64,000 nucleotides of DNA from Rhizobium etli 8C-3 (GTDB lineage Bacteria > Pseudomonadota > Alphaproteobacteria > Rhizobiales > Rhizobiaceae): NCBI RefSeq assembly GCF_001908375.1, contig NZ_CP017242.1:310001-374000 (forward strand), written 5' to 3'. Under the pieces are notes generated by a model. It had not been told where the DNA came from, made no database searches, and was given only the letters and a program-made list of their open reading frames with translations. A program made the position numbers and the translations under genes. This document shows positions 1 through 64,000 of the stretch, piece by piece. How positions within the stretch are numbered: the first letter of the stretch is position 1; each line of letters begins with the position of its first letter.

Positions 1-281
1 GCGGCGAGATGGGTGGGCATGCCATTGTCGTGGGTCTGGGAAGCGAGGCGACCGCCGACCTCGGAGGAGGCCTCAAGGATGGTGACATTGCCACCGCAGT
101 TGAGAGCCTTCTCACCAGTAGTCACGCCAGTGAAGCCGGCACCGATGATGAGGACCTGGGTGTCGAAGGGATAGGCTCCATGAGCGCCGTCAGGACCACC
201 GCAGGCTTCAGTCCATTTGTCGGTGCGCATAAGAGGGAAGTCGGCGCTGGCCTGAGAGTACTGATCATCGGCGGTAGCCAT
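1..281 (-). CDS. N-terminal part of a flavin amine-oxidase/monooxygenase-like protein, eukaryote-style gene in T-DNA 1
   Basis: Partial gene: it starts at an ATG ending at 281 and runs off the left edge, giving 93 residues. Residues 44-80 hold the FAD-binding Rossmann signature VLIIGAGFTG, the acidic strand end ILEAS and the GGRL motif, the usual start of the flavin amine oxidase superfamily (amine and amino acid oxidases, and tryptophan or lysine 2-monooxygenases, which make amides). The start context CACCATGG is a good eukaryotic initiation context, and there is no Shine-Dalgarno sequence. The upstream sequence is a eukaryotic-type promoter, and a T-DNA border-like repeat follows at 883. 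I infer a gene meant for expression in a eukaryotic recipient. The subfamily cannot be decided because the substrate domain lies outside the window. Confidence 0.75.
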   Translation of the reverse strand, partial: MATADDQYSQASADFPLMRTDKWTEACGGPDGAHGAYPFDTQVLIIGAGFTGVTTGEKALNCGGNVTILEASSEVGGRLASQTHDNGMPTHLA

Positions 282-615
282 GGTGAAGGTTGAAAAAGTG
301 CTTGGGGGAAACTGAGTTTCAAAAAGTGTGTTTGGGAAGTGAGGTGATGTTGCGAAGTGCGAGTGTGATGAGGATGAGAAAGAGAAAGAGAAAGAAAGGA
401 AAAGAAGTGGGCGACAGCGCTCCTTTTATAGACGATGGGCTGGGAGTTTCGGGCTCTTGCAATGTCCGAAGTCCGAGCTGAAAGGGGCAGTGCAAGGCAG
501 GCATCGGGACGATCACGATAATTCTGACACATGCCAAGCAGGCCGTGTCCTCCTTTACGAAATGGTGTACTCAGCCCCTCCAGGCAGCAGCATTTCGGTG
601 AACCCAATTGGTCAT
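282..615 (-). promoter_or_regulatory. Fungal-type promoter of the flavoprotein gene (TATA, CCAAT, CT-rich leader)
   Basis: Read on the minus strand: a CCAAT box at 607-611, a TATA box TATAAAAGGA at 421-430, then a long C/T-rich tract (about 360-410) and an A/C-rich stretch up to the ATG. TATA to ATG is about 140 bp. This is the layout of filamentous-fungal promoters and differs from every bacterial gene in the window. No convincing coding sequence is seen between 282 and 882. Confidence 0.65.
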
Positions 616-882
616 GGACCCACACACCTGTTGGGATCAGCCCCGGTCCTTCGCGAAATGAAACCGCACTATTGGCTTGGCGACGTCATGCAGAACGTGC
701 ACTGCCCCCTCCTGCGGTGGATGTCCGTTCATGGGGGTGAGCCATCGCCCACCCCCCTTTCTCTTCATTTCCTTCCAGGAAATTTTGCTCTTTCCAACCT
801 TCCCCATTTTTCATGATAGCGGCTTGGCATCCATCCTTTCCCTTTTGGGATTAGAGCGGATTTGCCGAGCCGCTAACCTCTT

Positions 883-907
883 TAGCAGGATATATATGTA
901 TGTAGGC
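883..907 (+). other. T-DNA right-border-like repeat (T-DNA 1)
   Basis: The 25 bases start TAGCAGGATATATATG and match the nopaline-type border TGGCAGGATATAT...TGTAAAC (remembered) at 17 of 25 positions. The match includes the uninterrupted GCAGGATATAT core, with TGTA correctly spaced at positions 19-22. Orientation makes this a right border with T-DNA to its left, where the eukaryote-style gene lies. Overdrive-like repeats lie to its right, the side expected for a right border. Confidence 0.7.
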
Positions 908-908
908 A

Positions 909-1048
909 GCGTATGTTTGTGCATAAATGTGTTTGTCCGCAGAGAGGTGGAACCCTAACCGCGTCGCTATTGGCGTCCAAAAACTGCTGGCACGTGAACC
1001 GCCGCCACGTGCGTGAATTCAGATGTTTGTTTGTTTGTATGTACGTGC
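909..1048 (+). promoter_or_regulatory. Overdrive-like TGTTTGT repeats beside the border
   Basis: Several TGTTTG/GTTTGT motifs lie just right of the border, and a run of TGTTTGTTTGTTTGTA sits at 1024-1039. The octopine overdrive core recognised by VirC1 is TGTTTGTT. Overdrive enhances T-strand formation from the neighbouring right border. The main run is about 115 bp from the border, farther than the classic 13-17 bp, but overdrive is known to act at a distance. The rest of 908-1175 shows no gene. Confidence 0.55.
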
Positions 1049-1175
1049 GAAAGCGTTCCAACAGACGTAGTGTTGAGACGAGCACTGGGCCTTGGCGGGC
1101 AATTGCTGTGGGGCACCTCACTGAGCGAAACCGATAACAAACGAGTGCCGCTTCCGGAGCGGCGAGGAGGCCTCC

Positions 1176-3092
1176 ATGTCCGCAAAGACCTATCCAGTCC
1201 TGAAATCCGCAAAAAACCGAGCGCTGATCGACAGCGAAACCTACCAGAACTGGTGTCGCGAAAGCGTCGAGAACCCGGAGCGTTTCTGGGGCAAGCACGG
1301 CAAGCGGATTGACTGGTTCAAGCCCTATACGAAGGTCAAGAACACATCCTTTACCGGTAAGGTCTCGATCAAGTGGTTCGAAGACGGCCAGACGAACGTC
1401 TCCTACAACTGTATCGACCGTCATCTGAAGACGCACGCAATCAGGTCGCCATCATCTTCGAAGGCGACAATCCCTATATCGTAAGTGGTGGTGTTTTCCT
1501 CGCACATTGACCAAGCTCGATTGGCCATTCCAAAAAATGCCGCTACGACATTGATGGCAAGAATGCGCCGATATTGTTGATTTAGTCGCGGATTCAACGT
1601 GTCTGCCGCATGGCGAACGTCTTGAAGAAGCATGGGGTCAAGAAGGGCGACCGTGTCACCATCTATATGCCGATGATCCCCGAAGCGGCCTATGCCATGC
1701 TCGCCTGTGCCCGCATCGGCGCCGTGCATTCTGTCGTCTTCGGCGGCTTCTCGCCGGAAGCGCTTGCCGGCCGTATCGTCGACTGTGGTTCGACGTTCAT
1801 CATCACCAGCGACGAGGGCGTGCGCGGCGGCAAGCAGGTCCCGCTAAAGGATAACGCCGATACCGCAATCCACATCGCGGCCCGCCAACAGGTGACGGTC
1901 AGCAAGGTCCTCGTCGTGCGCCGAACCGGCGGCAAGACCGGCTGGGCGCCGGGTCGCGACCTCTGGTATCACCAGGAAGCGGCAACCGTGAAAGCCGAGT
2001 GCCCGCAGGTGAAGATGAAAGCGGAAGATCCGCTCTTCATTCTCTATACTTCAGGCTCGACCGGCAAGCCGAAGGGCGTGCTGCACACGACGGGCGGATA
2101 TCTCGTCTACGCCTCGATGACGCATGAATATGTCTTCGACTACCATGACGGCGACGTCTACTGGTGCACCGCCGATGTCGGCTGGGTCACTGGCCATTCC
2201 TACATCGTCTACGGGCCGCTCGTGAACCGCGCGATCACGCTGATGTTCGAGGGCGTGCCGACTTCCCAGATGCCGGCCGCTTCTGGGAGGTGGTCGACAA
2301 GCACAAGGTCAACATTTTCTACACCGCCCCCACCGCCTTCCGTGCCCTGATGGGCGCCGGCGACGATCGCTCGCCGATCGTCGATACCTGGTGGCAGACG
2401 GAAACCGGCGGCATCCTGATCACGCCGCTACCGGGTGCAACGGATCTGAAGCCGGGTCTGCAACGCGACCGTTCTTCGGCATCAAGCCGGAGCTGGTCGA
2501 TAATGAGGGGAAGGTGCTGGAGGGTGCGGCCGACGGTAATCTCTGCATCGCCGATAGCTGGCCGGGCCAGATGCGCACGGTCTATGGCGATCAGGCGCTT
2601 CGTCGAAACCATTTTTCGACCTACAAGGGCAAGTATTTCACCGGTGACGGCTGCCGACGCGACGAGGACGGCTATTACTGGATTACTGGCCGCGTCGACG
2701 ACGTACTCAACATTTCCGGCCATCGCCTCGGCACCGCCGAAATCGAATCGGCGCTCGTATCGCACCATCTGGTGTCCGAAGCCGCCGTTGTCGGCTATCC
2801 GCACAGCCTCAAGGGCCAGGGCATCTATTGCTATGTCTCGCTGATGGCGGCTGAAGAGGGCAACGATGTGCTGCGCCAGGATCTCGTCAAGCATGTGCGC
2901 AAGGAAATCGGCCGATCGCAACGCCGGACAAGATCCAGTTTTCACCGGGCCTGCTCCGGCAAGATCGTGCGCCGCATCCTGCGCAAGATCGCCGAGGACG
3001 ACTTCGGATCACTCGGCGACACGCCGATGCTCGCCGATCCGGCCGCTGTTGATGACCTGATCGCCAACCGACAGAACAAGGCAGGCGGCTGA
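1176..3092 (+). pseudogene. acsA: Decayed acetyl-CoA synthetase gene (acsA copy 1)
   Basis: This is an AMP-forming acetyl-CoA synthetase gene closely matching the intact copy at 14.7-16.7 kb. It keeps a good Shine-Dalgarno (GGAGG) and the start [10 protein letters not shown]. The frame breaks near 1440, about 130 bp of unrelated sequence lies at 1475-1605, and frames change again near 2260 and 2455. About 34 codons are missing near 2365 (after ALMGAGDD), and a scrambled patch lies at 2915-2950 just before the SGK lysine motif. It cannot encode a working enzyme. Its 5' end lies 270 bp from the T-DNA border, so it may be a by-product of the rearrangement that brought the border next to the amide operon. 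Confidence 0.93.
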
Positions 3093-3109
3093 GTGAGCTG
3101 CTCTATAGC

Positions 3110-3365
3110 GTCCTCCTTGGGCGCCCGCAGATCGCCTCGTCGCGCCACACTGGCATGCTCATCACCCTATTCGACGATCTCGTCGAAATCGTCACACGCG
3201 CGGATCGTGCCGCAAACCACAAGCAGAAGCACTTCCGGCAAAGGATGGGCCACCCGCAATGGCTCCCGCTCATCCTCCACCAGACCAAAATGGTCCAGCA
3301 AAACCCGCAGCCGCAGGCGATCTGATTCAATCACGTCGGCCTCCAGATCATCGACACTCTCAAAT
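3110..3365 (-). mobile_element. ISAs1-family transposase fragment (N-terminal part)
   Basis: Minus-strand translation across two frames reads as the N-terminal domain of ISAs1-type DDE transposases: LDHFGLVEDEREP, then VAHPLPEVLLLVVCGTI, then an acidic FDEIVEWG stretch. It is truncated after about 80 residues and abuts the end of the acsA pseudogene. Between 3366 and 3657 nothing recognisable is seen. Confidence 0.65.
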
Positions 3366-3657
3366 CAGACTCGTACGCTTTCCAAAATCTCCATTAACCC
3401 GAGTTCAGGGCCGTGAGCACTGCGCTCGCGCTATTGACGAAGAATGTCTTCATCTCTAGGTTCGGGTGATACCTTGCGGCAATGGCGCCGCCATGCAAAT
3501 TCGAAGGCGAAGAAGCCTCCCTGCTCCATCTTCAGATAGATGGCGAGGGGGGCTTTTTGATTTTCTACCAGTTTCTGAGGTGGTTTCACTACACATCGGA
3601 TGAAAAATAGACAGCGCAAAGCTGCATTGGGGAATTAGCTAAACCGGGATTAATTGG

Positions 3658-4809
3658 ATGACGAAATCCTCTCTAACATCAGAGCCTTGGCGAGTTGGCG
3701 TGCTGTTCTCTCGGACAGGCTTTATGTCAGTGATCGAAGAAACCCAGCTTCGCGGTACGCTCGTTGCAATAGACGAAATTAATGAGCGTGGAGGAATTAA
3801 TGGCCGCCCGATTGAGCCTATCATCTACGATCCTGGGTCAGATACCCGCACCTATGGGCACCTAGCTAAGCGCCTGATGGTAGAGGATGGCGTCAGCACC
3901 ATCTTCGGCTGTTACACATCGTCAAGTCGCAAGGCGGTTTTGCCTGTTGTTGAAAGGTTAAATGGCCTTCTCTGGTATCCAACGTTGTACGAAGGGTTCG
4001 AGTTTTCGCCCAATGTAATTTATTCCGGTGCAACTCCGAATCAGAACAGCTCGCAACTCTGCAGCTTTCTAATGAAACTCTACGGGAAACGCTTCTTTTT
4101 TATCGGTTCCGATTATATCTATCCGCGCTCATCAAATCGAATTATGCGGGAGATGGTGGCTAAAAGGGGTGGGAGCGTTGTAGGCGAGCGATATGTTCGT
4201 TTGGGGGCATCGCGACTTGAGTTCGCGCCAGTCATGCAGGAAATCAAACGACTTAAACCCGACGTAATCTTCTCCACGGTAGTCGGTGACGGCACTATAT
4301 ATCTTTATCAAGCTTATGCCGATATGGGGCTGGATCCCAAAGTTATGCCGATCGCGAGCCTCACAACCTGCGAGGCCGAAATCTCTGCGATGGGCCACGA
4401 TGTAGGTGAAGGGCATCTGACAGCGGCCCCGTACTTTCAGGGAATTGGCAATGCTTCGAACGAGGCATTCGTTGTGCGATATCAAAAGAGGTATGGCACT
4501 CACGCGCCAACAAATATGTGTCTTGAGGCATCGTACTTTCAGGTCAATGTTTTTGCTCAAACTTTGGAGCAGGCGAATTCCTTGGAAACACCTATGCTGC
4601 GGTCCATGGTTATGGGCTCAGATTTTGATGCGCCACAAGGTAATGTTTCTATAAACGCCTTTTGGGGACATGCCGATCTTTGGTCGCGTATTGGGCGCGC
4701 TAACAGAAACGGCCAGTTTGACATCCTTCTCGAATCAAAATCGACCGTGAAGGCGGACCCCTTTTTGATTGGCCACGGGCGATCTGCCGGGCAAGCGTCA
4801 CAAGCTTAA
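3658..4809 (+). CDS. amiC: AmiC-type amide sensor / negative regulator
   Basis: A 383-residue periplasmic-binding-protein-fold protein with no signal peptide, as expected of cytoplasmic AmiC. AmiC binds small amides and releases the antiterminator AmiR when amide is present. Residues 12-60 (GVLFSRTGFM, then IDEINERGGINGRP) and FGCYTSSSRKAVLP are typical of AmiC and short-chain-amide binding proteins. It is clearly paralogous to the transporter binding protein at 5714. It is followed 28 bp downstream by amiR, as in Pseudomonas. The regulatory genes look less GC-rich than the structural genes. Start: first ATG of the frame, preceded by a purine-poor stretch, so the exact start is moderately certain. 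Confidence 0.9.
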   Translation: MTKSSLTSEPWRVGVLFSRTGFMSVIEETQLRGTLVAIDEINERGGINGRPIEPIIYDPGSDTRTYGHLAKRLMVEDGVSTIFGCYTSSSRKAVLPVVERLNGLLWYPTLYEGFEFSPNVIYSGATPNQNSSQLCSFLMKLYGKRFFFIGSDYIYPRSSNRIMREMVAKRGGSVVGERYVRLGASRLEFAPVMQEIKRLKPDVIFSTVVGDGTIYLYQAYADMGLDPKVMPIASLTTCEAEISAMGHDVGEGHLTAAPYFQGIGNASNEAFVVRYQKRYGTHAPTNMCLEASYFQVNVFAQTLEQANSLETPMLRSMVMGSDFDAPQGNVSINAFWGHADLWSRIGRANRNGQFDILLESKSTVKADPFLIGHGRSAGQASQA

Positions 4810-4837
4810 AGTGTTGTTAAAGACAGGGTTACACAAG

Positions 4838-5491
4838 ATGACAAACGTGGAAGTGCTGAAGGAACGGCGTACACGGCCTCAACAACCTGCAACTCGGACT
4901 GGAGCAACTAATTCGCGCAGCCACGATAGAGTAGCCGCAGATCTTCAAATCGCGTTGATTGTAGAATTAGACGCCGATGGCGCATTTCTTATGCGGGAGT
5001 TGCAACGACTTCGCTATACGGTGCGACACTTCTGGCCTGTACCAGCGCAAATACCGGAAAATTTTGATGTCGTGTACTGTACACTTGTAGAAGATCTTCC
5101 ACGTCGCATTCCATGGCTTCCCGGAGAGCCCGCCACAGCGCTTGTACTTGTTGATAAGGGTAGAGACGCCCTCAACCTCAAACTCATACACAATTGTGCT
5201 GCTCATGGCCTTATCCACTTTCCGGCCACGGCGCGCTCCACGATCAGCAGTCTCACAATGGCGCGTGAGCATTTTCTCTACGAACAGCGCTTGCGAGGGA
5301 GAATAGAGAAACTGGATGAAAGTCTCAGAACAGTCCGCACGGTCGAGCGCGCAAAGTCGATAGTGATGCAGGTAAAGCGTGTAAGCGAAGAGGAGGCTTT
5401 CAATCATCTCAGAAACCAAGCGATGGAGCGACGCGTCACAATTGGGGCAGTTGCGAATGCGATCATTGACTCACATGAACTTCTGGGCTAA
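4838..5491 (+). CDS. amiR: AmiR-type ANTAR antiterminator
   Basis: A 217-residue protein starting at ATG 4838. A degenerate receiver-like domain (about 36-140) is followed by a coiled coil (IEKLDESLRTVRTVERAKS) and a C-terminal ANTAR RNA-binding domain (about 155-212) with the usual KSIVMQ...SEEEAFNHLRNQAM core. AmiR is held silent by AmiC; once freed it binds dual hairpins in the leader RNA and stops a terminator from forming. A matching leader and terminator lie directly downstream (5610-5690), before the transporter genes. An in-frame upstream start near 4769 would overlap amiC and is not favoured. Confidence 0.9.
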   Translation: MTNVEVLKERRTRPQQPATRTGATNSRSHDRVAADLQIALIVELDADGAFLMRELQRLRYTVRHFWPVPAQIPENFDVVYCTLVEDLPRRIPWLPGEPATALVLVDKGRDALNLKLIHNCAAHGLIHFPATARSTISSLTMAREHFLYEQRLRGRIEKLDESLRTVRTVERAKSIVMQVKRVSEEEAFNHLRNQAMERRVTIGAVANAIIDSHELLG

Positions 5492-5609
5492 CGTGGCGGT
5501 GCTTATCGTGGCAACGACGCCGCGTACATAAGGGTAGTGTAACCTCACAATTTCCGCCGACGCGGGATGTGGGGTTTTTTGTCGTCTTTTACTCAGTGAC
5601 GACTTTGAG

Positions 5610-5650
5610 CGCGGCAAAGAAGCCGCGAAAACATGAAGGCAACAGGGCCT
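5610..5650 (+). promoter_or_regulatory. ANTAR-type dual-hairpin leader RNA
   Basis: Hairpin 1: CGCGGC (5610-5615), loop AAAGAA, GCCGCG (5622-5627). It has a six-base loop with A at position 1 and G at position 4, as in ANTAR targets. Hairpin 2: AGGC (5637-5640), loop AACAGG, GCCT (5647-5650). Its 3' arm overlaps the 5' arm of the terminator, so the two structures exclude each other. The second loop lacks G at position 4. This is the expected site of AmiR antitermination. Confidence 0.6.
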
Positions 5651-5690
5651 CGGAACGGACTGCCATAGGCAGCTCGCTCCGAGGCCTTTT
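5646..5690 (+). terminator. Intrinsic terminator / attenuator before the amide operon
   Basis: GGCCTCGGA (5646-5654) pairs perfectly with TCCGAGGCC (5678-5686), with an inner CTGCC/GGCAG stem, followed by TTTT. It lies 24 bp before the transporter gene, so read-through would control the whole operon. The remaining part of 5492-5713 holds only this leader. Confidence 0.85.
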
Positions 5691-5713
5691 CATTTCCGGA
5701 GAGGGATAAAAAA

Positions 5714-6961
5714 ATGAAGAGCAATAGGCGTCAATTTCTAACAGGCGGCGTCGCACTCAGCGCGTTCGCAGCAACTGGCTTTCCTCATATCTGGAGTAAG
5801 AACTCCGGATTGGCGCGAGCAGCGGACGGCGAGATCAAGGTCGGCGTACTCTTCTCGCTTACAGGTACGACGGCTATCATCGAGGAGTCGCTAAACAAGG
5901 CGACAATCATGGCCATTGACGAGATCAATGCCGCAGGCGGCATCAATGGCCTGAAGATCGTGCCGGTGATCGAAGACCCGGCTTCTGATCCGGCGACCTT
6001 CGCTGAAAAGGCGCGCAAGCTGGTGCTCAGCGACAAGTGCGTTTCGGTTTTCGGCTCCTACACTTCTGCAAGCCGTAAGGCAGTGCTGCCCGTGTTCGAG
6101 AAGCAAAAGCACCTGTTTTGGTATCCGACCCTTTATGAGGGCCGGGAGTGCTCGAAAAACGTCATCTACACCGGCGCGGTGCCGAACCAGCAGCAGGACG
6201 AATTCATTCCCTGGCTGGTCGAAAAATTCGGCAAGCGCTGGTACCTTATCGGCTCAAACTACATCTACCCGAAGGAAGAGAACAACTACTGCAAAAAGCT
6301 CCTTGCCGAACTTGGCGCGGAAGTGGTTGCGGAAGAATATGTGCCGCTCGGCCATTCCGAGTTCTCCTCGATCATCAACAAGCTGAAGGCCGAAAAGCCG
6401 GATGTCATCTTCTCAACGGTAGTCGGAGACTCCGTGGTCGCGCTGCATCGGCAGTATCATGCCGCGGGTCTTGATCCCGAAACAATGCCAATGGCCAGCC
6501 TGACGACATCCGAAAATGAAGTCGCCGCCATGGGCGGGGCCGCCGCAGCGGGCCACTTTACCTCCGCACCCTATTTCATGGTCTGGGATTCGCCGGAAAA
6601 CCAAAAGTTCGTCGAAGCCTACAAATCGCGTTGGGGTGGCGATAAGGTCACGCACTTCGTGTCCGAATCCGCTTACTTCCAGGTCCATCTGTTCAAGCAG
6701 GCTGTGGCGAAACTCGCCGCCAGCGACATCAACCCGGAGACGATCCGCGAGGCAGTGAAAGGCGAGCAAGTCCAGGCACCGCAGGGTCTCGTCAAAGTCG
6801 AGCCGGAAAACCTGCATTGCTGGCTGACGCCGAAAATAGGTCAGTGCCAGGCTGACGGCCAGTTCAAGATCCTCAGGCAGTCGGCTGCCTCGCTCGAACC
6901 CGATCCCTACAAGGCATATCCCCACCAGAAGTGCACGGCCGAAGGCCTCAAGACGATCTAA
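5714..6961 (+). CDS. Amide/urea-type ABC transporter, periplasmic binding protein
   Basis: A 415-residue binding protein of the urea/short-chain-amide branch (UrtA/FmdD-like) of the branched-chain amino acid transporter family. The N-terminus RRQFLTGGV followed by a hydrophobic stretch ending near residue 36 is a twin-arginine signal, so it is probably exported folded. The mature part (GVLFSLTGTT, IDEINAAGGING, SYTSASRKAVLPV) aligns with the AmiC homologue at 3658, which suggests the sensor and binding protein bind the same ligand class. First gene after the attenuator, with Shine-Dalgarno GGAGAGGG. The substrate is inferred from the downstream amidase; urea is the alternative. Confidence 0.87.
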   Translation: MKSNRRQFLTGGVALSAFAATGFPHIWSKNSGLARAADGEIKVGVLFSLTGTTAIIEESLNKATIMAIDEINAAGGINGLKIVPVIEDPASDPATFAEKARKLVLSDKCVSVFGSYTSASRKAVLPVFEKQKHLFWYPTLYEGRECSKNVIYTGAVPNQQQDEFIPWLVEKFGKRWYLIGSNYIYPKEENNYCKKLLAELGAEVVAEEYVPLGHSEFSSIINKLKAEKPDVIFSTVVGDSVVALHRQYHAAGLDPETMPMASLTTSENEVAAMGGAAAAGHFTSAPYFMVWDSPENQKFVEAYKSRWGGDKVTHFVSESAYFQVHLFKQAVAKLAASDINPETIREAVKGEQVQAPQGLVKVEPENLHCWLTPKIGQCQADGQFKILRQSAASLEPDPYKAYPHQKCTAEGLKTI

Positions 6962-7024
6962 TTCCCCAAGGACCGCTCGGCGAGAGGTCAGAGCTCTCGC
7001 CTCTTTTTTCTAAGAGGTTTTCCT

Positions 7025-7894
7025 ATGGATCTTATCGTCTCACAGCTCCTAACCGGTCTCAGCATCTCTTCGATCTTGATGCTTGTGGCGCTAGGGCTTG
7101 CCATCATTTACGGCGTAACCGGGGTCATCAATCTCGCTCACGGCGAATTCGTCATGCTTGGAGCCTATTGCGCCTGGCTGCTGCAGACACAGTTGGGACT
7201 GGGGTTGATCGTCAGTCTAATACCGATCTTCATCATCCTGTGCCTGTTCGGCTGGATCATCGAGGCCGTCGTCATTCGCCATCTCTATGACCGCCCGCTC
7301 GATACGATCCTTGCGACATGGGGGATCGGCGTGATGGCGCAACAGGTCGTTCGGCTGCTGGCGGGTGGCGAGCTGCGCTACGTCGAAATGCCCGTATCGC
7401 TTTCTAGCAGCGTCAACATCCTTGGCGCGACCGAATCGGCCTACCGCCTTTTCGTACTTTTCATCGCGCTCGGGCTCTTCGTCGCCACTTGGTATATCTA
7501 TCGCAAGACGACATTCGGTCTGAAGCTTAGGGCGATCACGCAGAACCGCGCCATAGCCTCGAGTTTCGGTGTCAATTCCAGCCGCGTCTATCGTATGACC
7601 TTCGCATATGGCGCAGGAGTCGCCGGCCTGGCGGGAGCACTGGTCTCCCCGCTCAAGAGCGTTTCACCGGAGATGGGAACGACCTACGTCGTCGATGCTT
7701 TCATGGTTGTCGTGCTCGGTGGCGTGCAAAGCCTGTTCGGCACGATGGCGAGCTCAGCCATTCTTGGTGAACTCTCGGGCTTGCTGGCATTTTTCAGCAA
7801 CGACACGGTCGCCAAGGCCGTGGTTCTGATCGCCATCGTCATTCTCATCCGCTTCCGTCCGCAAGGCCTGTTCGTCGCGCGTATGCGTTCGTGA
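7025..7894 (+). CDS. Amide/urea-type ABC transporter permease 1 (UrtB/LivH-like)
   Basis: A 289-residue inner-membrane permease with about eight hydrophobic segments, the family sequence YGVTGVINLAHGEFVMLGAY near residue 36, and the transport loop with GLKLRAITQNRAIASSFG near 165. It is the usual length for LivH/UrtB. It lies 63 bp downstream of the binding-protein gene and overlaps the next permease gene by 4 bp, so the two are co-translated. It would pair with the protein from 7891 to form the channel. Confidence 0.9.
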   Translation: MDLIVSQLLTGLSISSILMLVALGLAIIYGVTGVINLAHGEFVMLGAYCAWLLQTQLGLGLIVSLIPIFIILCLFGWIIEAVVIRHLYDRPLDTILATWGIGVMAQQVVRLLAGGELRYVEMPVSLSSSVNILGATESAYRLFVLFIALGLFVATWYIYRKTTFGLKLRAITQNRAIASSFGVNSSRVYRMTFAYGAGVAGLAGALVSPLKSVSPEMGTTYVVDAFMVVVLGGVQSLFGTMASSAILGELSGLLAFFSNDTVAKAVVLIAIVILIRFRPQGLFVARMRS

Positions 7895-9042
7895 CGGCCA
7901 GTCAGACTAGAGGGAATAAACCTTTGCTCGGCAAAATATCAACACAGATCATAATTTACGCCATCGTCTGTTTGGCACTCCTGATCGTGCCCGTCTTTCT
8001 GGACGATGCCTTTCTTCTCAACAAGTTCTCGCGTTATCTCGTCTTCGCAATCCTGGCGATTTCGCTCAGCCTGTCTTGGGGATATGCGGGTATCCTGAAT
8101 CTCGGCCAGGCGGCGACCTTCGGTATCGGGTCCTACTGCATGGCCATGGGGCTGAAACTGCGAACCATCCCCGTTCACACGGGGTCGGACGGCCTACCGG
8201 ATTTCATGGTCTGGAACAACGTGACCGAACTGCCTTTCGTCTGGCAGCCGTTCCACTCGATGACGTTTTCTTTGCTCGCCGGAATATTCCTGCCGGCCAT
8301 CTTCGCCGGCTTCCTCGGCTGGTTCATGTTCGGCGGACGCATCACCGGAGTGTATGCAGCGATCATCACGCTCGCCGCGATGGTCGTGCTCAATCTGCTG
8401 ATCATCGACCAGCAGGCCTATACCGGGGGCTTCAACGGCATCACCGATCTCGCCCAGTTCGACATCGCCGGCATCACCTTCGATGCCTACTCGGCTTCAA
8501 CCTATTATCTGGTGGCCATCTGTCTGGCAGCGACTCTTTTCGCAGCCTTGGCTATCACTAGGTCGAAAACGGGTCTCATCCTTCAGGCCATTCGGGATCA
8601 GGAGGATCGGGTGCGGTTCTTCGGCTACGACGTTGCCCGCTACAAGACCTTCGTTTTCATGGTGTCGGCAGCAATCGCTGGGCTTGCCGGAATGCTCTAC
8701 ACGGTCGTGATGGAGTTCGCGTCGCCCACTTTCCTTAGCGTTCCGCTTAGCCTTTCGGTGGTGATCTGGGTCGCCGTCGGCGGGCGTCAAAGCCTACTCG
8801 GGGCTGTTCTGGGCGCCTTGCTGGTCACAGGGGTGCAAGGCACGCTCTCGGAGTCGGAAGCCTTCCTTGATACGTGGACACTGATCATGGGCGGGCTGTT
8901 CGTCGTTATCGTTCTAGTCATGCCGAAAGGGCTTGCCGGCGCCTCAGAAATGCTCGCAACGCGCTTCTTTGCGAAGGAGGCCAGCTCCCGGTCCATCACA
9001 TCCCAACAAGAGATAAAGGCGTCTCTGGAGCGTGCGTCATGA
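7891..9042 (+). CDS. Amide/urea-type ABC transporter permease 2 (UrtC/LivM-like)
   Basis: A 383-residue membrane protein with many hydrophobic segments and the family motif LSWGYAGILNLGQAATFGIG (about residues 59-78), plus the cytoplasmic loop GLILQAIRDQEDRVRFFGYD. It begins with GTG (the shadowing ATG is absent) overlapping the stop of permease 1, and its TGA overlaps the ATG of the ATPase gene (ATGA). The length matches UrtC. It forms the second half of the transmembrane channel. Confidence 0.9.
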   Translation: MTASQTRGNKPLLGKISTQIIIYAIVCLALLIVPVFLDDAFLLNKFSRYLVFAILAISLSLSWGYAGILNLGQAATFGIGSYCMAMGLKLRTIPVHTGSDGLPDFMVWNNVTELPFVWQPFHSMTFSLLAGIFLPAIFAGFLGWFMFGGRITGVYAAIITLAAMVVLNLLIIDQQAYTGGFNGITDLAQFDIAGITFDAYSASTYYLVAICLAATLFAALAITRSKTGLILQAIRDQEDRVRFFGYDVARYKTFVFMVSAAIAGLAGMLYTVVMEFASPTFLSVPLSLSVVIWVAVGGRQSLLGAVLGALLVTGVQGTLSESEAFLDTWTLIMGGLFVVIVLVMPKGLAGASEMLATRFFAKEASSRSITSQQEIKASLERAS

Positions 9043-9794
9043 GCGTCAACCAACTTGAAATGACCCAAGTCTGTGTTTCTTTCAGCGGCTTCAAGGCGGT
9101 ATCCGATCTGGATTTCACGGTTCGGCAGGGTGAGTTACGCTGCTTGATCGGGCCGAACGGCGCGGGCAAGACAACCACACTCGATCTTATCTGCGGCAAG
9201 ACCAAAAGCACCTCCGGCGACATCGTTTTCAACGGGGAGCCAATCCAGCGCCGGAAGGAATATCAGATTGCACGAGCCGGGATCGGCCGAAAGTTCCAGG
9301 TACCAAGTGTGTTCCGCGAGCTGTCGGTGCGCGAAAATCTTGCAATCGGAAGCTCTCGAAAACCTGGAGTGCTCGCCAATCTTTTCCACTTCGGCACCGG
9401 GCATGACATGGAGCGGTGCGAGGAACTGGCGGAACTCGTCAGCCTGCAGAATGCGCTCGATACGCCTGCCGCACATTTATCGCACGGTCAGACCCAGTGG
9501 CTGGAGATCGCGCTGGTGCTTGCGCAAGACCCCGCTCTGGTTCTGATGGACGAGCCGACGGCGGGCATGACGGCTCAGGAAACCCACAAGACGGCAGACC
9601 TCTTCATTCGTCTGAAGGGCCGGCACACGCTCATCGTGGTCGAGCACGACATGGGCTTCGTGCGTGACATCGCGGAGACCATCTCCGTCATGCATCAAGG
9701 CCGGTTGCTGGCTGAAGGATCCATCGAACAGATCTCGCAGGATTCGGACGTACGAGAGGCTTATCTCGGCTCGGGAGGAATTGGCCATGCTTGA
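9039..9794 (+). CDS. Amide/urea-type ABC transporter ATPase 1 (UrtD/LivG-like)
   Basis: A 251-residue ATPase starting at ATG 9039, chosen because it overlaps the upstream stop by 4 bp. Walker A is GPNGAGKT (about residues 38-45) and Walker B is LVLMDEPTAGM. The signature motif reads LSHGQ rather than LSGGQ, as is common in UrtD-type ATPases, and an H-loop EHDMGFV follows. It powers import together with the protein from 9787, and its last codons overlap that gene's start by 8 bp. Confidence 0.9.
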   Translation: MSVNQLEMTQVCVSFSGFKAVSDLDFTVRQGELRCLIGPNGAGKTTTLDLICGKTKSTSGDIVFNGEPIQRRKEYQIARAGIGRKFQVPSVFRELSVRENLAIGSSRKPGVLANLFHFGTGHDMERCEELAELVSLQNALDTPAAHLSHGQTQWLEIALVLAQDPALVLMDEPTAGMTAQETHKTADLFIRLKGRHTLIVVEHDMGFVRDIAETISVMHQGRLLAEGSIEQISQDSDVREAYLGSGGIGHA

Positions 9795-10482
9795 ACTCAA
9801 GAATGTCGATGGTTTCTACGGCCGCAGCCGCGCGTTGCAATCCGTGTCGCTGTCGGTCGGCAATGGAGAGTTCCTAAGTATTCTCGGGCGCAACGGAGTG
9901 GGCAAGACAACACTACTGCGAACCGTTCTCGGGCTCATGAGCCGTACGACGGGATCCATCCGGCTCGACGGTGTGGAACTGAATACGCTGCCGACCTATG
10001 AGCGTGCTCTCGCGGGGCTCGGCTACGTGCCCCAGGGACGCGGAATTCTCCCGGCTTTCACGGTGCGTGAAAACCTTCTGCTCGGCACGTTCGCCACCCA
10101 GGGGAACAATGGCCGCATCGCAGAATGGGTGCTCGAACTGTTCCCGATCCTAAAAGAATTCCTGAACCGGAAAGGCGGCAACCTTTCTGGCGGCCAGCAA
10201 CAGCAGCTCGCCATAGCCCGAGCCTTGTTGTCGGAGCCGAAAATCCTGCTTCTGGACGAGCCCACGGAAGGCATTCAGCCAAATGTCGTGGAGCAGATCG
10301 AAGACGTGCTAATCGACCTGAACCGTAAGCAGCAGCTAACTATCGTGCTCGTCGAGCAAAACCTGAGGTTCGCCCGTCGTGCATCGGGCCGCTTCGCAAT
10401 ACTCAATCGCGGCAGCGTCGCTCTAACCGATGATATCGGCAAGCTGACCGACGACGTCATCCACCACCATCTCGTTGTCTAA
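9787..10482 (+). CDS. Amide/urea-type ABC transporter ATPase 2 (UrtE/LivF-like)
   Basis: A 231-residue ATPase starting at ATG 9787, preceded by GGAGGAATT. Walker A is GRNGVGKT (about residues 35-42), the signature is [15 protein letters not shown], Walker B is [11 protein letters not shown], and the H-loop region is VEQNLRF, in which Gln replaces the usual His as in LivF/UrtE. It completes the five-gene importer and is followed 25 bp later by amiE. Confidence 0.9.
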
Positions 10483-10507
10483 ACGAACTGTAAACAGGAG
10501 GAATATC

Positions 10508-11545
10508 ATGCATCACGGCGATATCACCAGCAGCAAGGACACCGTCGGCGTCGCAGTCGTCAATTACAAAATGCCGCGTCTGCATACGCGCGACGAAGTG
10601 CTTGCCAATGCGCGCAACATCGCCTCGATGGTCGAGGGTATGAAGATTGGTCTGCCGGGAATGGATCTGGTCATTTTCCCAGAATACTCGACGCACGGGA
10701 TCATGTATGATTCCAAGGAAATGTACGAAACGGCCTCCCAAATTCCGGGCGAGGAGACGGCAATCTTCGCGGATGCCTGCCGGAAGGCCAATGTGTGGGG
10801 CGTCTTTTCGCTCACCGGCGAACGCCACGAGGACCATCCCAACAAGGCGCCCTACAACACGTTGATCTTGATGAACAATCAGGGCGAGATCGTCCAGAAA
10901 TATCGCAAAATCATGCCCTGGGTGCCGATCGAGGGCTGGTATCCAGGTGATTGCACCTACGTATCCGAAGGACCGAAGGGCCTCAAAGTCAGTCTCATTA
11001 TCTGCGATGACGGCAATTATCCCGAAATATGGCGCGATTGCGCCATGCGGGGCGCCGAACTGATCGTCCGCTGCCAGGGTTACATGTACCCCGCCAAGGA
11101 ACAGCAGGTGCAGATCTCAAAATCGATGGCTTGGGCGAACAATTGCTACGTGGCGGTTGCCAATGCTGCCGGCTTTGACGGCGTCTATTCCTACTTCGGC
11201 CATTCTGCGATCATCGGCTTCGACGGCCGCACGCTTGGGGAATGCGGCACGGAGGAAAACGGCATCCAATATGCCCAGCTTTCCGTATCGGCGATCAGAG
11301 ACGCGCGCCGCAACGGCCAGTCGCAGAACCATCTCTTCAAGCTTCTGCATCGCGGCTATACCGGAATGATCAACTCCGGCGATGGCGATCGCGGACAAGC
11401 GGCGTGCCCGTACAACTTCTATGCGCAGTGGGTGAACGATCCAGAAGGAACGCGCGAGATGGTCGAAGCGCTGACGCGTCCGATGGTCGGCACCGAGGAA
11501 TGCCCGATCGACGGTATTCCGAACGCAGCGACGGTCCATCGCTGA
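10508..11545 (+). CDS. amiE: Aliphatic amidase (acylamide amidohydrolase)
   Basis: A 345-residue nitrilase-superfamily amidase, almost the length of Pseudomonas AmiE and highly similar to it along its whole length ([20 protein letters not shown] start). The catalytic triad is in place: Glu59 in FPEY, Lys134 in KYRK, Cys166 in LIICDDGN. It hydrolyses short aliphatic amides such as acetamide and propionamide to the acid and ammonia in the cytoplasm. The start at ATG 10508 follows AGGAGG with good spacing. It sits between the transporter and the MoxR/VWA pair, and acsA at the region's end would activate the acetate released. Confidence 0.96.
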
Positions 11546-11616
11546 TCCATGGCACACATGCCGTACGTCGACCCGCGGCGCGTCGCGGGTCGAGATCGCT
11601 CGACCATGGACAACAG

Positions 11617-12459
11617 ATGATGCAGCCCGATACTTCCAAGCCGAAATCCCCGCCCTCCGCTGATCCAGTCGCAGATTTCATGATCACCGAAGAGCCCTAC
11701 TACCGCTCTTCCGGACAAGAGATCGCGCTGTTCGAGGCCGCCTACGCAGTCGGTATCCCGATTATGCTGAAGGGGCCTACCGGTTGCGGCAAGACAAGGT
11801 TCGTGGAGCACATGGCATCACGCCTCGGCCGGCCGCTGATCACCGTCTCGTGCCACGAGGATATGACGGCCTCAGATCTCGTCGGCAGATATCTGCTCGA
11901 TGCCGACGGCACCCAGTGGCACGACGGCCCGCTGACCCTTGCCGTTAGGCTCGGTGCGATCTGTTATCTCGATGAAATCGTCGAGGCGCGGCAGGATACT
12001 ACGGTCGTCATTCATTCGCTGACGGATGACCGGCGCATTCTTCCATTGGAGAAGAAGAACGAGGTGCTGAAAGCGCACCCCGATTTCCGGGTCGTTATTT
12101 CCTATAACCCGGGCTATCAGAGTGTTCTCAAGGACCTCAAGGAATCCACCAAGCAGCGCTTCGCGGCGATCGGTTTTTCGTATCCCGAAGCGTCGATAGA
12201 AGCCGAGATCGTCGCGACCGAAGCACGCGTCGACCGACGTGTCGCGGACACGCTGGTGCGGATCGGCCAGCGTTCCAGAAATCTTCGTGGCCACGGTCTC
12301 GACGAGGGCGCGTCCACCCGCATGCTGGTTCATGCGGCAATGCTGGTGAGCAGGGGCATCAGCATCGAGGACGCCTGCCAGATGGCCATCGTGCTGCCGA
12401 TCACCGACGATACCGACGTGCGCGCTGCGCTGACCGCAGCGATTTCGGCTTGCATCTAA
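11617..12459 (+). CDS. MoxR/NorQ/CbbQ-type AAA+ ATPase (AmiB-like)
   Basis: A 280-residue AAA+ ATPase starting at ATG 11617. Walker A is GPTGCGKT (residues 53-60), Walker [11 protein letters not shown], and there is a C-terminal CbbQ-type lid. CbbQ/NorQ proteins act as activators or chaperones with a VWA partner encoded next door, and Pseudomonas ami operons carry AmiB of this family. The stop TAA overlaps the ATG of the VWA gene (taATG), so the two are translationally coupled. Its role in amidase maturation or activation is inferred from context. Confidence 0.88.
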
Positions 12460-14669
12460 TGGTGAACGCACCTGAGATCATGCTTCCATCCGATTGGGAT
12501 GAGCGGTGGAAAGCGGCCCACCGGCGTATCGATCAAGCGGGATATGGCGAAACCGTGGCGGCCGCCTATCGTCGGATCGGCCCTGATCTCGCGCGTGCCG
12601 CGGGCAGCGAAGTGGTATTGAAGCTTGGGCGCACGGTCTCCGACGTGGCAATCCGCTGCGACAGGCGCACGGCCGCGCTCCTCCCCGACGTGGCGCTGGC
12701 CGCAGAACTGAAACTGAGCGGCGGCGCAGCACTGATAGAGTGGCTGGCGACGATCGAGGCCGTGGCAAGGTCCGCGCCGAAATCTGTTGCGGGACTGCTC
12801 GATAAGAGTAGCTGTCTGCTGGCCGTTCTTGATATCGAGGGCTTCCGTTCATTCGTCCGCATGGGCATTGCCATCGCCCGACGTAATCCAGAACGGCAGA
12901 TCGCTTTTTTTAGTCTTGAGGACGCGGAGGCCCAGCAGTATTTGCAGCGCGGATCTGGCGTGGAAGTGTTCCACACCATCCAGCTACAAATGAAGCATTA
13001 CCTGGCGGCGATCTGGGGTATCCGGCCGCCGGTTCGGGAGGTGCCTCCCGACGCGCCCGAACCGATGCGCCGGCGATGCGGCTTCGGAGGCGGCGGCATA
13101 CGCGTGCCGCCCGCTTTCTCGGGTTCCAGCGCCGGGGAAAGCAATCGCCTCTACCAAGCAGCCCTCGCGCATATCGGTGCCCATCATCGATTTACCCGTC
13201 GGCAGTTTCCCGTGGGCTCGTTGAAGCCGCTACAGGTTGCGGTGATTTCACTCGTCGAGGATGCCCGTGTCGAACGTCTGGCCATGCGCGAGATGCCCGG
13301 ATTGGGTCGGCTCTGGCTGCCGTTCCATGTCGCGAAGCCCGAAGACCCTCCGGTAGCCCTGGCATTGCTCGGCCGGCTTTCACGGGCGCTGATCTATCCG
13401 GATTATCAAGATCCGCACGGCTGGGTGACGAAAGGGAAAAAACTATTCGAGGATGCAGCCGAGAGCGATCTCACCGACCAGACGTTAAGCCGTCGGATCG
13501 GCGGTTTGCTCGGCAATGATCTTGGTCAGATGCGGGTACAGTTCGATTCCAGATCCTATGTCGTCCAGCCGGCCTATCGCGACGACAACTTGGGAATTTG
13601 GGACCTAAGCGAACAGCCGCCAGAAGAGCAGCTCGTCCTTGAGGAAATGGTAGAAGGGGTGGGCGTCAAGCAACAAAAGCGAGACGACGGCAAGCCCGAT
13701 GAACAAAACAGCGAACCCGATCCGGACCAGCGTGTCAGCCATGTTGCGTTGACCGCGTCCGACGATACGGAGACGACGACCGCGCGCTATTCCGAATACG
13801 ATTATGTAACGGGAAGAGAGAGGCCGCAATGGTGCACCGTTCGAGAATATCCGGCTCCTTATGGCAGAACTGAGCCGATCCGCCGGTTTGAAGAGGTGCG
13901 TTGTGAACTTTCCGAGCGCCTTTCGACGCTGTTCCGCTCGTCGAAGATCAGTCGGGCCGAGAAGATTCGCCGACAGGCCGAGGGGGAGTTCCTGGATATC
14001 GATGCCTGCATCGAGGCCGCAATCTCGCGGCGTATCGGCGATGTCGGCAAATTTCGAGTTCATGGGCGGTACGAACGTCGCGGCCGCGATCTTTCCGTCC
14101 TCATTCTCCTCGATATCTCGCAGTCTACGGCCGACCCTGTGCGCGGTCAAGCCGGGACGGTGCTTGACGTTCAACGCCTGTCCGCCGCCCTTCTGGCCAA
14201 GGCGCTTTCCGTCGTCGGCGATCCTTTCGCCGTCGCAGCATTCTGTTCGGACACGCGCGACGACATTCGATACTTTCGGATCAAGGATTTCGAGCGCTCC
14301 TATGACGAACTCGCGAGATCGCGCTTGGCGGGCCTCGAAAGCAAGTTGTCGACGCGTCTCGGCGCCGCAATACGTCATGCCGGCGAGGATCTTCGCAAGC
14401 GGAAAAGCTATCGCCGGCTGTTACTGGTGATAACGGATGGAGAGCCCTCGGACGTAGATATGGATGATGACCGCTATCTTGTCGAAGACGCGCGGGTTGC
14501 CGTCCAGCATCTCAATCGCCATGGCATCGATACGTTCTGTGTAGCGCTGGACGGTGCAGCCCGATCTTGCGCGGACCGTGTCTTCGGGAAGCGCGGCACG
14601 GCGACGATGTCAAGCGTTGATCATCTACCAATCCAGCTTCCTAAGATTTTCTATAAACTAACTAGGTGA
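12459..14669 (+). CDS. NorD/CbbO-type von Willebrand factor A domain protein
   Basis: A 736-residue protein starting at the ATG overlapping the previous stop. The C-terminal third carries a VWA domain with the MIDAS motif DISQS (in LLDISQST) and downstream TDGEPSD. The N-terminal two thirds are NorD/CbbO-like helical sequence with an acidic/glutamine-rich linker (about 385-430). It would work with the AAA+ ATPase at 11617 as a remodelling pair. The gap to acsA is about 30 bp, so read-through into acsA is likely. Confidence 0.85.
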   Translation: MVNAPEIMLPSDWDERWKAAHRRIDQAGYGETVAAAYRRIGPDLARAAGSEVVLKLGRTVSDVAIRCDRRTAALLPDVALAAELKLSGGAALIEWLATIEAVARSAPKSVAGLLDKSSCLLAVLDIEGFRSFVRMGIAIARRNPERQIAFFSLEDAEAQQYLQRGSGVEVFHTIQLQMKHYLAAIWGIRPPVREVPPDAPEPMRRRCGFGGGGIRVPPAFSGSSAGESNRLYQAALAHIGAHHRFTRRQFPVGSLKPLQVAVISLVEDARVERLAMREMPGLGRLWLPFHVAKPEDPPVALALLGRLSRALIYPDYQDPHGWVTKGKKLFEDAAESDLTDQTLSRRIGGLLGNDLGQMRVQFDSRSYVVQPAYRDDNLGIWDLSEQPPEEQLVLEEMVEGVGVKQQKRDDGKPDEQNSEPDPDQRVSHVALTASDDTETTTARYSEYDYVTGRERPQWCTVREYPAPYGRTEPIRRFEEVRCELSERLSTLFRSSKISRAEKIRRQAEGEFLDIDACIEAAISRRIGDVGKFRVHGRYERRGRDLSVLILLDISQSTADPVRGQAGTVLDVQRLSAALLAKALSVVGDPFAVAAFCSDTRDDIRYFRIKDFERSYDELARSRLAGLESKLSTRLGAAIRHAGEDLRKRKSYRRLLLVITDGEPSDVDMDDDRYLVEDARVAVQHLNRHGIDTFCVALDGAARSCADRVFGKRGTATMSSVDHLPIQLPKIFYKLTR

Positions 14670-14702
14670 CCTTTGGTCGAATTCATAAAGGTAATAACAA
14701 GA

Positions 14703-16661
<1,959 letters not shown>

Positions 16662-16833
16662 TAGGCGTATGCGGGGCGAGCGCATCTTGGCCAGTTCCAC
16701 CGACACTTCGATGCTGGCGTCCGGTACCAAACCGTACCCATCCGGCGAGGCCCACGGTCTGCATGCCGTGGCACCATCACACTTCGGAAACTCTTTATTG
16801 GCAAACTGCCCGCGGCTTCAGTGAGGTGTGCGG

Positions 16834-17150
16834 ATGCGGTGCAAGTTGAGAACGGTGTTCCTTTTACTGGTGGGGATGACGGTGTCGGAGAGGACCTTTG
16901 CAGGAGCAGTTGAAGCAGTGCGCCCGCGGGAGAAGACTGCAATCTCTGCTGCCGAACTGAAAATTCTCGCAGAGTGCTTTGCCTCTATTCGGCCTGGTAA
17001 CAGCACTGCCTTGCTTCCACACGCGCCGGCTGAGGTGGTGCAATTCTGCATTGCGTGGAAGGGCTATTCGCAGCGGGCTGCTTCGAACCCTGATCTCAAT
17101 ACCGACTACATCGATGCTCTCGGCGAGTTCTACTCGTCGAGGCCTCGGCG
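16834..17150 (+). pseudogene. Truncated gene for a small exported protein, cut by an IS630 remnant
   Basis: The reading frame starts at ATG 16834 with a clear signal peptide (MRCKLRTVFLLLVGMTV, then a cleavage-like FAGA), followed by about 80 residues of unfamiliar mature protein. Around 17100-17150 it runs into the antisense of an IS630 transposase, so the natural C-terminus is lost. Function unknown. 16662-16833 shows no other gene. Confidence 0.45.
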
Positions 17151-17836
17151 GTATTTGGAGTGTTTGGCAAAGGTCGCTGATCGTGGGGGGCCGATGGACG
17201 CGTTCCCCGTTGTGCCCATCGCCGCGTCATCTTGTTCTTTTGCCCGATGCGGGCTTCATCTTGCCACCACAGCTCTATTCTGTGCCTGGAGCGAGGGTCT
17301 TGCTGATCGCGCTGATCTCTTCCGGGAAACTTTTTTAAATCCTCCACCGCCAATTCGTTCTGGGCATAGTGGCGCGGACGGGCAGACAGCTTGGCAAAGC
17401 CCATGGCCTTCAACTCACGTCCCACGGTGCTTTCGTCCAGCGATATCCGATAGTCCTCGAATATCAACCGTGCAAGGTCCTTCAACCGCCAGCGCACAAC
17501 GCCGTGGATCGCCGGGATCGGCCCCGTCTCCACAAGACGACAAGCTCCTGGCGCTGATCGTCGTTGAGTTTCGAACGCTTGCCAGGAGCCTTCACGTTTA
17601 AAAGCCCCTCAGGGCCTTGCGCGTTAAAGCGCTCGACCCAGTCCCGCACGATCTGCACGGTTTACGCCACCGACTCTGGCGGCCTCGCCGCGCGTCGCGC
17701 CATCATAAATCCGCGCAAGAGCCAGAAGCCGCCGCGTCTGGGCGGCATCCTTCGACAGCCGCGCCGCCTTGCGCAGGTCATCGCCAACATAATCCGTCCG
17801 AAGCCGAAGTGCTGATCCCATGGCAAACCTCCCGTT
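17096..17836 (-). mobile_element. IS630-family transposase, broken
   Basis: The N-terminal part (17821-17624) reads as the IS630 helix-turn-helix (LRKAARLSKDAAQTRRLLAL) and the C-terminal part (17533-17096) as the Tnp domain (RLIFEDYRISLDESTVGREL, LWWQDEARIGQK). The parts are in different frames with a rearranged joint, so the element is dead. It interrupts the exported-protein gene at 16834. Between 17840 and 18237 no gene is seen. Confidence 0.8.
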
Positions 17837-18237
17837 TGCACCATGGATTCAGATTCATCGCGCTTTGTGAACCCTCAAGAGTCAGCAGCAATGCCGATTG
17901 GTATCAGTCCGGTGACCTGTTTAGACGAGCCGGGACGGGCAGACCTACGCGCCTCGGGCGAAGCGATCGTCGCACTCAGCTGACGGTCGTAGTGATAATC
18001 CAGAAGGCTGCCATATTGCTCGGTCATGCTGGATGAAAGGGGATGGATCTGCGCGTCGGATATATTAGGGTAGAAGCCAAACGCCGGTGCAATGAGATGA
18101 GCCCTTGGGTGGCCATTTCGACGGTGTTTTTTCGAAGTCTCGTAGTTGAATTGCGAAAAAACCGCACGCTTAAAATCCTTTAGAGTATTTACACGATTAA
18201 ATCATTGAAGAAATAACAAAAGGTCCGGAGCTGGTTT

Positions 18238-19539
18238 TCACTCGCCACGTCCCGTTCTTCGGTCTCTACTATGGCCGAGCAGGTGCGCGCGGGAGGACTG
18301 CATCATCTCCTCCGCCGATTGGGTGACCTTGGCCGTTTTTATCGCGGCGAGATAGCTGTTCGGTGCATCAGCCTCGGTGTTCGGTACGTTTTGAGCCTCG
18401 GTGAAATCGGTATGCCGGTCGAAATAAGCTGCCTTAATGCTTTTGATATCATCCATCTGGTGCGATGGCGGGGTGATATCATCCATCTGGTGCGATGGCG
18501 GGGCGGTTTTTCTCTCGTTGGCGATTTCTTTAAAGGCTTCGTTCACAAGCCGACCACGCTCGGAAGCTTGCCCTCGCATGGATTCGATCTCCGATTGTAT
18601 GTCCTTAGGAGCGCTCTCGTGGAGACGTGCCAAGGCAAGCGCGCCCTGTTTCCGGACATCCAGAGTGACATCTTCCTCAAGGATGATGGCTGCGAATTGG
18701 GCCGTAACCCATTTGTGATCATCAATCAGCGATGCGGCGTTTATGGAGAGCGTGCGAATAATCTTTACCTGATTGTCGATCTCCATGTCGTCCGCATGAT
18801 CTATCATCAGATCCGCAATGACACGGCTTGAAGCGGCAGACGGGTTGTGATCGCAGATCGAAGTGCAAAGAGAGTGTGCGAGAGCGGAGCTGACGTTTGT
18901 ACCGCCCAGAGCAAACGCTCTGTCCTCCGACCTCATGTCTTGCCATCGTTTAGCAAGAGCGATTGCTGCGAAATCGCTCGTGCTTGTCTCGCCATCTCCC
19001 GGCCGGCCGAACTGGCATGCCGCATCCGCATCCATAACAAGTAATTGTCTTTCGTCGAAAAGTTTGTCCCGATCTGCAATTTTGGAATAGCCGGCCATTC
19101 GGATAGCCGGCGTATGGATTGATATTATGTTGCTGAGTATCTCTGCCCGCTCCTTCGGCGACCGGGCGTCGAGAACCGGCATCATGATGTCGAGTTGTTC
19201 TACAATCGAGTGCTTGCCGCTTGTTTCTGCAAGTCCTGGATGTTTCATGGAAAATTGTTTGTTGGGATAGGCCCTATCCACCGCGCGATCGGATATGGCG
19301 CGATGTCCCTTGAGATGCGTCCTGAAAGAGTTCAGTCGTCCGACCCTAGTTGCGTCAAGCATGGATTTATTGACCTGCGATAGAGCAAAGAGAGCTTCTT
19401 GTGCTTGCCAGGTGGTGCCTTCTCTTGCGGCGTCCGAGACAACAGAGAGTGCGATTTCCGCCGTGAGTTCGCGCGGCAGGCGCTGCAGTGGCGAAGACTT
19501 GCTATTCTTTTCCGGGATTGCCTGATCGTTGTTTGCCAC
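18238..19539 (-). CDS. F-box protein, probable translocated type IV effector (VirF-like)
   Basis: A 433-residue protein. Residues 18-65 (LQRLPRELTAEIALSV, with FALSQVNKSMLDATR) fit an F-box, a eukaryotic domain that binds Skp1 in SCF ubiquitin ligases. The Agrobacterium effector VirF is the best-known bacterial example. The C-terminal 20 residues (SRDRRTGRGE end) are arginine-rich and hydrophilic, like the VirB/D4 export signal. The middle is helical and HEAT/ARM-like in feel (inference). It is longer than VirF (about 200 residues). A tandem decapeptide repeat lies near residue 347. Upstream at 19548-19556 an AATTGAAAA half-site resembles a vir box but is not a full match. Function in the host is inferred. 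Confidence 0.75.
   Translation of the reverse strand: MANNDQAIPEKNSKSSPLQRLPRELTAEIALSVVSDAAREGTTWQAQEALFALSQVNKSMLDATRVGRLNSFRTHLKGHRAISDRAVDRAYPNKQFSMKHPGLAETSGKHSIVEQLDIMMPVLDARSPKERAEILSNIISIHTPAIRMAGYSKIADRDKLFDERQLLVMDADAACQFGRPGDGETSTSDFAAIALAKRWQDMRSEDRAFALGGTNVSSALAHSLCTSICDHNPSAASSRVIADLMIDHADDMEIDNQVKIIRTLSINAASLIDDHKWVTAQFAAIILEEDVTLDVRKQGALALARLHESAPKDIQSEIESMRGQASERGRLVNEAFKEIANERKTAPPSHQMDDITPPSHQMDDIKSIKAAYFDRHTDFTEAQNVPNTEADAPNSYLAAIKTAKVTQSAEEMMQSSRAHLLGHSRDRRTGRGE
18444..18503. repeat. Perfect 30-bp tandem duplication inside the F-box gene
   Basis: Two 30-bp copies (18444-18473 and 18474-18503) encode PPSHQMDDI(T/K) twice in a row. The unit is a multiple of three, so the frame is kept. 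It looks like a recent slippage or duplication event in a linker. Confidence 0.9.
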
Positions 19540-19763
19540 CGCTAGTCCTTCAACTTAATTGAAAACATTAGGATGGGGTGTCTTCTATGAAATTCAAATA
19601 TATTTTAATTTCAAACGAAATAATTATTTTGCATAAGGTAAATATTCTATTTTCCACATGATATTTATCCATGTTTCATTTGAAATGTATATTTGGTTGC
19701 GAATTGAACATATCTGGCGTGATTGTCGGCGTCTTGACATCAACGATATTCGCAGAGGCAATA

Positions 19764-20390
19764 ATGAATATTGTGTTTTATGCGACCACCACGCTTGTCC
19801 TAATGGCAGCCACTGCGGCGGGTGCCGCCGACCTTCCCGGACCGCCAGCCATTCCTTCCGTTCCGCCTTTCATCGAAGAAACGCCGACGCTGCGTTGGGC
19901 CGGACCCTATATCGGCCTTCATGGCGGCGGCAGCTGGGCTCATGCGACGATCAATGGCTGCGAATGCGGAGATTTCGATGGTCGACGGGTGGGCGGCTTC
20001 GTAGGCTACAACTGGACGCACTCCAGCGGTTTTATCGTCGGCATCGAAGGCGACCTCAACTATGAATGGAACGAGGATTCGTTCGGCGCCGCCAATGTCG
20101 GAACGGACCTCTCAGGCTCAGTGCGGCTGCGTGTCGGAGAAGAACTCGGCGGCCTCCTTCCTTATGTGGCCGCAGGCTGGGCTGCGACGAACGCCTATGT
20201 CGAAAATCCCAACGATAGTGACGTCGCCAACGGCTGGACGGTAGGCGCTGGTATCGACTGGGCAGCGACGGAATCAACATTTATCCGGCTGGAATACCGC
20301 TACAACAATTACTCAGCGGCCAATCTCGCCGGCGTAGACGTCGAATTCGAACAAGACATCATCAACATCGGCATCGCCCGCAAATTCTAG
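19764..20390 (+). CDS. Outer-membrane beta-barrel protein (Omp25/Omp31-like)
   Basis: A 208-residue protein starting at ATG 19764, with a signal peptide (MNIVFYATTTLVLMAAT, cleavage after AAGA). It carries repeated aromatic/glycine beta strands (GPYIGLHGGGSW, GGFVGYNW, FIVGIEGDLNYEW, IRLEYRYNNYS) and a C-terminal phenylalanine, the hallmarks of the OmpA/Omp25-31 barrel family of Rhizobiales. It lies in the outer membrane. An upstream in-frame extension to 19671 lacks signal-peptide character. Part of the gene is duplicated downstream (20840-21027). Confidence 0.9.
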   Translation: MNIVFYATTTLVLMAATAAGAADLPGPPAIPSVPPFIEETPTLRWAGPYIGLHGGGSWAHATINGCECGDFDGRRVGGFVGYNWTHSSGFIVGIEGDLNYEWNEDSFGAANVGTDLSGSVRLRVGEELGGLLPYVAAGWAATNAYVENPNDSDVANGWTVGAGIDWAATESTFIRLEYRYNNYSAANLAGVDVEFEQDIINIGIARKF

Positions 20391-21027
20391 CACCTATTCA
20401 GTTGAGTATGTACCAACGGCGCGTTATCGCGCGGATGTATGAGAAGAGAATCAGTCAGGCCGAGATCGCCCGCACCCTACACCGGGACCGCTCGACGATC
20501 TTCGGAGAGATCAGAGGCAATACCTTCGTCTATCGGGAGATGTCAGACCTCAATGGCTCGGCGTGTGAACGACGCGCCAAGCTGCGGAGGCTTTTGCATC
20601 TCTTGCGCGTACGCGGACCTGAACCGCTCCGGGATTGCCGGAGACCCAACTCGTGAGAAGGAGGGTCTATGAGAAGCAAGACGTCGAACAAATTCTCCCC
20701 CTGAAGTCCGTGCCGTGCGAATGATGACGGAACACGAAGCAGAGTAGCCGTCGCGTGGGCTGCTGTTTCCTCGATCGCCGCCAAGATCGGCTGCGCGGCG
20801 CATACGCTTAATGAGTAGGTGAAGAAGGCCGAGGTCGACAGCGGTTATATCGTCGGCATCGAAGGAGACCTCAACTATGAGAATGGAACGAGGATTCGTT
20901 CGGCGCCGCCAATGTCGGAACGGACCTCTCAGGCTCGGTGCGGCTACGTGTCGGAGAAGAACTCGGCGGCCTCCTTCCTTATGTGGCCGCAGGCTGGGCT
21001 GCGATGAACGCCTATGTCGAAAATCCC
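20025..21027. repeat. Direct repeat: piece of the outer-membrane gene duplicated
   Basis: 20025-20210 (inside the barrel gene) is repeated almost exactly at 20840-21027, from the codons for FIVGIEGDLNY to YVENP, with a few base changes and small gaps. The 630 bp between the copies hold IS30 and IS3 scraps, and the second copy runs into an IS110 remnant. Unequal recombination or duplicative insertion is the likely cause. Confidence 0.92.
20402..20838 (+). mobile_element. IS30 and IS3-family transposase fragments
   Basis: 20402-20560 encodes the helix-turn-helix start of an IS30 transposase (RVIARMYEKRISQAEIARTL then HRDRSTI), truncated. 20669-20838 encodes a broken IS3-family OrfA start (MRSKTSNKFSPE, then IAAKIGCAAHTLNEWVKKAE after frame changes and a stop). 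Both are dead scraps between the two copies of the outer-membrane repeat. Confidence 0.65.
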
Positions 21028-21029
21028 GA

Positions 21030-21989
21030 GTTTCCCCCGTCCAGCCAACATGCGATAGCGAGCTGTCAGTCGACTCTGAGCCTTCCATGCGATCTCTCGA
21101 ACTTTCGATGGAGCCCCGCTCCATGGGGTAGAGTTTCCTTGTGCCGACCCTCGGCGGATGCCTATAGGTCCATGCGCTCTCGACCAGCATGTGCCGGACT
21201 CGACCGTTATCAGCCTTGGTGATTGCGCCCCGTCTGACCGTCTCGCCCGTGGATCGCTCACCCGGAACCAAACCGAGATACCCCATCAGTTGGCGAGGGC
21301 TTTCAAATCGGGTCACGTCACCGACTTCCCTGCGAAGGTGACGGCGACAATCAGATCCACACCTCGCAGGGTCTGGAGCGCTCGAACAACAGAGGCGAGA
21401 GACCAGTTCGGGACGAACTCCTCGATCACCTTCTCCAATCGTTCGACGCGCTCTTTCGAGACGCGTACCGCCTCGACCATTTCCTGCAGTGCTATCTGAT
21501 GTGCCGGATGATCGAACTGCTGCTCCTGAAGCCAGCGCAGGTATCGCATTGTCCAGCCCTTCTTGCGTGGATATGCGACCATGCTTGAGCATGAAGGCGC
21601 TTACTTGTTGCCGGTGAATCCGCAATGTCTCAACAGCAGCAGCTCGAGCACAAGAGCATCTCGACGGTCGTCTTGACGCGGTCACCAGGCTTTCTCGGGA
21701 TCAGCGACGGAGCGACAACCATGCAGTCATGGCCCAGCGACTTGATGAGCCGGTGGAGGCCGTAAGCCGTGGGGCTGGCCTCGTAGCAGAAATGCACGTG
21801 ATCAAACTTTGCGGCTATACGCTGGATAATGCGGCGCATGCTGGCATCCGATCCCTCAACCTCGCCGACATAACGGATCTCTCCGTTCCGGCCAGATTCA
21901 GCAATCGCAATTGCATTCTTCAGCTTGGCAACATCGATTCCGACAAAAGCTTCTCTATAATCTGCCACGGCTCGTCCTCCTCCGGCCAT
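21030..21989 (-). mobile_element. IS110-family transposase, broken
   Basis: N-terminal DEDD domain at 21989-21645 (FVGIDVAKLKNAIAIAESG, then HFCYEASPTAYGLHRLI). The central part (21582-21320) and the transposase_20 C-terminal domain (RFESPRQLMGYLGLVPGE, then GRVRHMLVESAW) lie in other frames, with part of the middle missing. It is inactive. It directly abuts a second IS110 remnant facing the other way at about 21990. Confidence 0.85.
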
Positions 21990-22789
21990 TTGCGTCGGTG
22001 CCCGTCATGCCAAGGCGGCGCTCGACATGGCCGCCAACAAAACCGATGCCAATGACGCCGATGGGCTCGCGCACCTAGCGGAGTCGGTTTCTTCCGCGAA
22101 GTCCGAGTAAAGTCCTTCGACAGCATGCTTTCTCGGACATTGGTCGCGGCTCGCACGAAACTCATGCGAACGACACTGGATCTGGCGAACCGGCTCGAGG
22201 ATTGATGAAAACGTTCGGCCTTATCGTTCCGTGCAGTATGGGTGGCAAGTCTGAGGTGCATGTTCGCTCCCTCCTGGCCGACAACGCCGGCCTTTCGAGG
22301 ATAATCCTGCCCTTAGTCGAAGCGTGGCGTAGTCTGCGCCTCCAGGTGGCTAGGTTGGGGAAGCAGCTCCTCGCCGAAGCACGTAGAAACCAGCAATGTC
22401 AGTTGCTGATGTCGATCCCCGGCGTTGGCGCGATCACAGCTACTGCCTACCTAACTGCCGTCGAGGATCCCGCGAACTTCAAGCGATCGCGCTCGGTAGG
22501 CGCATGGCTGGGGCTGACGACGCGGCGCTATCAGTCAGGCGAAGTAGATTATGACGGCCATATCTCCCGACGCGGTGACACTCATGTGCGTTCGCTTCTC
22601 TACGAAGCGGCGGTGGTGATCCTGACCCGCAGCCGGGCCGACAGCGATCTGCGTAGATGGGGTATAAAACTACGCGAGAAGATTGGCTTCAAACGCTCCG
22701 CGGTCGCTGTCGCCCGCAAACTCGCCGTCATCATGCATGCGATGCTGCGCTCCGGTGAGCTCTTCAACAGGGCGACAGCCACCATCTAA
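21990..22789 (+). mobile_element. Second IS110-family transposase, 5'-truncated and frameshifted
   Basis: It begins inside the N-terminal domain (AKAALDMAANKTDANDADGL near 22010), breaks frame near 22080, and continues from 22202 as a clean C-terminal half (LLMSIPGVGAITATAYLTAV, SVGAWLGLTTRRYQSGEVDY, VAVARKLAVIMHAML). It is a different element from the one at 21030-21989. 22790-23009 shows no gene. Confidence 0.85.
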
Positions 22790-23009
22790 CTCTCGAGCTC
22801 CGTAACGCCTATGGCGTGAAGAGGCGTCCCTGCCGTGACCGAGGCTGGTCCATTCCGTTAAGACCGTTCCACCACGAGTTTGCTCGGAGCGTGCGAGACA
22901 TACATTGGAAGGACCGTCCCGCGAAGCACCATAATGCGGCAACCCATGTCGGCCGCGTCGACGACCATGCTCTCGGCAAACAGCCTTCTGCACCCAAAAG
23001 GCGCTTGCA

Positions 23010-23265
23010 AATCTCGCTATTAGACGACGGATTTACCCCGGTAAAGCATCACTACATCCCGGAGTTCCTTCTCGCTCAGTGGGCGGTGAAAACAGCAAAC
23101 TCTGGCATTTACTGCGCCCAATCCCCGACGAGATCGCTACCGAACTCGTGGTGCCCGCCGAGATCGACTACGAAAAGGGCCTTTATGCGCCACCCGGCCT
23201 TCCGCTGAAAAGCCTCGGCAAACCGAGCAACATTTCACCTCCCCGCTCGACGCCCAAGCCGCGCG
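23010..23265 (+). pseudogene. DUF4238-family gene fragment
   Basis: Reads VKHHYIPEFLLAQWA, the diagnostic start of DUF4238 proteins, then shifts frame near 23085 and continues as LWHLLRPIPDEIATELVVPA, then YEKGLYAPPGLP. It is truncated afterwards. The role of DUF4238 is unknown. From 23270 to 23887 no convincing gene is seen. Confidence 0.55.
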
Positions 23266-23887
23266 AGGTGTCCAGCTCCTGCGTCAGGGCAGACGCATCT
23301 CATGCCCCAGAAGGAGCAGCGCCTTGCCGGATACGCTCCTCCATCAAGACCTTACGCTCCAGGACAATACGGCGGAGATCTTCTTCATCAGGCGTAGGCA
23401 CCGGCAGCATCGGGCCGACCCGCGGCCCTCCGCGCCTGAAGGCGAGCAACGCTGGATCAGCGTCTCCCATCGAGCCTGTCCGCCTCGCTCGCCGTCGCCA
23501 GCGTGATGTTGATATCGCAGCTGCGTCGACGACATGGCTGTTGTAACCTTCACTTGTCGCCGCCTGATGTCACGTGTCGGCGCCCGCGCTTCACGTCGTG
23601 CTCCTACAACGGCACGAAGTGGCTGTCACGTCGTTACCGGCCGAACAATCGGGTTCCCGGGTCATGGACACGTCAAAGGGATCGTATTGCCCCTCCAGCC
23701 TCCCAAGCCGGTCGCGCTCTGGAAAGAACGCGCCAAGCATGGGGAAATAATCATGCAAGGCGAACATGCTGATCCCTTGGGGCGACAATTGCCGTTCGGT
23801 CCCGGGCATAAAAACAACAACAGCACTTGCCGCGGCTTGCTCCCAAATAGTGGCTTGGCCGTCGGATGCCATGAAAATCCGTTTCGA

Positions 23888-23912
23888 TGGCAGGATAAAG
23901 ACGACTGTAGTT
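23888..23912 (+). other. Candidate T-DNA left-border-like repeat (weak)
   Basis: 25 bases starting TGGCAGGATAAAGACG. The first ten match the nopaline-type border exactly and TGTA recurs at positions 19-22; total 15 of 25 by my count. The orientation is the same as the two stronger repeats, so with 29436-29460 it would bracket a 5.57-kb T-DNA of three eukaryote-style genes. The CAGGATA core continues as AAG, not TAT, so this may be a diverged border or chance. It overlaps the left arm of an inverted repeat. Confidence 0.35.
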
Positions 23913-24014
23913 ATCTTCCAGCTTTTTCGGCTTCGCCTTCCCGTCGCTTCGCTCGAGGGAGTGCATGCACACGGCTTTCCGAAAAAGCTTTCGATAACTA
24001 CAGTCGTCTTTATC
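23894..24014. repeat. Large near-perfect inverted repeat (about 37-bp arms)
   Basis: The left arm 23894-23930 begins GATAAAGACGACTGTAGTTA. The right arm 23979-24014 is its near-perfect complement, with a 48-bp spacer. The arms could form a long hairpin, or be the ends of a tiny non-coding mobile element. It sits at the presumed left edge of T-DNA 2. From 24015 to 24367 there is no bacterial gene; 24290-24367 is a possible eukaryotic promoter. Confidence 0.85.
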
Positions 24015-24367
24015 GGTGCTGAATTTAGGTTCGGAACTCGTTAAGTCAGAGCCAGAAGATGACGATTGCTGCAATGCATATGCTTGAGAAGAAGGCATGA
24101 GCGCAGCGGTCGTATCGGGTGTGAATTCGCCGCCAGTCCTTCAGGCCGGAGGAAATGTCCCGAGATCATCCGGCAGCTGACATGCAACCCCTGGCTTGAC
24201 TACACGTTTCACTCCCAGGCCGCATGATGCACAGCTTAGCGCCCGTAAGCTGACGTGCTATGTCAGCTGAGCGATTTATCGGCGGCCACCACTATTAAAT
24301 GGATACCTCCACCTCGTCTCGCCGAAATCTCTGCCAGCTAAATCGCATCGTTTCATCAACTTTCACA

Positions 24368-25036
24368 ATGTCCGTGGATCGTTACGAAGCCAATACTTCC
24401 AGGCCGCGTGATCCGCCTGTCACAATCGAAAACTCTCCAACTGAAGTTAATTCCGCTGAGGATGCGGCAGAGACTGTATCCCAACTCAACAGTCCGACCA
24501 GGTCGCCAACGCCCTCCATCCTCACGGAGAATGACGATCAAAATAATCCCTTTCATCCTCGCTATACCGGGCCGCCCCTGTCCGCATACCATGCAGCATA
24601 TCGAGAATGGCACGCTAGACAACAAACTCGTCATCATCACTATCTCGATCAGTGGCCCGATGCGATGTACACGGGTTTTCCTGCCGCAGGTTCTCTAATT
24701 TCTGAGGCGACATGCACCTATTGCGCCGCCGGAGGCCTCGGATACTGCCAATGCGCACGAAGGTTGACGGTTCGTCATCCGCCGCCGCCTTCCAGAGCCG
24801 ACGAGCAGGATCCGCGTGCGCAGCAAGTGAACGCCCAAATTGCGGTTTACGGCAACAACACGACCATTGTTTATGGGGCAGATCGGCCGCCAAACACTAC
24901 AACGCGACCTGACGCTGACAGGCAGAGGCTGCCTGTGACCAGAGACGACGACGAGGATCTTTGCTACCCGGAGGAGGATGCCGGGGGACTATTCTTTTTT
25001 CTCTTTGGCAAAGCACAACCTGAACAACAGGCTTAG
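24368..25036 (+). CDS. Unknown protein, eukaryote-style gene in T-DNA 2
   Basis: A 222-residue frame starting at ATG 24368 (context TTTCACAATGTCC); an in-frame ATG at 24299 is less favoured because it overlaps a TATTAAAT element (about 24292) 75 bp upstream. I do not recognise the family. The protein is hydrophilic and rich in Pro, Thr, Ser and Asp, with two cysteine-rich patches (TCTYCAAGG, YCQCARR) that might bind metal, an acidic patch DDDEDLCYPEED, and a short hydrophobic FFFLF near the C-terminus. No signal peptide and no Shine-Dalgarno. Placement between border-like repeats and composition suggest eukaryotic expression. It is convergent with the spliced gene at 25371. Confidence 0.5.
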   Translation: MSVDRYEANTSRPRDPPVTIENSPTEVNSAEDAAETVSQLNSPTRSPTPSILTENDDQNNPFHPRYTGPPLSAYHAAYREWHARQQTRHHHYLDQWPDAMYTGFPAAGSLISEATCTYCAAGGLGYCQCARRLTVRHPPPPSRADEQDPRAQQVNAQIAVYGNNTTIVYGADRPPNTTTRPDADRQRLPVTRDDDEDLCYPEEDAGGLFFFLFGKAQPEQQA

Positions 25037-25370
25037 GAATTTAGATTATCAATTGTACCTAAGACCGTCTCCGAAATTTCCATGATCCTTTGTTCTACTC
25101 TAAAATACCGTGACCATCCTCACGACAGATTATCTGGATTACATGTTTACGGAAAGCAATGTTTCGGGAACCGCAAGTATTATATTTTTTTGGGGCACCA
25201 GGCCATTTTCTGTTCCCTGACTATTGATTTCATGTCCGGTCACGGCGCCACCCGTAACCGGTTTTTTATGTGGTAAAAAGGCAACCCGACAAAGAAAACC
25301 CTGTTTCAATTCCTCCCGCGTATGCAGCCTTCCTCAGCAGGTCTACCGCCAAATCCATGAACACACCCGA

Positions 25371-26980
25371 CTACCCCTTATGGGGCGGCTGAAGCTCGTT
25401 CAAGGGATATTCATGGGTCATGACTTTGTAGGTCGGCTTTCCCTTCTCGTCGATGTGAGCGTCATAGGAGATCGCATCCCAGCACCTGTCCGCAACGACC
25501 AAGGGAAACACGAAGCCCTCTTGCTGAAGCTGGCCGACGGTGGCCTGATCCTTGCACAGGTCGCGGAGTTTACCCCATGGATCCAAACCGTTGCCCTCAA
25601 ACCTGAACTTGTAATATATTTCACCCTCGCAGACATCCGGCCCTCGTATAAGTCCTCTGAACACGATACCCCGATTACGACGACTGAGGTCGTGAAAGAT
25701 TTCAATCGTCGCGGCATCGTCCCGCATGGCGCCCAGCAGGACGGGGTCCACTACCGGCTTCCCCTGCACGTCTACCGCCGTGTCATTGGCGGGATCGTAG
25801 CGTATTCCGGTTGTGTAGATGGGCATTCCAAGCGCGAAGGTAGTGAGAGAAGGATGAGCGAGGAAACCGTCTGCCCAGGCAATGCCGCTTTTGACGAGGT
25901 TGTGATAGGTTCTGGTGACTGGCGGGGCTCGTTCCTTCTCGGCGCGCTTGGCAGCGTTTTTGATGATCGGCCCGACGCGCACGACAGGTAGGAGCTTGAC
26001 CTCGTTCACGTTGTCGGACGGATCCTCATCCTGAATTTTCCGCCAAAGAACGTCTGCGTCTGGGATCGTGTAAGGGTAAAACTCCACGATGGTGTGCGGC
26101 AACAGGTGAGGCCGATGGCTGAGCTGCGCGATGAATGGCGCGATATCATCATTTTTCAGGTCTGGGAGGAACGCTGGAAGTTTTGGTCTGTGAAGGGCTG
26201 CGAACGAATTCTGAAGCATTTCCATCATCCAGAAAACGTCGGGCAACTGTGAAACCAGTTAGTTCCGTGGATACCGAGGGGGGAGCGCATGCCTACCCAT
26301 TCGTCGGTTAGGTGAAAACGGTCGGTGAATTCACCATCTACGATTTCCTTGACGATGATCGGGCGACCGATGACCTCTTCCGGCGTGAGCTCGCTCCACC
26401 GCTTGGCCAGTCCGATCGTGCGCTCTGCGGTCTCGTCATGACTGAGGACAAAAGTCGTCGCCTCTCCATGCTGCCGGGAAAGTTGCATGACATCCGGTTC
26501 GGCGAGCAGGGCGCTCAACAGGAAGGCTATGAAGAACGCTCCTGTCGTGTTCTCGGGATGAAGGGCAGGTTCGTAAACTCCGCGGTGGGCTGCATATTGA
26601 GGCCGAGATTTAGCCGTGATTGCGTCCAGCCCCTCACCGATGGTGCGTTCGGAAAAAATGTCAGCGATCGTTAAACCCTTGGGGACCTGCAACTCGATGT
26701 CGGTGGGACGCCAGCGGCTCTCTGAGACTGGGATGCAGTTCGGGTTCGCTTCCAGCTCCTATGTAGCCAGTTAGCTTGAAACGAACATCTGGCCTGGCAA
26801 TCTTACCGCGCGCCATGTCTTGTAACGCTCCTCGATCTCTGGAGATGGAAAGGGGAACGTCGGGACATGAATATCCCTCAAGTTGATCGTGAGTTCGGAT
26901 TGGGTACGGAGTGCCTTCAGCAGGCCTTCGTTTCCCTTGATGGGGTCAACCTTGGCGGTGGATTTGACTGGCGGGGCCAT
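25371..26980 (-). CDS. Intron-containing fungal-type gene, 503-residue protein of unknown function
   Basis: Three exons on the minus strand: 26980-26807 (58 codons), 26758-26297 (154 codons) and 26246-25371 (291 codons plus stop). Each exon boundary is phase 0, and removing both introns gives one uninterrupted 503-residue protein; unspliced, translation stops after 70 residues. The ATG context (CACAAATGGCC) is eukaryotic, with a TATA box 86 bp upstream and no Shine-Dalgarno. I do not recognise the family: no signal peptide, few hydrophobic segments, an HLTDEW-LPDVFWMMEML junction across intron 2, and a conserved-looking C-terminal half with GIAWADGFLAHPSL and DAATIEIFHDLSRR. It is a soluble enzyme-like protein by appearance only. 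It cannot be expressed in a bacterium as written. Confidence 0.85.
26247..26296 (-). other. Spliceosomal intron 2 (50 nt), fungal type
   Basis: Minus strand: donor GTAGGC at 26296-26291, branch-site-like ACTAAC about 13 nt from the end, acceptor CACAG ending at 26247. Phase 0. Without removal the frame reads ten or so odd residues and stops. Confidence 0.8.
26759..26806 (-). other. Spliceosomal intron 1 (48 nt), fungal type
   Basis: Minus strand: donor GTAAGA at 26806-26801, branch-site-like GCTAAC about 14 nt from the end, acceptor CATAG ending at 26759. It contains an in-frame TAA (part of CTAAC), so it must be removed to express the protein. Size and signals are those of filamentous ascomycete introns; plant introns are usually longer and lack a strong CTAAC. 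Confidence 0.88.
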
Positions 26981-27080
26981 TTGTGCATTGGACCGGACAA
27001 AGAGATGTTTTGTTGATCCTAGAGGGTAGGATGAAGAAGGTGAGTTCAGGCGCGAGGGAAGCGGGTTTTATAGATGACGG
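26981..27080 (-). promoter_or_regulatory. Eukaryotic-type promoter of the spliced gene
   Basis: TATA box TATAAAA at 27072-27066, about 88 bp upstream of the ATG at 26980, followed by a C/T-rich and then A/C-rich leader. From 27081 to 27651 no convincing gene is seen; this stretch presumably holds the upstream promoter and the 3' end of the next gene. Confidence 0.6.
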
Positions 27081-27651
27081 CACGGCTCGATCAGGGAGGG
27101 AATGGACGGAGGGGTCGGGAAGCAGAAAAAGATGGGCATGCGGTTTGACCCTGAAAACAAAGCGCTGTGCCGCTTGCGAAATCGGCTTGCGTCATCAGGT
27201 GGCGGCGCGCTTACGTGTCGAAGGATGACACAGGGCTTGCAGATACGAGCGCCACGGCATAGTTGGGGCCTTGGCTGCAGGGTTGGCGCTTCAACTGGCC
27301 ACGTTAGGTTGACGGCTATTGGAGCACGGGCTCATTCCACGCCGCACCATCACCGCGGCGCTCAGGCTATATGCGGAGATACATCTTCATCCTACGGCCA
27401 ATCGACTGTCTGTCACGGATGCCTCGGGACGAGTGATTTTTTCGGCTCACGCCAACTGCGCTCTCGCCTACCCAAATCTATTCAAGTTTTGAGCCTCCCC
27501 TTTTCTACAACACGCTAATGTACAATGGAGTGGAGATTTTTTCGCAAAAGACAAACACAATCCTCACAAGACCTTCAGCTCGCTCCCTAACCTGAGAGGC
27601 GCTCAGCCATTCCCACGCAACCAATCCATACGAAGATCAAGAATAGCACAC

Positions 27652-29124
27652 CTATCGCTTCACGCACGACCATAGCCAGAAAAATGGAAACCAGATGATG
27701 TAAACCGTCAGCGATGCGCCCGACACCTCGTAAAGCCAGACCAGCACAGGTACGATGTCGTTCGAGAACACAGACTTGATGAACGCAAGTGGCACTCCCA
27801 CGGCAACCCTGTTTCCCATCGGTTCGAGGAACTGTCCTTCCGTCACGAGATTGGAAATTCCCATGACGAGAAACGACGGAATCGAACCGATAACGAGCAC
27901 GGAGGTTTTCGAAGCTAGAGACCTTGGCGAGATCAGGCCATTGCGAACGTCCCGCATCTGCTCGGAAATGACCCAGGATAGTTTGCTGACCTGATCCATA
28001 ATGACCGCAAGCTGGTTGTGAAAGAAACCAATCTGGGCAAGCATGAATAGGAAAACGATGATCGGATAGACACGCTTGCTGCTTCGCGCGTACATCTCCT
28101 GCGGAGCAGCATGTTCAGGGAGAGGGGGAGCGCAATGTGCGACAATCCGTTGCAGGCACCCGAGATGCTCGACAACCAGATCATATTTCCTCATTGTCAT
28201 CGCGCTGCATTTCACCCCGTCGCGCTGCAACAGCAGGTTCTCCAGGTTTTGGTTGATACGCTCTCCGTAAGTGCGCAGGGTAGCCTTTTGCGCATCATCG
28301 ATCTCGACCGACTTCGCAAGGATGCGGGCGAGAGAGCGATGGTTCAGGTAGCGCGGCGCGCCTGTCACGCCGAAGAGTATGGTTGCGGAAAGCATCGTCA
28401 GCAGAAATTGTAGCCAGATCTCGTGCCGCCGGGAGCGGACCGCGTCGGAGAAGAACAGGCATAGAACCATTCCAGGGGGCAGGTTCTGAAGAAACCTGAA
28501 CTTCCAGACGTGAACGTTGAGGTCCCACGTGGCAGAGCCGTAGACTACGGCGAGCACTATCATGCAGAGCGAGCGAGGGACCGCAGTCAAGGCGCCGACG
28601 ACAAAAACCCATTCTTGCTGAAAGACGCCGGGAATGACGGGCGCGGCGAGAGAGGTGAAGAGAATGAGAAATGCCAGGATGCGAAAGGGAATTGAGATGC
28701 CGTTTTCGAAGCTTTGAAGTTCGTGGACGGCCTTGGAGCCGTGGCAGTCCAAGGCGTCCCTGATGTCTTCGGGCAGGGTGGCAACGATCTGCATGACCCT
28801 GCCATCAGCTTCTCCAACAGATGGATCGTTCCGGCCCGTTGGCTTGCGAACCGCAGCAAGACTGTTTGTCAGGGCCAAACGTCCCTCAGCACTTTCCTGA
28901 AAAAGGTGGTCATCGTTGAAGGAGGAGATGTCCTCCTTGAGACTGCTTCCTTCCCACCATTCGAGGAAGAAGTTTCTGGTGAAAACCCCTTTGAGGAATT
29001 GAGGTTGCTGCCGCCAGAAGCTCAACTGCTTGGCCCAGGCCGCGCCGAAGCCGGTGGGTTGGACAGTCTCGGGTTGATGGGAAAGAGCCGAAAGGGGATC
29101 AACGTCTTCAGCGGGGTGCGCCAT
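27652..29124 (-). CDS. Multi-pass membrane protein of fungal type in T-DNA 2
   Basis: A 490-residue intronless frame with about seven or eight hydrophobic segments: 150-170, 175-200, 215-230, 243-262, 345-362, 395-415 and a long C-terminal stretch ending WFPFFWLWSCVKR. The N-terminal 140 residues are soluble and aromatic-rich (WRQQPQFLKGVFTRNFFLEW). The look is that of uncharacterised fungal membrane proteins; I cannot name a family. It has no Shine-Dalgarno, and a TATA box (TATAAGAA) lies about 100 bp upstream. It transcribes away from the right border at 29436. It could be an exporter for a T-DNA product, but that is a guess. Confidence 0.7.
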   Translation of the reverse strand: MAHPAEDVDPLSALSHQPETVQPTGFGAAWAKQLSFWRQQPQFLKGVFTRNFFLEWWEGSSLKEDISSFNDDHLFQESAEGRLALTNSLAAVRKPTGRNDPSVGEADGRVMQIVATLPEDIRDALDCHGSKAVHELQSFENGISIPFRILAFLILFTSLAAPVIPGVFQQEWVFVVGALTAVPRSLCMIVLAVVYGSATWDLNVHVWKFRFLQNLPPGMVLCLFFSDAVRSRRHEIWLQFLLTMLSATILFGVTGAPRYLNHRSLARILAKSVEIDDAQKATLRTYGERINQNLENLLLQRDGVKCSAMTMRKYDLVVEHLGCLQRIVAHCAPPLPEHAAPQEMYARSSKRVYPIIVFLFMLAQIGFFHNQLAVIMDQVSKLSWVISEQMRDVRNGLISPRSLASKTSVLVIGSIPSFLVMGISNLVTEGQFLEPMGNRVAVGVPLAFIKSVFSNDIVPVLVWLYEVSGASLTVYIIWFPFFWLWSCVKR

Positions 29125-29240
29125 AATCGAGAGAGAGAAAAGAGTGCAGAGAGACTAGGGAACAAGGGGATGCGGTTGAGGAGGAAAGAACGGAACATCA
29201 GGCAGGCAGGGCGGGGGGCGCCTTCTTATAGTTCTGGCTG
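29125..29240 (-). promoter_or_regulatory. Eukaryotic-type promoter of the membrane-protein gene
   Basis: TATA element TATAAGAA at 29230-29223, about 100 bp before the ATG at 29124, followed by a CT-rich leader ending in CTCTCTCTCG. This is the same arrangement as at 421 and 27066. 29241-29435 is upstream promoter sequence without a gene. Confidence 0.55.
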
Positions 29241-29435
29241 CCTTGCAAGCAGCGCAAGGAAGCGGGGAGGTCCGGATGAGGGCTTGGTGCGGTTGCCTGG
29301 AGCTGCGCCCCCTTTGCGAGAGAGGTGACATGGGTGATGACGTGTCTCCGCTTCACTGGACGCCACCTCGGGCTCGCGAAATTGCCGCAACACGCCAAGG
29401 CTCGTATCCGGATCGGGCTGGCGCGAAATTGGATT

Positions 29436-29460
29436 TTGCAGGATATAGGGAAGTGTAAAG
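29436..29460 (+). other. T-DNA right-border-like repeat (T-DNA 2)
   Basis: The 25 bases begin TTGCAGGATATAGGG and end AAGTGTAAAG, matching the nopaline-type border (remembered) at 19 of 25 positions: GCAGGATATA is exact and GTGTAAA is exact at the proper spacing. Orientation puts T-DNA to the left, where the eukaryote-style genes are. No clear overdrive is seen to the right; 29461-29490 holds only a loose CAGATGTT and a CAATTG element. Confidence 0.75.
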
Positions 29461-29540
29461 TTCGGATGTTCGGGTAATTGTGCAGATGTTCAATTGTTAC
29501 TTTGTCCATTTGAAGCGCGCGCCCTATCCCGCCCCTGCTT

Positions 29541-30698
29541 CTAAAGCAGAGTCGCCTTGAAAGGCAGAGCAGCAGCGCCGATCGCCGAAGGATTGCCGGA
29601 AAGATCCGAGACGATGAGCTTGGCGATCGGCCGGCTTACCCCGTAGCGGGGAACGTGCGCAATCTTTGTCCCGGTGACGAACATCTCCGCCAGCCTGGGC
29701 GGAATTTGTCCGCCGAAAACGATGGCTTGCGGATCAATAATAGAGCAAATCGCATTGATGATCCGGTTGTAGACGGGAAGGACATCCTCCACCCATTCTG
29801 CAACGCCTTCCCAGGACGGATCGAAGCTCTTTCGCAGATGTCCGACGGAAGACAGGTGAATGCCGTGTTGTGCCAGGTGGCGGATTAGGTTCTGCAGCGC
29901 GGGGCGGCGATTGTCCTCGTGTTCCTCATAAATGCCGCTGAATTCGCCCGCATTTCCAAACGAGCCTGTGACGAGTTCGCCGGCGATGATCAAAGCGCCG
30001 CCGAAGCCATAGTTGAAAGACAGATAGCAGAAGTCCGGCACATGGCGCCCGACGCCCAGCATGGCTTCGCAGATCGCTGCGGTGTTGGCAGCGTTCTCCG
30101 TCCAGACAGGCGCATCCAGGCGGCTGCTCAGCAGCGGCTCGAGCTGGATCAGCGACCAGTCCTGCAGGGGTATGGGTGCGTTGAATGCCGTTCCCTCGAC
30201 ACGATAGCCGGCGATGGCAAAACCCACGCCCAGAAGATTGGCCCGATCGAGCCCGTGTTCCCGGAGCATCTTTTCAATAAGCGCCGAGACCTGATCCAGC
30301 GAGGCGTCGCGCGTCTTGCCGACGATGTCTATCTCGGCTGTTTCGTGCCGGCCTGAAAGCCGCATGACGGTAACGCCGATCTGGTCCGTATTGACGGATA
30401 TACCGATCGTAAACGCCCAGTCTTCGCTCAGCGACAGGGTGGGACTGGGCTGCCCTCGGCCGGCCGCCGGCTTCGGCGGGCCTAGACTGACAATGCCGCG
30501 CGCGGAAAGATTATCGATCGTCTTATGCAGCGCTTGCTGTGTGTAGGGCAGGCGCGAGGCGAGTTCGGCCCTGGAGATCAAAGGCTGTTTCCAGAGTTCA
30601 CGCAGGATCAGGCGTTCGTTGCCGGAGGCAATGGACTCATCTGAGTGGAGGCGCATGAAGCGCCGCATGATTGGCTTGAGAGGGCGTTGCGGGATCAT
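29541..30698 (-). CDS. ROK-family (NagC/XylR-type) transcriptional regulator
   Basis: A 385-residue protein with an N-terminal winged helix (residues 25-75, LILRELWKQPLISRAELASR) and a ROK sugar-kinase-like domain (LLGVGFAIAGYRVEGTAFN, FNYGFGGALIIAGELVTG). It is divergent from the ABC operon at 30860 with a 161-bp gap carrying two inverted repeats, so it probably represses that operon until a sugar-like ligand binds. The zinc-binding cysteine cluster of many ROK repressors is not evident. The gene ends 80 bp from the T-DNA border. Confidence 0.88.
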   Translation of the reverse strand: MIPQRPLKPIMRRFMRLHSDESIASGNERLILRELWKQPLISRAELASRLPYTQQALHKTIDNLSARGIVSLGPPKPAAGRGQPSPTLSLSEDWAFTIGISVNTDQIGVTVMRLSGRHETAEIDIVGKTRDASLDQVSALIEKMLREHGLDRANLLGVGFAIAGYRVEGTAFNAPIPLQDWSLIQLEPLLSSRLDAPVWTENAANTAAICEAMLGVGRHVPDFCYLSFNYGFGGALIIAGELVTGSFGNAGEFSGIYEEHEDNRRPALQNLIRHLAQHGIHLSSVGHLRKSFDPSWEGVAEWVEDVLPVYNRIINAICSIIDPQAIVFGGQIPPRLAEMFVTGTKIAHVPRYGVSRPIAKLIVSDLSGNPSAIGAAALPFKATLL

Positions 30699-30707
30699 CG
30701 AGATTTC

Positions 30708-30817
30708 AACAATCTGGTTGTTTAATGCAGGACCATATAACGCATTTTATAACGACCGCACGAAAATTTCCTGCAAAATCCGATCTAACCGTCATGGAGA
30801 TGTCACAACGATGTTGT
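30708..30817. promoter_or_regulatory. Two palindromic operator candidates between the ROK gene and the ABC operon
   Basis: AACAA-TCTGG-TTGTT at 30708-30722, close to the ROK start, and ACAAC-GAT-GTTGT at 30805-30817, about 40 bp before the ABC operon. The half-sites share the AACAA/ACAAC theme. The position in the divergent promoter region suggests autoregulation and operon control by the ROK protein. Confidence 0.5.
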
Positions 30818-30859
30818 AATAATTCCCGTAATGTCAAATTGTAACGCGAGGGAATAACA

Positions 30860-32161
30860 ATGCCGTTCCGTGCCTCCATATCGATGCTGGCCTTGCTGGT
30901 GTCTCCCTGCGCAGCCTCTGCTGCCGACATCGAGTTCTGGTATGGCAACATCGGGACCGCCGAAAAAGCCATCGTGGCTGCCTGCGGCGCCTTCAACGCC
31001 GCGCAGCAGGCGCACAGCGTTACCTGCGTCGGACAGGGCGGTTACGAGCCTACAATGCAGAAGGCAATCGCGGCCTACAGATCTGGCAAGCACCCGGTGC
31101 TGATCCAGTTCTTCGACGCCGGCACGCTCGATCTCATGCTGTCGGACGCGGTCGTGCCGGTCGAGCAGGCCATGCCCGAAGTGAACTGGAAAGATTACCT
31201 GGCTGGCGCCCGGTCGTTCTATGCGACTTCCAAGGGGGAGCTCTACTCCCAGCCCTACAATGGTACGACGCTGGTCTTCTACGGCAATGCCGAGCTTCTT
31301 GCAAAAGCTCGGATCGACAAGCTACCGGAGACCTATGAGGAGCTTGCGGCCGTTGCCCGCAAGCTTAAGGATGCCGGGGTCGAATGCCCTATCACGACGG
31401 ACGGCCATCCCTGGCGTGTCTTGGAGCAGGTCGCCGCGCGCCATAGCGTGCCGATTGCATCCAGGCACAACGGATATGACGGCCTCGACGCCGAATACAC
31501 GTTCAACAGAGGTCTGATAGCCGAACACCTCGAAAACCTGCTCAGATGGCGGCAGGAGGGTCTCGTCAAGCTAGACCAGGATACCCGGACAGGCAAATAC
31601 ACAGCGGCCTTCAATTCCGGCGAGTGCGCACTTATGGAAGCGTCCAGCGGTCTCTATGTCGATGCCTTCAAAGCGCTGGGCGACAAGGTCATGGTTGCCC
31701 AAGCACCGATGTACGAGGGACACAAACGCTACAACACGCTTATCGGCGGGGCCTCGATCTGGCTAATGAAGGGGCATGACGAGGACAGGATCGAAGCTGC
31801 CCGGGCGTTCCTCGACTTTATTCGCAGGGACGATCAACAGATCGAATTCACCCGCGCCACAGGCAATCTTCCGGTAACGCGGTCCGCGCTCGAATTGTTA
31901 CAATCATCCGACAAGACCAGGGAAACCGAATTCGCCACGGTCGATGCGGGGGTCCGGTCGCTAAGCGCCGAATCCACGGACGACAGCCGCGGTATACGTC
32001 TCGGCTTCTACATGCAGTTCCGCGAGATCTTCCAGGAAGAAACGCAAAAGGCCTTTGCCGGCGATCAGTCGATGTCGCAAGCTCTTGATCTTGCCGTCGC
32101 CAGGGGCAACGAGCTCCTGCGTCGCTTTGAGAAGACCTACAGCAATGTGACGCTCCCCTGA
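30860..32161 (+). CDS. UgpB-like periplasmic binding protein
   Basis: A 433-residue extracellular binding protein of the carbohydrate-uptake family 1, closest in feel to the sn-glycerol-3-phosphate binding protein UgpB (AADIEFWYGNIG, ACGAFNAAQ, TLDLMLSDAVVPVE, YNTLIGGASIWLMKG). The signal peptide spans residues 1-22 (ISMLALLVSPCAASA). The Shine-Dalgarno is weak (GCGAGGGA). First gene of an operon with two permeases, an ATPase and two phosphoesterases, which points to a phosphodiester ligand. Confidence 0.87.
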   Translation: MPFRASISMLALLVSPCAASAADIEFWYGNIGTAEKAIVAACGAFNAAQQAHSVTCVGQGGYEPTMQKAIAAYRSGKHPVLIQFFDAGTLDLMLSDAVVPVEQAMPEVNWKDYLAGARSFYATSKGELYSQPYNGTTLVFYGNAELLAKARIDKLPETYEELAAVARKLKDAGVECPITTDGHPWRVLEQVAARHSVPIASRHNGYDGLDAEYTFNRGLIAEHLENLLRWRQEGLVKLDQDTRTGKYTAAFNSGECALMEASSGLYVDAFKALGDKVMVAQAPMYEGHKRYNTLIGGASIWLMKGHDEDRIEAARAFLDFIRRDDQQIEFTRATGNLPVTRSALELLQSSDKTRETEFATVDAGVRSLSAESTDDSRGIRLGFYMQFREIFQEETQKAFAGDQSMSQALDLAVARGNELLRRFEKTYSNVTLP

Positions 32162-32208
32162 AAAGCCCTTCGCCATTTGCTGCCGAAGGTCTCAACAAGC
32201 GAATTGCC

Positions 32209-33090
32209 ATGAAACAGACCTATTACACCTCGGGGTGGCACTATGCCTTGCTTGTGTCCCCCATTATCTTCCTGATCGGCCTCTTCTTCTATGTTCCGGT
32301 CGGGCTCGCCTTCTTCTGGTCGTTCTTTCTCGAGCGGCCATTCGGAGGCGGATCGGAATTCATCGGCTTTGCCAACTACGCCCGACTGCTCGGCGACACG
32401 ACATTCTGGTCAGCGCTCCACCTTTCGGGGATCTTCATGCTGCTGGCCGCCGGCTTCGGCGTCGCCATTGCCCTGATACTGGCGCTTGCGGCGGATCGAG
32501 ACCTGCGGCTCAGCGGCGCGGCGCGCAACATCATCCTCTGGCCGAAGGCGATCGCCGGCGCATCGATCGGGGTGGTGTTCACCTTCATCTTCAATCCGCA
32601 TCTCGGCCTTCTTGCGCCGCTGAGCACTCTGTTTCCAGGCGTGTGGAACCCGCGAATGGACGGAACGCAGGCATTTCTGATGCTGGTGGTGGCGCAGGTC
32701 TGGCACGGACTGCCGTTTAATTTCATCATCCTTCTGGCCGGGCTGCAGTCCCTGCCCGACACGCTAATCAAGGCGGCCGCGGTCGATGGCGCCGGGCCAT
32801 GGCGGCGCATTCTCGACATCCAGATCCCCTTGATCACGCCGCAGCTGTTTCTCGCTTTCGTGCTGGAATTCGTCGGCACGCTCGTTGATGTGTTCGGGCT
32901 GATCGACACAATGACGCAGGGCGGTCCGGGTGGCTCCACCACATTCCTGATCTACAAGATCTACAAAGACGGGTTCGTGGCCTATGACCTATCGGGCGCG
33001 GCGACCCAGACCGTCCTCCTGATGATTTTCGTGATCGCGATGGTGCTTCTACAGTTCCGGCTTGAGAAGCGCGTGAGATACGAACGGTAG
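32209..33090 (+). CDS. UgpA-like ABC permease
   Basis: A 293-residue inner-membrane protein with six predicted segments and the EAA loop IKAAAVDGAGPWRRILDIQI, typical of MalF/UgpA-type sugar permeases. It begins after the binding-protein gene with a 47-bp gap and is followed by the second permease 4 bp later. It pairs with the protein from 33095. Confidence 0.88.
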   Translation: MKQTYYTSGWHYALLVSPIIFLIGLFFYVPVGLAFFWSFFLERPFGGGSEFIGFANYARLLGDTTFWSALHLSGIFMLLAAGFGVAIALILALAADRDLRLSGAARNIILWPKAIAGASIGVVFTFIFNPHLGLLAPLSTLFPGVWNPRMDGTQAFLMLVVAQVWHGLPFNFIILLAGLQSLPDTLIKAAAVDGAGPWRRILDIQIPLITPQLFLAFVLEFVGTLVDVFGLIDTMTQGGPGGSTTFLIYKIYKDGFVAYDLSGAATQTVLLMIFVIAMVLLQFRLEKRVRYER

Positions 33091-33094
33091 CGCC

Positions 33095-34015
33095 ATGATC
33101 GATGGAACATCAAGCATCAACCGTGTGGCGACAGTCGTTCTGCTCTTTGGGATCGTGTTCATCCTCGGACCGGTGGCCGTCGCCATAGTCACGGCGACGC
33201 AATCATTCGAGCAGTTCATCGCCAATGGTGGCATCAGCATCACCATCGGCGGCAGCTTCATCAATAACCTCGGCCACATCGTCACCGAGACCCGGCTACC
33301 ACAGCAATTGCTGAACTCTGTCGTCGTCGCAATCCTCGTGGCGGGCGTCAAATGCTCGTTCGCCTTCACGGCGACCTTTGCACTGGTTTTCTTCGAATCG
33401 CGGTGGAACAAGGTGATCTTCGCGCTCACCGTCGCCACGGTGATGCTGCCGCTGGAGCTGATCGTGATCACCACCTACCAGATCGTCTCTAACATCGCGA
33501 TGCCGCTGAACTGGATTCTCGATCTGACTGGGCTCGGCTGGGTAGCCGAGCGCATGACGGGCACGCGGCCCTATATCGAGTGGAACCTGCTGGGCAGCTA
33601 TGTCGGGATTGCGGCGCCGATCGCAACTGCGAGTACCTCCGTCTTTGTCTATCGGCAGTTCTTCCTGTCCTTGCCGAAGGATCTGTCTCGCGCCGCCGCC
33701 ATGGACGGGGCCGGGCCGATCCGCTTTATGATAGACATCCTGCTGCCGCTCTCGCGTACGCCACTGGTCGCGACATTCCTGTTCTGGTTCATCGGCGCCT
33801 GGACGAGCTATCTCTGGCCCCTTGTCGCGGCTACCACCCCGGACGCGCAGACCGCAATCGTCGGCCTGGCGAAGCTTTCGACCTACGAGCCCGACAGGAC
33901 GCCGGACGTTCCTGTGCTGATGGCAGGCGCGCTCTTCGTATCTTTCCTGCCTGTCGTCCTGATCGCGGCGCTGCAAGGGCTAATCGTCCGGGGCATGAAT
34001 CTTTCGGAGAAATGA
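33095..34015 (+). CDS. UgpE-like ABC permease
   Basis: A 306-residue permease with six predicted segments and the EAA loop SRAAAMDGAGPIRFMIDILL. It has the length and layout of UgpE/MalG partners. Its stop TGA overlaps the ATG of the ATPase gene (ATGA), which indicates translational coupling. Confidence 0.88.
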   Translation: MIDGTSSINRVATVVLLFGIVFILGPVAVAIVTATQSFEQFIANGGISITIGGSFINNLGHIVTETRLPQQLLNSVVVAILVAGVKCSFAFTATFALVFFESRWNKVIFALTVATVMLPLELIVITTYQIVSNIAMPLNWILDLTGLGWVAERMTGTRPYIEWNLLGSYVGIAAPIATASTSVFVYRQFFLSLPKDLSRAAAMDGAGPIRFMIDILLPLSRTPLVATFLFWFIGAWTSYLWPLVAATTPDAQTAIVGLAKLSTYEPDRTPDVPVLMAGALFVSFLPVVLIAALQGLIVRGMNLSEK

Positions 34016-35073
34016 CCGTGACGAAGAATGCAATCGTACTCGACGGACTTTCCAAGCGCTTTGGCTCGACGGACGTTATCCGCAACCTGTCAGCCTCGAT
34101 CGCGGAGCGCGAGTTCATCGTGGTCCTCGGTTCCTCGGGGTGCGGAAAATCGACGCTGCTCAACGTGATCGCGGGTCTCGAACGCTTGAGCGGGGGCCGC
34201 ATACTGGTCGATGGGCAAGAGGTGCAGGACAGGGAGCCGAAGGATCGCGGTTGCGCCATGGTGTTTCAGAACTATGCCCTCTATCCGCATATGAGTGTGG
34301 CGGACAACATCGGCTATGCGCTGAAGGTGGCCGGCGTGCCCGTTCCCGAACGTCGAAAACGCATCGAGGCCGCAGCGAGGACGGTCAACCTCGGCGACTT
34401 CCTCGAACGACGGCCCTCGGAACTTTCCGGGGGCCAGAGGCAGCGCGTCGCGATCGCCCGCGCCATTGTCAGGGAGCCGAAGGTGCTTCTGTTCGACGAG
34501 CCCCTTTCCAACCTCGATGCGAAGCTGCGATACGACACCCGCATGGAACTGGCGCAATTGCATCGCCGGATCGGAGCGACCAGCATCTTCGTGACCCATG
34601 ACCAAGTCGAGGCGATGACGCTCGCGGACCGGGTTATGCTGCTGAATGCCGGTCGCATCGAGCAGTTCGCGCCGCCGCATGAGCTTTACAATCGGCCCTG
34701 CTCGACGTTCGTCGCCGGCTTTATCGGATCGCCGGCAATGAACCTGTTCGCTGCCTCAGGCGACGGTCAGATGCTGCGGTTGCTTGATGGAACCGCGATC
34801 GCGCGACATGGCCACAAGGGCGAGGTGGTCGTCGGCATACGGCCGGAAAAGATAATCGCTGACGATGACGGCATACCGGCCGTCGTTCGTCATCACGAGG
34901 ATCTCGGGTCGCATGCCGTCTTCTCGGTTAACTTCCTGTCTGGCCAGAAGGCGGTGTTTTCCACGTCGCTCGGGGCAAACACCGTGGCACCCGCAGCCGA
35001 ACTGCGCCTGAGACTGCCTTCGCAGCATCTTCATCTCTTCGACAGTCAAACAGGTCGGCGCTTCGAGAACTGA
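34012..35073 (+). CDS. UgpC/MalK-type ABC ATPase
   Basis: A 353-residue ATPase starting at the ATG that overlaps the permease stop. Walker A is GSSGCGKST (about residues 38-46), the signature LSGGQRQRVAIARAI, Walker B VLLFDEPLSNLDAK, followed by the C-terminal regulatory OB-like domain of CUT1 ATPases (VVVGIRPEKI). It energises import through the two permeases. A 46-bp gap leads to the phosphodiesterase gene. Confidence 0.92.
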   Translation: MTVTKNAIVLDGLSKRFGSTDVIRNLSASIAEREFIVVLGSSGCGKSTLLNVIAGLERLSGGRILVDGQEVQDREPKDRGCAMVFQNYALYPHMSVADNIGYALKVAGVPVPERRKRIEAAARTVNLGDFLERRPSELSGGQRQRVAIARAIVREPKVLLFDEPLSNLDAKLRYDTRMELAQLHRRIGATSIFVTHDQVEAMTLADRVMLLNAGRIEQFAPPHELYNRPCSTFVAGFIGSPAMNLFAASGDGQMLRLLDGTAIARHGHKGEVVVGIRPEKIIADDDGIPAVVRHHEDLGSHAVFSVNFLSGQKAVFSTSLGANTVAPAAELRLRLPSQHLHLFDSQTGRRFEN

Positions 35074-35119
35074 GGCCGACGCCATTCCACCATCATGAAC
35101 CGATTGGAGAAATCGCCTG

Positions 35120-35851
35120 ATGCAATCACTTCGACCTGACGCCGTTGCCCATCTCACCGGCATGCTCTACAACGTCGCCCGACCGAATGGAATCGTCCTG
35201 CCGGGAACTGCGGGCAAGTTCTGGTCGGATGGGACGGTCCAGACTTGGCCCGGCAACACGTTCATCTGCCACCTCGATTCGGCGTCTGACGCATTTGCCG
35301 CAATTCGCGAGATGCAGGAAACAGCCAAACGCAGCGAGTTCAATCGGTTCTTCACCTTCCTGCCACCGTCGAGTTTCCACATGACGATATTGCAGGGAGT
35401 CACGGCGGCGTGCAGGCAGGGAGACGGCTGGCCGCAGGACGTGTCTGCGGGTGCGACGCGAGACACCATCAGTGCGGAGCTTCTTAAGCGCACCGCCGAT
35501 CTGAGGCTTCCATCGTCGTTTCGTGTCCGTTTCATCGATCTTTTCGCGGGTAGCAGCCTGACCATCGCGGGGGCCGACGACGGCGAAGAAAAAAAGCTTC
35601 GGTCGGTTCGCAAGGCCATACGCGATGCGGCCCGCATCCCGCAGGCGGGGTTCGACGAATACGTCTTCCACATTTCCTATGCGTATCAGCTCGAATTTGT
35701 ATCCGAAACGCTTGCGAGCGAAATCACGGCTTTCAGCATGGAACTGTCAAATCGATTCCGTGACCGGCTTGGTGAGATCGAGCTCGGACCAGTCGAGTTC
35801 TGCCACTTCGAAACCATGCATCATTACACGCCCATCCGTCTGTTCAGGTGA
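35120..35851 (+). CDS. DUF1868 / 2H-type phosphodiesterase
   Basis: A 243-residue protein of the 2H phosphoesterase superfamily (relatives: cyclic phosphodiesterases and 2'-5' RNA ligases). The two catalytic histidine motifs are visible: FHMTI (HxT) near residue 90 and FHISY (HxS) near residue 184. N-terminal GIVLPGTAGKFW and the YNVARPNG start resemble DUF1868. In this operon it would open or split an imported phosphodiester, whose phosphate the next gene product could remove. The substrate is unknown. Confidence 0.8.
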   Translation: MQSLRPDAVAHLTGMLYNVARPNGIVLPGTAGKFWSDGTVQTWPGNTFICHLDSASDAFAAIREMQETAKRSEFNRFFTFLPPSSFHMTILQGVTAACRQGDGWPQDVSAGATRDTISAELLKRTADLRLPSSFRVRFIDLFAGSSLTIAGADDGEEKKLRSVRKAIRDAARIPQAGFDEYVFHISYAYQLEFVSETLASEITAFSMELSNRFRDRLGEIELGPVEFCHFETMHHYTPIRLFR

Positions 35852-35860
35852 TCGTCGACC

Positions 35861-36721
35861 ATGAAAGCTTTCCTTCCCCAAGTCATCATTGATGGCTTGA
35901 TCGACGCGGTGCGCGACACCGCAAGGCGTGAGATCATGCCGCGTTTCCGTAACCTGCGGCCGGGGGCGATAGATACCAAGTCGGCGCCCGACGATCTGGT
36001 GACGGAGGCCGACCGGGCTGCCGAGCGCGCAATTACCGATGCTGTCCGAGTTCTTCTGCCCGCGGCGCTGGTCGTGGGAGAGGAAGCCGCGTTCGAGACG
36101 CCCGGCCTCCTCGATGAACTGGCAACCGCTGAAATGGCAGTCATCGTCGATCCTGTGGATGGCACCTGGAATTTCGCAAACGGACTGGCCGTGTTCGGCG
36201 TCATACTAGCCGTCACGATCCGCGGCGAGACGGTCTTCGGCCTACTCTACGATCCGGTAATGGATGACTGGATCGTGGCCGAGCGCGGCAGGGGGGCTTG
36301 GTATTGCCGGCCGGGGAAGGCGCCAGTCCGCTGCCCTGGACCGTCCCGCAAACCGCTCGGTGAAAGTCATGGGGTTGTGCCGCTGTTCCTGTTTCCAAAA
36401 GAGCAGCAGGCCGGCATCGCCGCCTGTTTCCAGAAAATCAACCGCGTCTCCGCTTTGCGCTGTTCATGCCATGAATATCGCATGATGGCCCTCGGCTCCG
36501 TCGACTTCATCCTCTCGCCCATGGCGAAGCCGTGGGACCACGCCGCAGGACTCCTGGTCATCGAGGAGTGCGGCGGACAGGTTATCTCCGGTCAGCGCTG
36601 CGGGTACGCACCAGGATTTCCGCAAATGCCGCTCATTGCCTGCGGACATGGCGCCGAAGAGATACAGGCAATTTTCTTCCCTTGGACAGGTTCCCATTCC
36701 GGAACTGCACGTGGCAGTTGA
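35861..36721 (+). CDS. Inositol monophosphatase-family phosphatase
   Basis: A 286-residue protein with the metal-binding motifs of the family: TEADRAAERAI (Asp/Glu), VDPVDGTWNF (DPxDGT) and KPWDHAAG (WDxAAG). It hydrolyses sugar- or inositol-type monophosphates. It begins 9 bp after the phosphodiesterase stop. The pair recalls the agrocinopine operon of Agrobacterium, where a phosphodiesterase (AccF) and a phosphatase (AccG) process an imported sugar phosphodiester. The specific substrate is inferred. Confidence 0.87.
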   Translation: MKAFLPQVIIDGLIDAVRDTARREIMPRFRNLRPGAIDTKSAPDDLVTEADRAAERAITDAVRVLLPAALVVGEEAAFETPGLLDELATAEMAVIVDPVDGTWNFANGLAVFGVILAVTIRGETVFGLLYDPVMDDWIVAERGRGAWYCRPGKAPVRCPGPSRKPLGESHGVVPLFLFPKEQQAGIAACFQKINRVSALRCSCHEYRMMALGSVDFILSPMAKPWDHAAGLLVIEECGGQVISGQRCGYAPGFPQMPLIACGHGAEEIQAIFFPWTGSHSGTARGS

Positions 36722-37018
36722 CCTCTCATCCTCATAAGGACACTACCTCTTCGTTTTCTGCCGGAGCAGGCGGCAAAGCGGCAAAAGTCACCGGGCAGCC
36801 AGCGGGAAAGAAGCTGCAGCCACCAGTCGCCACACGGGCGTCGCCGGGTACGGCTCAAGCTTCGAAAGAGTGAATGATGGACGACCTGAACCGATCGGCC
36901 TGCCGCCGGAGTGCGCTGGCGTGAATCAAAGTTCATCTCAACGGCAGCTTCCCACTGCTTTGTACGGATTGCAAAAGAAAAGGCTTGTTCCGATGAACCA
37001 TTTTTGGTACACCTCGTT

Positions 37019-37417
37019 ATGAAGAAAGTAGTCGATCGGCCCAAGAAGACAATCGTCGCGGAATTCTATCAGACGCCGAGAGGCAAGGAACCTGTTCGAG
37101 AATGGCTTAAAACCATGACGTTTGACGAGCGCAAAGCGATATCGACCGATGTTCGAACGACTGAGTATGGATGGCCTTTGGGGATGCCAACTTGCGATAG
37201 CTTTGGCGACGGCCTTTGGGAGGTTAGAACCAGTCTCAGTGATAAAATCGCAAGGGTGTTCTTCTACATGGAAGGATCGCGAATGATCCTTTTACACGGG
37301 ATCATAAAGAAAGACCAGGTGCCACCGAAAGTCGACGTCGATACTGCACGGGATAGGAAACGAGAATCCGAACGAAGACTTGAGCAACTGAAGAAGAAAA
37401 AGGAGCGAAAAAAATGA
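37019..37417 (+). CDS. HigB/Gp49-type toxin (RelE superfamily)
   Basis: A 132-residue protein starting at ATG 37019. Core features are the PVREWLKTMTFDERKAI helix, a glycine-rich strand LWEVRTSL, VFFYMEGSRMILLHGIIKK, and a lysine-rich tail. This is the phage-derived Gp49-like/HigB toxin family, ribosome-dependent mRNA endonucleases. It overlaps the antitoxin gene by 4 bp. Such pairs stabilise plasmids. 36722-37018 shows no gene. Confidence 0.85.
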   Translation: MKKVVDRPKKTIVAEFYQTPRGKEPVREWLKTMTFDERKAISTDVRTTEYGWPLGMPTCDSFGDGLWEVRTSLSDKIARVFFYMEGSRMILLHGIIKKDQVPPKVDVDTARDRKRESERRLEQLKKKKERKK

Positions 37418-37737
37418 GCGAAGATGACCTGATTAGCCCAATTGGTTCGAGCTTTGAGAGCTTCTTGGAAGAAGAGGGCATCCTTAACGAAGTTGATGAA
37501 CTCGCCATCAAACGAGTTATTGCTTGGCAAATGGAACAGAACATCGCCAAGCGTGGAATGTCAAAGTCGGAATTCGCGGATGCGATGAAAACGAGCCGGA
37601 CGCAGGTGAATCGCTTGCTTGATCCGGTGAACACGAGCATCTCGATGCACACCCTGTGCAGGGCAGCGGCCGTGTTCGGCAAAACGCTCCGTATCGAGTT
37701 CGTGGACAGGGAAGAGAAGCAACACATAGCTGCCTGA
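37414..37737 (+). CDS. HigA/XRE-type antitoxin
   Basis: A 107-residue protein with a helix-turn-helix at about residues 40-85 (IAKRGMSKSEFADAMKTSRT, then VNRLLDP). It follows the toxin gene in a toxin-first arrangement, as in higBA. It neutralises the toxin and represses the pair's promoter. Confidence 0.85.
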   Translation: MSEDDLISPIGSSFESFLEEEGILNEVDELAIKRVIAWQMEQNIAKRGMSKSEFADAMKTSRTQVNRLLDPVNTSISMHTLCRAAAVFGKTLRIEFVDREEKQHIAA

Positions 37738-37799
37738 TTGCCGAGTGCCAAAAACTGTTTGAAGGGCCGACTGCTCGCCAGTGGTCGGCCTTCAACTTT

Positions 37800-38434
37800 G
37801 GAGCCTCATGCTTGGCAATGGAGCATACTGGACGATCGCCACCTTTTGGCGGACGGAGTTCGAAAAATAGCGGCTAAGGGCGATTCCCCAGCAGCTTCCA
37901 TAAAGACCTCGCGCGCGAAACTAGCACCGTCGCAATCTGGTCCGTTCGGTTCCATGACAATAGTGTGCCAGCCGTGCGGCGATGTTGGACCAGGCAAGTT
38001 GTTTGCGAGTTCGGGCATGGAGGTTTTCGGCCGCAAGCATTCTAGTGGTGAAGGTAGAAGACGATGCGTCGAGATGATCATCGCGCCGAATCTCACTAAA
38101 CGATCGAGAATCTTGAAGCGGCACGACGCTTGACAACTGCTTGTCCGGCGTCAAGCGAAATACTGTTCCACCGAAGACTTCGCAGAAACATCAGATCGCC
38201 CCGCGCATCAAACGTCGGGCATTCCAGTTGCAGTCCCTTGTCGGAAGCCGTGAAATACTCCTTCGCCTAGACCGACGGCAGATCGGTCTCCGCCATCGGC
38301 AGCGGTAACGCGCTCTGCAGCTTCTTCGGAATTTCGAGAGACGGAAGCGTATTTCCGTCGTCGGCGGCCTGAGCGGCAGCGCCGATCAGGATCGGCGTCG
38401 CACTCAAACTCAGCATTCGCAGCACTTTTTTCAT
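37800..38434 (-). pseudogene. Decayed SMP-30/gluconolactonase-like gene
   Basis: It starts at 38434 with a signal peptide (MKKVLRMLSLSATPILIGA) and reads in frame for 55 residues to a stop at 38267. Pieces in other frames look like a six-bladed SMP-30/gluconolactonase domain (LECPTFDARGDLMF, LTPDKQLSSVV, IVMEPNGPDCD). Several frameshifts make it inactive. It follows the Tct transporter genes on the same strand, so it may once have belonged to that operon. The family call is moderate. Confidence 0.45.
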
Positions 38435-38470
38435 TTTCCTCCCTTTCCTCGATGCAGCCGACCGGCTGGA

Positions 38471-39856
38471 TCAGCCGCCGATCAGCTTCAGGATTGCCGG
38501 AACACTCAGGATCGCGGCGTAATAGCCCATGAACTGCACACCGGTGTTCATGCCGAGCACCCGATAGAGAAGACCGCCGAGGAGGCCCACGGTAACGATG
38601 ACAAGCAGTGCGAGCACACCGCCCTCCCAGAGGCCGATGACGAGGATGAGGCCAACGAAGGTCGCGATGATGGCTTCGTGGCTGATGTATTTGGCCACGA
38701 ACGCTGCCGCGCTGCGGGCGTGGTTCATTGCGAAGGGGTAGGCGATGGCCGCGGCGATGACCACTGAAATCAGGCCCCAGATCAGGAACTCGGAAACCGA
38801 CATCATCGTGTGCAGGTTATTGACGACCCCGGTCGCCGTATCGACCGTGAAGCGGGGCGGAGCGTTGAAGAGCGGCGCGGCGGGGCCTGCGGCAACCGGG
38901 CTGAGTGGCAGGCCGAATGCGATGAGCGGGATCAGGGCCTCGGCGATATAGGTTGATTCCGTGACACCGTTTCGGACGGCCAGGACGGACGTCAGCCGAT
39001 GATACGCCTGTTTGATGCGCGCTCCGACGATTTCACCTGCGATAACGGTAATGGCTACGGGGCTGAAAACGAACGTGGCGCTGGTTATCGCGGCTGCTGC
39101 CGCCGTCGTCGCGACCTGGCTCCTGTCGAGCACCCGGAAGGGGTTTGGGAAATATCCGCCCCAGCTCTTGACGTCAGGCGCGAGCGTCGTCTGACGCGAC
39201 ACGCTGCGGTTCATGCGTTTCCGCTCGAGCGGAGATGCTGCGGAGAAGAGTTCTGCCACGAGCGGACCGACTGCGATGCCAAGGAAATAACTGACTCCAA
39301 GCTTGACATTGTGCGTAGCGGTGAACCCCTGCAGGGCGACGATTAGAAGCGTGAAAGGGATCAACGCGAGCGCGGAGGCCCAACGACCAGCGGAGAAGTA
39401 GGCGATGATGAGTGCGGCACCGATGAAGAGCCATGGAGCAGACGCCGTAATATAGGTTCCGAAAGGTGCCAGGATGACGGCGAACAGCACTGCGAGCGGA
39501 ACGGCGATAAACGCGGAAATCACTGACCCGGCCAGCATCTTGCGCAGCGCCACATGCGGTGCCCCCAGATTGCGAAGCGAGGTGGCCTGCTGAAGAAGTG
39601 GCAGTGCCATGGTGTCCCCCGGAATGCCCAGAAGCGCAGTCGGCACTGCATGCGTCATATGCTTGGAAATCGCCGCACACATCCAGAAGGTAAATACCGC
39701 CGCCGGCGGGGCTCCCAGAAGAACGACGAGAAGCGTTACCGGAGCGATGGTCGTCGTCTCGTCGGTTCCCGAAATCAGGCCGATGGCGGAGAACAGGATT
39801 GCGCCCAGCAGCCCGAGGGAGAGGGCGAGAACTATTTCGTAAAGCAGACCGTCCAT
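38471..39856 (-). CDS. TctA-type tripartite tricarboxylate transporter large permease
   Basis: A 461-residue, very hydrophobic protein of the TctA family (DUF112): LGLLGAILFSAIGLISGTDE near the N-terminus, TALLGIPGDTMALPLLQQA, and a mirrored second half with GLPLSPVAAGPAAPLF. Start at ATG 39856, 1 bp after the stop of the small membrane protein. It imports an organic acid across the inner membrane. The usual periplasmic TctC protein is not found in the window. Next to HMG-CoA genes, mevalonate or a similar acid is a plausible substrate (inference). Confidence 0.85.
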   Translation of the reverse strand: MDGLLYEIVLALSLGLLGAILFSAIGLISGTDETTTIAPVTLLVVLLGAPPAAVFTFWMCAAISKHMTHAVPTALLGIPGDTMALPLLQQATSLRNLGAPHVALRKMLAGSVISAFIAVPLAVLFAVILAPFGTYITASAPWLFIGAALIIAYFSAGRWASALALIPFTLLIVALQGFTATHNVKLGVSYFLGIAVGPLVAELFSAASPLERKRMNRSVSRQTTLAPDVKSWGGYFPNPFRVLDRSQVATTAAAAAITSATFVFSPVAITVIAGEIVGARIKQAYHRLTSVLAVRNGVTESTYIAEALIPLIAFGLPLSPVAAGPAAPLFNAPPRFTVDTATGVVNNLHTMMSVSEFLIWGLISVVIAAAIAYPFAMNHARSAAAFVAKYISHEAIIATFVGLILVIGLWEGGVLALLVIVTVGLLGGLLYRVLGMNTGVQFMGYYAAILSVPAILKLIGG

Positions 39857-39857
39857 G

Positions 39858-40319
39858 TCACTCCCCCTGCCTGCCTGCGCCGCGGCGATCTTCGTAGTTC
39901 TTGAAGAGGTCGTAGAGCCCGACCTCGCGCATCTCCTGCACCACGACAGGCGGAAGATCCTCCACCCGGCCGATGGGGCCGCCCTCCTGCTCGAGCTGTT
40001 CCAGCACCTCGACTTGCCACGCGGTCTCTGTCTGAACCTGCTCGACCACCGTTCGCTTCGGCGGGAAGATGCGAGCGCAGATCGCTCCGCTGACGACGGA
40101 GCCGACAATGCCCCCGAGCATGGCAAGCGCCTTGCCAACGGCGGGCGTACCCGCCATGGGGGCGACCGTCGCAAGGGCGACGAAATACACCGCCAGGCTC
40201 CATATGGCGCCCATGATCATGGCCTTGGCGAGCTGAGGGCGAGAGACCACGTCTCCCCACACTTCGGCTAGCTGACCATGCGCGCCCGCGGCACGCGCAA
40301 CATTCTGATCTGTCATCAA
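39858..40319 (-). CDS. Small membrane protein, probable TctB-like subunit
   Basis: A 153-residue protein with two clear hydrophobic segments (about 33-55 and 66-88) and a soluble acidic C-terminal half. TctB proteins usually have four segments, so this is an atypical partner or a different small subunit. It lies upstream of the TctA gene on the same strand, with starts and stops almost touching. Alternative start at 40316. Confidence 0.6.
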   Translation of the reverse strand: MMTDQNVARAAGAHGQLAEVWGDVVSRPQLAKAMIMGAIWSLAVYFVALATVAPMAGTPAVGKALAMLGGIVGSVVSGAICARIFPPKRTVVEQVQTETAWQVEVLEQLEQEGGPIGRVEDLPPVVVQEMREVGLYDLFKNYEDRRGAGRQGE

Positions 40320-40390
40320 TATCCTCCCAGGTTCCGGCCAAGTGGCCAGGCGACGGGCGAAGCTCCTCCTTCGCGGACCGCCAATTCCAG

Positions 40391-41683
40391 TTATTTCCTC
40401 AATTCGGCAAGTATTTCCTCAGCCCGCGCGGAGCGAACGTCATGATCCGCCGCAAGCCTGCGGGCGACCGTGTCAATCTCCTTACCCGTGGCTCCGGCAC
40501 CGATTGCTATATTGCGGGCGTGCAGCGCCATGTGGCCGCGCTGGATGCCTTCGGTGGCGAGCGCCCGAAGGGCTGCCATGTTCTGTGCAAGTCCAACTGC
40601 GACGGTCACCTCGGCAAGCTCGACCGCGGATCCGACATTCAGGATCTGTAGTGCCGCCTGAGCCGCCGGATGCGTCTTCGTCGCTCCGCCGACGAGTCCA
40701 AGCGTCATCGGCATTTCGATGGTTCCGACGAGCGTTCCCTTGGCGCTGATTTCCCACGTCGAGAGTGATGTGTAGCGTCCCGAGCGTGCGGCATAGGCAT
40801 GTGCACCCGCTTCGATAGCCCGCCAGTCGTTGCCCGTCGCCACGACAACCGGATCGACGCCATTCATGATCCCTTTATTGTGGGTGGCGGCGCGATAGGG
40901 ATCGACGGCGGCGAATTCGTAAGCATCGACAATGCCCTCGATCATCCGGCGTCCGGAGAACTCTCTGGTGGCAAGTGCTTCCTCGGTCACCTCGATATGG
41001 GCACGCGCCAGACGCAGGTCCGCCAGATTGGAAAGGATGCGCAGCCGGACTTCTCCGCCAGTGATGCGCTCGACGATCGGTGCGACCGCTTCCGCCATGG
41101 TGTTGACGGTATTCGCTCCCATAGCGTCGCGGACGTCGACCAGCAGATGGAGCACGACCATCGAGCCGCGGGACGTCGCCGGGAAAACATGGACCTCGAT
41201 GTCGCGGCATCCGCCCCCGAATTTGACGAGGACCGGGTCCTTCGCATTCGCGGCCGATATGATTTCGTCCCGTGCGGCAAAGATGGCCAGCCGCGCGCCA
41301 TAGGGATCCGTTATCCCGAGTAGTTGAACCTGCGCACGCATGATTGGTGCCGTCGACGATGTCTGAAACCCGCCGCAGCCGCGCACGATGCGAGCCATAT
41401 AGGACGCCGCGGCAACGACGGAAGGTTCCTCGACGGCCATCGGCACGAGGTAGTCCTGACCGTTGATCAGAAAGTTGGTCGCCACGCCAAGTGGGAGCTG
41501 GAAGGTGCCGATGACATTCTCGATCATGCCATTTGCGCGTTCGACAGGCAGGGCGTCCGGCGCACCAAGGACGGTTTGTGCCTGATCATCTATCTGAGCA
41601 GCTGCCGCGACCTGCTCCAACCGCTCCGCAGGAGACAGATTCCGCATATTCTCGATGCGCGACGTGACTGTCTTTTTTGTCAA
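40391..41683 (-). CDS. mvaA: Class II HMG-CoA reductase (degradative)
   Basis: A 430-residue enzyme with class II signatures: [28 protein letters not shown], and [13 protein letters not shown]. Class II enzymes in soil bacteria run from mevalonate to HMG-CoA to allow growth on mevalonate. The likely start is TTG at 41683, preceded by GGGAGTGAG; 41701 (TTG) is an alternative, and no ATG fits. It is divergent from the MocR regulator, with operator-like repeats between. With the HMG-CoA lyase at 43200 it would give acetoacetate and acetyl-CoA. Confidence 0.9.
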
Positions 41684-41725
41684 TGGCTCACTCCCAACCA
41701 AAACACTAAGCTTGCGTCGTCGCTA

Positions 41726-41804
41726 ACTGTCCCACAATATGTCGGCTAATCAAGGGACAGTTGACCGGTTTGTTCCAGGCACTGTCCCAGGTGAGAAGTG
41801 GGAC
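41726..41804. promoter_or_regulatory. Operator array of ACTGTCCC / GGGACAGT repeats
   Basis: ACTGTCCC at 41726-41733, its inverted copy GGGACAGT at 41754-41761, ACTGTCCC again at 41781-41788, and TGGGAC at 41799-41804. They lie in the divergent region between the HMG-CoA reductase and MocR genes. Direct plus inverted half-sites of this kind are typical MocR/GntR operators. Confidence 0.65.
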
Positions 41805-41809
41805 GATCC

Positions 41810-43207
41810 ATGAAAGTAGTGGACAGCATCGTCGCTCAAGTGAGTGGGCAGATCGCATCCGGCTTGTATAAGGCTGGCCAGAAGCTTCCGTCCGTTAGGG
41901 GAGGGGCCGAGCAATTCGGCGTCTCGAAGAACACCATGGCGGAAGCCTATGACCGGCTTGTCTCCCGCGGGCTTGCCTTCGCACGGCAGGGATCGGGTTA
42001 CTACGTCTCTGAGAACCGTCCGGCGCCGGTGCCGAAGGTAAGGCCGGACGTCACGGAAGCCACCAGCATTATGTCGCTGCTGCGAGAGCAACTCGACCAG
42101 AACTACCAGACGCGCCCCGGTGACGGTCGGCCGCCAGCAAGCTGGACCGAAGATGCGGATATGCGGCGCATTCTGCGCACGAGCCGCAATACCGCCGCCG
42201 AGGTGGATTTCGGATATGGCAGTTCCTGGGGGCTTGCTGCGCTACGGGAGTGGCTTCGGGTGTCGCTTGCGGAACGCTCGATCACGACCGAGGCAGACGG
42301 CGTGATGCTAACCAGCGGTGTCAACCACGGTCTGGACCTGATCATCCGCCATTTCCTCGAGGCTGGCGACACGGTTTTCGTCGACAGTCCGGGCTACTAT
42401 CCTCTCTACGCGAAGCTACGGCTCGCGAAGGCGAACGTCATCGGGATTCGCCGACTTGAGGACGGTCCGGACCTCGAAGATCTGCGTCAGAAGCTGATTG
42501 TCCAGCGTCCGAAGCTATTCTTCACGCAGAGCCAGGCGCATAACCCGACGGGCGGTACGCTGTCACCGGCGCACGCCTTCACGCTCCTGCAAATGGCCGA
42601 AGTTCATGACTTCCGCCTTGTCGAGGACGACATCTTCGCCGATCTTCTCGCTCCGGCCCTGCCGCGGCTTGCCGCTTTCGGCCAGCAGCAGCGCGTTCTC
42701 TATGTCGGATCGTTCTCTAAAACGTTGTCGGCGAGCTTGCGTTGCGGCTACGTCGCAGGCGCTCCCGACACGATCCGCAGTCTCGTCGATTTGAAGATGA
42801 TCACGATGGTCGCAACGTCGTTGCATGTCGAGCGGGTCGTTCTCGAGATGATCGAAAGCGGGCAATACCTCAAGAACCTGAGGCGGCTGAGAAACTGGAT
42901 AGAAGATGGCGCCAAGGCGACCGCGCAAGCTCTTTCCGACGTGGGCCTCGAAGTGAAACTTCCTAAGGTGCCAGGCTTCTACATCTGGGTTCCGCTTCCA
43001 CTTGCTCTGGACGAAACCGCCTTCTGCCGTCGCGCCGCGGAAGCCAACATTTTCATAGCGCCGGCAAGCGTGTTCTATGCGGATCGTGACGTTTTTGTCC
43101 CACCGGCGATGAGAGTCAACGTCGCCTATGGTGCCGATCCGCGCTTCTGCGCCTTTCTGCGCGAAGAAATCAAAAACAGCATGAGAAGTGGAGGCCCCAA
43201 TGAATAG
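41810..43207 (+). CDS. MocR-type regulator (GntR DNA-binding domain fused to aminotransferase)
   Basis: A 465-residue fusion: a GntR winged helix (residues 1-70, with LPSVRGGAEQFGVSKNTMAE), a linker, and a class I aminotransferase-like domain (GVNHGLDLIIRHFLEAGD, VEDDIFADLL). The PLP lysine is in GSFSKTLSASLR. MocR proteins sense PLP-linked ligands and regulate neighbouring genes. It is encoded between the divergent HMG-CoA reductase gene and, with an 8-bp overlap, the HMG-CoA lyase gene. Confidence 0.9.
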   Translation: MKVVDSIVAQVSGQIASGLYKAGQKLPSVRGGAEQFGVSKNTMAEAYDRLVSRGLAFARQGSGYYVSENRPAPVPKVRPDVTEATSIMSLLREQLDQNYQTRPGDGRPPASWTEDADMRRILRTSRNTAAEVDFGYGSSWGLAALREWLRVSLAERSITTEADGVMLTSGVNHGLDLIIRHFLEAGDTVFVDSPGYYPLYAKLRLAKANVIGIRRLEDGPDLEDLRQKLIVQRPKLFFTQSQAHNPTGGTLSPAHAFTLLQMAEVHDFRLVEDDIFADLLAPALPRLAAFGQQQRVLYVGSFSKTLSASLRCGYVAGAPDTIRSLVDLKMITMVATSLHVERVVLEMIESGQYLKNLRRLRNWIEDGAKATAQALSDVGLEVKLPKVPGFYIWVPLPLALDETAFCRRAAEANIFIAPASVFYADRDVFVPPAMRVNVAYGADPRFCAFLREEIKNSMRSGGPNE

Positions 43208-44132
43208 TATTCGCCTTGTAGAGGTTGGCCCGCGTGACGGACTGCAGAACGAGTCGCGCCCACTCAGCGTGGAGGATCGCGTGCAGATGATCGAAGGCCT
43301 GATCGATGCCGGTCTGCGCACGATCGAAGCGGGCAGCTTCGTGTCGCCGAAATGGGTGCCGCAGATGGCGGGATCTGGAGATGTTTTTGTGTCGCTTGGC
43401 CAACGAAAAGGGATAAACCTGCCGATGCTCGTGCCGAACCTGAAGGGTTTTGAAGCCGCGCGCGATGCAGGCGCCGAGGAGATAGCGATTTTCGCTTCGG
43501 CATCTGAGAGTTTTTCCCAGAAGAACATCAACTGCTCCATCGATGAAAGCTTCGAACGTTTCAGAGCCGTGCTCGATGGTGCCCGCAAAGCTGGCATGCG
43601 TGTGCGCGGCTATGTGTCCTGCGTCCTCGGCTGCCCTTATGAGGGGGAAATTCCGCTTTCATCCGTCGTCAGTGTGGCGAGCCGCCTTTACGACATCGGC
43701 TGCTACGAAATCTCCCTGGGTGACACGATTGGGGTGGGGACGCCGAGAGCGGCTGTGGCCATGGTAAGGGCGGTGGAGGAAGAGGTGCCGATTGGCGCGA
43801 TCGCGCTTCACGAGCACAATACCTATGGCCAGGCGCTCGCCAACATTCTGGCCTGCCTGGAAGCGGGAGTGACCGTGTTCGACGCTTCGGTGGGCGGACT
43901 CGGCGGATGCCCTTATGCAAAGGGAGCGACCGGAAACGTGGCGACCGAGGAACTGGTGTTCATGCTGGAGGGCATGGGCATCCGAACCGGCGTCGATTTG
44001 CCGAAGCTGTGCCGGGTGGCGGTCCAGACCGCCGCGAAGCTCGGTCGCGATCCTGTCTCGTCGATCTCAAAGATCATAGCCACAAGAGCGATCTCAATAC
44101 AGACGGAGACGATGTGCGCGGCAGCTGACTGA
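43200..44132 (+). CDS. mvaB: Hydroxymethylglutaryl-CoA lyase
   Basis: A 310-residue HMGL-like TIM-barrel enzyme: VEVGPRDGLQNE start, LGDTIGVGTPRAA, HEHNTYGQALANILACLEAG, and the flexible loop GGLGGCPYAKGATGNVATE with the catalytic cysteine. It cleaves HMG-CoA to acetoacetate and acetyl-CoA. The start at ATG 43200 overlaps the MocR stop region. With the class II reductase it makes a mevalonate-use module. Confidence 0.93.
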   Translation: MNSIRLVEVGPRDGLQNESRPLSVEDRVQMIEGLIDAGLRTIEAGSFVSPKWVPQMAGSGDVFVSLGQRKGINLPMLVPNLKGFEAARDAGAEEIAIFASASESFSQKNINCSIDESFERFRAVLDGARKAGMRVRGYVSCVLGCPYEGEIPLSSVVSVASRLYDIGCYEISLGDTIGVGTPRAAVAMVRAVEEEVPIGAIALHEHNTYGQALANILACLEAGVTVFDASVGGLGGCPYAKGATGNVATEELVFMLEGMGIRTGVDLPKLCRVAVQTAAKLGRDPVSSISKIIATRAISIQTETMCAAAD

Positions 44133-44213
44133 CTTGGATCCGCAAAGCGGACTTTCGGAAGAGCGGCAACGTTGTCGTGCCCAATAGCTCGGATTGAAGG
44201 AATTCCGAATAAT

Positions 44214-44956
44214 TTAGAGGATTATTCCGAGGTTTCGACAGACCGGCAAGCGCAGAGTGGAGAAATCTTGAGCGCGCCGATTAAGCTCAGCAACGTTCTC
44301 CTCTGGAAGATCGAGCGTCCTTCCATTTTTCAGCAGTCTTTGACCCTGCGGTGAAGGCACGGACCACACGTAGTCCGCCCACTGCGCGGGCTCGACCTGA
44401 CCCTCCCTTATCGCCAGCAGGAAAACCTGCTCGAAACGATCCTCTGAGCGCTCCGCTTCACCAAGTTCCCGCAGGCAGGGCTGGAGGTGACCGGCGCCGA
44501 CCAGCAAAGATGGCGCTTCGGTCACATGTCCCAAGGTCACCGAGGCACCAACGCTTCGGCCAGGAGCTGCCGCGGTGAGCGCGGCCGTCTGCAAATGCAT
44601 CGAGCACCGGTTCGTATATTTGTGCCGGAAACGGCACGTCTCCGACGCCCTGGATGACGACAAAGGCGTTGAGCGCAGATGCTTGAGCTCTTTCTTGTCG
44701 TGGAATTAAGAACCGGATTTCTGCCGGCGAGATACGGATCAAGGGCTCGCGTACCTACGGCGCACTTAACGAACATATGATCTCGCAACAGACGTTCGCC
44801 ATCATCAAGGCCGAGACCCGGGTTCCCGTCGCCATTCCGGTCGATGTCGCCTATCTTGAAGAGAAAGCCGAAGCACTCGATCAAAGCTGCGCGAAGCGGC
44901 CCGCCGGTGGACCCCGCATGCCCGTTGTTCGGATACGCCCAACTCTTCGATGACAT
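44214..44956 (-). pseudogene. Degraded coding region of unknown family
   Basis: Minus-strand open stretches in three frames (44956-44700, 44742-44560, 44663-44214) look like pieces of one broken gene: the last piece (SEDRFEQVFLLAIREGQVEP) reads well as protein. I could not assign a family. 44957-45403 holds no gene; 45000-45230 is strongly AT-rich and probably carries the promoter of the polyamine genes. Confidence 0.35.
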
Positions 44957-45403
44957 GGTCTACACAGGCTCGACGGCGGGCGGGGTTTAGAAGTTTCCCT
45001 TCGGAGTAACGTGTACTTGCCGGTGAAACTTTGTTTTCATCGTTAATTACAAATGTAGTTATAAACGATTTGCAAATTCGAAAAACAAAAAATATTGTTT
45101 ACCTGTAATGTAAATGGATTGTATGGTTATTATATAAAAAAATGTCGTAAATAACTCAAGTTATTCAATAGTTAATATTTTTACTACGGATAAATACTTA
45201 GAATTATTTAATACCTGTGTGCTGGTGGAAAATGATGAATCGTTCCCTCTCATCCTGCCAACCGCCGGCACACAGGTTTCGACCATCCAGGTATGGTCAC
45301 TCTAATGGAGGCGCAGCGTACACCTATGGCTCTTTTGGTGCCGGGCTGGAACCGGTGCGTGACGTCGGTTGTCGTCACGGGAATATCCGCGCCACACAAT
45401 GGA

Positions 45404-46507
45404 ATGAACATGTTCGATACACCCTGCTATCTGATCGACAAGTCCCGCCTCCGCCGCAATCTCGATACGATCGCGACTGTAAGGGAAAAGTCCGGCGTGA
45501 AAGCCCTGCTTGCCCTGAAATGTTTTGCGACATGGTCAGTCTTTGATCTAATGCGCGACTACATGGATGGTACGACATCGTCGTCCTTGAACGAAGTGCG
45601 GCTTGGTCGACAGCGGTTTGGAAAAGAGACGCATGCTTATTCGGTTGCGTATGCTGACGGCGAGATCGATGCGGTCGTCGCGCACGCAGACAAGGTCATT
45701 TTCAACTCAATAAGCCAACTAGAGCGCTTTTCTGGCAGGGTGTTGGGGCTACCATGTGGTTTACGGCTCAATCCCGGGATCAGCTCATCGAACTTTGCGA
45801 TAGCCGATCCCGCGCAACCGTTTTCCCGTCTTGGTGAAATGGATATCGAGAAGATTGAGGTGAACCTCGAAAACGTCAGCGGGCTTATGATTCATAACAA
45901 CTGCGATAATGCTGACTTCGACTTGTTTGACCGGATGCTTGGGGTGATCGAATCTCGGTTCGGCCCCCTGTTCAGGCGCGTCGACTGGGTCAGCCTCGGA
46001 GGCGGCATTCACTTTACGGGCGACGGATATCCGATCGACGCATTCTCAGATCGTCTCAAGGCTTTCGCCGATGTCCACGGGGTCCAGGTTTATCTGGAGC
46101 CGGGCGAAGCTGCGGTTACACAGTCGGCGACGTTGGAAACGACGGTTGTCGATGTTGTTGAGACCGACAAGAAATTTGCAGTCATCGACGCCTCTACCGA
46201 AGCACATATGCTGGACCTCCTAATATACAGGCAACACGCGGAGATGGCGCCCGACAGCGGCGACCATGCTTACACGGTTTGCGGCAGATCTTGCCTGGCG
46301 GGCGATGTCTTTGGCGAGTTCCGGTTTCCGCAACCCCTTGGCATTGGCGACCGCATTTCTCTCCGGGATGCTGCCGGCTACACGATGGTGAAGAAAAACT
46401 GGTTCAACGGCCTGACAATGCCTGCCATCGCCATCCGCGAGCTCGACGGCCAAGTCCGAACCGTTCGAGCATTCACTTATGAAGACTACGAAACCAGCCT
46501 TTCATGA
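45404..46507 (+). CDS. nspC: Carboxynorspermidine/carboxyspermidine decarboxylase-like protein
   Basis: A 367-residue PLP enzyme of the alanine-racemase-fold decarboxylases. TPCYLIDKSRLRRN at the start, the PLP lysine in LLALKCFATW, LNPGISSS, VSLGGGIHFTGDGYP and YLEPGEAAV are NspC-like. It would decarboxylate carboxy(nor)spermidine to (nor)spermidine. ATG 45404 was chosen because family proteins begin just before the YLID motif; the frame is open to an ATG at 45293. The next gene encodes the matching dehydrogenase. Confidence 0.85.
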   Translation: MNMFDTPCYLIDKSRLRRNLDTIATVREKSGVKALLALKCFATWSVFDLMRDYMDGTTSSSLNEVRLGRQRFGKETHAYSVAYADGEIDAVVAHADKVIFNSISQLERFSGRVLGLPCGLRLNPGISSSNFAIADPAQPFSRLGEMDIEKIEVNLENVSGLMIHNNCDNADFDLFDRMLGVIESRFGPLFRRVDWVSLGGGIHFTGDGYPIDAFSDRLKAFADVHGVQVYLEPGEAAVTQSATLETTVVDVVETDKKFAVIDASTEAHMLDLLIYRQHAEMAPDSGDHAYTVCGRSCLAGDVFGEFRFPQPLGIGDRISLRDAAGYTMVKKNWFNGLTMPAIAIRELDGQVRTVRAFTYEDYETSLS

Positions 46508-46534
46508 AAATCTTATAGAAGGAATGATTTTGAT

Positions 46535-47794
46535 ATGAAAAAGAATGTTTTAATCATCGGCGCGGGTGGTGTCGCTCAGGTCGTCGCACACAAATGCGCT
46601 CAAAACAATGACGTCCTCGGTAATATCCATATTGCCTCACGCACTCTGTCGAAATGTGAAGCAATCATCGCGTCCATTTTGGAAAAGCGGTCGCTCAAGC
46701 AGCCGGGCGTGCTCGAGGCGCATGCGCTGAATGCTCTGGACGTATCGGCAACAGTAGCACTCATCCGGGCAACGGGATCGGAAATCGTCATCAATGTCGG
46801 AACGGCTTTCCTTAACATGGCGGTGTTGACGGCGTGTATTGAAACTGGTGCGGCCTATATCGATACTGCACTTCACGAAGAACCTGGCAAGATATGCGAG
46901 ATCGCCCCATGGTATGCGAATTTCGAATGGAAACGCCGCGCGGAATGCGAAAATGCGGGCATCACCGCGGTCCTCGGGGCGGGCTTCGACCCAGGTGTCG
47001 TTAACGCCTACGTGCGCCTGGCACAGGAAGAGTATCTCGATGTCGTCACGGACATCGACATCGTCGATGTAAATGCAGGCAGCCACGGCAGATATTTCGC
47101 GACCAATTTCGACCCTGAAATCAATTTCAGAGAACTTATCGGTGTGGTCCAATCCTGGCAGGAGGGCGATTGGCGCATTAACAAGATGTTCGAGATCAGC
47201 CAGGAGTTTGATTTGCCTGTGGTCGGCAATCGTAAGGCCTACCTCTGCAGCCATGACGAGGTTCATTCGCTATCCCAGAATTTCAAAGGCGCCGACGTCA
47301 GGTTCTGGATGGGTTTCAGCGACCACTATATGAAAGTTTTCGGTGTGCTTAAAAATCTTGGCTTGCTGTCCGAGCTTCCGGTGGTAACCGCCGAAGGACA
47401 GGAAGTCGTGCCTCTTAAGGTCGTAAAGGCCTGCTTGCCTGACCCAGCATCGCTGGCGCCCGACTATGAGGGCAAGACCTGCATTGGCAGTTATGTCAAG
47501 GGGATCAAGGACAACCAAGAAAAGACCGTTCTGATCTACAATGTCGCCGACCATCAGAAGGCCTATGAAGAAATTGGTTCCCAGGCAATTTCATATACGG
47601 CCGGCGTTCCGCCGGTTGCCGCGGCCTTGTTGATCGCCAACGGCATCTGGGATGTGAAGAAGATGGTCAACGTCGAGGAACTGCCGCCGCGACCTTTCAT
47701 TGATGTTCTCGAAGCACTCGGTTTGCAAACCCTAGTTCAGAATGAATTTAGAGATAATGTTTTATCTACCAGCAATATGCAGGCAGCCGAATAA
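46535..47794 (+). CDS. Carboxy(nor)spermidine dehydrogenase (saccharopine dehydrogenase family)
   Basis: A 419-residue protein with a Rossmann start VLIIGAGGVAQVVAHKCAQ and the LYS1/CASDH core (YIDTALHEEP, VLGAGFDPGVVNAY, DIVDVNAGSHG). It is typical of the enzyme that joins a diamine to aspartate semialdehyde before NspC decarboxylation. Good Shine-Dalgarno GAAGGA, 27 bp after nspC. Together the two make triamines through the carboxyspermidine route. Confidence 0.9.
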   Translation: MKKNVLIIGAGGVAQVVAHKCAQNNDVLGNIHIASRTLSKCEAIIASILEKRSLKQPGVLEAHALNALDVSATVALIRATGSEIVINVGTAFLNMAVLTACIETGAAYIDTALHEEPGKICEIAPWYANFEWKRRAECENAGITAVLGAGFDPGVVNAYVRLAQEEYLDVVTDIDIVDVNAGSHGRYFATNFDPEINFRELIGVVQSWQEGDWRINKMFEISQEFDLPVVGNRKAYLCSHDEVHSLSQNFKGADVRFWMGFSDHYMKVFGVLKNLGLLSELPVVTAEGQEVVPLKVVKACLPDPASLAPDYEGKTCIGSYVKGIKDNQEKTVLIYNVADHQKAYEEIGSQAISYTAGVPPVAAALLIANGIWDVKKMVNVEELPPRPFIDVLEALGLQTLVQNEFRDNVLSTSNMQAAE

Positions 47795-47850
47795 CATAAT
47801 ATGAAATCCGATATTCATTCGAAATTATAATAATTATAAACGGATTTATT

Positions 47851-49683
47851 ATGAATGTATGTGATTCTATTTCGAATAACACACGAAAAGCTGTGACGTC
47901 AGTGGCTGTGATAGGTGATGGGCCGACATCACTTTATTTTCTGAAGCACATCGTTGAAAATCGCTCTACCGGTCTTAACGTAATGTTTTTTGGTGCTTCA
48001 AGACGTGCTGGTGTGGGCATGCCTTATGAAGCATCGCTCGTCGGACGCGAAAATTTGGCCAATATCGCCTGTGAAGAAGTGCCTGATCTGCTGGTGCCAC
48101 CGCATGAATGGTTGAGAAGACAATCCGACAACTGGCTTCTCAAGCACGGGGCGGACAGGCGTTTGATCGGACCAGCTTTTATCCCGACACGGCATTTGCT
48201 CGGAAAATATCTCGAAGGTCAGTTCAAGTCGTTACTCCACAGCGCGAAGAAGATTGGCATGGCGATCACCTGCGCGCGAGATACGCTGGTGACCGATCTT
48301 GCAACTGTGGGCGATGGCGTCAACGTCGTCTATCGCAAGGCAGGGTCACAGCAACATGATATGCTTTACTTCGACTATGCCGTTATGGCGACAGGTCACT
48401 CCTTTCCAGCGCACAATAGTTCTGCCGGACTTGCTCGGTCGGCGCGCATTCTATCATCTCCCTGGCCAGTTGGTAATCTTGAAAATACCGGCGCCCGCAG
48501 GGTCGGTCTCATCGGATCTTCGCTTTCGGCTGTCGATGCTTGCCTGACTATGGCAAGAAATAGCGGCACTTTCCGCCGGGATTTCGATGGTCGGCTGAAC
48601 TATGTTCCAAATTCTGACGCGGCTGCATTGAAAATCGTCATGCACTCCCGGCGGGGAATGCTTCCGCCCGTGCGTTATCATTTCGAGTTCCCACGCTTCG
48701 AAATGCATTCCTATGTCGGTGAACCGGAAATTCGCACACACATGGCAGAAAATCGCGGATTTCTTTCTCTGGATTACATATTCGAGAATGTTTTGAAGGC
48801 TGTTTTGAAAGCCAAGTCGCCGGAATTTCTCGAAAAAATTGAATCAATGAATCTGGAAAAGTTTGTCGCATTTATCGAAGATCGTCGGCGTGTCGATAAG
48901 CCATTTGACCTGTTGAGGGAAGATTATCTGAATTCAATAGCTTCAAGCCGTGAAAGCTTTCCGATTTTTTGGCGAGAAATCCTTGATGACGTCACCTACA
49001 CGTTGAATTTTTACACACGGTATCTCAACCGTACAGACCGAATTCGTCTGGAAAAGAGTTTTATGCCGCTTGTCACGTATCTTGTCGCCGTGCTTCCGCA
49101 GCAGTCATGCGAGTATCTATTGGCATTGCACGCGGCGGGACACCTCGATCTGGTGCGCACCGGTGATGACCTCAACATCGAAGTAACCGGAGGCGTGGCT
49201 TCCATCCTGTTCAGCGATCCGGCCGATTGCGGCATCAAAAGGCTTCCCTACGATCTCATAATCGACTGCCGGGGCCAAAAGCCGATTGATGTCAGCAACT
49301 TTCCGTTCAGGACATTGGTAAATGAAGGTGCAGTCAGACAAGCAAGGCTAGGGACGAATACGCCAAACGACAAGGCAGACGAGCTTATGCTAAGCGGTAT
49401 CGATGTCGATGAAAGGCTGCGACCACGTTCAGAAAAGGGGATGCCTACGCCAGGTCTCTATATGCTTGCATCGCCTGTCATCCACGGTCTCTACCCGTAC
49501 CACTCCGGACTTCCGTTCTGCAATGAGGTGGCGCGTATCGCTGCTGACGACCTGCACGCGGAAGCCTTGGCCCGCAGCGGCAGATCGACGGCCGCTCGGA
49601 TAGATCTGAGCGGAGTTACCGGGCGCGCGCGCCGGCAGTCTACTTCCAAGTACGAGGAGGTGCTGTCCCATGGGGATGCATGA
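47851..49683 (+). CDS. FAD/NAD(P)-binding protein, NAD_binding_9-type oxidoreductase
   Basis: A 610-residue flavoprotein: SVAVIGDGPTSLYFLKHI nucleotide-binding start, AGVGMPYE, and a second dinucleotide motif RRVGLIGSSLSAVDACLTMA, followed by a long helical section and a C-terminal GLYMLASPVIHGLYPYHSGL motif. It belongs to the FAD-NAD(P)-binding family seen near amine- or siderophore-modifying genes. It is cotranscribed with the polyamine genes (AT-rich 56-bp gap), so it may oxidise a polyamine product. A fragment of a paralogue lies at 56040-56240. Confidence 0.8.
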   Translation: MNVCDSISNNTRKAVTSVAVIGDGPTSLYFLKHIVENRSTGLNVMFFGASRRAGVGMPYEASLVGRENLANIACEEVPDLLVPPHEWLRRQSDNWLLKHGADRRLIGPAFIPTRHLLGKYLEGQFKSLLHSAKKIGMAITCARDTLVTDLATVGDGVNVVYRKAGSQQHDMLYFDYAVMATGHSFPAHNSSAGLARSARILSSPWPVGNLENTGARRVGLIGSSLSAVDACLTMARNSGTFRRDFDGRLNYVPNSDAAALKIVMHSRRGMLPPVRYHFEFPRFEMHSYVGEPEIRTHMAENRGFLSLDYIFENVLKAVLKAKSPEFLEKIESMNLEKFVAFIEDRRRVDKPFDLLREDYLNSIASSRESFPIFWREILDDVTYTLNFYTRYLNRTDRIRLEKSFMPLVTYLVAVLPQQSCEYLLALHAAGHLDLVRTGDDLNIEVTGGVASILFSDPADCGIKRLPYDLIIDCRGQKPIDVSNFPFRTLVNEGAVRQARLGTNTPNDKADELMLSGIDVDERLRPRSEKGMPTPGLYMLASPVIHGLYPYHSGLPFCNEVARIAADDLHAEALARSGRSTAARIDLSGVTGRARRQSTSKYEEVLSHGDA

Positions 49684-49903
49684 CGCCCGGAGTCTGTTTG
49701 TGCCTAGGAGGGCAGACGACCGCGCACGGTTTATTGTAGGGCAGGATTGCCGCGGCTGCTGGGTCGTCAGGGATCATCTGGAGCATGTCGGAGGTATCTT
49801 CATTTCTAGATCTGCTGCGTATCAGTTCGCTCTCCATCAGGCTGCGGACGATCAAGCCCAGGTGAGGCTTGCAGAAAATGATGAGGTCATCGAGCTCTGG
49901 TAG
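49670..49903 (+). CDS. Small conserved-looking protein after the FAD gene
   Basis: A 77-residue protein overlapping the end of the FAD gene by 14 bp, with a GGAGG Shine-Dalgarno just upstream. Sequence features: FIVGQDCRGCWVVRDH, then GGIFISRSAAYQFAL, resembling DUF2188-like or small plasmid proteins of Rhizobiales. Function unknown; operon position supports it being real. 49904-50040 is intergenic. Confidence 0.65.
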   Translation: MGMHDARSLFVPRRADDRARFIVGQDCRGCWVVRDHLEHVGGIFISRSAAYQFALHQAADDQAQVRLAENDEVIELW

Positions 49904-50040
49904 CGTGAATATTGAATATCTCGTTTTAAGGTGCACTGATTTTTTCACCTAGGGCGCGCGCGTCCGCTGAACCCGGAATCTGAATTGGATGACAGCCGCT
50001 GTTTGCCGTGATTCCCTGCCTTCGAATCAGGGAGATAGGG

Positions 50041-50900
50041 ATGTCACGTGCAGTAAGCGATGATCTTCGCAGCCGTGTTCTGGCGGCCTCTGCAGATGGG
50101 ATGTCTGCACGCTCGGCGGCGGCGCGGTTTGGGATTGGGATTTCGGCGGCCATTGCCTGGATCGCCAATGCGCGGCAGGGTCAATTGACCGCAGGCAAAC
50201 AAGGCCGACGGTTGGGCTCCAGGCTGGACGCGCATGAGGCATTTATCACCGGCCTGATCGATGTGGAGTAGGACATCACGCTCAACGAGATGGTTCTGCG
50301 CTCGAGCAAGGATAAATCCATATCGATCGGCCGTAGTGCTCTTGACGTGTGGCTTCGCAAGCGGGGCTGGACCAAAAACGACCGCACATGCATTGGAGCA
50401 AGACTGGCCGGATGTCCTGCAACGCCGCCGCGCCTGGTTCGATGGCCAACTCGCCCTCCAATCCGAAAGGCTGATCTTCATCGATGGTGAAGTGGATAAG
50501 CAATCTATCCAGTGAATCGATTGCCCGCTGAACGGTCTTTCCACGAAGATGGCTTGACTGCGCGGGCGATCCCTATGCGGACAACGCTGCCGGTCAGCCG
50601 TTCCCCACGGACACTGGAAAACCACGACCTTTTACAGGCGCGCTCAGGCTTTCCGGCATGACGGCACCGATGGTCCTCGACGGCCCGATGAACGGTGCGG
50701 CATTCTTGGCCTACATCGAACAGGTTCTCGTGCCGACGCTCAGTTTCGGGGGATACTGTCATCTGGATAACCTGCCGGCTCACAAAGCCGATGATGTCCG
50801 CCAGGCCATCGAAGCGGCTGGCAGGCTGCTCTATCTCCCGCCCTACAGTCCCGACGTGAAACGCGAAGACGCCGCTCCAGTCGCAAATAATCAGTTGAGC
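50041..50900 (+). mobile_element. IS630-family transposase, broken
   Basis: A clean N-terminal HTH part (SRAVSDDLRSRVLAASADGM, GISAAIAWIANARQGQLTAG) ends at an in-frame TAG (50268). The rest continues in several frames (CHLDNLPAHKADDVRQAIEA, LYLPPYSPD). Dead copy. It is of a different lineage from the remnant at 17096. 50950-51341 shows no convincing gene. Confidence 0.85.
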
Positions 50901-51341
50901 GGCGCGGCCCGGCTCCCACCACATGCCATGGGTTGCTCAACGTAGGATTGGGCAGAAAATCTGCAGCTTTAGGCATTTCGGGTGCTGGCACTGAGCAAAT
51001 AACCTAAGGCGGATCAGCATCGCCTTGCCGAGATGTCTGGGAAGAATATCGCGGCATTTGAGCATTCGTCTTTTGTCCATTGCGCTGCAAGCGGGAGGGA
51101 GCTCTGTTGTCTTAAAAAGCTACGGGTCAAGTATTTTGGCTGCTGCCGTTGCCTTTATTGTCAAGGCAATGAGGAATTCCATCGATTGATTCTCCCCGGA
51201 GACTATAATCGGAGGATTGTGCTGCGGATTGCCGGAATTGTGACGAAATCAAGATGAAGTTCTGCTGGATCACTCCGATCAATTGAGAGTTGGCCGTTTT
51301 TCATAGTTATCGATTGAGAGCATGAGAAGGTGAATGATACA

Positions 51342-52355
51342 ATGGAGACACAAGGCAATTCGGAAAGCGTCAGTATTCCGTCTGCAGCGAATGATGATCA
51401 AACTTCACCCGAGATGAATTTAAGCGGTGTCGATCTCAATCTTCTCATAGTCCTGGAAGCGCTTCTTTTGTCGCGAAATGTAACCCATGCTGCGCGAAGG
51501 CTGGGTCAGGCCCAGCCGGCGGTTAGCCGAGCTCTGGCCCGGTTACGCGAGGTTCTCGGCGACGATCTGCTTGTTCGCAGTTCGACCGGCTCCAAGTTGA
51601 CGAGTCGGGGTGAGCGGCTTGCGGAAACTGTCCCGGTCGCAATGGCCCACATACGGGAGGTGCTATCCTCTAGGCAGGCTAACCAGGGCGTGCGGTTGAG
51701 CATCAACGCAGGTTTGACGCCTGCACTGCTGCCGCTTCTTCTGAAGTCGCCTGCCTGTGAAAACGGGCCCTTGAAGGTCAATACCCACAAGACTCCACAG
51801 GAGGGCCTTGGACAGCTACGCGCGCACGCTGTCGAATACATGCTTGGCACCTTAAACGAGGCTTGCGACGATATCGAACACGAACTGGTATTTACCGAGG
51901 AGTTTCTGACCCTAGTCGCGTTCGAGCGTCATCACCTAGGCGGAATTAGGCCGAGCGAAGAGGCGTTCCTCGATCTGACGCATATTCATCTGATTGAGAA
52001 TGGAGCTGAGACCTATCCTCAGGTTGCTGACGCGCTGATGAGATACGGACGCCGTCGCACGCAATTGTTCGAAGTGCAGGATATCATGTCGGCAGCCCTT
52101 ATGGTTTCTGAAAGCAGGCTTGCGCTTACCGTGCCGCGTTCAATTGCCGGCTGGCTCACGCGAACACTACATCTTGCGGCGCTCTTGCCGCCTCTTGCAA
52201 TCACACAGCATGAAGTCTCCATGTACTGGTTAGCGGAAGGAGCCGCCTTGTCGCGATGTCGGGTGATCGGCGATATAGGCGCAGTGGCTAGGTCAATTGT
52301 TGAGCACGATCAGGCGCACTTCAGGTTATTTCGGCCGCTCGGAGCGGAAGAGTAA
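51342..52355 (+). CDS. LysR-family regulator (NodD-like group), first of a pair
   Basis: A 337-residue LysR regulator with the HTH LSRNVTHAARRLGQAQPAVS near residue 45 and a C-terminal ligand-binding domain. ATG 51342 was chosen with upstream AGAAGG at a usable distance; a GTG at 51330 is an alternative. The DLNLL start and TSRGERLAETV hinge resemble the NodD/SyrM/LinR branch. It is followed 5 bp later by a second LysR gene, an unusual tandem pair. Target genes are unknown; the neighbours are IS remnants. Confidence 0.88.
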   Translation: METQGNSESVSIPSAANDDQTSPEMNLSGVDLNLLIVLEALLLSRNVTHAARRLGQAQPAVSRALARLREVLGDDLLVRSSTGSKLTSRGERLAETVPVAMAHIREVLSSRQANQGVRLSINAGLTPALLPLLLKSPACENGPLKVNTHKTPQEGLGQLRAHAVEYMLGTLNEACDDIEHELVFTEEFLTLVAFERHHLGGIRPSEEAFLDLTHIHLIENGAETYPQVADALMRYGRRRTQLFEVQDIMSAALMVSESRLALTVPRSIAGWLTRTLHLAALLPPLAITQHEVSMYWLAEGAALSRCRVIGDIGAVARSIVEHDQAHFRLFRPLGAEE

Positions 52356-52360
52356 GGTCG

Positions 52361-53317
52361 ATGGCGGCAAATCTTGCCATCGAACTTGAGAATCCGGATC
52401 AGAATTTTGATCTCGGGGGCTTTGATCTCAACCTGCTTCTTGTCCTGAATGCGCTGTTGCGCTTTCGAAACCTGACACATGCGGGAAACGAACTTCGCTT
52501 GAGTCAGCCGGCAACGAGCCGCGCGCTGACGCGACTGCGCGAAATGTTCGGCGATGATCTGCTGATCCGTAGCAATCGGACTTTCGAACTGACACCGTTG
52601 GCCCGGGTTTTGGCGCCGAAAGTCGAAGCTGCTCTCGGCAATATTTCCAAAATCTTTGGAGGGCGTATCCAGGCCCCCGAGCGGTTCGCGGTCGCAATGC
52701 CGGATCACCTCGCGCTGCTGTTGGTCAGCAATCTCAGCGGATATTTCCGCGAAGTATCGCCGACTACCGTTTTCATGCCGATGGTAGGTCTCTCAAATGT
52801 CATAACGCAACTTGAGAACGGCGGGGCGGATCTCGCCCTCGGAAACACCGACGATACGCCGGCCGGCTTCTACTGTCGCGCCTTACCGCCTGTCCAGACC
52901 GTCTGCATGGGGCGTAGGGGGCACGCGGCGGCGAATGGCAAGACGGCCTATGCCGATCTCGGGCGTTTTCTTTCGCTGCGCATCGGCAGCACGTACAACA
53001 CGGGTTTCGGCGAAGCTTACGACAGCCTGGAAGCGCTTCGGCCACGCGGCCGCGAGACGCTGACAGTACCGGACATCCATACCGCTGCGAGACTTGTGCA
53101 GGAAACCGAAGCCGTTCTGGTCCTGCCCGCAGCGTCCGCGCAGTTTCTCGCCGCGCGCTATGGCCTCGAAACCTTTGTGCCTAACAAAGGCATGATGCCA
53201 ACCTATCAGATCTCGATGATCTGGCACGAGAGATGGCACCGGAACAGCATACACGCCGGTGTTCGCAGCATGATCGCTTCCGGCATTGTGGAACCTGCCA
53301 AGGTACGCCGTTCGTGA
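52361..53317 (+). CDS. LysR-family regulator (NodD-like group), second of a pair
   Basis: A 318-residue LysR regulator: FDLNLLLVLNALLRFRNLTH, then GNELRLSQPATSRALTRLRE, with a substrate-binding domain that resembles NodD/NahR-type proteins. It is read right after the first LysR gene and possibly forms heteromers with it. No nod box or obvious target promoter is visible nearby. 53318-53549 shows no gene. Confidence 0.88.
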   Translation: MAANLAIELENPDQNFDLGGFDLNLLLVLNALLRFRNLTHAGNELRLSQPATSRALTRLREMFGDDLLIRSNRTFELTPLARVLAPKVEAALGNISKIFGGRIQAPERFAVAMPDHLALLLVSNLSGYFREVSPTTVFMPMVGLSNVITQLENGGADLALGNTDDTPAGFYCRALPPVQTVCMGRRGHAAANGKTAYADLGRFLSLRIGSTYNTGFGEAYDSLEALRPRGRETLTVPDIHTAARLVQETEAVLVLPAASAQFLAARYGLETFVPNKGMMPTYQISMIWHERWHRNSIHAGVRSMIASGIVEPAKVRRS

Positions 53318-53549
53318 GGGTCTGCCGTCGCCCCGTTTCTGAAAACACGGCGGTCATTCTGATTCAGACACTCAGAGACTGACCGAGGAAGAGCATGTCC
53401 GGGAAAGTTCTCTAATCGCGGTTGTCAAGTTGATCGCCGAGGGCGTCACAGGTCAGGCTCATGGTTCTCTTCGAGGTCGGCACTTTGTCCGCCTCATCAT
53501 GGCGTTGGATAGGCTCGGTCGACCAATGTGGTGTTCGCGGTTGCCTGTA

Positions 53550-54702
53550 TCAGGCAGCATCGCATTCCTGGAATCGGTTTTGACCGCGCCATCGTCCTGA
53601 CCGGACGATCTCGCTGATCTCATTTATCCATGGATACCGGCGTAAATCATGCGAGCTCACTCGGCTCTTGCGATGACCAGCGGAAGGTTCCCCGGATATC
53701 CACATCGCGTGAGGGATCACGGCGAGCTTTCGGGCGACGGCCACCTTAGCTTTTCGATAGCCGCCACGCCGGGCGATGCGCAATCCCCAACTCTTCAAAG
53801 CGGAGAACTGTGGAATACGTGTCAGCAGCGCATTGGCTGCCTCATAGAGGCTGCGTCGAAGGAAGTCATCGCCCCGTTTAGACACGCGCCCTGATCTCAT
53901 CGTCTCACCGGAGGCGTAGATGCGAGGTATCAGCCCAAGATGGGCTCCGGCGCTGGATGATCGTTTGAATCGTGTCGGGTCATCAATGGTTGCGGCGAAG
54001 CCGAGCGCAGTGATAACTCCAACACCAGGGACCGACATCAGCCGTCTGACGATATTGTTCTGCCGCGCTATCGAGCGAACCTTCGCCTCGAGATGATGGA
54101 TCTGCTCAATGATGTTGGCACGTGCCCGCATCAATGCTTCCACGACAGCCTGGATTGTCGGCGACGCATGGAGCTCGCCGTCGATGATTTCCTCGGCACG
54201 CTTGGCGAAACCACCAATCCGTTTGCCAAATAGGATACCAAAGGTGCGAAGGACACCTCTGATCTGGTTCTCCAGGTCGCAGCGGGTTCGCACAAATTGG
54301 CTACGAGTGGCAAGGAGCGCCCGAGCTTCGTGGCTTGCCGTCGACTTGACATGAACTCTCTTGCACCAACCCGTACGAACGATCTGTGCCAGGCCGATGG
54401 CGTCGTTGCGGTCCGTCTTGGCAGGCATCATACTTTAAGGCCGCATTGGCATGGCGAGCATCCATGCAGACGATGGGAACGCCGCGTTCCTTCAATCCAT
54501 TCCATAGCCAGACCGACAGGGGACCGGTTTCCAGTCCTGCACGCGTTACCGTGAACGGCTCAAGCGCTTCACCAATCGCGTCTGGGCACGACGCTACCTT
54601 CCGTTCGGCAACAATCTTGCCCTCGTCATCAACGATGCAGATTGAGGTCGTTTGCTGGCTGACATCCAGTCCGGCATAATACTGCATGGCGGTTCTCCTC
54701 AT
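53550..54702 (-). mobile_element. IS110-family transposase, single frameshift
   Basis: The N-terminal DEDD domain (54702-54430, YYAGLDVSQQTTSICIVDDE) joins the rest (54431-53550, AKTDRNDAIGLAQIVRTGW, LMSVPGVGVITALGFAATI, VAVARKLAVIPHAMW) after one frame change near 54430 in the codons just before KTDRNDA. It is otherwise complete, the youngest-looking IS remnant of the window. Confidence 0.9.
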
Positions 54703-54777
54703 AGCTTCGGCACACCGGCCTCGATCAACAAAGGACAGTGTGGAGAGCCGCCGCCCGATAGGCTAGGCCCTGAGCGA

Positions 54778-55149
54778 TTACGCTATGTGGTGTGGTCTAG
54801 GTCTCGGCTGATTGCCGTGCTTTCCGCCCCAGGTCGGAGCGACTATCAGCGAGCCACAGCGGGCAGGCTGATTGCGGATCATTTGAGCCATGGTCTCAAG
54901 GGATAGGTATCTCCCCCGCTGAACGGTCCACTCGTCGTTCGCCTCCATGAGCAACGCGAGCCCGACGAGACGGACGATGGCTTCATCGTTTGTAAAGATG
55001 CCGCCGACCTCGGTACGGCGTTTGATTTCGCCGTTGAGACGCTCAATCGGATTCGTCGAGTGCAACTTGGCTCGATGCTCTTTTGGGAAGGTCAGATAGG
55101 CGAGCACATCGTGTTCAGCGTCATCCATGATCGTGGCGAGCTTCGGCAC
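54778..55149 (-). mobile_element. IS256-family transposase C-terminal fragment
   Basis: Reads as the end of a Mutator/IS256 transposase: HRAKLHSTNPIERLNGEIKR, then VGGIFTNDEAIVRLVGLALL. 5'-truncated where it meets a recombinase fragment near 55135. Confidence 0.85.
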
Positions 55150-55620
55150 TGCGGATCAGGGTGTCGGAAACCTTCGTGTAGCGCGCTGTGGTCGACAGGT
55201 TGTTGTGGCCGAGCAGAACCTGGATGGTGCGAATGTCGGTTCCTCTTTCGAGAAAATGGGTGGCAAAGCTTTGCCGCAGCGTATGCGCCGTCACCCTTTT
55301 GTCGATGCTGGCCGCGACACACGCCGAACGGCAGGCAGAATACAGAACCTGGACATCGATGGGCTTGGTCTCGTCCCGCCCCGGAAACAGCCAGACCTCG
55401 GGTCTCGCAGCCGCCAACAGACCCGCAAAATCGTTAGCAATTGCGCTGACAGCATGACGTTGCGATCCTTGCCGCCCTTGCCATGCTCGACGCGGATGAT
55501 GCCGCGTTCGCCATCAATGTCGCGGACCTTGAGATGGACAGCTTCCGAGGCGCGCAGCCCCGCCGCATAAGCTGTCGTCAGTGCGGTGCGAGTCCTAGTC
55601 CCCTTGCGCGCCCCATCTTA
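55121..55620 (-). pseudogene. Tyrosine recombinase (integrase) fragment, frameshifted
   Basis: The 55417-55121 part contains the catalytic motif [20 protein letters not shown], then [14 protein letters not shown] (HxLR and Tyr). Upstream in another frame lies TTAYAAGLRASEAVHLKVRD with the first catalytic Arg. The N-terminal half is missing. It resembles the integrases of IS91-like or integron-type elements. Between 55621 and 56039 no gene is seen; the sequence is AT-rich from 55680 to 55870. Confidence 0.75.
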
Positions 55621-55667
55621 CCTGCCTTCTCAAGGATGAATCGGCGGTGACAAAATCACCGGGAACG

Positions 55668-56240
55668 CCAATTTACGGCTAATTACAACTGTAGCGAATT
55701 GCGTTTTGCAAAAATCGGATACTCGTTTATATTGATAATCATCGGATCGCATGACATTTGTAGTGATTCCGGTGGTGATATTACAATATTATCTGAAAGG
55801 TAAAAATATATAATATCGGTTTTTAAATGAATGTGATATCTGTAAATCATATTTAATTTAATAATAGTGTGCCGGTGGCCTGCGTTCTTCCAATCTTCCT
55901 CTCGCTACGTCTCCGGCACGCGATTTTAATACTTTTGATTTTCATGGATGTCGAGCGGGCACTGCGGGGGAGGCTGATGCGGCCCCCAATGCTAAGGGCG
56001 TCGAACTGGGCGGCATCGAGGTGGCTGCCTCTCCAGCCCGTGTCGTACATGGGAAAGATCTCACGTGCCCTCTACATCGTTGCTGCGTCGGCAGTCCACG
56101 GTCTCTTACCCGTATAAGCCGGGCTTTGCCCTCTACAACGAACTTGCTTGCATTGCCGCCGGCGACCTGCAGCAGAAAATCTTACGAAAGACAGGAATGT
56201 CGGAAGGGACTCGCATGGATTGGGCTCGCGCGCTGACATT
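55668..56240 (+). pseudogene. Remnant of a second copy of the polyamine/FAD cluster
   Basis: 56065-56200 encodes, with a frame break, a diverged version of the C-terminus of the FAD protein (YIVAASAVHGL, then YPYKPGFALYNELACIAAGD versus YMLASPVIHGL and YPYHSGLPFCNEVARIAADD at 49.5 kb). Upstream, 55676-55735 (TAATTACAACTGTAG...) resembles the AT-rich promoter at 45041-45100 (TAATTACAAATGTAG...). The middle of the operon is gone. Confidence 0.6.
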
Positions 56241-56442
56241 CGGGGTTGACGCATCTAGCGCAAACTCTAGCTGCAGTCCGGGCGCATCAACATGAGAATG
56301 GCAAGTGCTCCAGCAAGAACGCATGGACCGTGCGAAGCGGAGACGCCGACCGCGAAGAATGTCATCGACGACGAACATCGCCTTCGAGCAACTCGAATGG
56401 CAACACCCCGAGAAGAACCATCGTTAACAGGGGAGATGAAAA

Positions 56443-56652
56443 TTGCCTCGGCTAGATAGAATTCCAGCTATTCCGCTCCACGATGAACATGTCGTCACAG
56501 CAAGAGAGGCGCTCGAAGGGCTTTATCTGAAACTTCAGCAGGAAGCCGAAGTGCGCCTGGTTGCCGCCGCGCTCCGTGCAGGCTGGTCCGCCGAGGAGGC
56601 GATTGATGCCATCGACGACCTTCGGAATGAAGATGTGCAGGTCGTGAATTGA
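56443..56652 (+). CDS. Small hypothetical protein (TTG start)
   Basis: A 69-residue protein with an unusual TTG start at 56443, preceded by GGGGAGA at good spacing. It is charged and helical (REALEGLYLKLQQEAEVRLV, then WSAEEAIDAIDDL). No family recognised. It may be a small regulator or adaptor. 56653-57142 holds no certain gene. Confidence 0.45.
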   Translation: MPRLDRIPAIPLHDEHVVTAREALEGLYLKLQQEAEVRLVAAALRAGWSAEEAIDAIDDLRNEDVQVVN

Positions 56653-57142
56653 CGCGGCGAGGTTTGTCGCAGTGATGCCGGCAGATTCGGTTGAGCCCCT
56701 CCAGCAGGGGTCGATGGCCAGCGTCATCGGCAATTTTGCCGCATTGTTCGGTTGTTTTGAAGTGGCGCGCCCTCCATTGCACACTGGTAGAGGAACTTTT
56801 TTATCGCTCTGGTAGTTGAAGCCACCGACCGCATTAAATGCTGCAGATTGGAAGGCAACATCTCCTGCAGCACGTGCGGCCAAGGACTCGCCTCTTCCTT
56901 CTTTGGGGGCGAGCCCATGACGACTGGCCTTCCAGGTAGCCGCTCCTTTTGGCAGGATATCATCGTACGAAAGTGGTATTCCTCGCTGAGCCCGATGCGC
57001 GCTCATCTCTCCTCGCTCTTTTGCGGCACGCAGGCGCAGTGGTGCTGACAAGGAGGCAAGCGCCTGATCCATTGCCGGGTGCAAGTCGATGCCGTCGAAA
57101 AACCGAAAATCCGTTCGGTTGCGTTCAGGATAGGAATTGTTC

Positions 57143-57880
57143 ATGCCGCACGACCTTGATACACGATCTGCCACGGACGCGGCGCGCATTGCGGCGTATA
57201 CGAGCCTCTTCAAACATGCTGGTCGCGATGAAGCTGTCAGGCTTCTGGTCGACCTAGCTTCCAGGGCAGACCAGAAGGCAGCTGATCACATGCTCGAAAT
57301 CGCCTCTTTGAAAGCCGAGAATGGAGATCTCCTGCGTCGCAACGAGGGACTCAGTTCAGCCTTGAGATCAACGGAGGCGGGTGTCGCCGCTCTGCAGCAG
57401 GAGGTGTCGGCTTTAAGAGCGATAACCGGTAGAGGCCGCCGAACCGACCCCACGGAGCCGCATACTGACCGCCCAGAGGGCCTGCGGCGTCCGTTGGTGC
57501 AGCCTGATGGTGACATTGGTTCTGCGGTACCTGCCGCGACTCATAGGAATTCAAGGGGGCGGCTGAGACGCTTGCCTCGAAACACGCTGGCGCCAGCGCT
57601 TGCTGATCCGCCGCATCAGCCCGGCGCTCGAATTCGAAGCAGTGAAGAAGCATTCGGAGACGAAAACGAGAGTGGAGCGGCTGGTCGACGTCGGCGCGCC
57701 ATCCAGCCGGCGTCGCAGTATCCGCAGGCGCTCGGCGAAATGTCGGCCAGCGCGGTCAACAGCCGCGCATCTTTACGTGGGGGTGGGTCGCAGGACGCGA
57801 GAGGCCAGGAAAACCGCCAGGATTTAAACGGGTTTGAAGGACCACGGGAGGAAAGAGACCGCGACGGCGTGGTCCGCTGA
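57143..57880 (+). CDS. Hypothetical coiled-coil protein
   Basis: A 245-residue frame starting at ATG 57143. Residues 10-95 are helical and coiled-coil-like (SLFKHAGRDEAVRLLVDLAS, LEIASLKAENGDLLRRNEGL). The second half is low-complexity, Arg/Gly/Pro-rich, ending in EERDRDGVVR, which vaguely resembles an arginine-rich export tail. The second half may instead be a frameshifted remnant. No family recognised. 57881-58181 shows nothing else. Confidence 0.35.
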   Translation: MPHDLDTRSATDAARIAAYTSLFKHAGRDEAVRLLVDLASRADQKAADHMLEIASLKAENGDLLRRNEGLSSALRSTEAGVAALQQEVSALRAITGRGRRTDPTEPHTDRPEGLRRPLVQPDGDIGSAVPAATHRNSRGRLRRLPRNTLAPALADPPHQPGARIRSSEEAFGDENESGAAGRRRRAIQPASQYPQALGEMSASAVNSRASLRGGGSQDARGQENRQDLNGFEGPREERDRDGVVR

Positions 57881-58181
57881 TACGGCCGGCGCCCAGTCCA
57901 TCGGCCGCGATGGGTTCCGACCCTCCTGGTTTGACCACCGATAGGAAAGCATTGGCGTCTCGGGAACCGATGTCACGAGTACGCCATCTCAACGAGCCCC
58001 TCTTCACCAGCTACCGTTGTGCTGGAAACTGATTTTGCGATCTCGCAGGGTATTTCGGGTTTTGTCGGGCGCGATCAGCGATCTGCTGGGCTTGCTGGGT
58101 GAGATTTTTGACCGGCTGAAGATCCACGGACCTTCAGGCAAGGGATGAAGGCCCTCGATCTCGCCGGCTCCAGCGGCAGCC

Positions 58182-58740
58182 TTAAAGTCTTGGGGGAGAC
58201 GCCGAGGAATCGTGCGGCATTGCCCAGATTATGCCAAGGCTCGATGGCTGCGGGCGGAAGACTGGAATCTTGCGGTATGATCTAAGTGCCGTGATGCGTT
58301 CACGGGTCCAGTGATTGCCGTTGCCTGTTGAAAGTCCGTTGCGATTGAGGACGCCGGCAATCACATCATCATTGGCAATGAGGGCAAGCTGCCGTACCGC
58401 CTCGATGAAGTCGTCGGGCGCAGCGTTTCTTTGGCCGCGATGCCGCTTCGGGAGGCGCAGTTGCGTATGGACACCGCCAACCCAGTGGATTGCGAGGACG
58501 ATCTCGGAGGTACGTCGTTGAGCTCGGCGATCACTTCATGAATGACCGTGCGCACGGTGTGTTTCTTGAGCTTGCCATCGGTCGATGGCGCTCCCCAGAC
58601 GGCACGAAGGTTCCCCGCTAGGGATGCCATCTCTGGTGTCGACATCGGCGATGGTTGAGGCGTCGCAGCGTCATGGCCGGCAATCTTGTTCTCGATCTCG
58701 CCGACGCGTGCGAGCGTCTTGTTCCCGCCAGTTTCTCATT
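58182..58740 (-). pseudogene. Large serine recombinase C-terminal fragment
   Basis: Minus-strand pieces in two frames (LKKHTVRTVIHEVIAELND; LNRNGLSTGNGNHWTRERIT, then ALRSYRKIPVF) match the recombinase and zinc-ribbon regions of resolvase-type proteins. The catalytic N-terminus is absent and a frameshift lies near 58490. Cut at 58740 by an IS5-type remnant. Confidence 0.7.
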
Positions 58741-58744
58741 TCGC

Positions 58745-59290
58745 CCGACAAAACCCGCCGGCGGCGCTGCGCGTGGATGACCGACGTATCATCTCCAGCA
58801 TTCTTTCTCATGTCTTGAAGGTCGGTTGCCGCTGGCGCGACGTCCCTGGGAATATGGCCCTGCAAAAACCGTCTAGAACCGCTATCACCGCTGGGCATGA
58901 CGGCGTATCTGGCATCGCATCTTCGAGAAGATGACTGCCAAAGGTCCGGTTCCGCAGGAGCTTTCCATCGACAGCACACACATCAAGGCGCATCGCTCTG
59001 CACCAGGCTCAAAAGGGGGCTTGGGCACAAGTGATCGGTACGTCGCACGGCGGAAGAACAAGCAAGATCCATTGTCTGGCCGATGATCGCGGCAGACCGG
59101 TCGCCTTCAGCCTGACGCTGGAGAATCCGGCATCAAGATGGCAATCCCTTCGCTCGCCCGGTGACGTTTGTAGCACTGCCCGATCACCGCGCCGGTCGCA
59201 ACGTCGAGCGCGGCGAACAGGGATGTCGTGCCGTTGGGTATGGGCGTGTCGTTCGGCGAATGGTTGTGGCATAGGGAGCTCGAACAAATG
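58745..59290 (+). mobile_element. IS5-family (IS427 group) transposase, broken
   Basis: RVDDRRIISSILSHVLKVGC, then RWRDVPG at 58770-58850, followed in other frames by the middle of the transposase (ELSIDSTHIKAHRSAPGSKG near 58965) and further scraps up to about 59200. Inactive. Confidence 0.75.
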
Positions 59291-59317
59291 AATTTGAGCT
59301 TAAGAGAAAAAATTTGC

Positions 59318-59578
59318 TATAATTTGAGGAAAATGGGCAGCGGCTTACAGATGAGCAGCTAAACGACGAAGAGGCGCAGAGCAACGCGTGGCGCCTGTTC
59401 TCGGAGGACGGAACACACCGGCCTCCAATCGAGGACTACATCGAGAAGGCTAAGAAAAACGGTCTGTGGCCTCTGCCCGGATTGCATACGGGGCCAGGCT
59501 GTGAACCGAGGGCTGTAAGTTTTTCCTGGATGGAATTTGAGCGGGCGTGCGATTCACCGCGCGTCAGGACGAGGTGAG
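59318..59578 (+). pseudogene. Coding remnant of unknown family
   Basis: One open frame without a start codon (EENGQRLTDEQLNDEEAQSN, WRLFSEDGTHRPPIEDYIEK, AKKNGLWPLPGLH), ending at TGA 59576. It has strong protein character and acidic composition and looks like the C-terminal end of a gene whose start was removed by the IS5 insertion. No family recognised. 59579-60112 shows no gene. Confidence 0.4.
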
Positions 59579-60112
59579 GCTCGGAATTTCGGTTATTCTC
59601 CCACCATCGTTCATTCCGCGGCGCAGACAAGTGAGGACATGCTGCCAGAGCGGCGTAAAGACTTTCGCCGCTCTCCGTCTTCCCGCGACCGTCCGCTTGC
59701 CTCGCATCGTTCCGCTAACGTAGGGCGCGGGAGCAAGGCCTCATCGCGGCGCCTCACCGGAGGTCATTTTGCCCAATTCCCGGGATTTAACATGGCTGCG
59801 GAGACCGGTTCGAGATCGGGAATTGAGCGTAAACGCACTGCCTTGTCGGCAAAAGTTCTTTCCTGAGCGATAACGCGTTCAATCGTTTAATCCGGTTTTC
59901 AAGTTCAGGGATCTGGGCGTCAGCCTGTTGATTTGTTCCAAAAACGCCCGCCATAGAAATGCGCACGTCGCTCCCCAACGCTACGAATGAAACAGTTTTA
60001 AAGTCTAAGATTGCAATTTCGCTCCTATGTTTTGACCATGCTTCTCGCTCAATATCAGGTGCTCTCTTGAAGTTCAGACACAACTGCGAATCCCAGCCGT
60101 GCAGCCGCCAAC

Positions 60113-60358
60113 ATGTCTAATTCATCAGGACTGGATGATTTCTGCCAAAAGATTGTTCTAGATTTACTGGCAAGGCGGACGATAGAACGCTGGCTAAATC
60201 GCGAACCGCCAGATATTGATAGTCTCTATTATCAAGTTCGTCAGGAAATTGCAAATTGCCATTGCGCCAATACGCTGAGTGATAGTGAGGAGATACAGCT
60301 TATCGAGGGCATGCTCCAGTTTCTTGACGCTTTTATAACAAAAAATACCGGGACGTGA
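60113..60358 (+). CDS. Small hypothetical protein upstream of the effector gene
   Basis: An 81-residue acidic helical protein starting at ATG 60113. Features: LDDFCQKIVLDLLARRTIER near the start and SDSEEIQLIEGMLQFLDAFI near the end. Its codon use is more AT-rich than the neighbours. No family recognised. Size, charge and position 530 bp before an effector-like gene would suit a secretion chaperone of the VirE1 kind, but there is no sequence support. Confidence 0.5.
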   Translation: MSNSSGLDDFCQKIVLDLLARRTIERWLNREPPDIDSLYYQVRQEIANCHCANTLSDSEEIQLIEGMLQFLDAFITKNTGT

Positions 60359-60499
60359 CAAGGTAAAGCTGATTTAGGAGAGTATTGGTAACGGATGGAA
60401 GCATATGACTAGACTTAGACTAGGGTCAAACCCCAATCAAGCGATTGATCGAATTGCTTCTCTATGACTTACTGCTTCCGATAAACCGAGCTTTGGAGC

Positions 60500-60600
60500 A
60501 TGGCAGGAGAATTCTGGCTTGATGACCAGCAATGGGCGGTGATCGCGCCTTTGCTTCCAACAAACCAACCCGGTGCTCATCGAACTGACGTGTCATTATC
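60500..60600 (+). mobile_element. IS5-family transposase N-terminal scrap
   Basis: Starts MAGEFWLDDQQWAVIAPLLP, then TNQPGAHRTDV, the standard start of IS5/IS1031-type transposases, and then loses similarity. Only about 33 codons remain. 60601-60890 shows no gene. Confidence 0.7.
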
Positions 60601-60890
60601 AAGCGCGCATTGTCTCAAACAAAATGTTACCGATAGTGTCGATGCTCCGACTGGGATGACCATGGTGCGCTGTCCCGGTCCGGAGGGGAACACTCTCGGG
60701 TGAGGCAATACGCGTCTTATCCTGATCGTCGCGCTATAAACCTCAAACTTCCTCCGGAAATGGCCTAACCGGACGCTTACGAACCAGACGCTGAGTTTAA
60801 GACTGCATATGTAACTTTCTCGAAACTCCGCTCGAACCTGAGACTGTCATCTGGCAACCTTGTACGAAGTTCATAACTGGTTAAGGTGAC

Positions 60891-62435
60891 ATGGCTCGTT
60901 CAAACGGTGAAGCAACAGAAAACGCAGTCGAAGCAGTTAGCGGCGGCGAGCGAACGTTTCGCCCTGTAGAAGACTTAAGTATTGGGCAGATCGATCGTGA
61001 GCACGGGACGCGAAACGTGGCATTAAACGCGGAAAACGGCATTCCTATCTATCCTGACGTGGGGAGCTATATCCTACACATGACCGGTGTACGCGTAGAA
61101 TATGCGCCGGTCGATGAGTGGCATATCACGCCAAACGAACTTTCTGCTCAATACGCGCAGGCCACCGAGCTAATCAACGCAGATGCGAGGCGGATAGATC
61201 CCTTCACCCGCCACTACCTCCGCCATATGTCGGGTGTGCTTCGCAACTATGCACCCGACCGGCACCAACATATAGGCTCTCCTTCAGGCACCACGGACGA
61301 AGCGCGCTCAGAAACGCTAGACTCTGAGATTGCCAGCGAGGAGGTGGTGGTAGTGGATGATGATCATCCTCTGTCTCTCAACGAGCGTCGCCTACTTGCG
61401 GGTCATCTTGGTCAAGATGATGGGGCTTCTTCACCCTCCCCACTACAATCAACAGGACCGATTCCAACATACTTTAACTATCCCGAGCTTCGTGACATCG
61501 ACAATATCTCGACGCCAAGCTTGCATGCTTCCTCTTACACATCAGCAAGCGGCCCGATCAGCCCGATCAGCCCAAGCGACCCGTTCAGCCTTGGCGGGGA
61601 TAGCTTGGCGGAGGTGGAGCTTGGATCGATGCACGACGATATCGGGATGAGTGGGAGTTCCGATCCCTATCCAGGATCAAGGGAGCCTAGTCGCGGATCC
61701 GACCTTTACCGAAGATCGCCAGAGGGAAGCGTCGATTGGGATGCCGGTTCTAGTTCCCAAGGTAGACCAGTACGGCGCAGCATCGAACCTTTTGACAGTC
61801 CCGATGATCACGGGCGATCGCTGCAGGCGAGTATCGAACCGAGTGACGACTTCGACCCCTTACGTGCCGGCGAATTGGTAGGGATCGATAAGTCCACGAT
61901 GCGCTATCTTAGCACGATGACAGGGCTGAGCGCACAACAAGTAAATGACCGACGGAGATACGGAATGTTGTTGGGTGGCAACCAGGAGCATGCGATGTCT
62001 GACCGAGGGTATCCCGAAGAGATAGCCCGGGTCGATTTACATACGCAAAAATTCCTTAGAGGTATGACCGGCATAGCGCCTGGCTTCGTCTCACTACGGC
62101 TCGAAGCCGAGGCGGCTGAGCGACCCCAGCTGCACGCGAAGCGCAAAAGGGGAAGCTCATCGGATGATGATAATGGAGATGTCAAAAGAAGGAAATTGAA
62201 CTCTCCCCGCCGCTCTGGGGTAGCAGATTATGTGGGCCAGGAGACTCAATTTAGAGGAAATGCTGCAGAGGGCGGAGCAGAGATTTCGCAGCAGCTCAGT
62301 CGCAGCGAGATATCCTCTGCCGTCGCGATTGACCCGGATCAAGCCCAGGCAAGTATCGCAGAACCGTCCGCTAACTGCAGGCGGTACGACCTGAGGCCTA
62401 GGCGCAATACCCGTTCCTCCGGAGGGCGGGGTTAA
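60891..62435 (+). CDS. Repeat protein with nuclear localisation signal and Arg-rich tail, probable type IV effector (VirE3-like layout)
   Basis: A 514-residue hydrophilic protein. Four degenerate repeats share D..T..YL..M(T/S)G: YILHMTGV (60-67), YLRHMSGV (109-116), YLSTMTGL (339-346), FLRGMTGI (388-395). A Ser/Pro/Asp-rich linker fills 180-320. A bipartite nuclear localisation signal is seen at 417-435 (KRKR...VKRRK), and the C-terminus (RRYDLRPRRNTRSSGGRG) matches the arginine-pattern export signal of VirB/D4 substrates. I infer translocation into a eukaryotic nucleus. The layout recalls VirE3, but I cannot claim homology. Start: ATG 60891 with AAGGTG upstream; GC content is lower than in chromosomal-type genes. 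Confidence 0.7.
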   Translation: MARSNGEATENAVEAVSGGERTFRPVEDLSIGQIDREHGTRNVALNAENGIPIYPDVGSYILHMTGVRVEYAPVDEWHITPNELSAQYAQATELINADARRIDPFTRHYLRHMSGVLRNYAPDRHQHIGSPSGTTDEARSETLDSEIASEEVVVVDDDHPLSLNERRLLAGHLGQDDGASSPSPLQSTGPIPTYFNYPELRDIDNISTPSLHASSYTSASGPISPISPSDPFSLGGDSLAEVELGSMHDDIGMSGSSDPYPGSREPSRGSDLYRRSPEGSVDWDAGSSSQGRPVRRSIEPFDSPDDHGRSLQASIEPSDDFDPLRAGELVGIDKSTMRYLSTMTGLSAQQVNDRRRYGMLLGGNQEHAMSDRGYPEEIARVDLHTQKFLRGMTGIAPGFVSLRLEAEAAERPQLHAKRKRGSSSDDDNGDVKRRKLNSPRRSGVADYVGQETQFRGNAAEGGAEISQQLSRSEISSAVAIDPDQAQASIAEPSANCRRYDLRPRRNTRSSGGRG

Positions 62436-62528
62436 AATCTCTCAACGGTATCGCTCGCCTCTGCCTGACGGAAGGCCTGTCGCTTCCACCGCGTTGCTAC
62501 ACAGCCACCCTTCGCTACGGCCTGAGCC

Positions 62529-63095
62529 ATGAGAGGGGGGGAGGGGCGGGCGCCGCTCCCGATCGTGCCACCGCCCTTGCCAGAAGAGCGGTTGAGCTCC
62601 TGGCTGGAGCGGGTCGCCGACGTCTATCCTGTTTCCCTGGATGAGCTGCAAGCGCATGTCGGCTGGGATCGACCCGCGCTGGAGCTGGAGAGGGAACCCG
62701 TGCCGCGCGATCTGGAGTACATCGCCGTGGCGACAAGCAATTCGGTGGAACGTCTATTCGCTATGATTTTTCATGCTTTGCCATCGCGCTATCGCAGCCT
62801 GCTTCGGTGGAAAGCAGGAGAGATTTGCCCTGCATGCTCGCACGGCATGCAACGACCGCCACGGCTCAGAACCTGGTCGTTCCCGTTTTCCTTTTGGTGT
62901 GAGCGACACCGTATGGCGCTGTTCAGCTGCGACACCCGCTGGGTCAGTGTTCTCGGCGATTATTGGGCAGCGCGCAGGGGAGGGGAGATACTCAGTCGAT
63001 GGGCAATGGAGAAGGATACCGCCGGAATACATGTCGGGTCGGTTTTGTCATTGCTGTTATCGCCGGTACGCAAAGCTTCGCCTGCGGCTCCTTGA
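62529..63095 (+). CDS. TniQ-family transposition protein
   Basis: A 188-residue frame with the TniQ start (LPIVPPPLPEERLSSWLERV), a zinc-binding CPACSHG motif near residue 98, and WSFPFSFWCERHRMALFSCD. TniQ proteins are target-selection or accessory factors of Tn5053/Tn7-like transposons. No TniA/TniB partner is seen, and similarity may continue in another frame after 63095, so it could be a truncated remnant. Start ATG 62529 is uncertain. Confidence 0.75.
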   Translation: MRGGEGRAPLPIVPPPLPEERLSSWLERVADVYPVSLDELQAHVGWDRPALELEREPVPRDLEYIAVATSNSVERLFAMIFHALPSRYRSLLRWKAGEICPACSHGMQRPPRLRTWSFPFSFWCERHRMALFSCDTRWVSVLGDYWAARRGGEILSRWAMEKDTAGIHVGSVLSLLLSPVRKASPAAP

Positions 63096-63419
63096 GAATT
63101 GGGCCAGATTGTCGTTACCGCAACAGCACGAACTCTCGATCCAATCGAAACGCTTCCGACGTCCCGCGTTGACAATCGTGGTGCCGGAATTCGGGGGGCC
63201 GCCGTGCCGATCTATGACCAGGAAACCACAGCAGAATCTCATCAATTCCGGTCAGCTGACATACGGCGCGAGAGGTCGCCGCTGCGGGCACGACGCGCGC
63301 GGGGCAGGGGATTGGCGACGCCGGTGAGCGCAAAGCCGTCCCGAAGTGACACTTGCGCTGTGGGGAAGCCGTGAAATTTGCGACAACACGCGACAATGAC
63401 GGCGAAAGGTCTGGTTGCC

Positions 63420-64000
63420 GCAGGCCTCGACTGCCCCGGAGACGCAGCCCCTTCGGGCTTTCGGGAGCGGGGTGCCTATGGCCACAGATGGTGCCGCCGC
63501 GATAGCTGCCGATGAACCTTTGGTTGCTGCGGGTGGGGACGCAGCCGGCGGTGCGCCGCCAAAGCTTTCATCGTTATATTTCTCCATGGGGAACCCATAT
63601 CCGCCAGCAGGGCCTTAGCAACCGCCGTGTAGCCCGGCAGCCCACAGACAGTTTCCCGCTCGTTGAAATCGCGAGCGAAAGTCCTCACGAGCATCTCGTA
63701 GAGCTTGCCTGTCGGTCCGTGCCACGGTCGAGCCGGCGATGCAGCAGCGGGCACGATCGCCAGCTTCAGCTTGCTGGACAGCCGCGCGCTTATATGCAGA
63801 AGCTCCTGACGGGAGATGATATCGTCTGGCGTGCGCACATTGGTAATGAACACAACATCGGCGTCCAACCCCGTATCGACCAGCCAGTGAAACATCGAGA
63901 TCATCGGCGTGATACCGCTGCCTGCCTGCCGGCCCGACGATCGCGCATTTGAATCCCTCCACTATATTGTCGAACAGCCAGTTGGAGATACACCCCATGG
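63420..64000 (-). pseudogene. Broken ferredoxin-NAD(P)H reductase-type gene (C-terminal part)
   Basis: Minus strand, running in from beyond the window: CISNWLFDNIVEGFKCAIVG near 63990-63920, then after a frame change GITPMISMFHWL..DADVVFI with the NAD-binding fold. Next come VCGLPGYTAVAKALLADMGS near 63620 and, in another frame, a linker and the start of a 2Fe-2S domain (MEKYNDESFGG). It resembles reductase subunits of Rieske oxygenases such as GbcB/StcD. At least two frameshifts are seen. Confidence 0.7.

Follow-up and report, generated by a model that had tools for sequence, protein, structure and literature searches.

A border-flanked, T-DNA-like segment of Rhizobium etli 8C-3 with an agrocinopine-synthase-like gene cut by two putative introns, likely expressed after transfer into a fungus

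Why should a gene on a vir-bearing rhizobial contig be readable as one frame only when two short, intron-like segments are taken out of it, and in what kind of cell would it be read? The question arose from a preliminary description of 64,000 nt of Rhizobium etli 8C-3 DNA, here called the window, which is C2:310001-374000 of the 430,631-bp vir-bearing contig (C2); coordinates below are given as C2 or window positions. According to that description, three open stretches of the minus strand join into one 503-residue frame after removal of 26759-26806 and 26247-26296, and this was re-derived from the sequence. The spliced exons encode 503 residues without internal stops, and the unspliced frame meets TAA and TAG within intron 1 and is shifted at intron 2. 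The GT donors, AG acceptors, CTAAC motifs and phase 0 of both putative introns are as originally noted; CTAAC, placed there 13-14 nt before the intron end, is instead followed by 11 nt in both introns. The features of the locus are collected in Table 1.

Table 1. Features of the split-gene locus and its surroundings, in window coordinates unless marked C2
Feature	Position	Strand	Remarks
IaaM-like gene, 5' part, T-region C	1..281	-	586 aa; whole gene C2:308521-310281
Border-like 25-mer, right end of T-region C	883..907	+	3 mismatches to consensus
Proposed left border of T-region D	23888..23912	+	5 mismatches; runs into inverted repeat
Inverted repeat at left border of T-region D	23894..24014		22-nt arms, 77 nt apart; GACTGTAGT
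222-aa orphan ORF	24368..25036	+	Paralogue in T-region B; start in CACA-ATG-TC
Exon 3	26246-25371	-	876 nt with stop; 26.1 bits alone, acs profile positions 141-255
Intron 2 (putative)	26296-26247	-	50 nt; GTAGGC...CTAAC (11 nt)...CAG; phase 0
Exon 2	26758-26297	-	462 nt; 24.0 bits alone, acs profile positions 3-134
Intron 1 (putative)	26806-26759	-	48 nt; GTAAGA...CTAAC (11 nt)...TAG; phase 0; two in-frame stops
Exon 1	26980-26807	-	174 nt, 58 aa
TATAAA of synthase gene	27067..27072	-	92 nt before start codon
490-aa orphan ORF	27652..29124	-	Long hydrophobic stretches; no relative beyond own genome
Border-like 25-mer, right end of T-region D	29436..29460	+	3 mismatches
ROK-family regulator	29541..30698	-	Pfam ROK 1.5e-17
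ABC sugar-type importer	30860..35073	+	SBP_bac_8, BPD_transp_1 twice, ABC_tran
Importer parts	30860-32161; 32209-33090 and 33095-34015; within 33580-35073	+	Binding protein; permeases; ATPase
2H-phosphoesterase	35120..35851	+	PF08975 1.5e-26; HMT (87) and HIS (184), 97 residues apart
Inositol-monophosphatase-family phosphatase	35861..36721	+	PF00459 6.1e-39

Both strands of the 430-kb contig were scanned for segments of the form GTRNG..CTRAC..YAG that join a blocked frame, 50 or more codons being open to either side. The scan gave 30 rows, some being alternative versions of a single site, so that in this GC-rich contig a single intron-like segment may be due to chance. CTAAC was present in three of the 30 rows, and two of those three are introns 1 and 2, 462 nt apart in one gene. 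Two consecutive intron-like segments in one frame are not expected by chance. An acs profile was made from eight uninterrupted synthase frames; in two of its rows, a longer frame was trimmed to begin with its first Met. With this profile the spliced protein scored 59.1 bits (E=9.2e-20), against the much lower scores of exon 2 and exon 3 alone, and splicing joins the matches of these two exons collinearly. At intron 2, 2764 stop-free excisions restore the frame, and the 50 best of them start at -8 to +22 nt from the donor; homology independently places the frame break at intron 2. The top-scoring excisions take out 56, 59 or 62 nt, and rank 179 falls to the observed excision of 50 nt; the best excisions are longer than intron 2, by about 9 nt, because the relatives are without about three residues there. 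Only eight of the 2764 have GT-AG ends, and the observed one is the top among them (scored with an earlier nine-row profile that included one wrong 53-aa row). For the 181 excisions whose scores equal or exceed that of the observed one, chance would give about 0.009 of the form GT..CTRAC..AG (5.2e-5 each). The homology test is limited to intron 2, since exon 1 had no homologue in the searches made.

These results bear on the view that the gene is a decayed T-DNA synthase in which two indel or stop lesions resemble introns by accident. One-off intron-like segments do exist on the contig, as the 30 scan rows indicate, the relatives are without introns, and the best homology fit removes 56-62 nt, not 50. 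Such decay is nevertheless quite unlikely, given that the 503 codons are otherwise open, that two CTAAC segments with the same 11-nt spacing and the same phase lie in one gene, that so few intron-like excisions are expected at a break defined by homology, and that the gene has a TATA-box leader and neighbouring ORFs that are open. Chance and pseudogene readings were accordingly disfavoured, on the whole-contig scan and the 2764 alternative excisions. There is a good case for reading the two GT-CTAAC-AG segments as putative introns.

What might the spliced frame encode? When the spliced protein was compared by tblastn with 72,556 plasmids, 24 records were matched (17 from Agrobacterium and 7 from Rhizobium), the best, among the matches listed, with E=2e-8. 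Four of the matched records were examined, and all are Ti plasmids with border matches near the gene. Its neighbours there include RolB-family genes (two plasmids), iaaH (one) and FAD-dependent oxidoreductases (two); in the fourth plasmid, trehalose-6-phosphate synthase and insertion sequences lie beside the matched gene. The matched T-DNA genes, which are annotated as GDPD family, we take to be of the agrocinopine-synthase type (Acs). Identity of the spliced protein to its Acs-type relatives is 19-24%, and it has the GDPD-type motifs HRG, at residue 116 in exon 2, and HD, at residue 165. An ordinary GDPD from one of the matched Ti plasmids scored 6.2 bits with the acs profile, against the 59.1 bits of the spliced protein. 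By these comparisons the split gene is a predicted agrocinopine-synthase-like gene, closer to the Acs of T-DNAs than to ordinary GDPDs. Within the genus, at least 7 of 148 genomes, the strain's own included, gave a match to the synthase; this is a lower bound because one further genome has an acs-like ORF that the search missed, and one of the seven matches, at 6.3 bits with the acs profile, is no better than an ordinary GDPD. A word-based search of 5.8 billion proteins, in which 7,998 candidates were scored, gave none that reached E 0.001 with the spliced protein.

The preliminary description had named bacterial homologues with coding intron segments as a finding that would speak against its reading; in the relatives, the frames are uninterrupted and the segments are absent, not coding. 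It had also offered, as one of two options, that the gene was captured very recently from a fungus, and this suggestion found no support in the plasmid collection searched: the 24 matched records are all Agrobacterium or Rhizobium plasmids, and the four examined are Ti plasmids. A variant would be that a fungal gene, or a T-DNA that gained introns while in a fungus, was recaptured by the plasmid as passive cargo. The introns are of fungal type, and the available part of one review tells of opine-enzyme-like sequences in fungi (PMC5606197). Recapture is still very unlikely in our judgement, as kin were found on plasmids only, within the collections searched, and as a gene that lies between borders, with neighbours of the same promoter type and a matching uptake operon, looks like one with a function.

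The borders were sought with TGRCAGGATATATNNNNNNGTMAAC, which we took to be the T-DNA border consensus. With three or fewer mismatches allowed, the whole genome had five forward and no reverse matches, all on C2 (25-mers at C2:295401, 304371, 306827, 310883 and 339436, that at 306827 being perfect); random sequence would give an expected 0.05 per contig. Weaker forward copies were found at C2:290770 (4 mismatches), 301317 (5) and 333888 (5). Copies with 4-5 mismatches, including the proposed left borders of regions A, B and D, are at chance level when taken singly, and reverse matches of the same quality lie in the same area (C2:299945 and 302966). Each of the three weak forward copies runs into an inverted repeat, and on the contig GACTGTAGT is found only at these three left ends; for both reasons the three copies are proposed as left borders. 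We read this as four candidate T-regions: A (C2:290770-295425), B (C2:301317-304395), C (C2:306827-310907) and D (C2:333888-339460). T-region D, at window 23888-29460, holds the split gene. The case for taking the border-flanked segments to be putative T-DNAs is strong.

Window 23880-24995 has a 97% identical DNA copy at C2:301309-302422, 32 kb away, and no close relative of the T-region D segment was found in the searches made. The latter result is the one point in favour of a chimeric assembly containing fungal DNA, which the preliminary description had listed as a possible objection. Such a chimera is hardly credible, given a 430,631-bp contig that bears both repC (three matches, one partial) and the vir genes, in a 7.31-Mb genome of 4 contigs that is 99.99% complete; moreover, there are four segments of one design, the 97% copy is internal to the contig, and the kin of the gene are plasmid genes. 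To the left of T-region D, at window 20024-22789, pieces of IS110-type transposase surround a repeated fragment of an outer-membrane protein. Elsewhere in the window, the GC-poor stretch 45293-49683 has a saccharopine-dehydrogenase-family protein beside an NAD_binding_9 protein. Border matches with at most one mismatch were seen in 14 of 148 same-genus genomes, the strain's own included. Several of the border-bearing genomes are without an acs match and have small ORFs near their borders, and a TATA-like box was present at 5 of 7 starts examined near borders of other same-genus genomes. Perhaps these Rhizobium genomes harbour small T-DNAs that have been overlooked.

Profile searches placed a vir region at C2 258.5-283.9 kb, with virA, virG, virB1-6, virB8-11, virC1-2, virD1-2 and virD4. 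VirC1, VirG and one VirB11 model passed the NCBIfam cut-offs, and VirD2, VirC2 and the VirA-like kinase scored below them. VirE2 is a single-strand-binding protein present on many Ti plasmids; its profile, PF07229, gave no match on this genome and was equally silent on control genomes. Two orphan ORFs stand directly after virA, one of 560 aa (C2:284190-285872) and one of 508 aa (C2:285961-287487). Neither had a Pfam or NCBIfam match, and both are candidate genes for helper proteins that are translocated. The 508-aa ORF has, over residues 164-270, weak matches to two comparison loci (E 4e-4 and 7e-4), and searches for relatives of the 560-aa ORF found none beyond its own genome, save two weak Nocardia matches (E=0.9). 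Inside the vir region, adjoining virB11, a 475-aa ORF (C2:266763-268190) has a Zeta_toxin domain (2.4e-20). Plasmid p42a of R. etli CFN 42 likewise has a vir region on a Rhizobium plasmid, and, in the available portion of its description, neither T-DNA genes nor borders were found on it (PMC4788154). As far as that portion goes, C2 differs from p42a in its borders and candidate T-regions.

Directly outside the right border of T-region D are the genes for the ROK regulator, the importer, the 2H-phosphoesterase and the phosphatase (Table 1), a predicted operon suited to the uptake and cleavage of sugar phosphodiesters. A second operon, with genes for a binding protein, permeases, a ROK regulator and a GDSL hydrolase, starts from the right border of T-region A at C2:295.4-301.3 kb, and a partial repeat of it follows the right border of T-region B at C2:304.4-306.5 kb; perhaps it serves a second opine.

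In the agrocinopine system of Agrobacterium/Rhizobium Ti and Ri plasmids, acs is on the T-DNA and the acc operon is outside it. The locus studied here is similar in having borders and a vir region, acs-like and IaaM-like genes inside border-flanked segments, and an operon for an importer, a phosphodiesterase and a phosphatase outside the T-DNA (for the pairing of AccF and AccG in agrocinopine use, see the available text of PMC4526662). It differs in the introns within coding sequence, the orphan T-region genes, the division into four small segments, the replacement of the GDPD-type phosphodiesterase by a 2H-phosphoesterase and, likely, the kingdom of the host. A second point of comparison is the xanthosan 'generation-uptake-utilization' system of Xanthomonas, for which the available part of the report describes a GDPD-derived synthetase, a ROK gene and the 2H-phosphoesterase XanP (PMC12807533). 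Within what that part covers, the GDPD-derived synthase, the ROK regulator and the 2H-phosphoesterase with two HxT/S motifs are all found here too. The xanthosan synthetase, however, enters its target by injection of the protein itself and uptake is by a TonB-dependent importer, whereas on C2 borders for DNA transfer flank the synthase gene and the importer encoded next to the border is of ABC type. For these last two reasons the arrangement on C2 would work like the xanthosan system but would not be a member of it. By analogy, we infer that the layout combines the agrocinopine and xanthosan types, with a DNA-delivered synthase and a bacterial uptake-and-cleavage kit.

The other T-region genes were examined for relatives and for expression signals. 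The IaaM-like protein of T-region C matched Pfam Amino_oxidase (1.5e-15), and its best PDB match was tryptophan 2-monooxygenase 4iv9 (E=5.1e-16), the kind of enzyme that the T-DNA auxin gene iaaM encodes; the searches made found no relative of it beyond its own genome. The large protein of T-region A matched only four plasmid records, three from Rhizobium and one from Agrobacterium. The one examined is an Ri plasmid, in which GDPD-family, FAD-oxidoreductase and RolB genes adjoin the match. The remaining T-region genes had no matches where searched. A single-sequence AlphaFold model of the 490-aa ORF was unusable (mean pLDDT 37). This ORF has TATAAG 106 nt before its start and a leader that is 82% pyrimidine in the last 60 nt. 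More generally, a TATA-like box precedes the start by 74-149 nt in 6 of 8 T-region ORFs, versus 6 of 165 control ORFs, and leader pyrimidine is 60-82% in T-region ORFs versus 49% (SD 6.5%) in controls. CAMM-ATG-NC, a start consensus of filamentous fungi, fits three of the eight T-region starts, two of which belong to paralogues, versus none of the 165 controls. In 13 genes from ordinary T-DNA areas, leader pyrimidine was 45-70%; because this overlaps the T-region values, the feature marks eukaryotic rather than strictly fungal expression. Codon and GC3 bias, looked at as a mark of fungal origin, did not set the T-regions apart. When the four T-regions were searched for introns under looser rules, no second gene was convincing, and introns are present in one alone of the roughly eight T-region genes. 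A 50-nt intron-like segment (C2:308104-308153, minus strand; GTATGT..CTGAC..CAG), which lies left of the window and downstream of the IaaM-like gene, joins 45 and 54 open codons.

Which host do the putative introns suggest? Plant introns are seldom as short as 48-50 nt. For Fusarium, the available text of one survey gives intron lengths of 42-529 nt with a median of 57, and CTRAY in 91% (PMC5677156). The lengths of 48 and 50 nt, the GT...YAG ends and the CTAAC branch sites fit these values. In intron 1, the donor GTAAGA and the acceptor TAG followed by G also fit the expected context of a donor near GTAAGT and a YAG followed by a purine. Intron 2 is less typical: its donor GTAGGC is weak, with G at +4 in 4% in the available Fusarium table, and its CAG is followed by T, not by a purine. 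The attribution of the introns to filamentous ascomycetes stands for length, ends and branch site, and is weakened by the donor and acceptor context of intron 2. From intron length, branch site and promoter features, a fungal host is likely.

A T-DNA aimed at a plant, an alga, an oomycete or another eukaryote would be an alternative, and short introns spliced there would be uninformative on fungi. The synthase and the T-region A protein both have their nearest kin on plant-transforming Ti/Ri plasmids, a plant would be a sensible target for an IaaM-like auxin gene, and the leader pyrimidine overlaps that of ordinary T-DNA genes. We nonetheless think such a host unlikely, as introns of 48 and 50 nt are below the usual plant size and normal by the Fusarium values at hand, and as three of the eight starts follow the filamentous-fungus consensus. 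An intron in a T-DNA gene has a precedent in rolA of the Ri T-DNA, which has a leader intron spliced in plants. The rolA intron is of plant size and in an untranslated leader, whereas the C2 gene has two fungus-sized introns in its coding sequence.

In sum, our main reading, to which we give a probability of roughly 0.7, is that the window contains a border-flanked, T-DNA-like segment with an intron-cut Acs-like gene that is likely expressed only after transfer into a fungus. The earlier proposal that the gene is meant to be read in a fungus is retained as the better of the two options offered, in view of the border-flanked segment, the vir contig and the Acs kin; the fungal identity of the host is held as likely only. 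Under the main reading, transfer would begin with border nicks made by VirD1/VirD2, and the strand would be passed on through the VirB/VirD4 channel. The recipient would transcribe the genes from their TATA-box promoters and splice out both introns, and the product of the resulting 503-residue GDPD-derived enzyme would be a sugar phosphodiester, an opine of agrocinopine-like or xanthosan-like kind. The bacterium would import this opine by the ABC transporter encoded next to the right border, split it by means of the 2H-phosphoesterase and remove the phosphate with the IMPase-family enzyme, all under control of the ROK regulator. Product and nutrient flow are put forward here as predictions, the chemistry included.

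We lean, at somewhat better than even odds, towards the fuller proposal of a natural 'fungal Ti plasmid', with four T-DNAs adapted for transcription and splicing in a filamentous fungus, which would be made to produce a private sugar-phosphodiester food. The plasmid would belong to the known T-DNA/opine kind; in the literature searched, no natural T-DNA was reported to have introns in its coding sequence. Agrobacterium transforms fungi in the laboratory. In the available part of a review, no bona fide natural T-DNA is recorded outside plants, and it is suggested that such transfer may occur in nature and should be looked for in fungi (PMC5606197). An intron-bearing T-DNA plasmid would supply the donor, the cargo and the motive, an opine to eat, for natural transfer into fungi. 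If the proposal is true, the introns would bar expression of the synthase in the bacterium and would be a host-specific expression lock carried on a bacterial plasmid. Fungi would then join the hosts of the opine strategy, the scattered T-DNA-like genes of fungal genomes would perhaps be explained, and fungi would be subject in nature to genetic colonisation across kingdoms, the counterpart of crown gall in plants.
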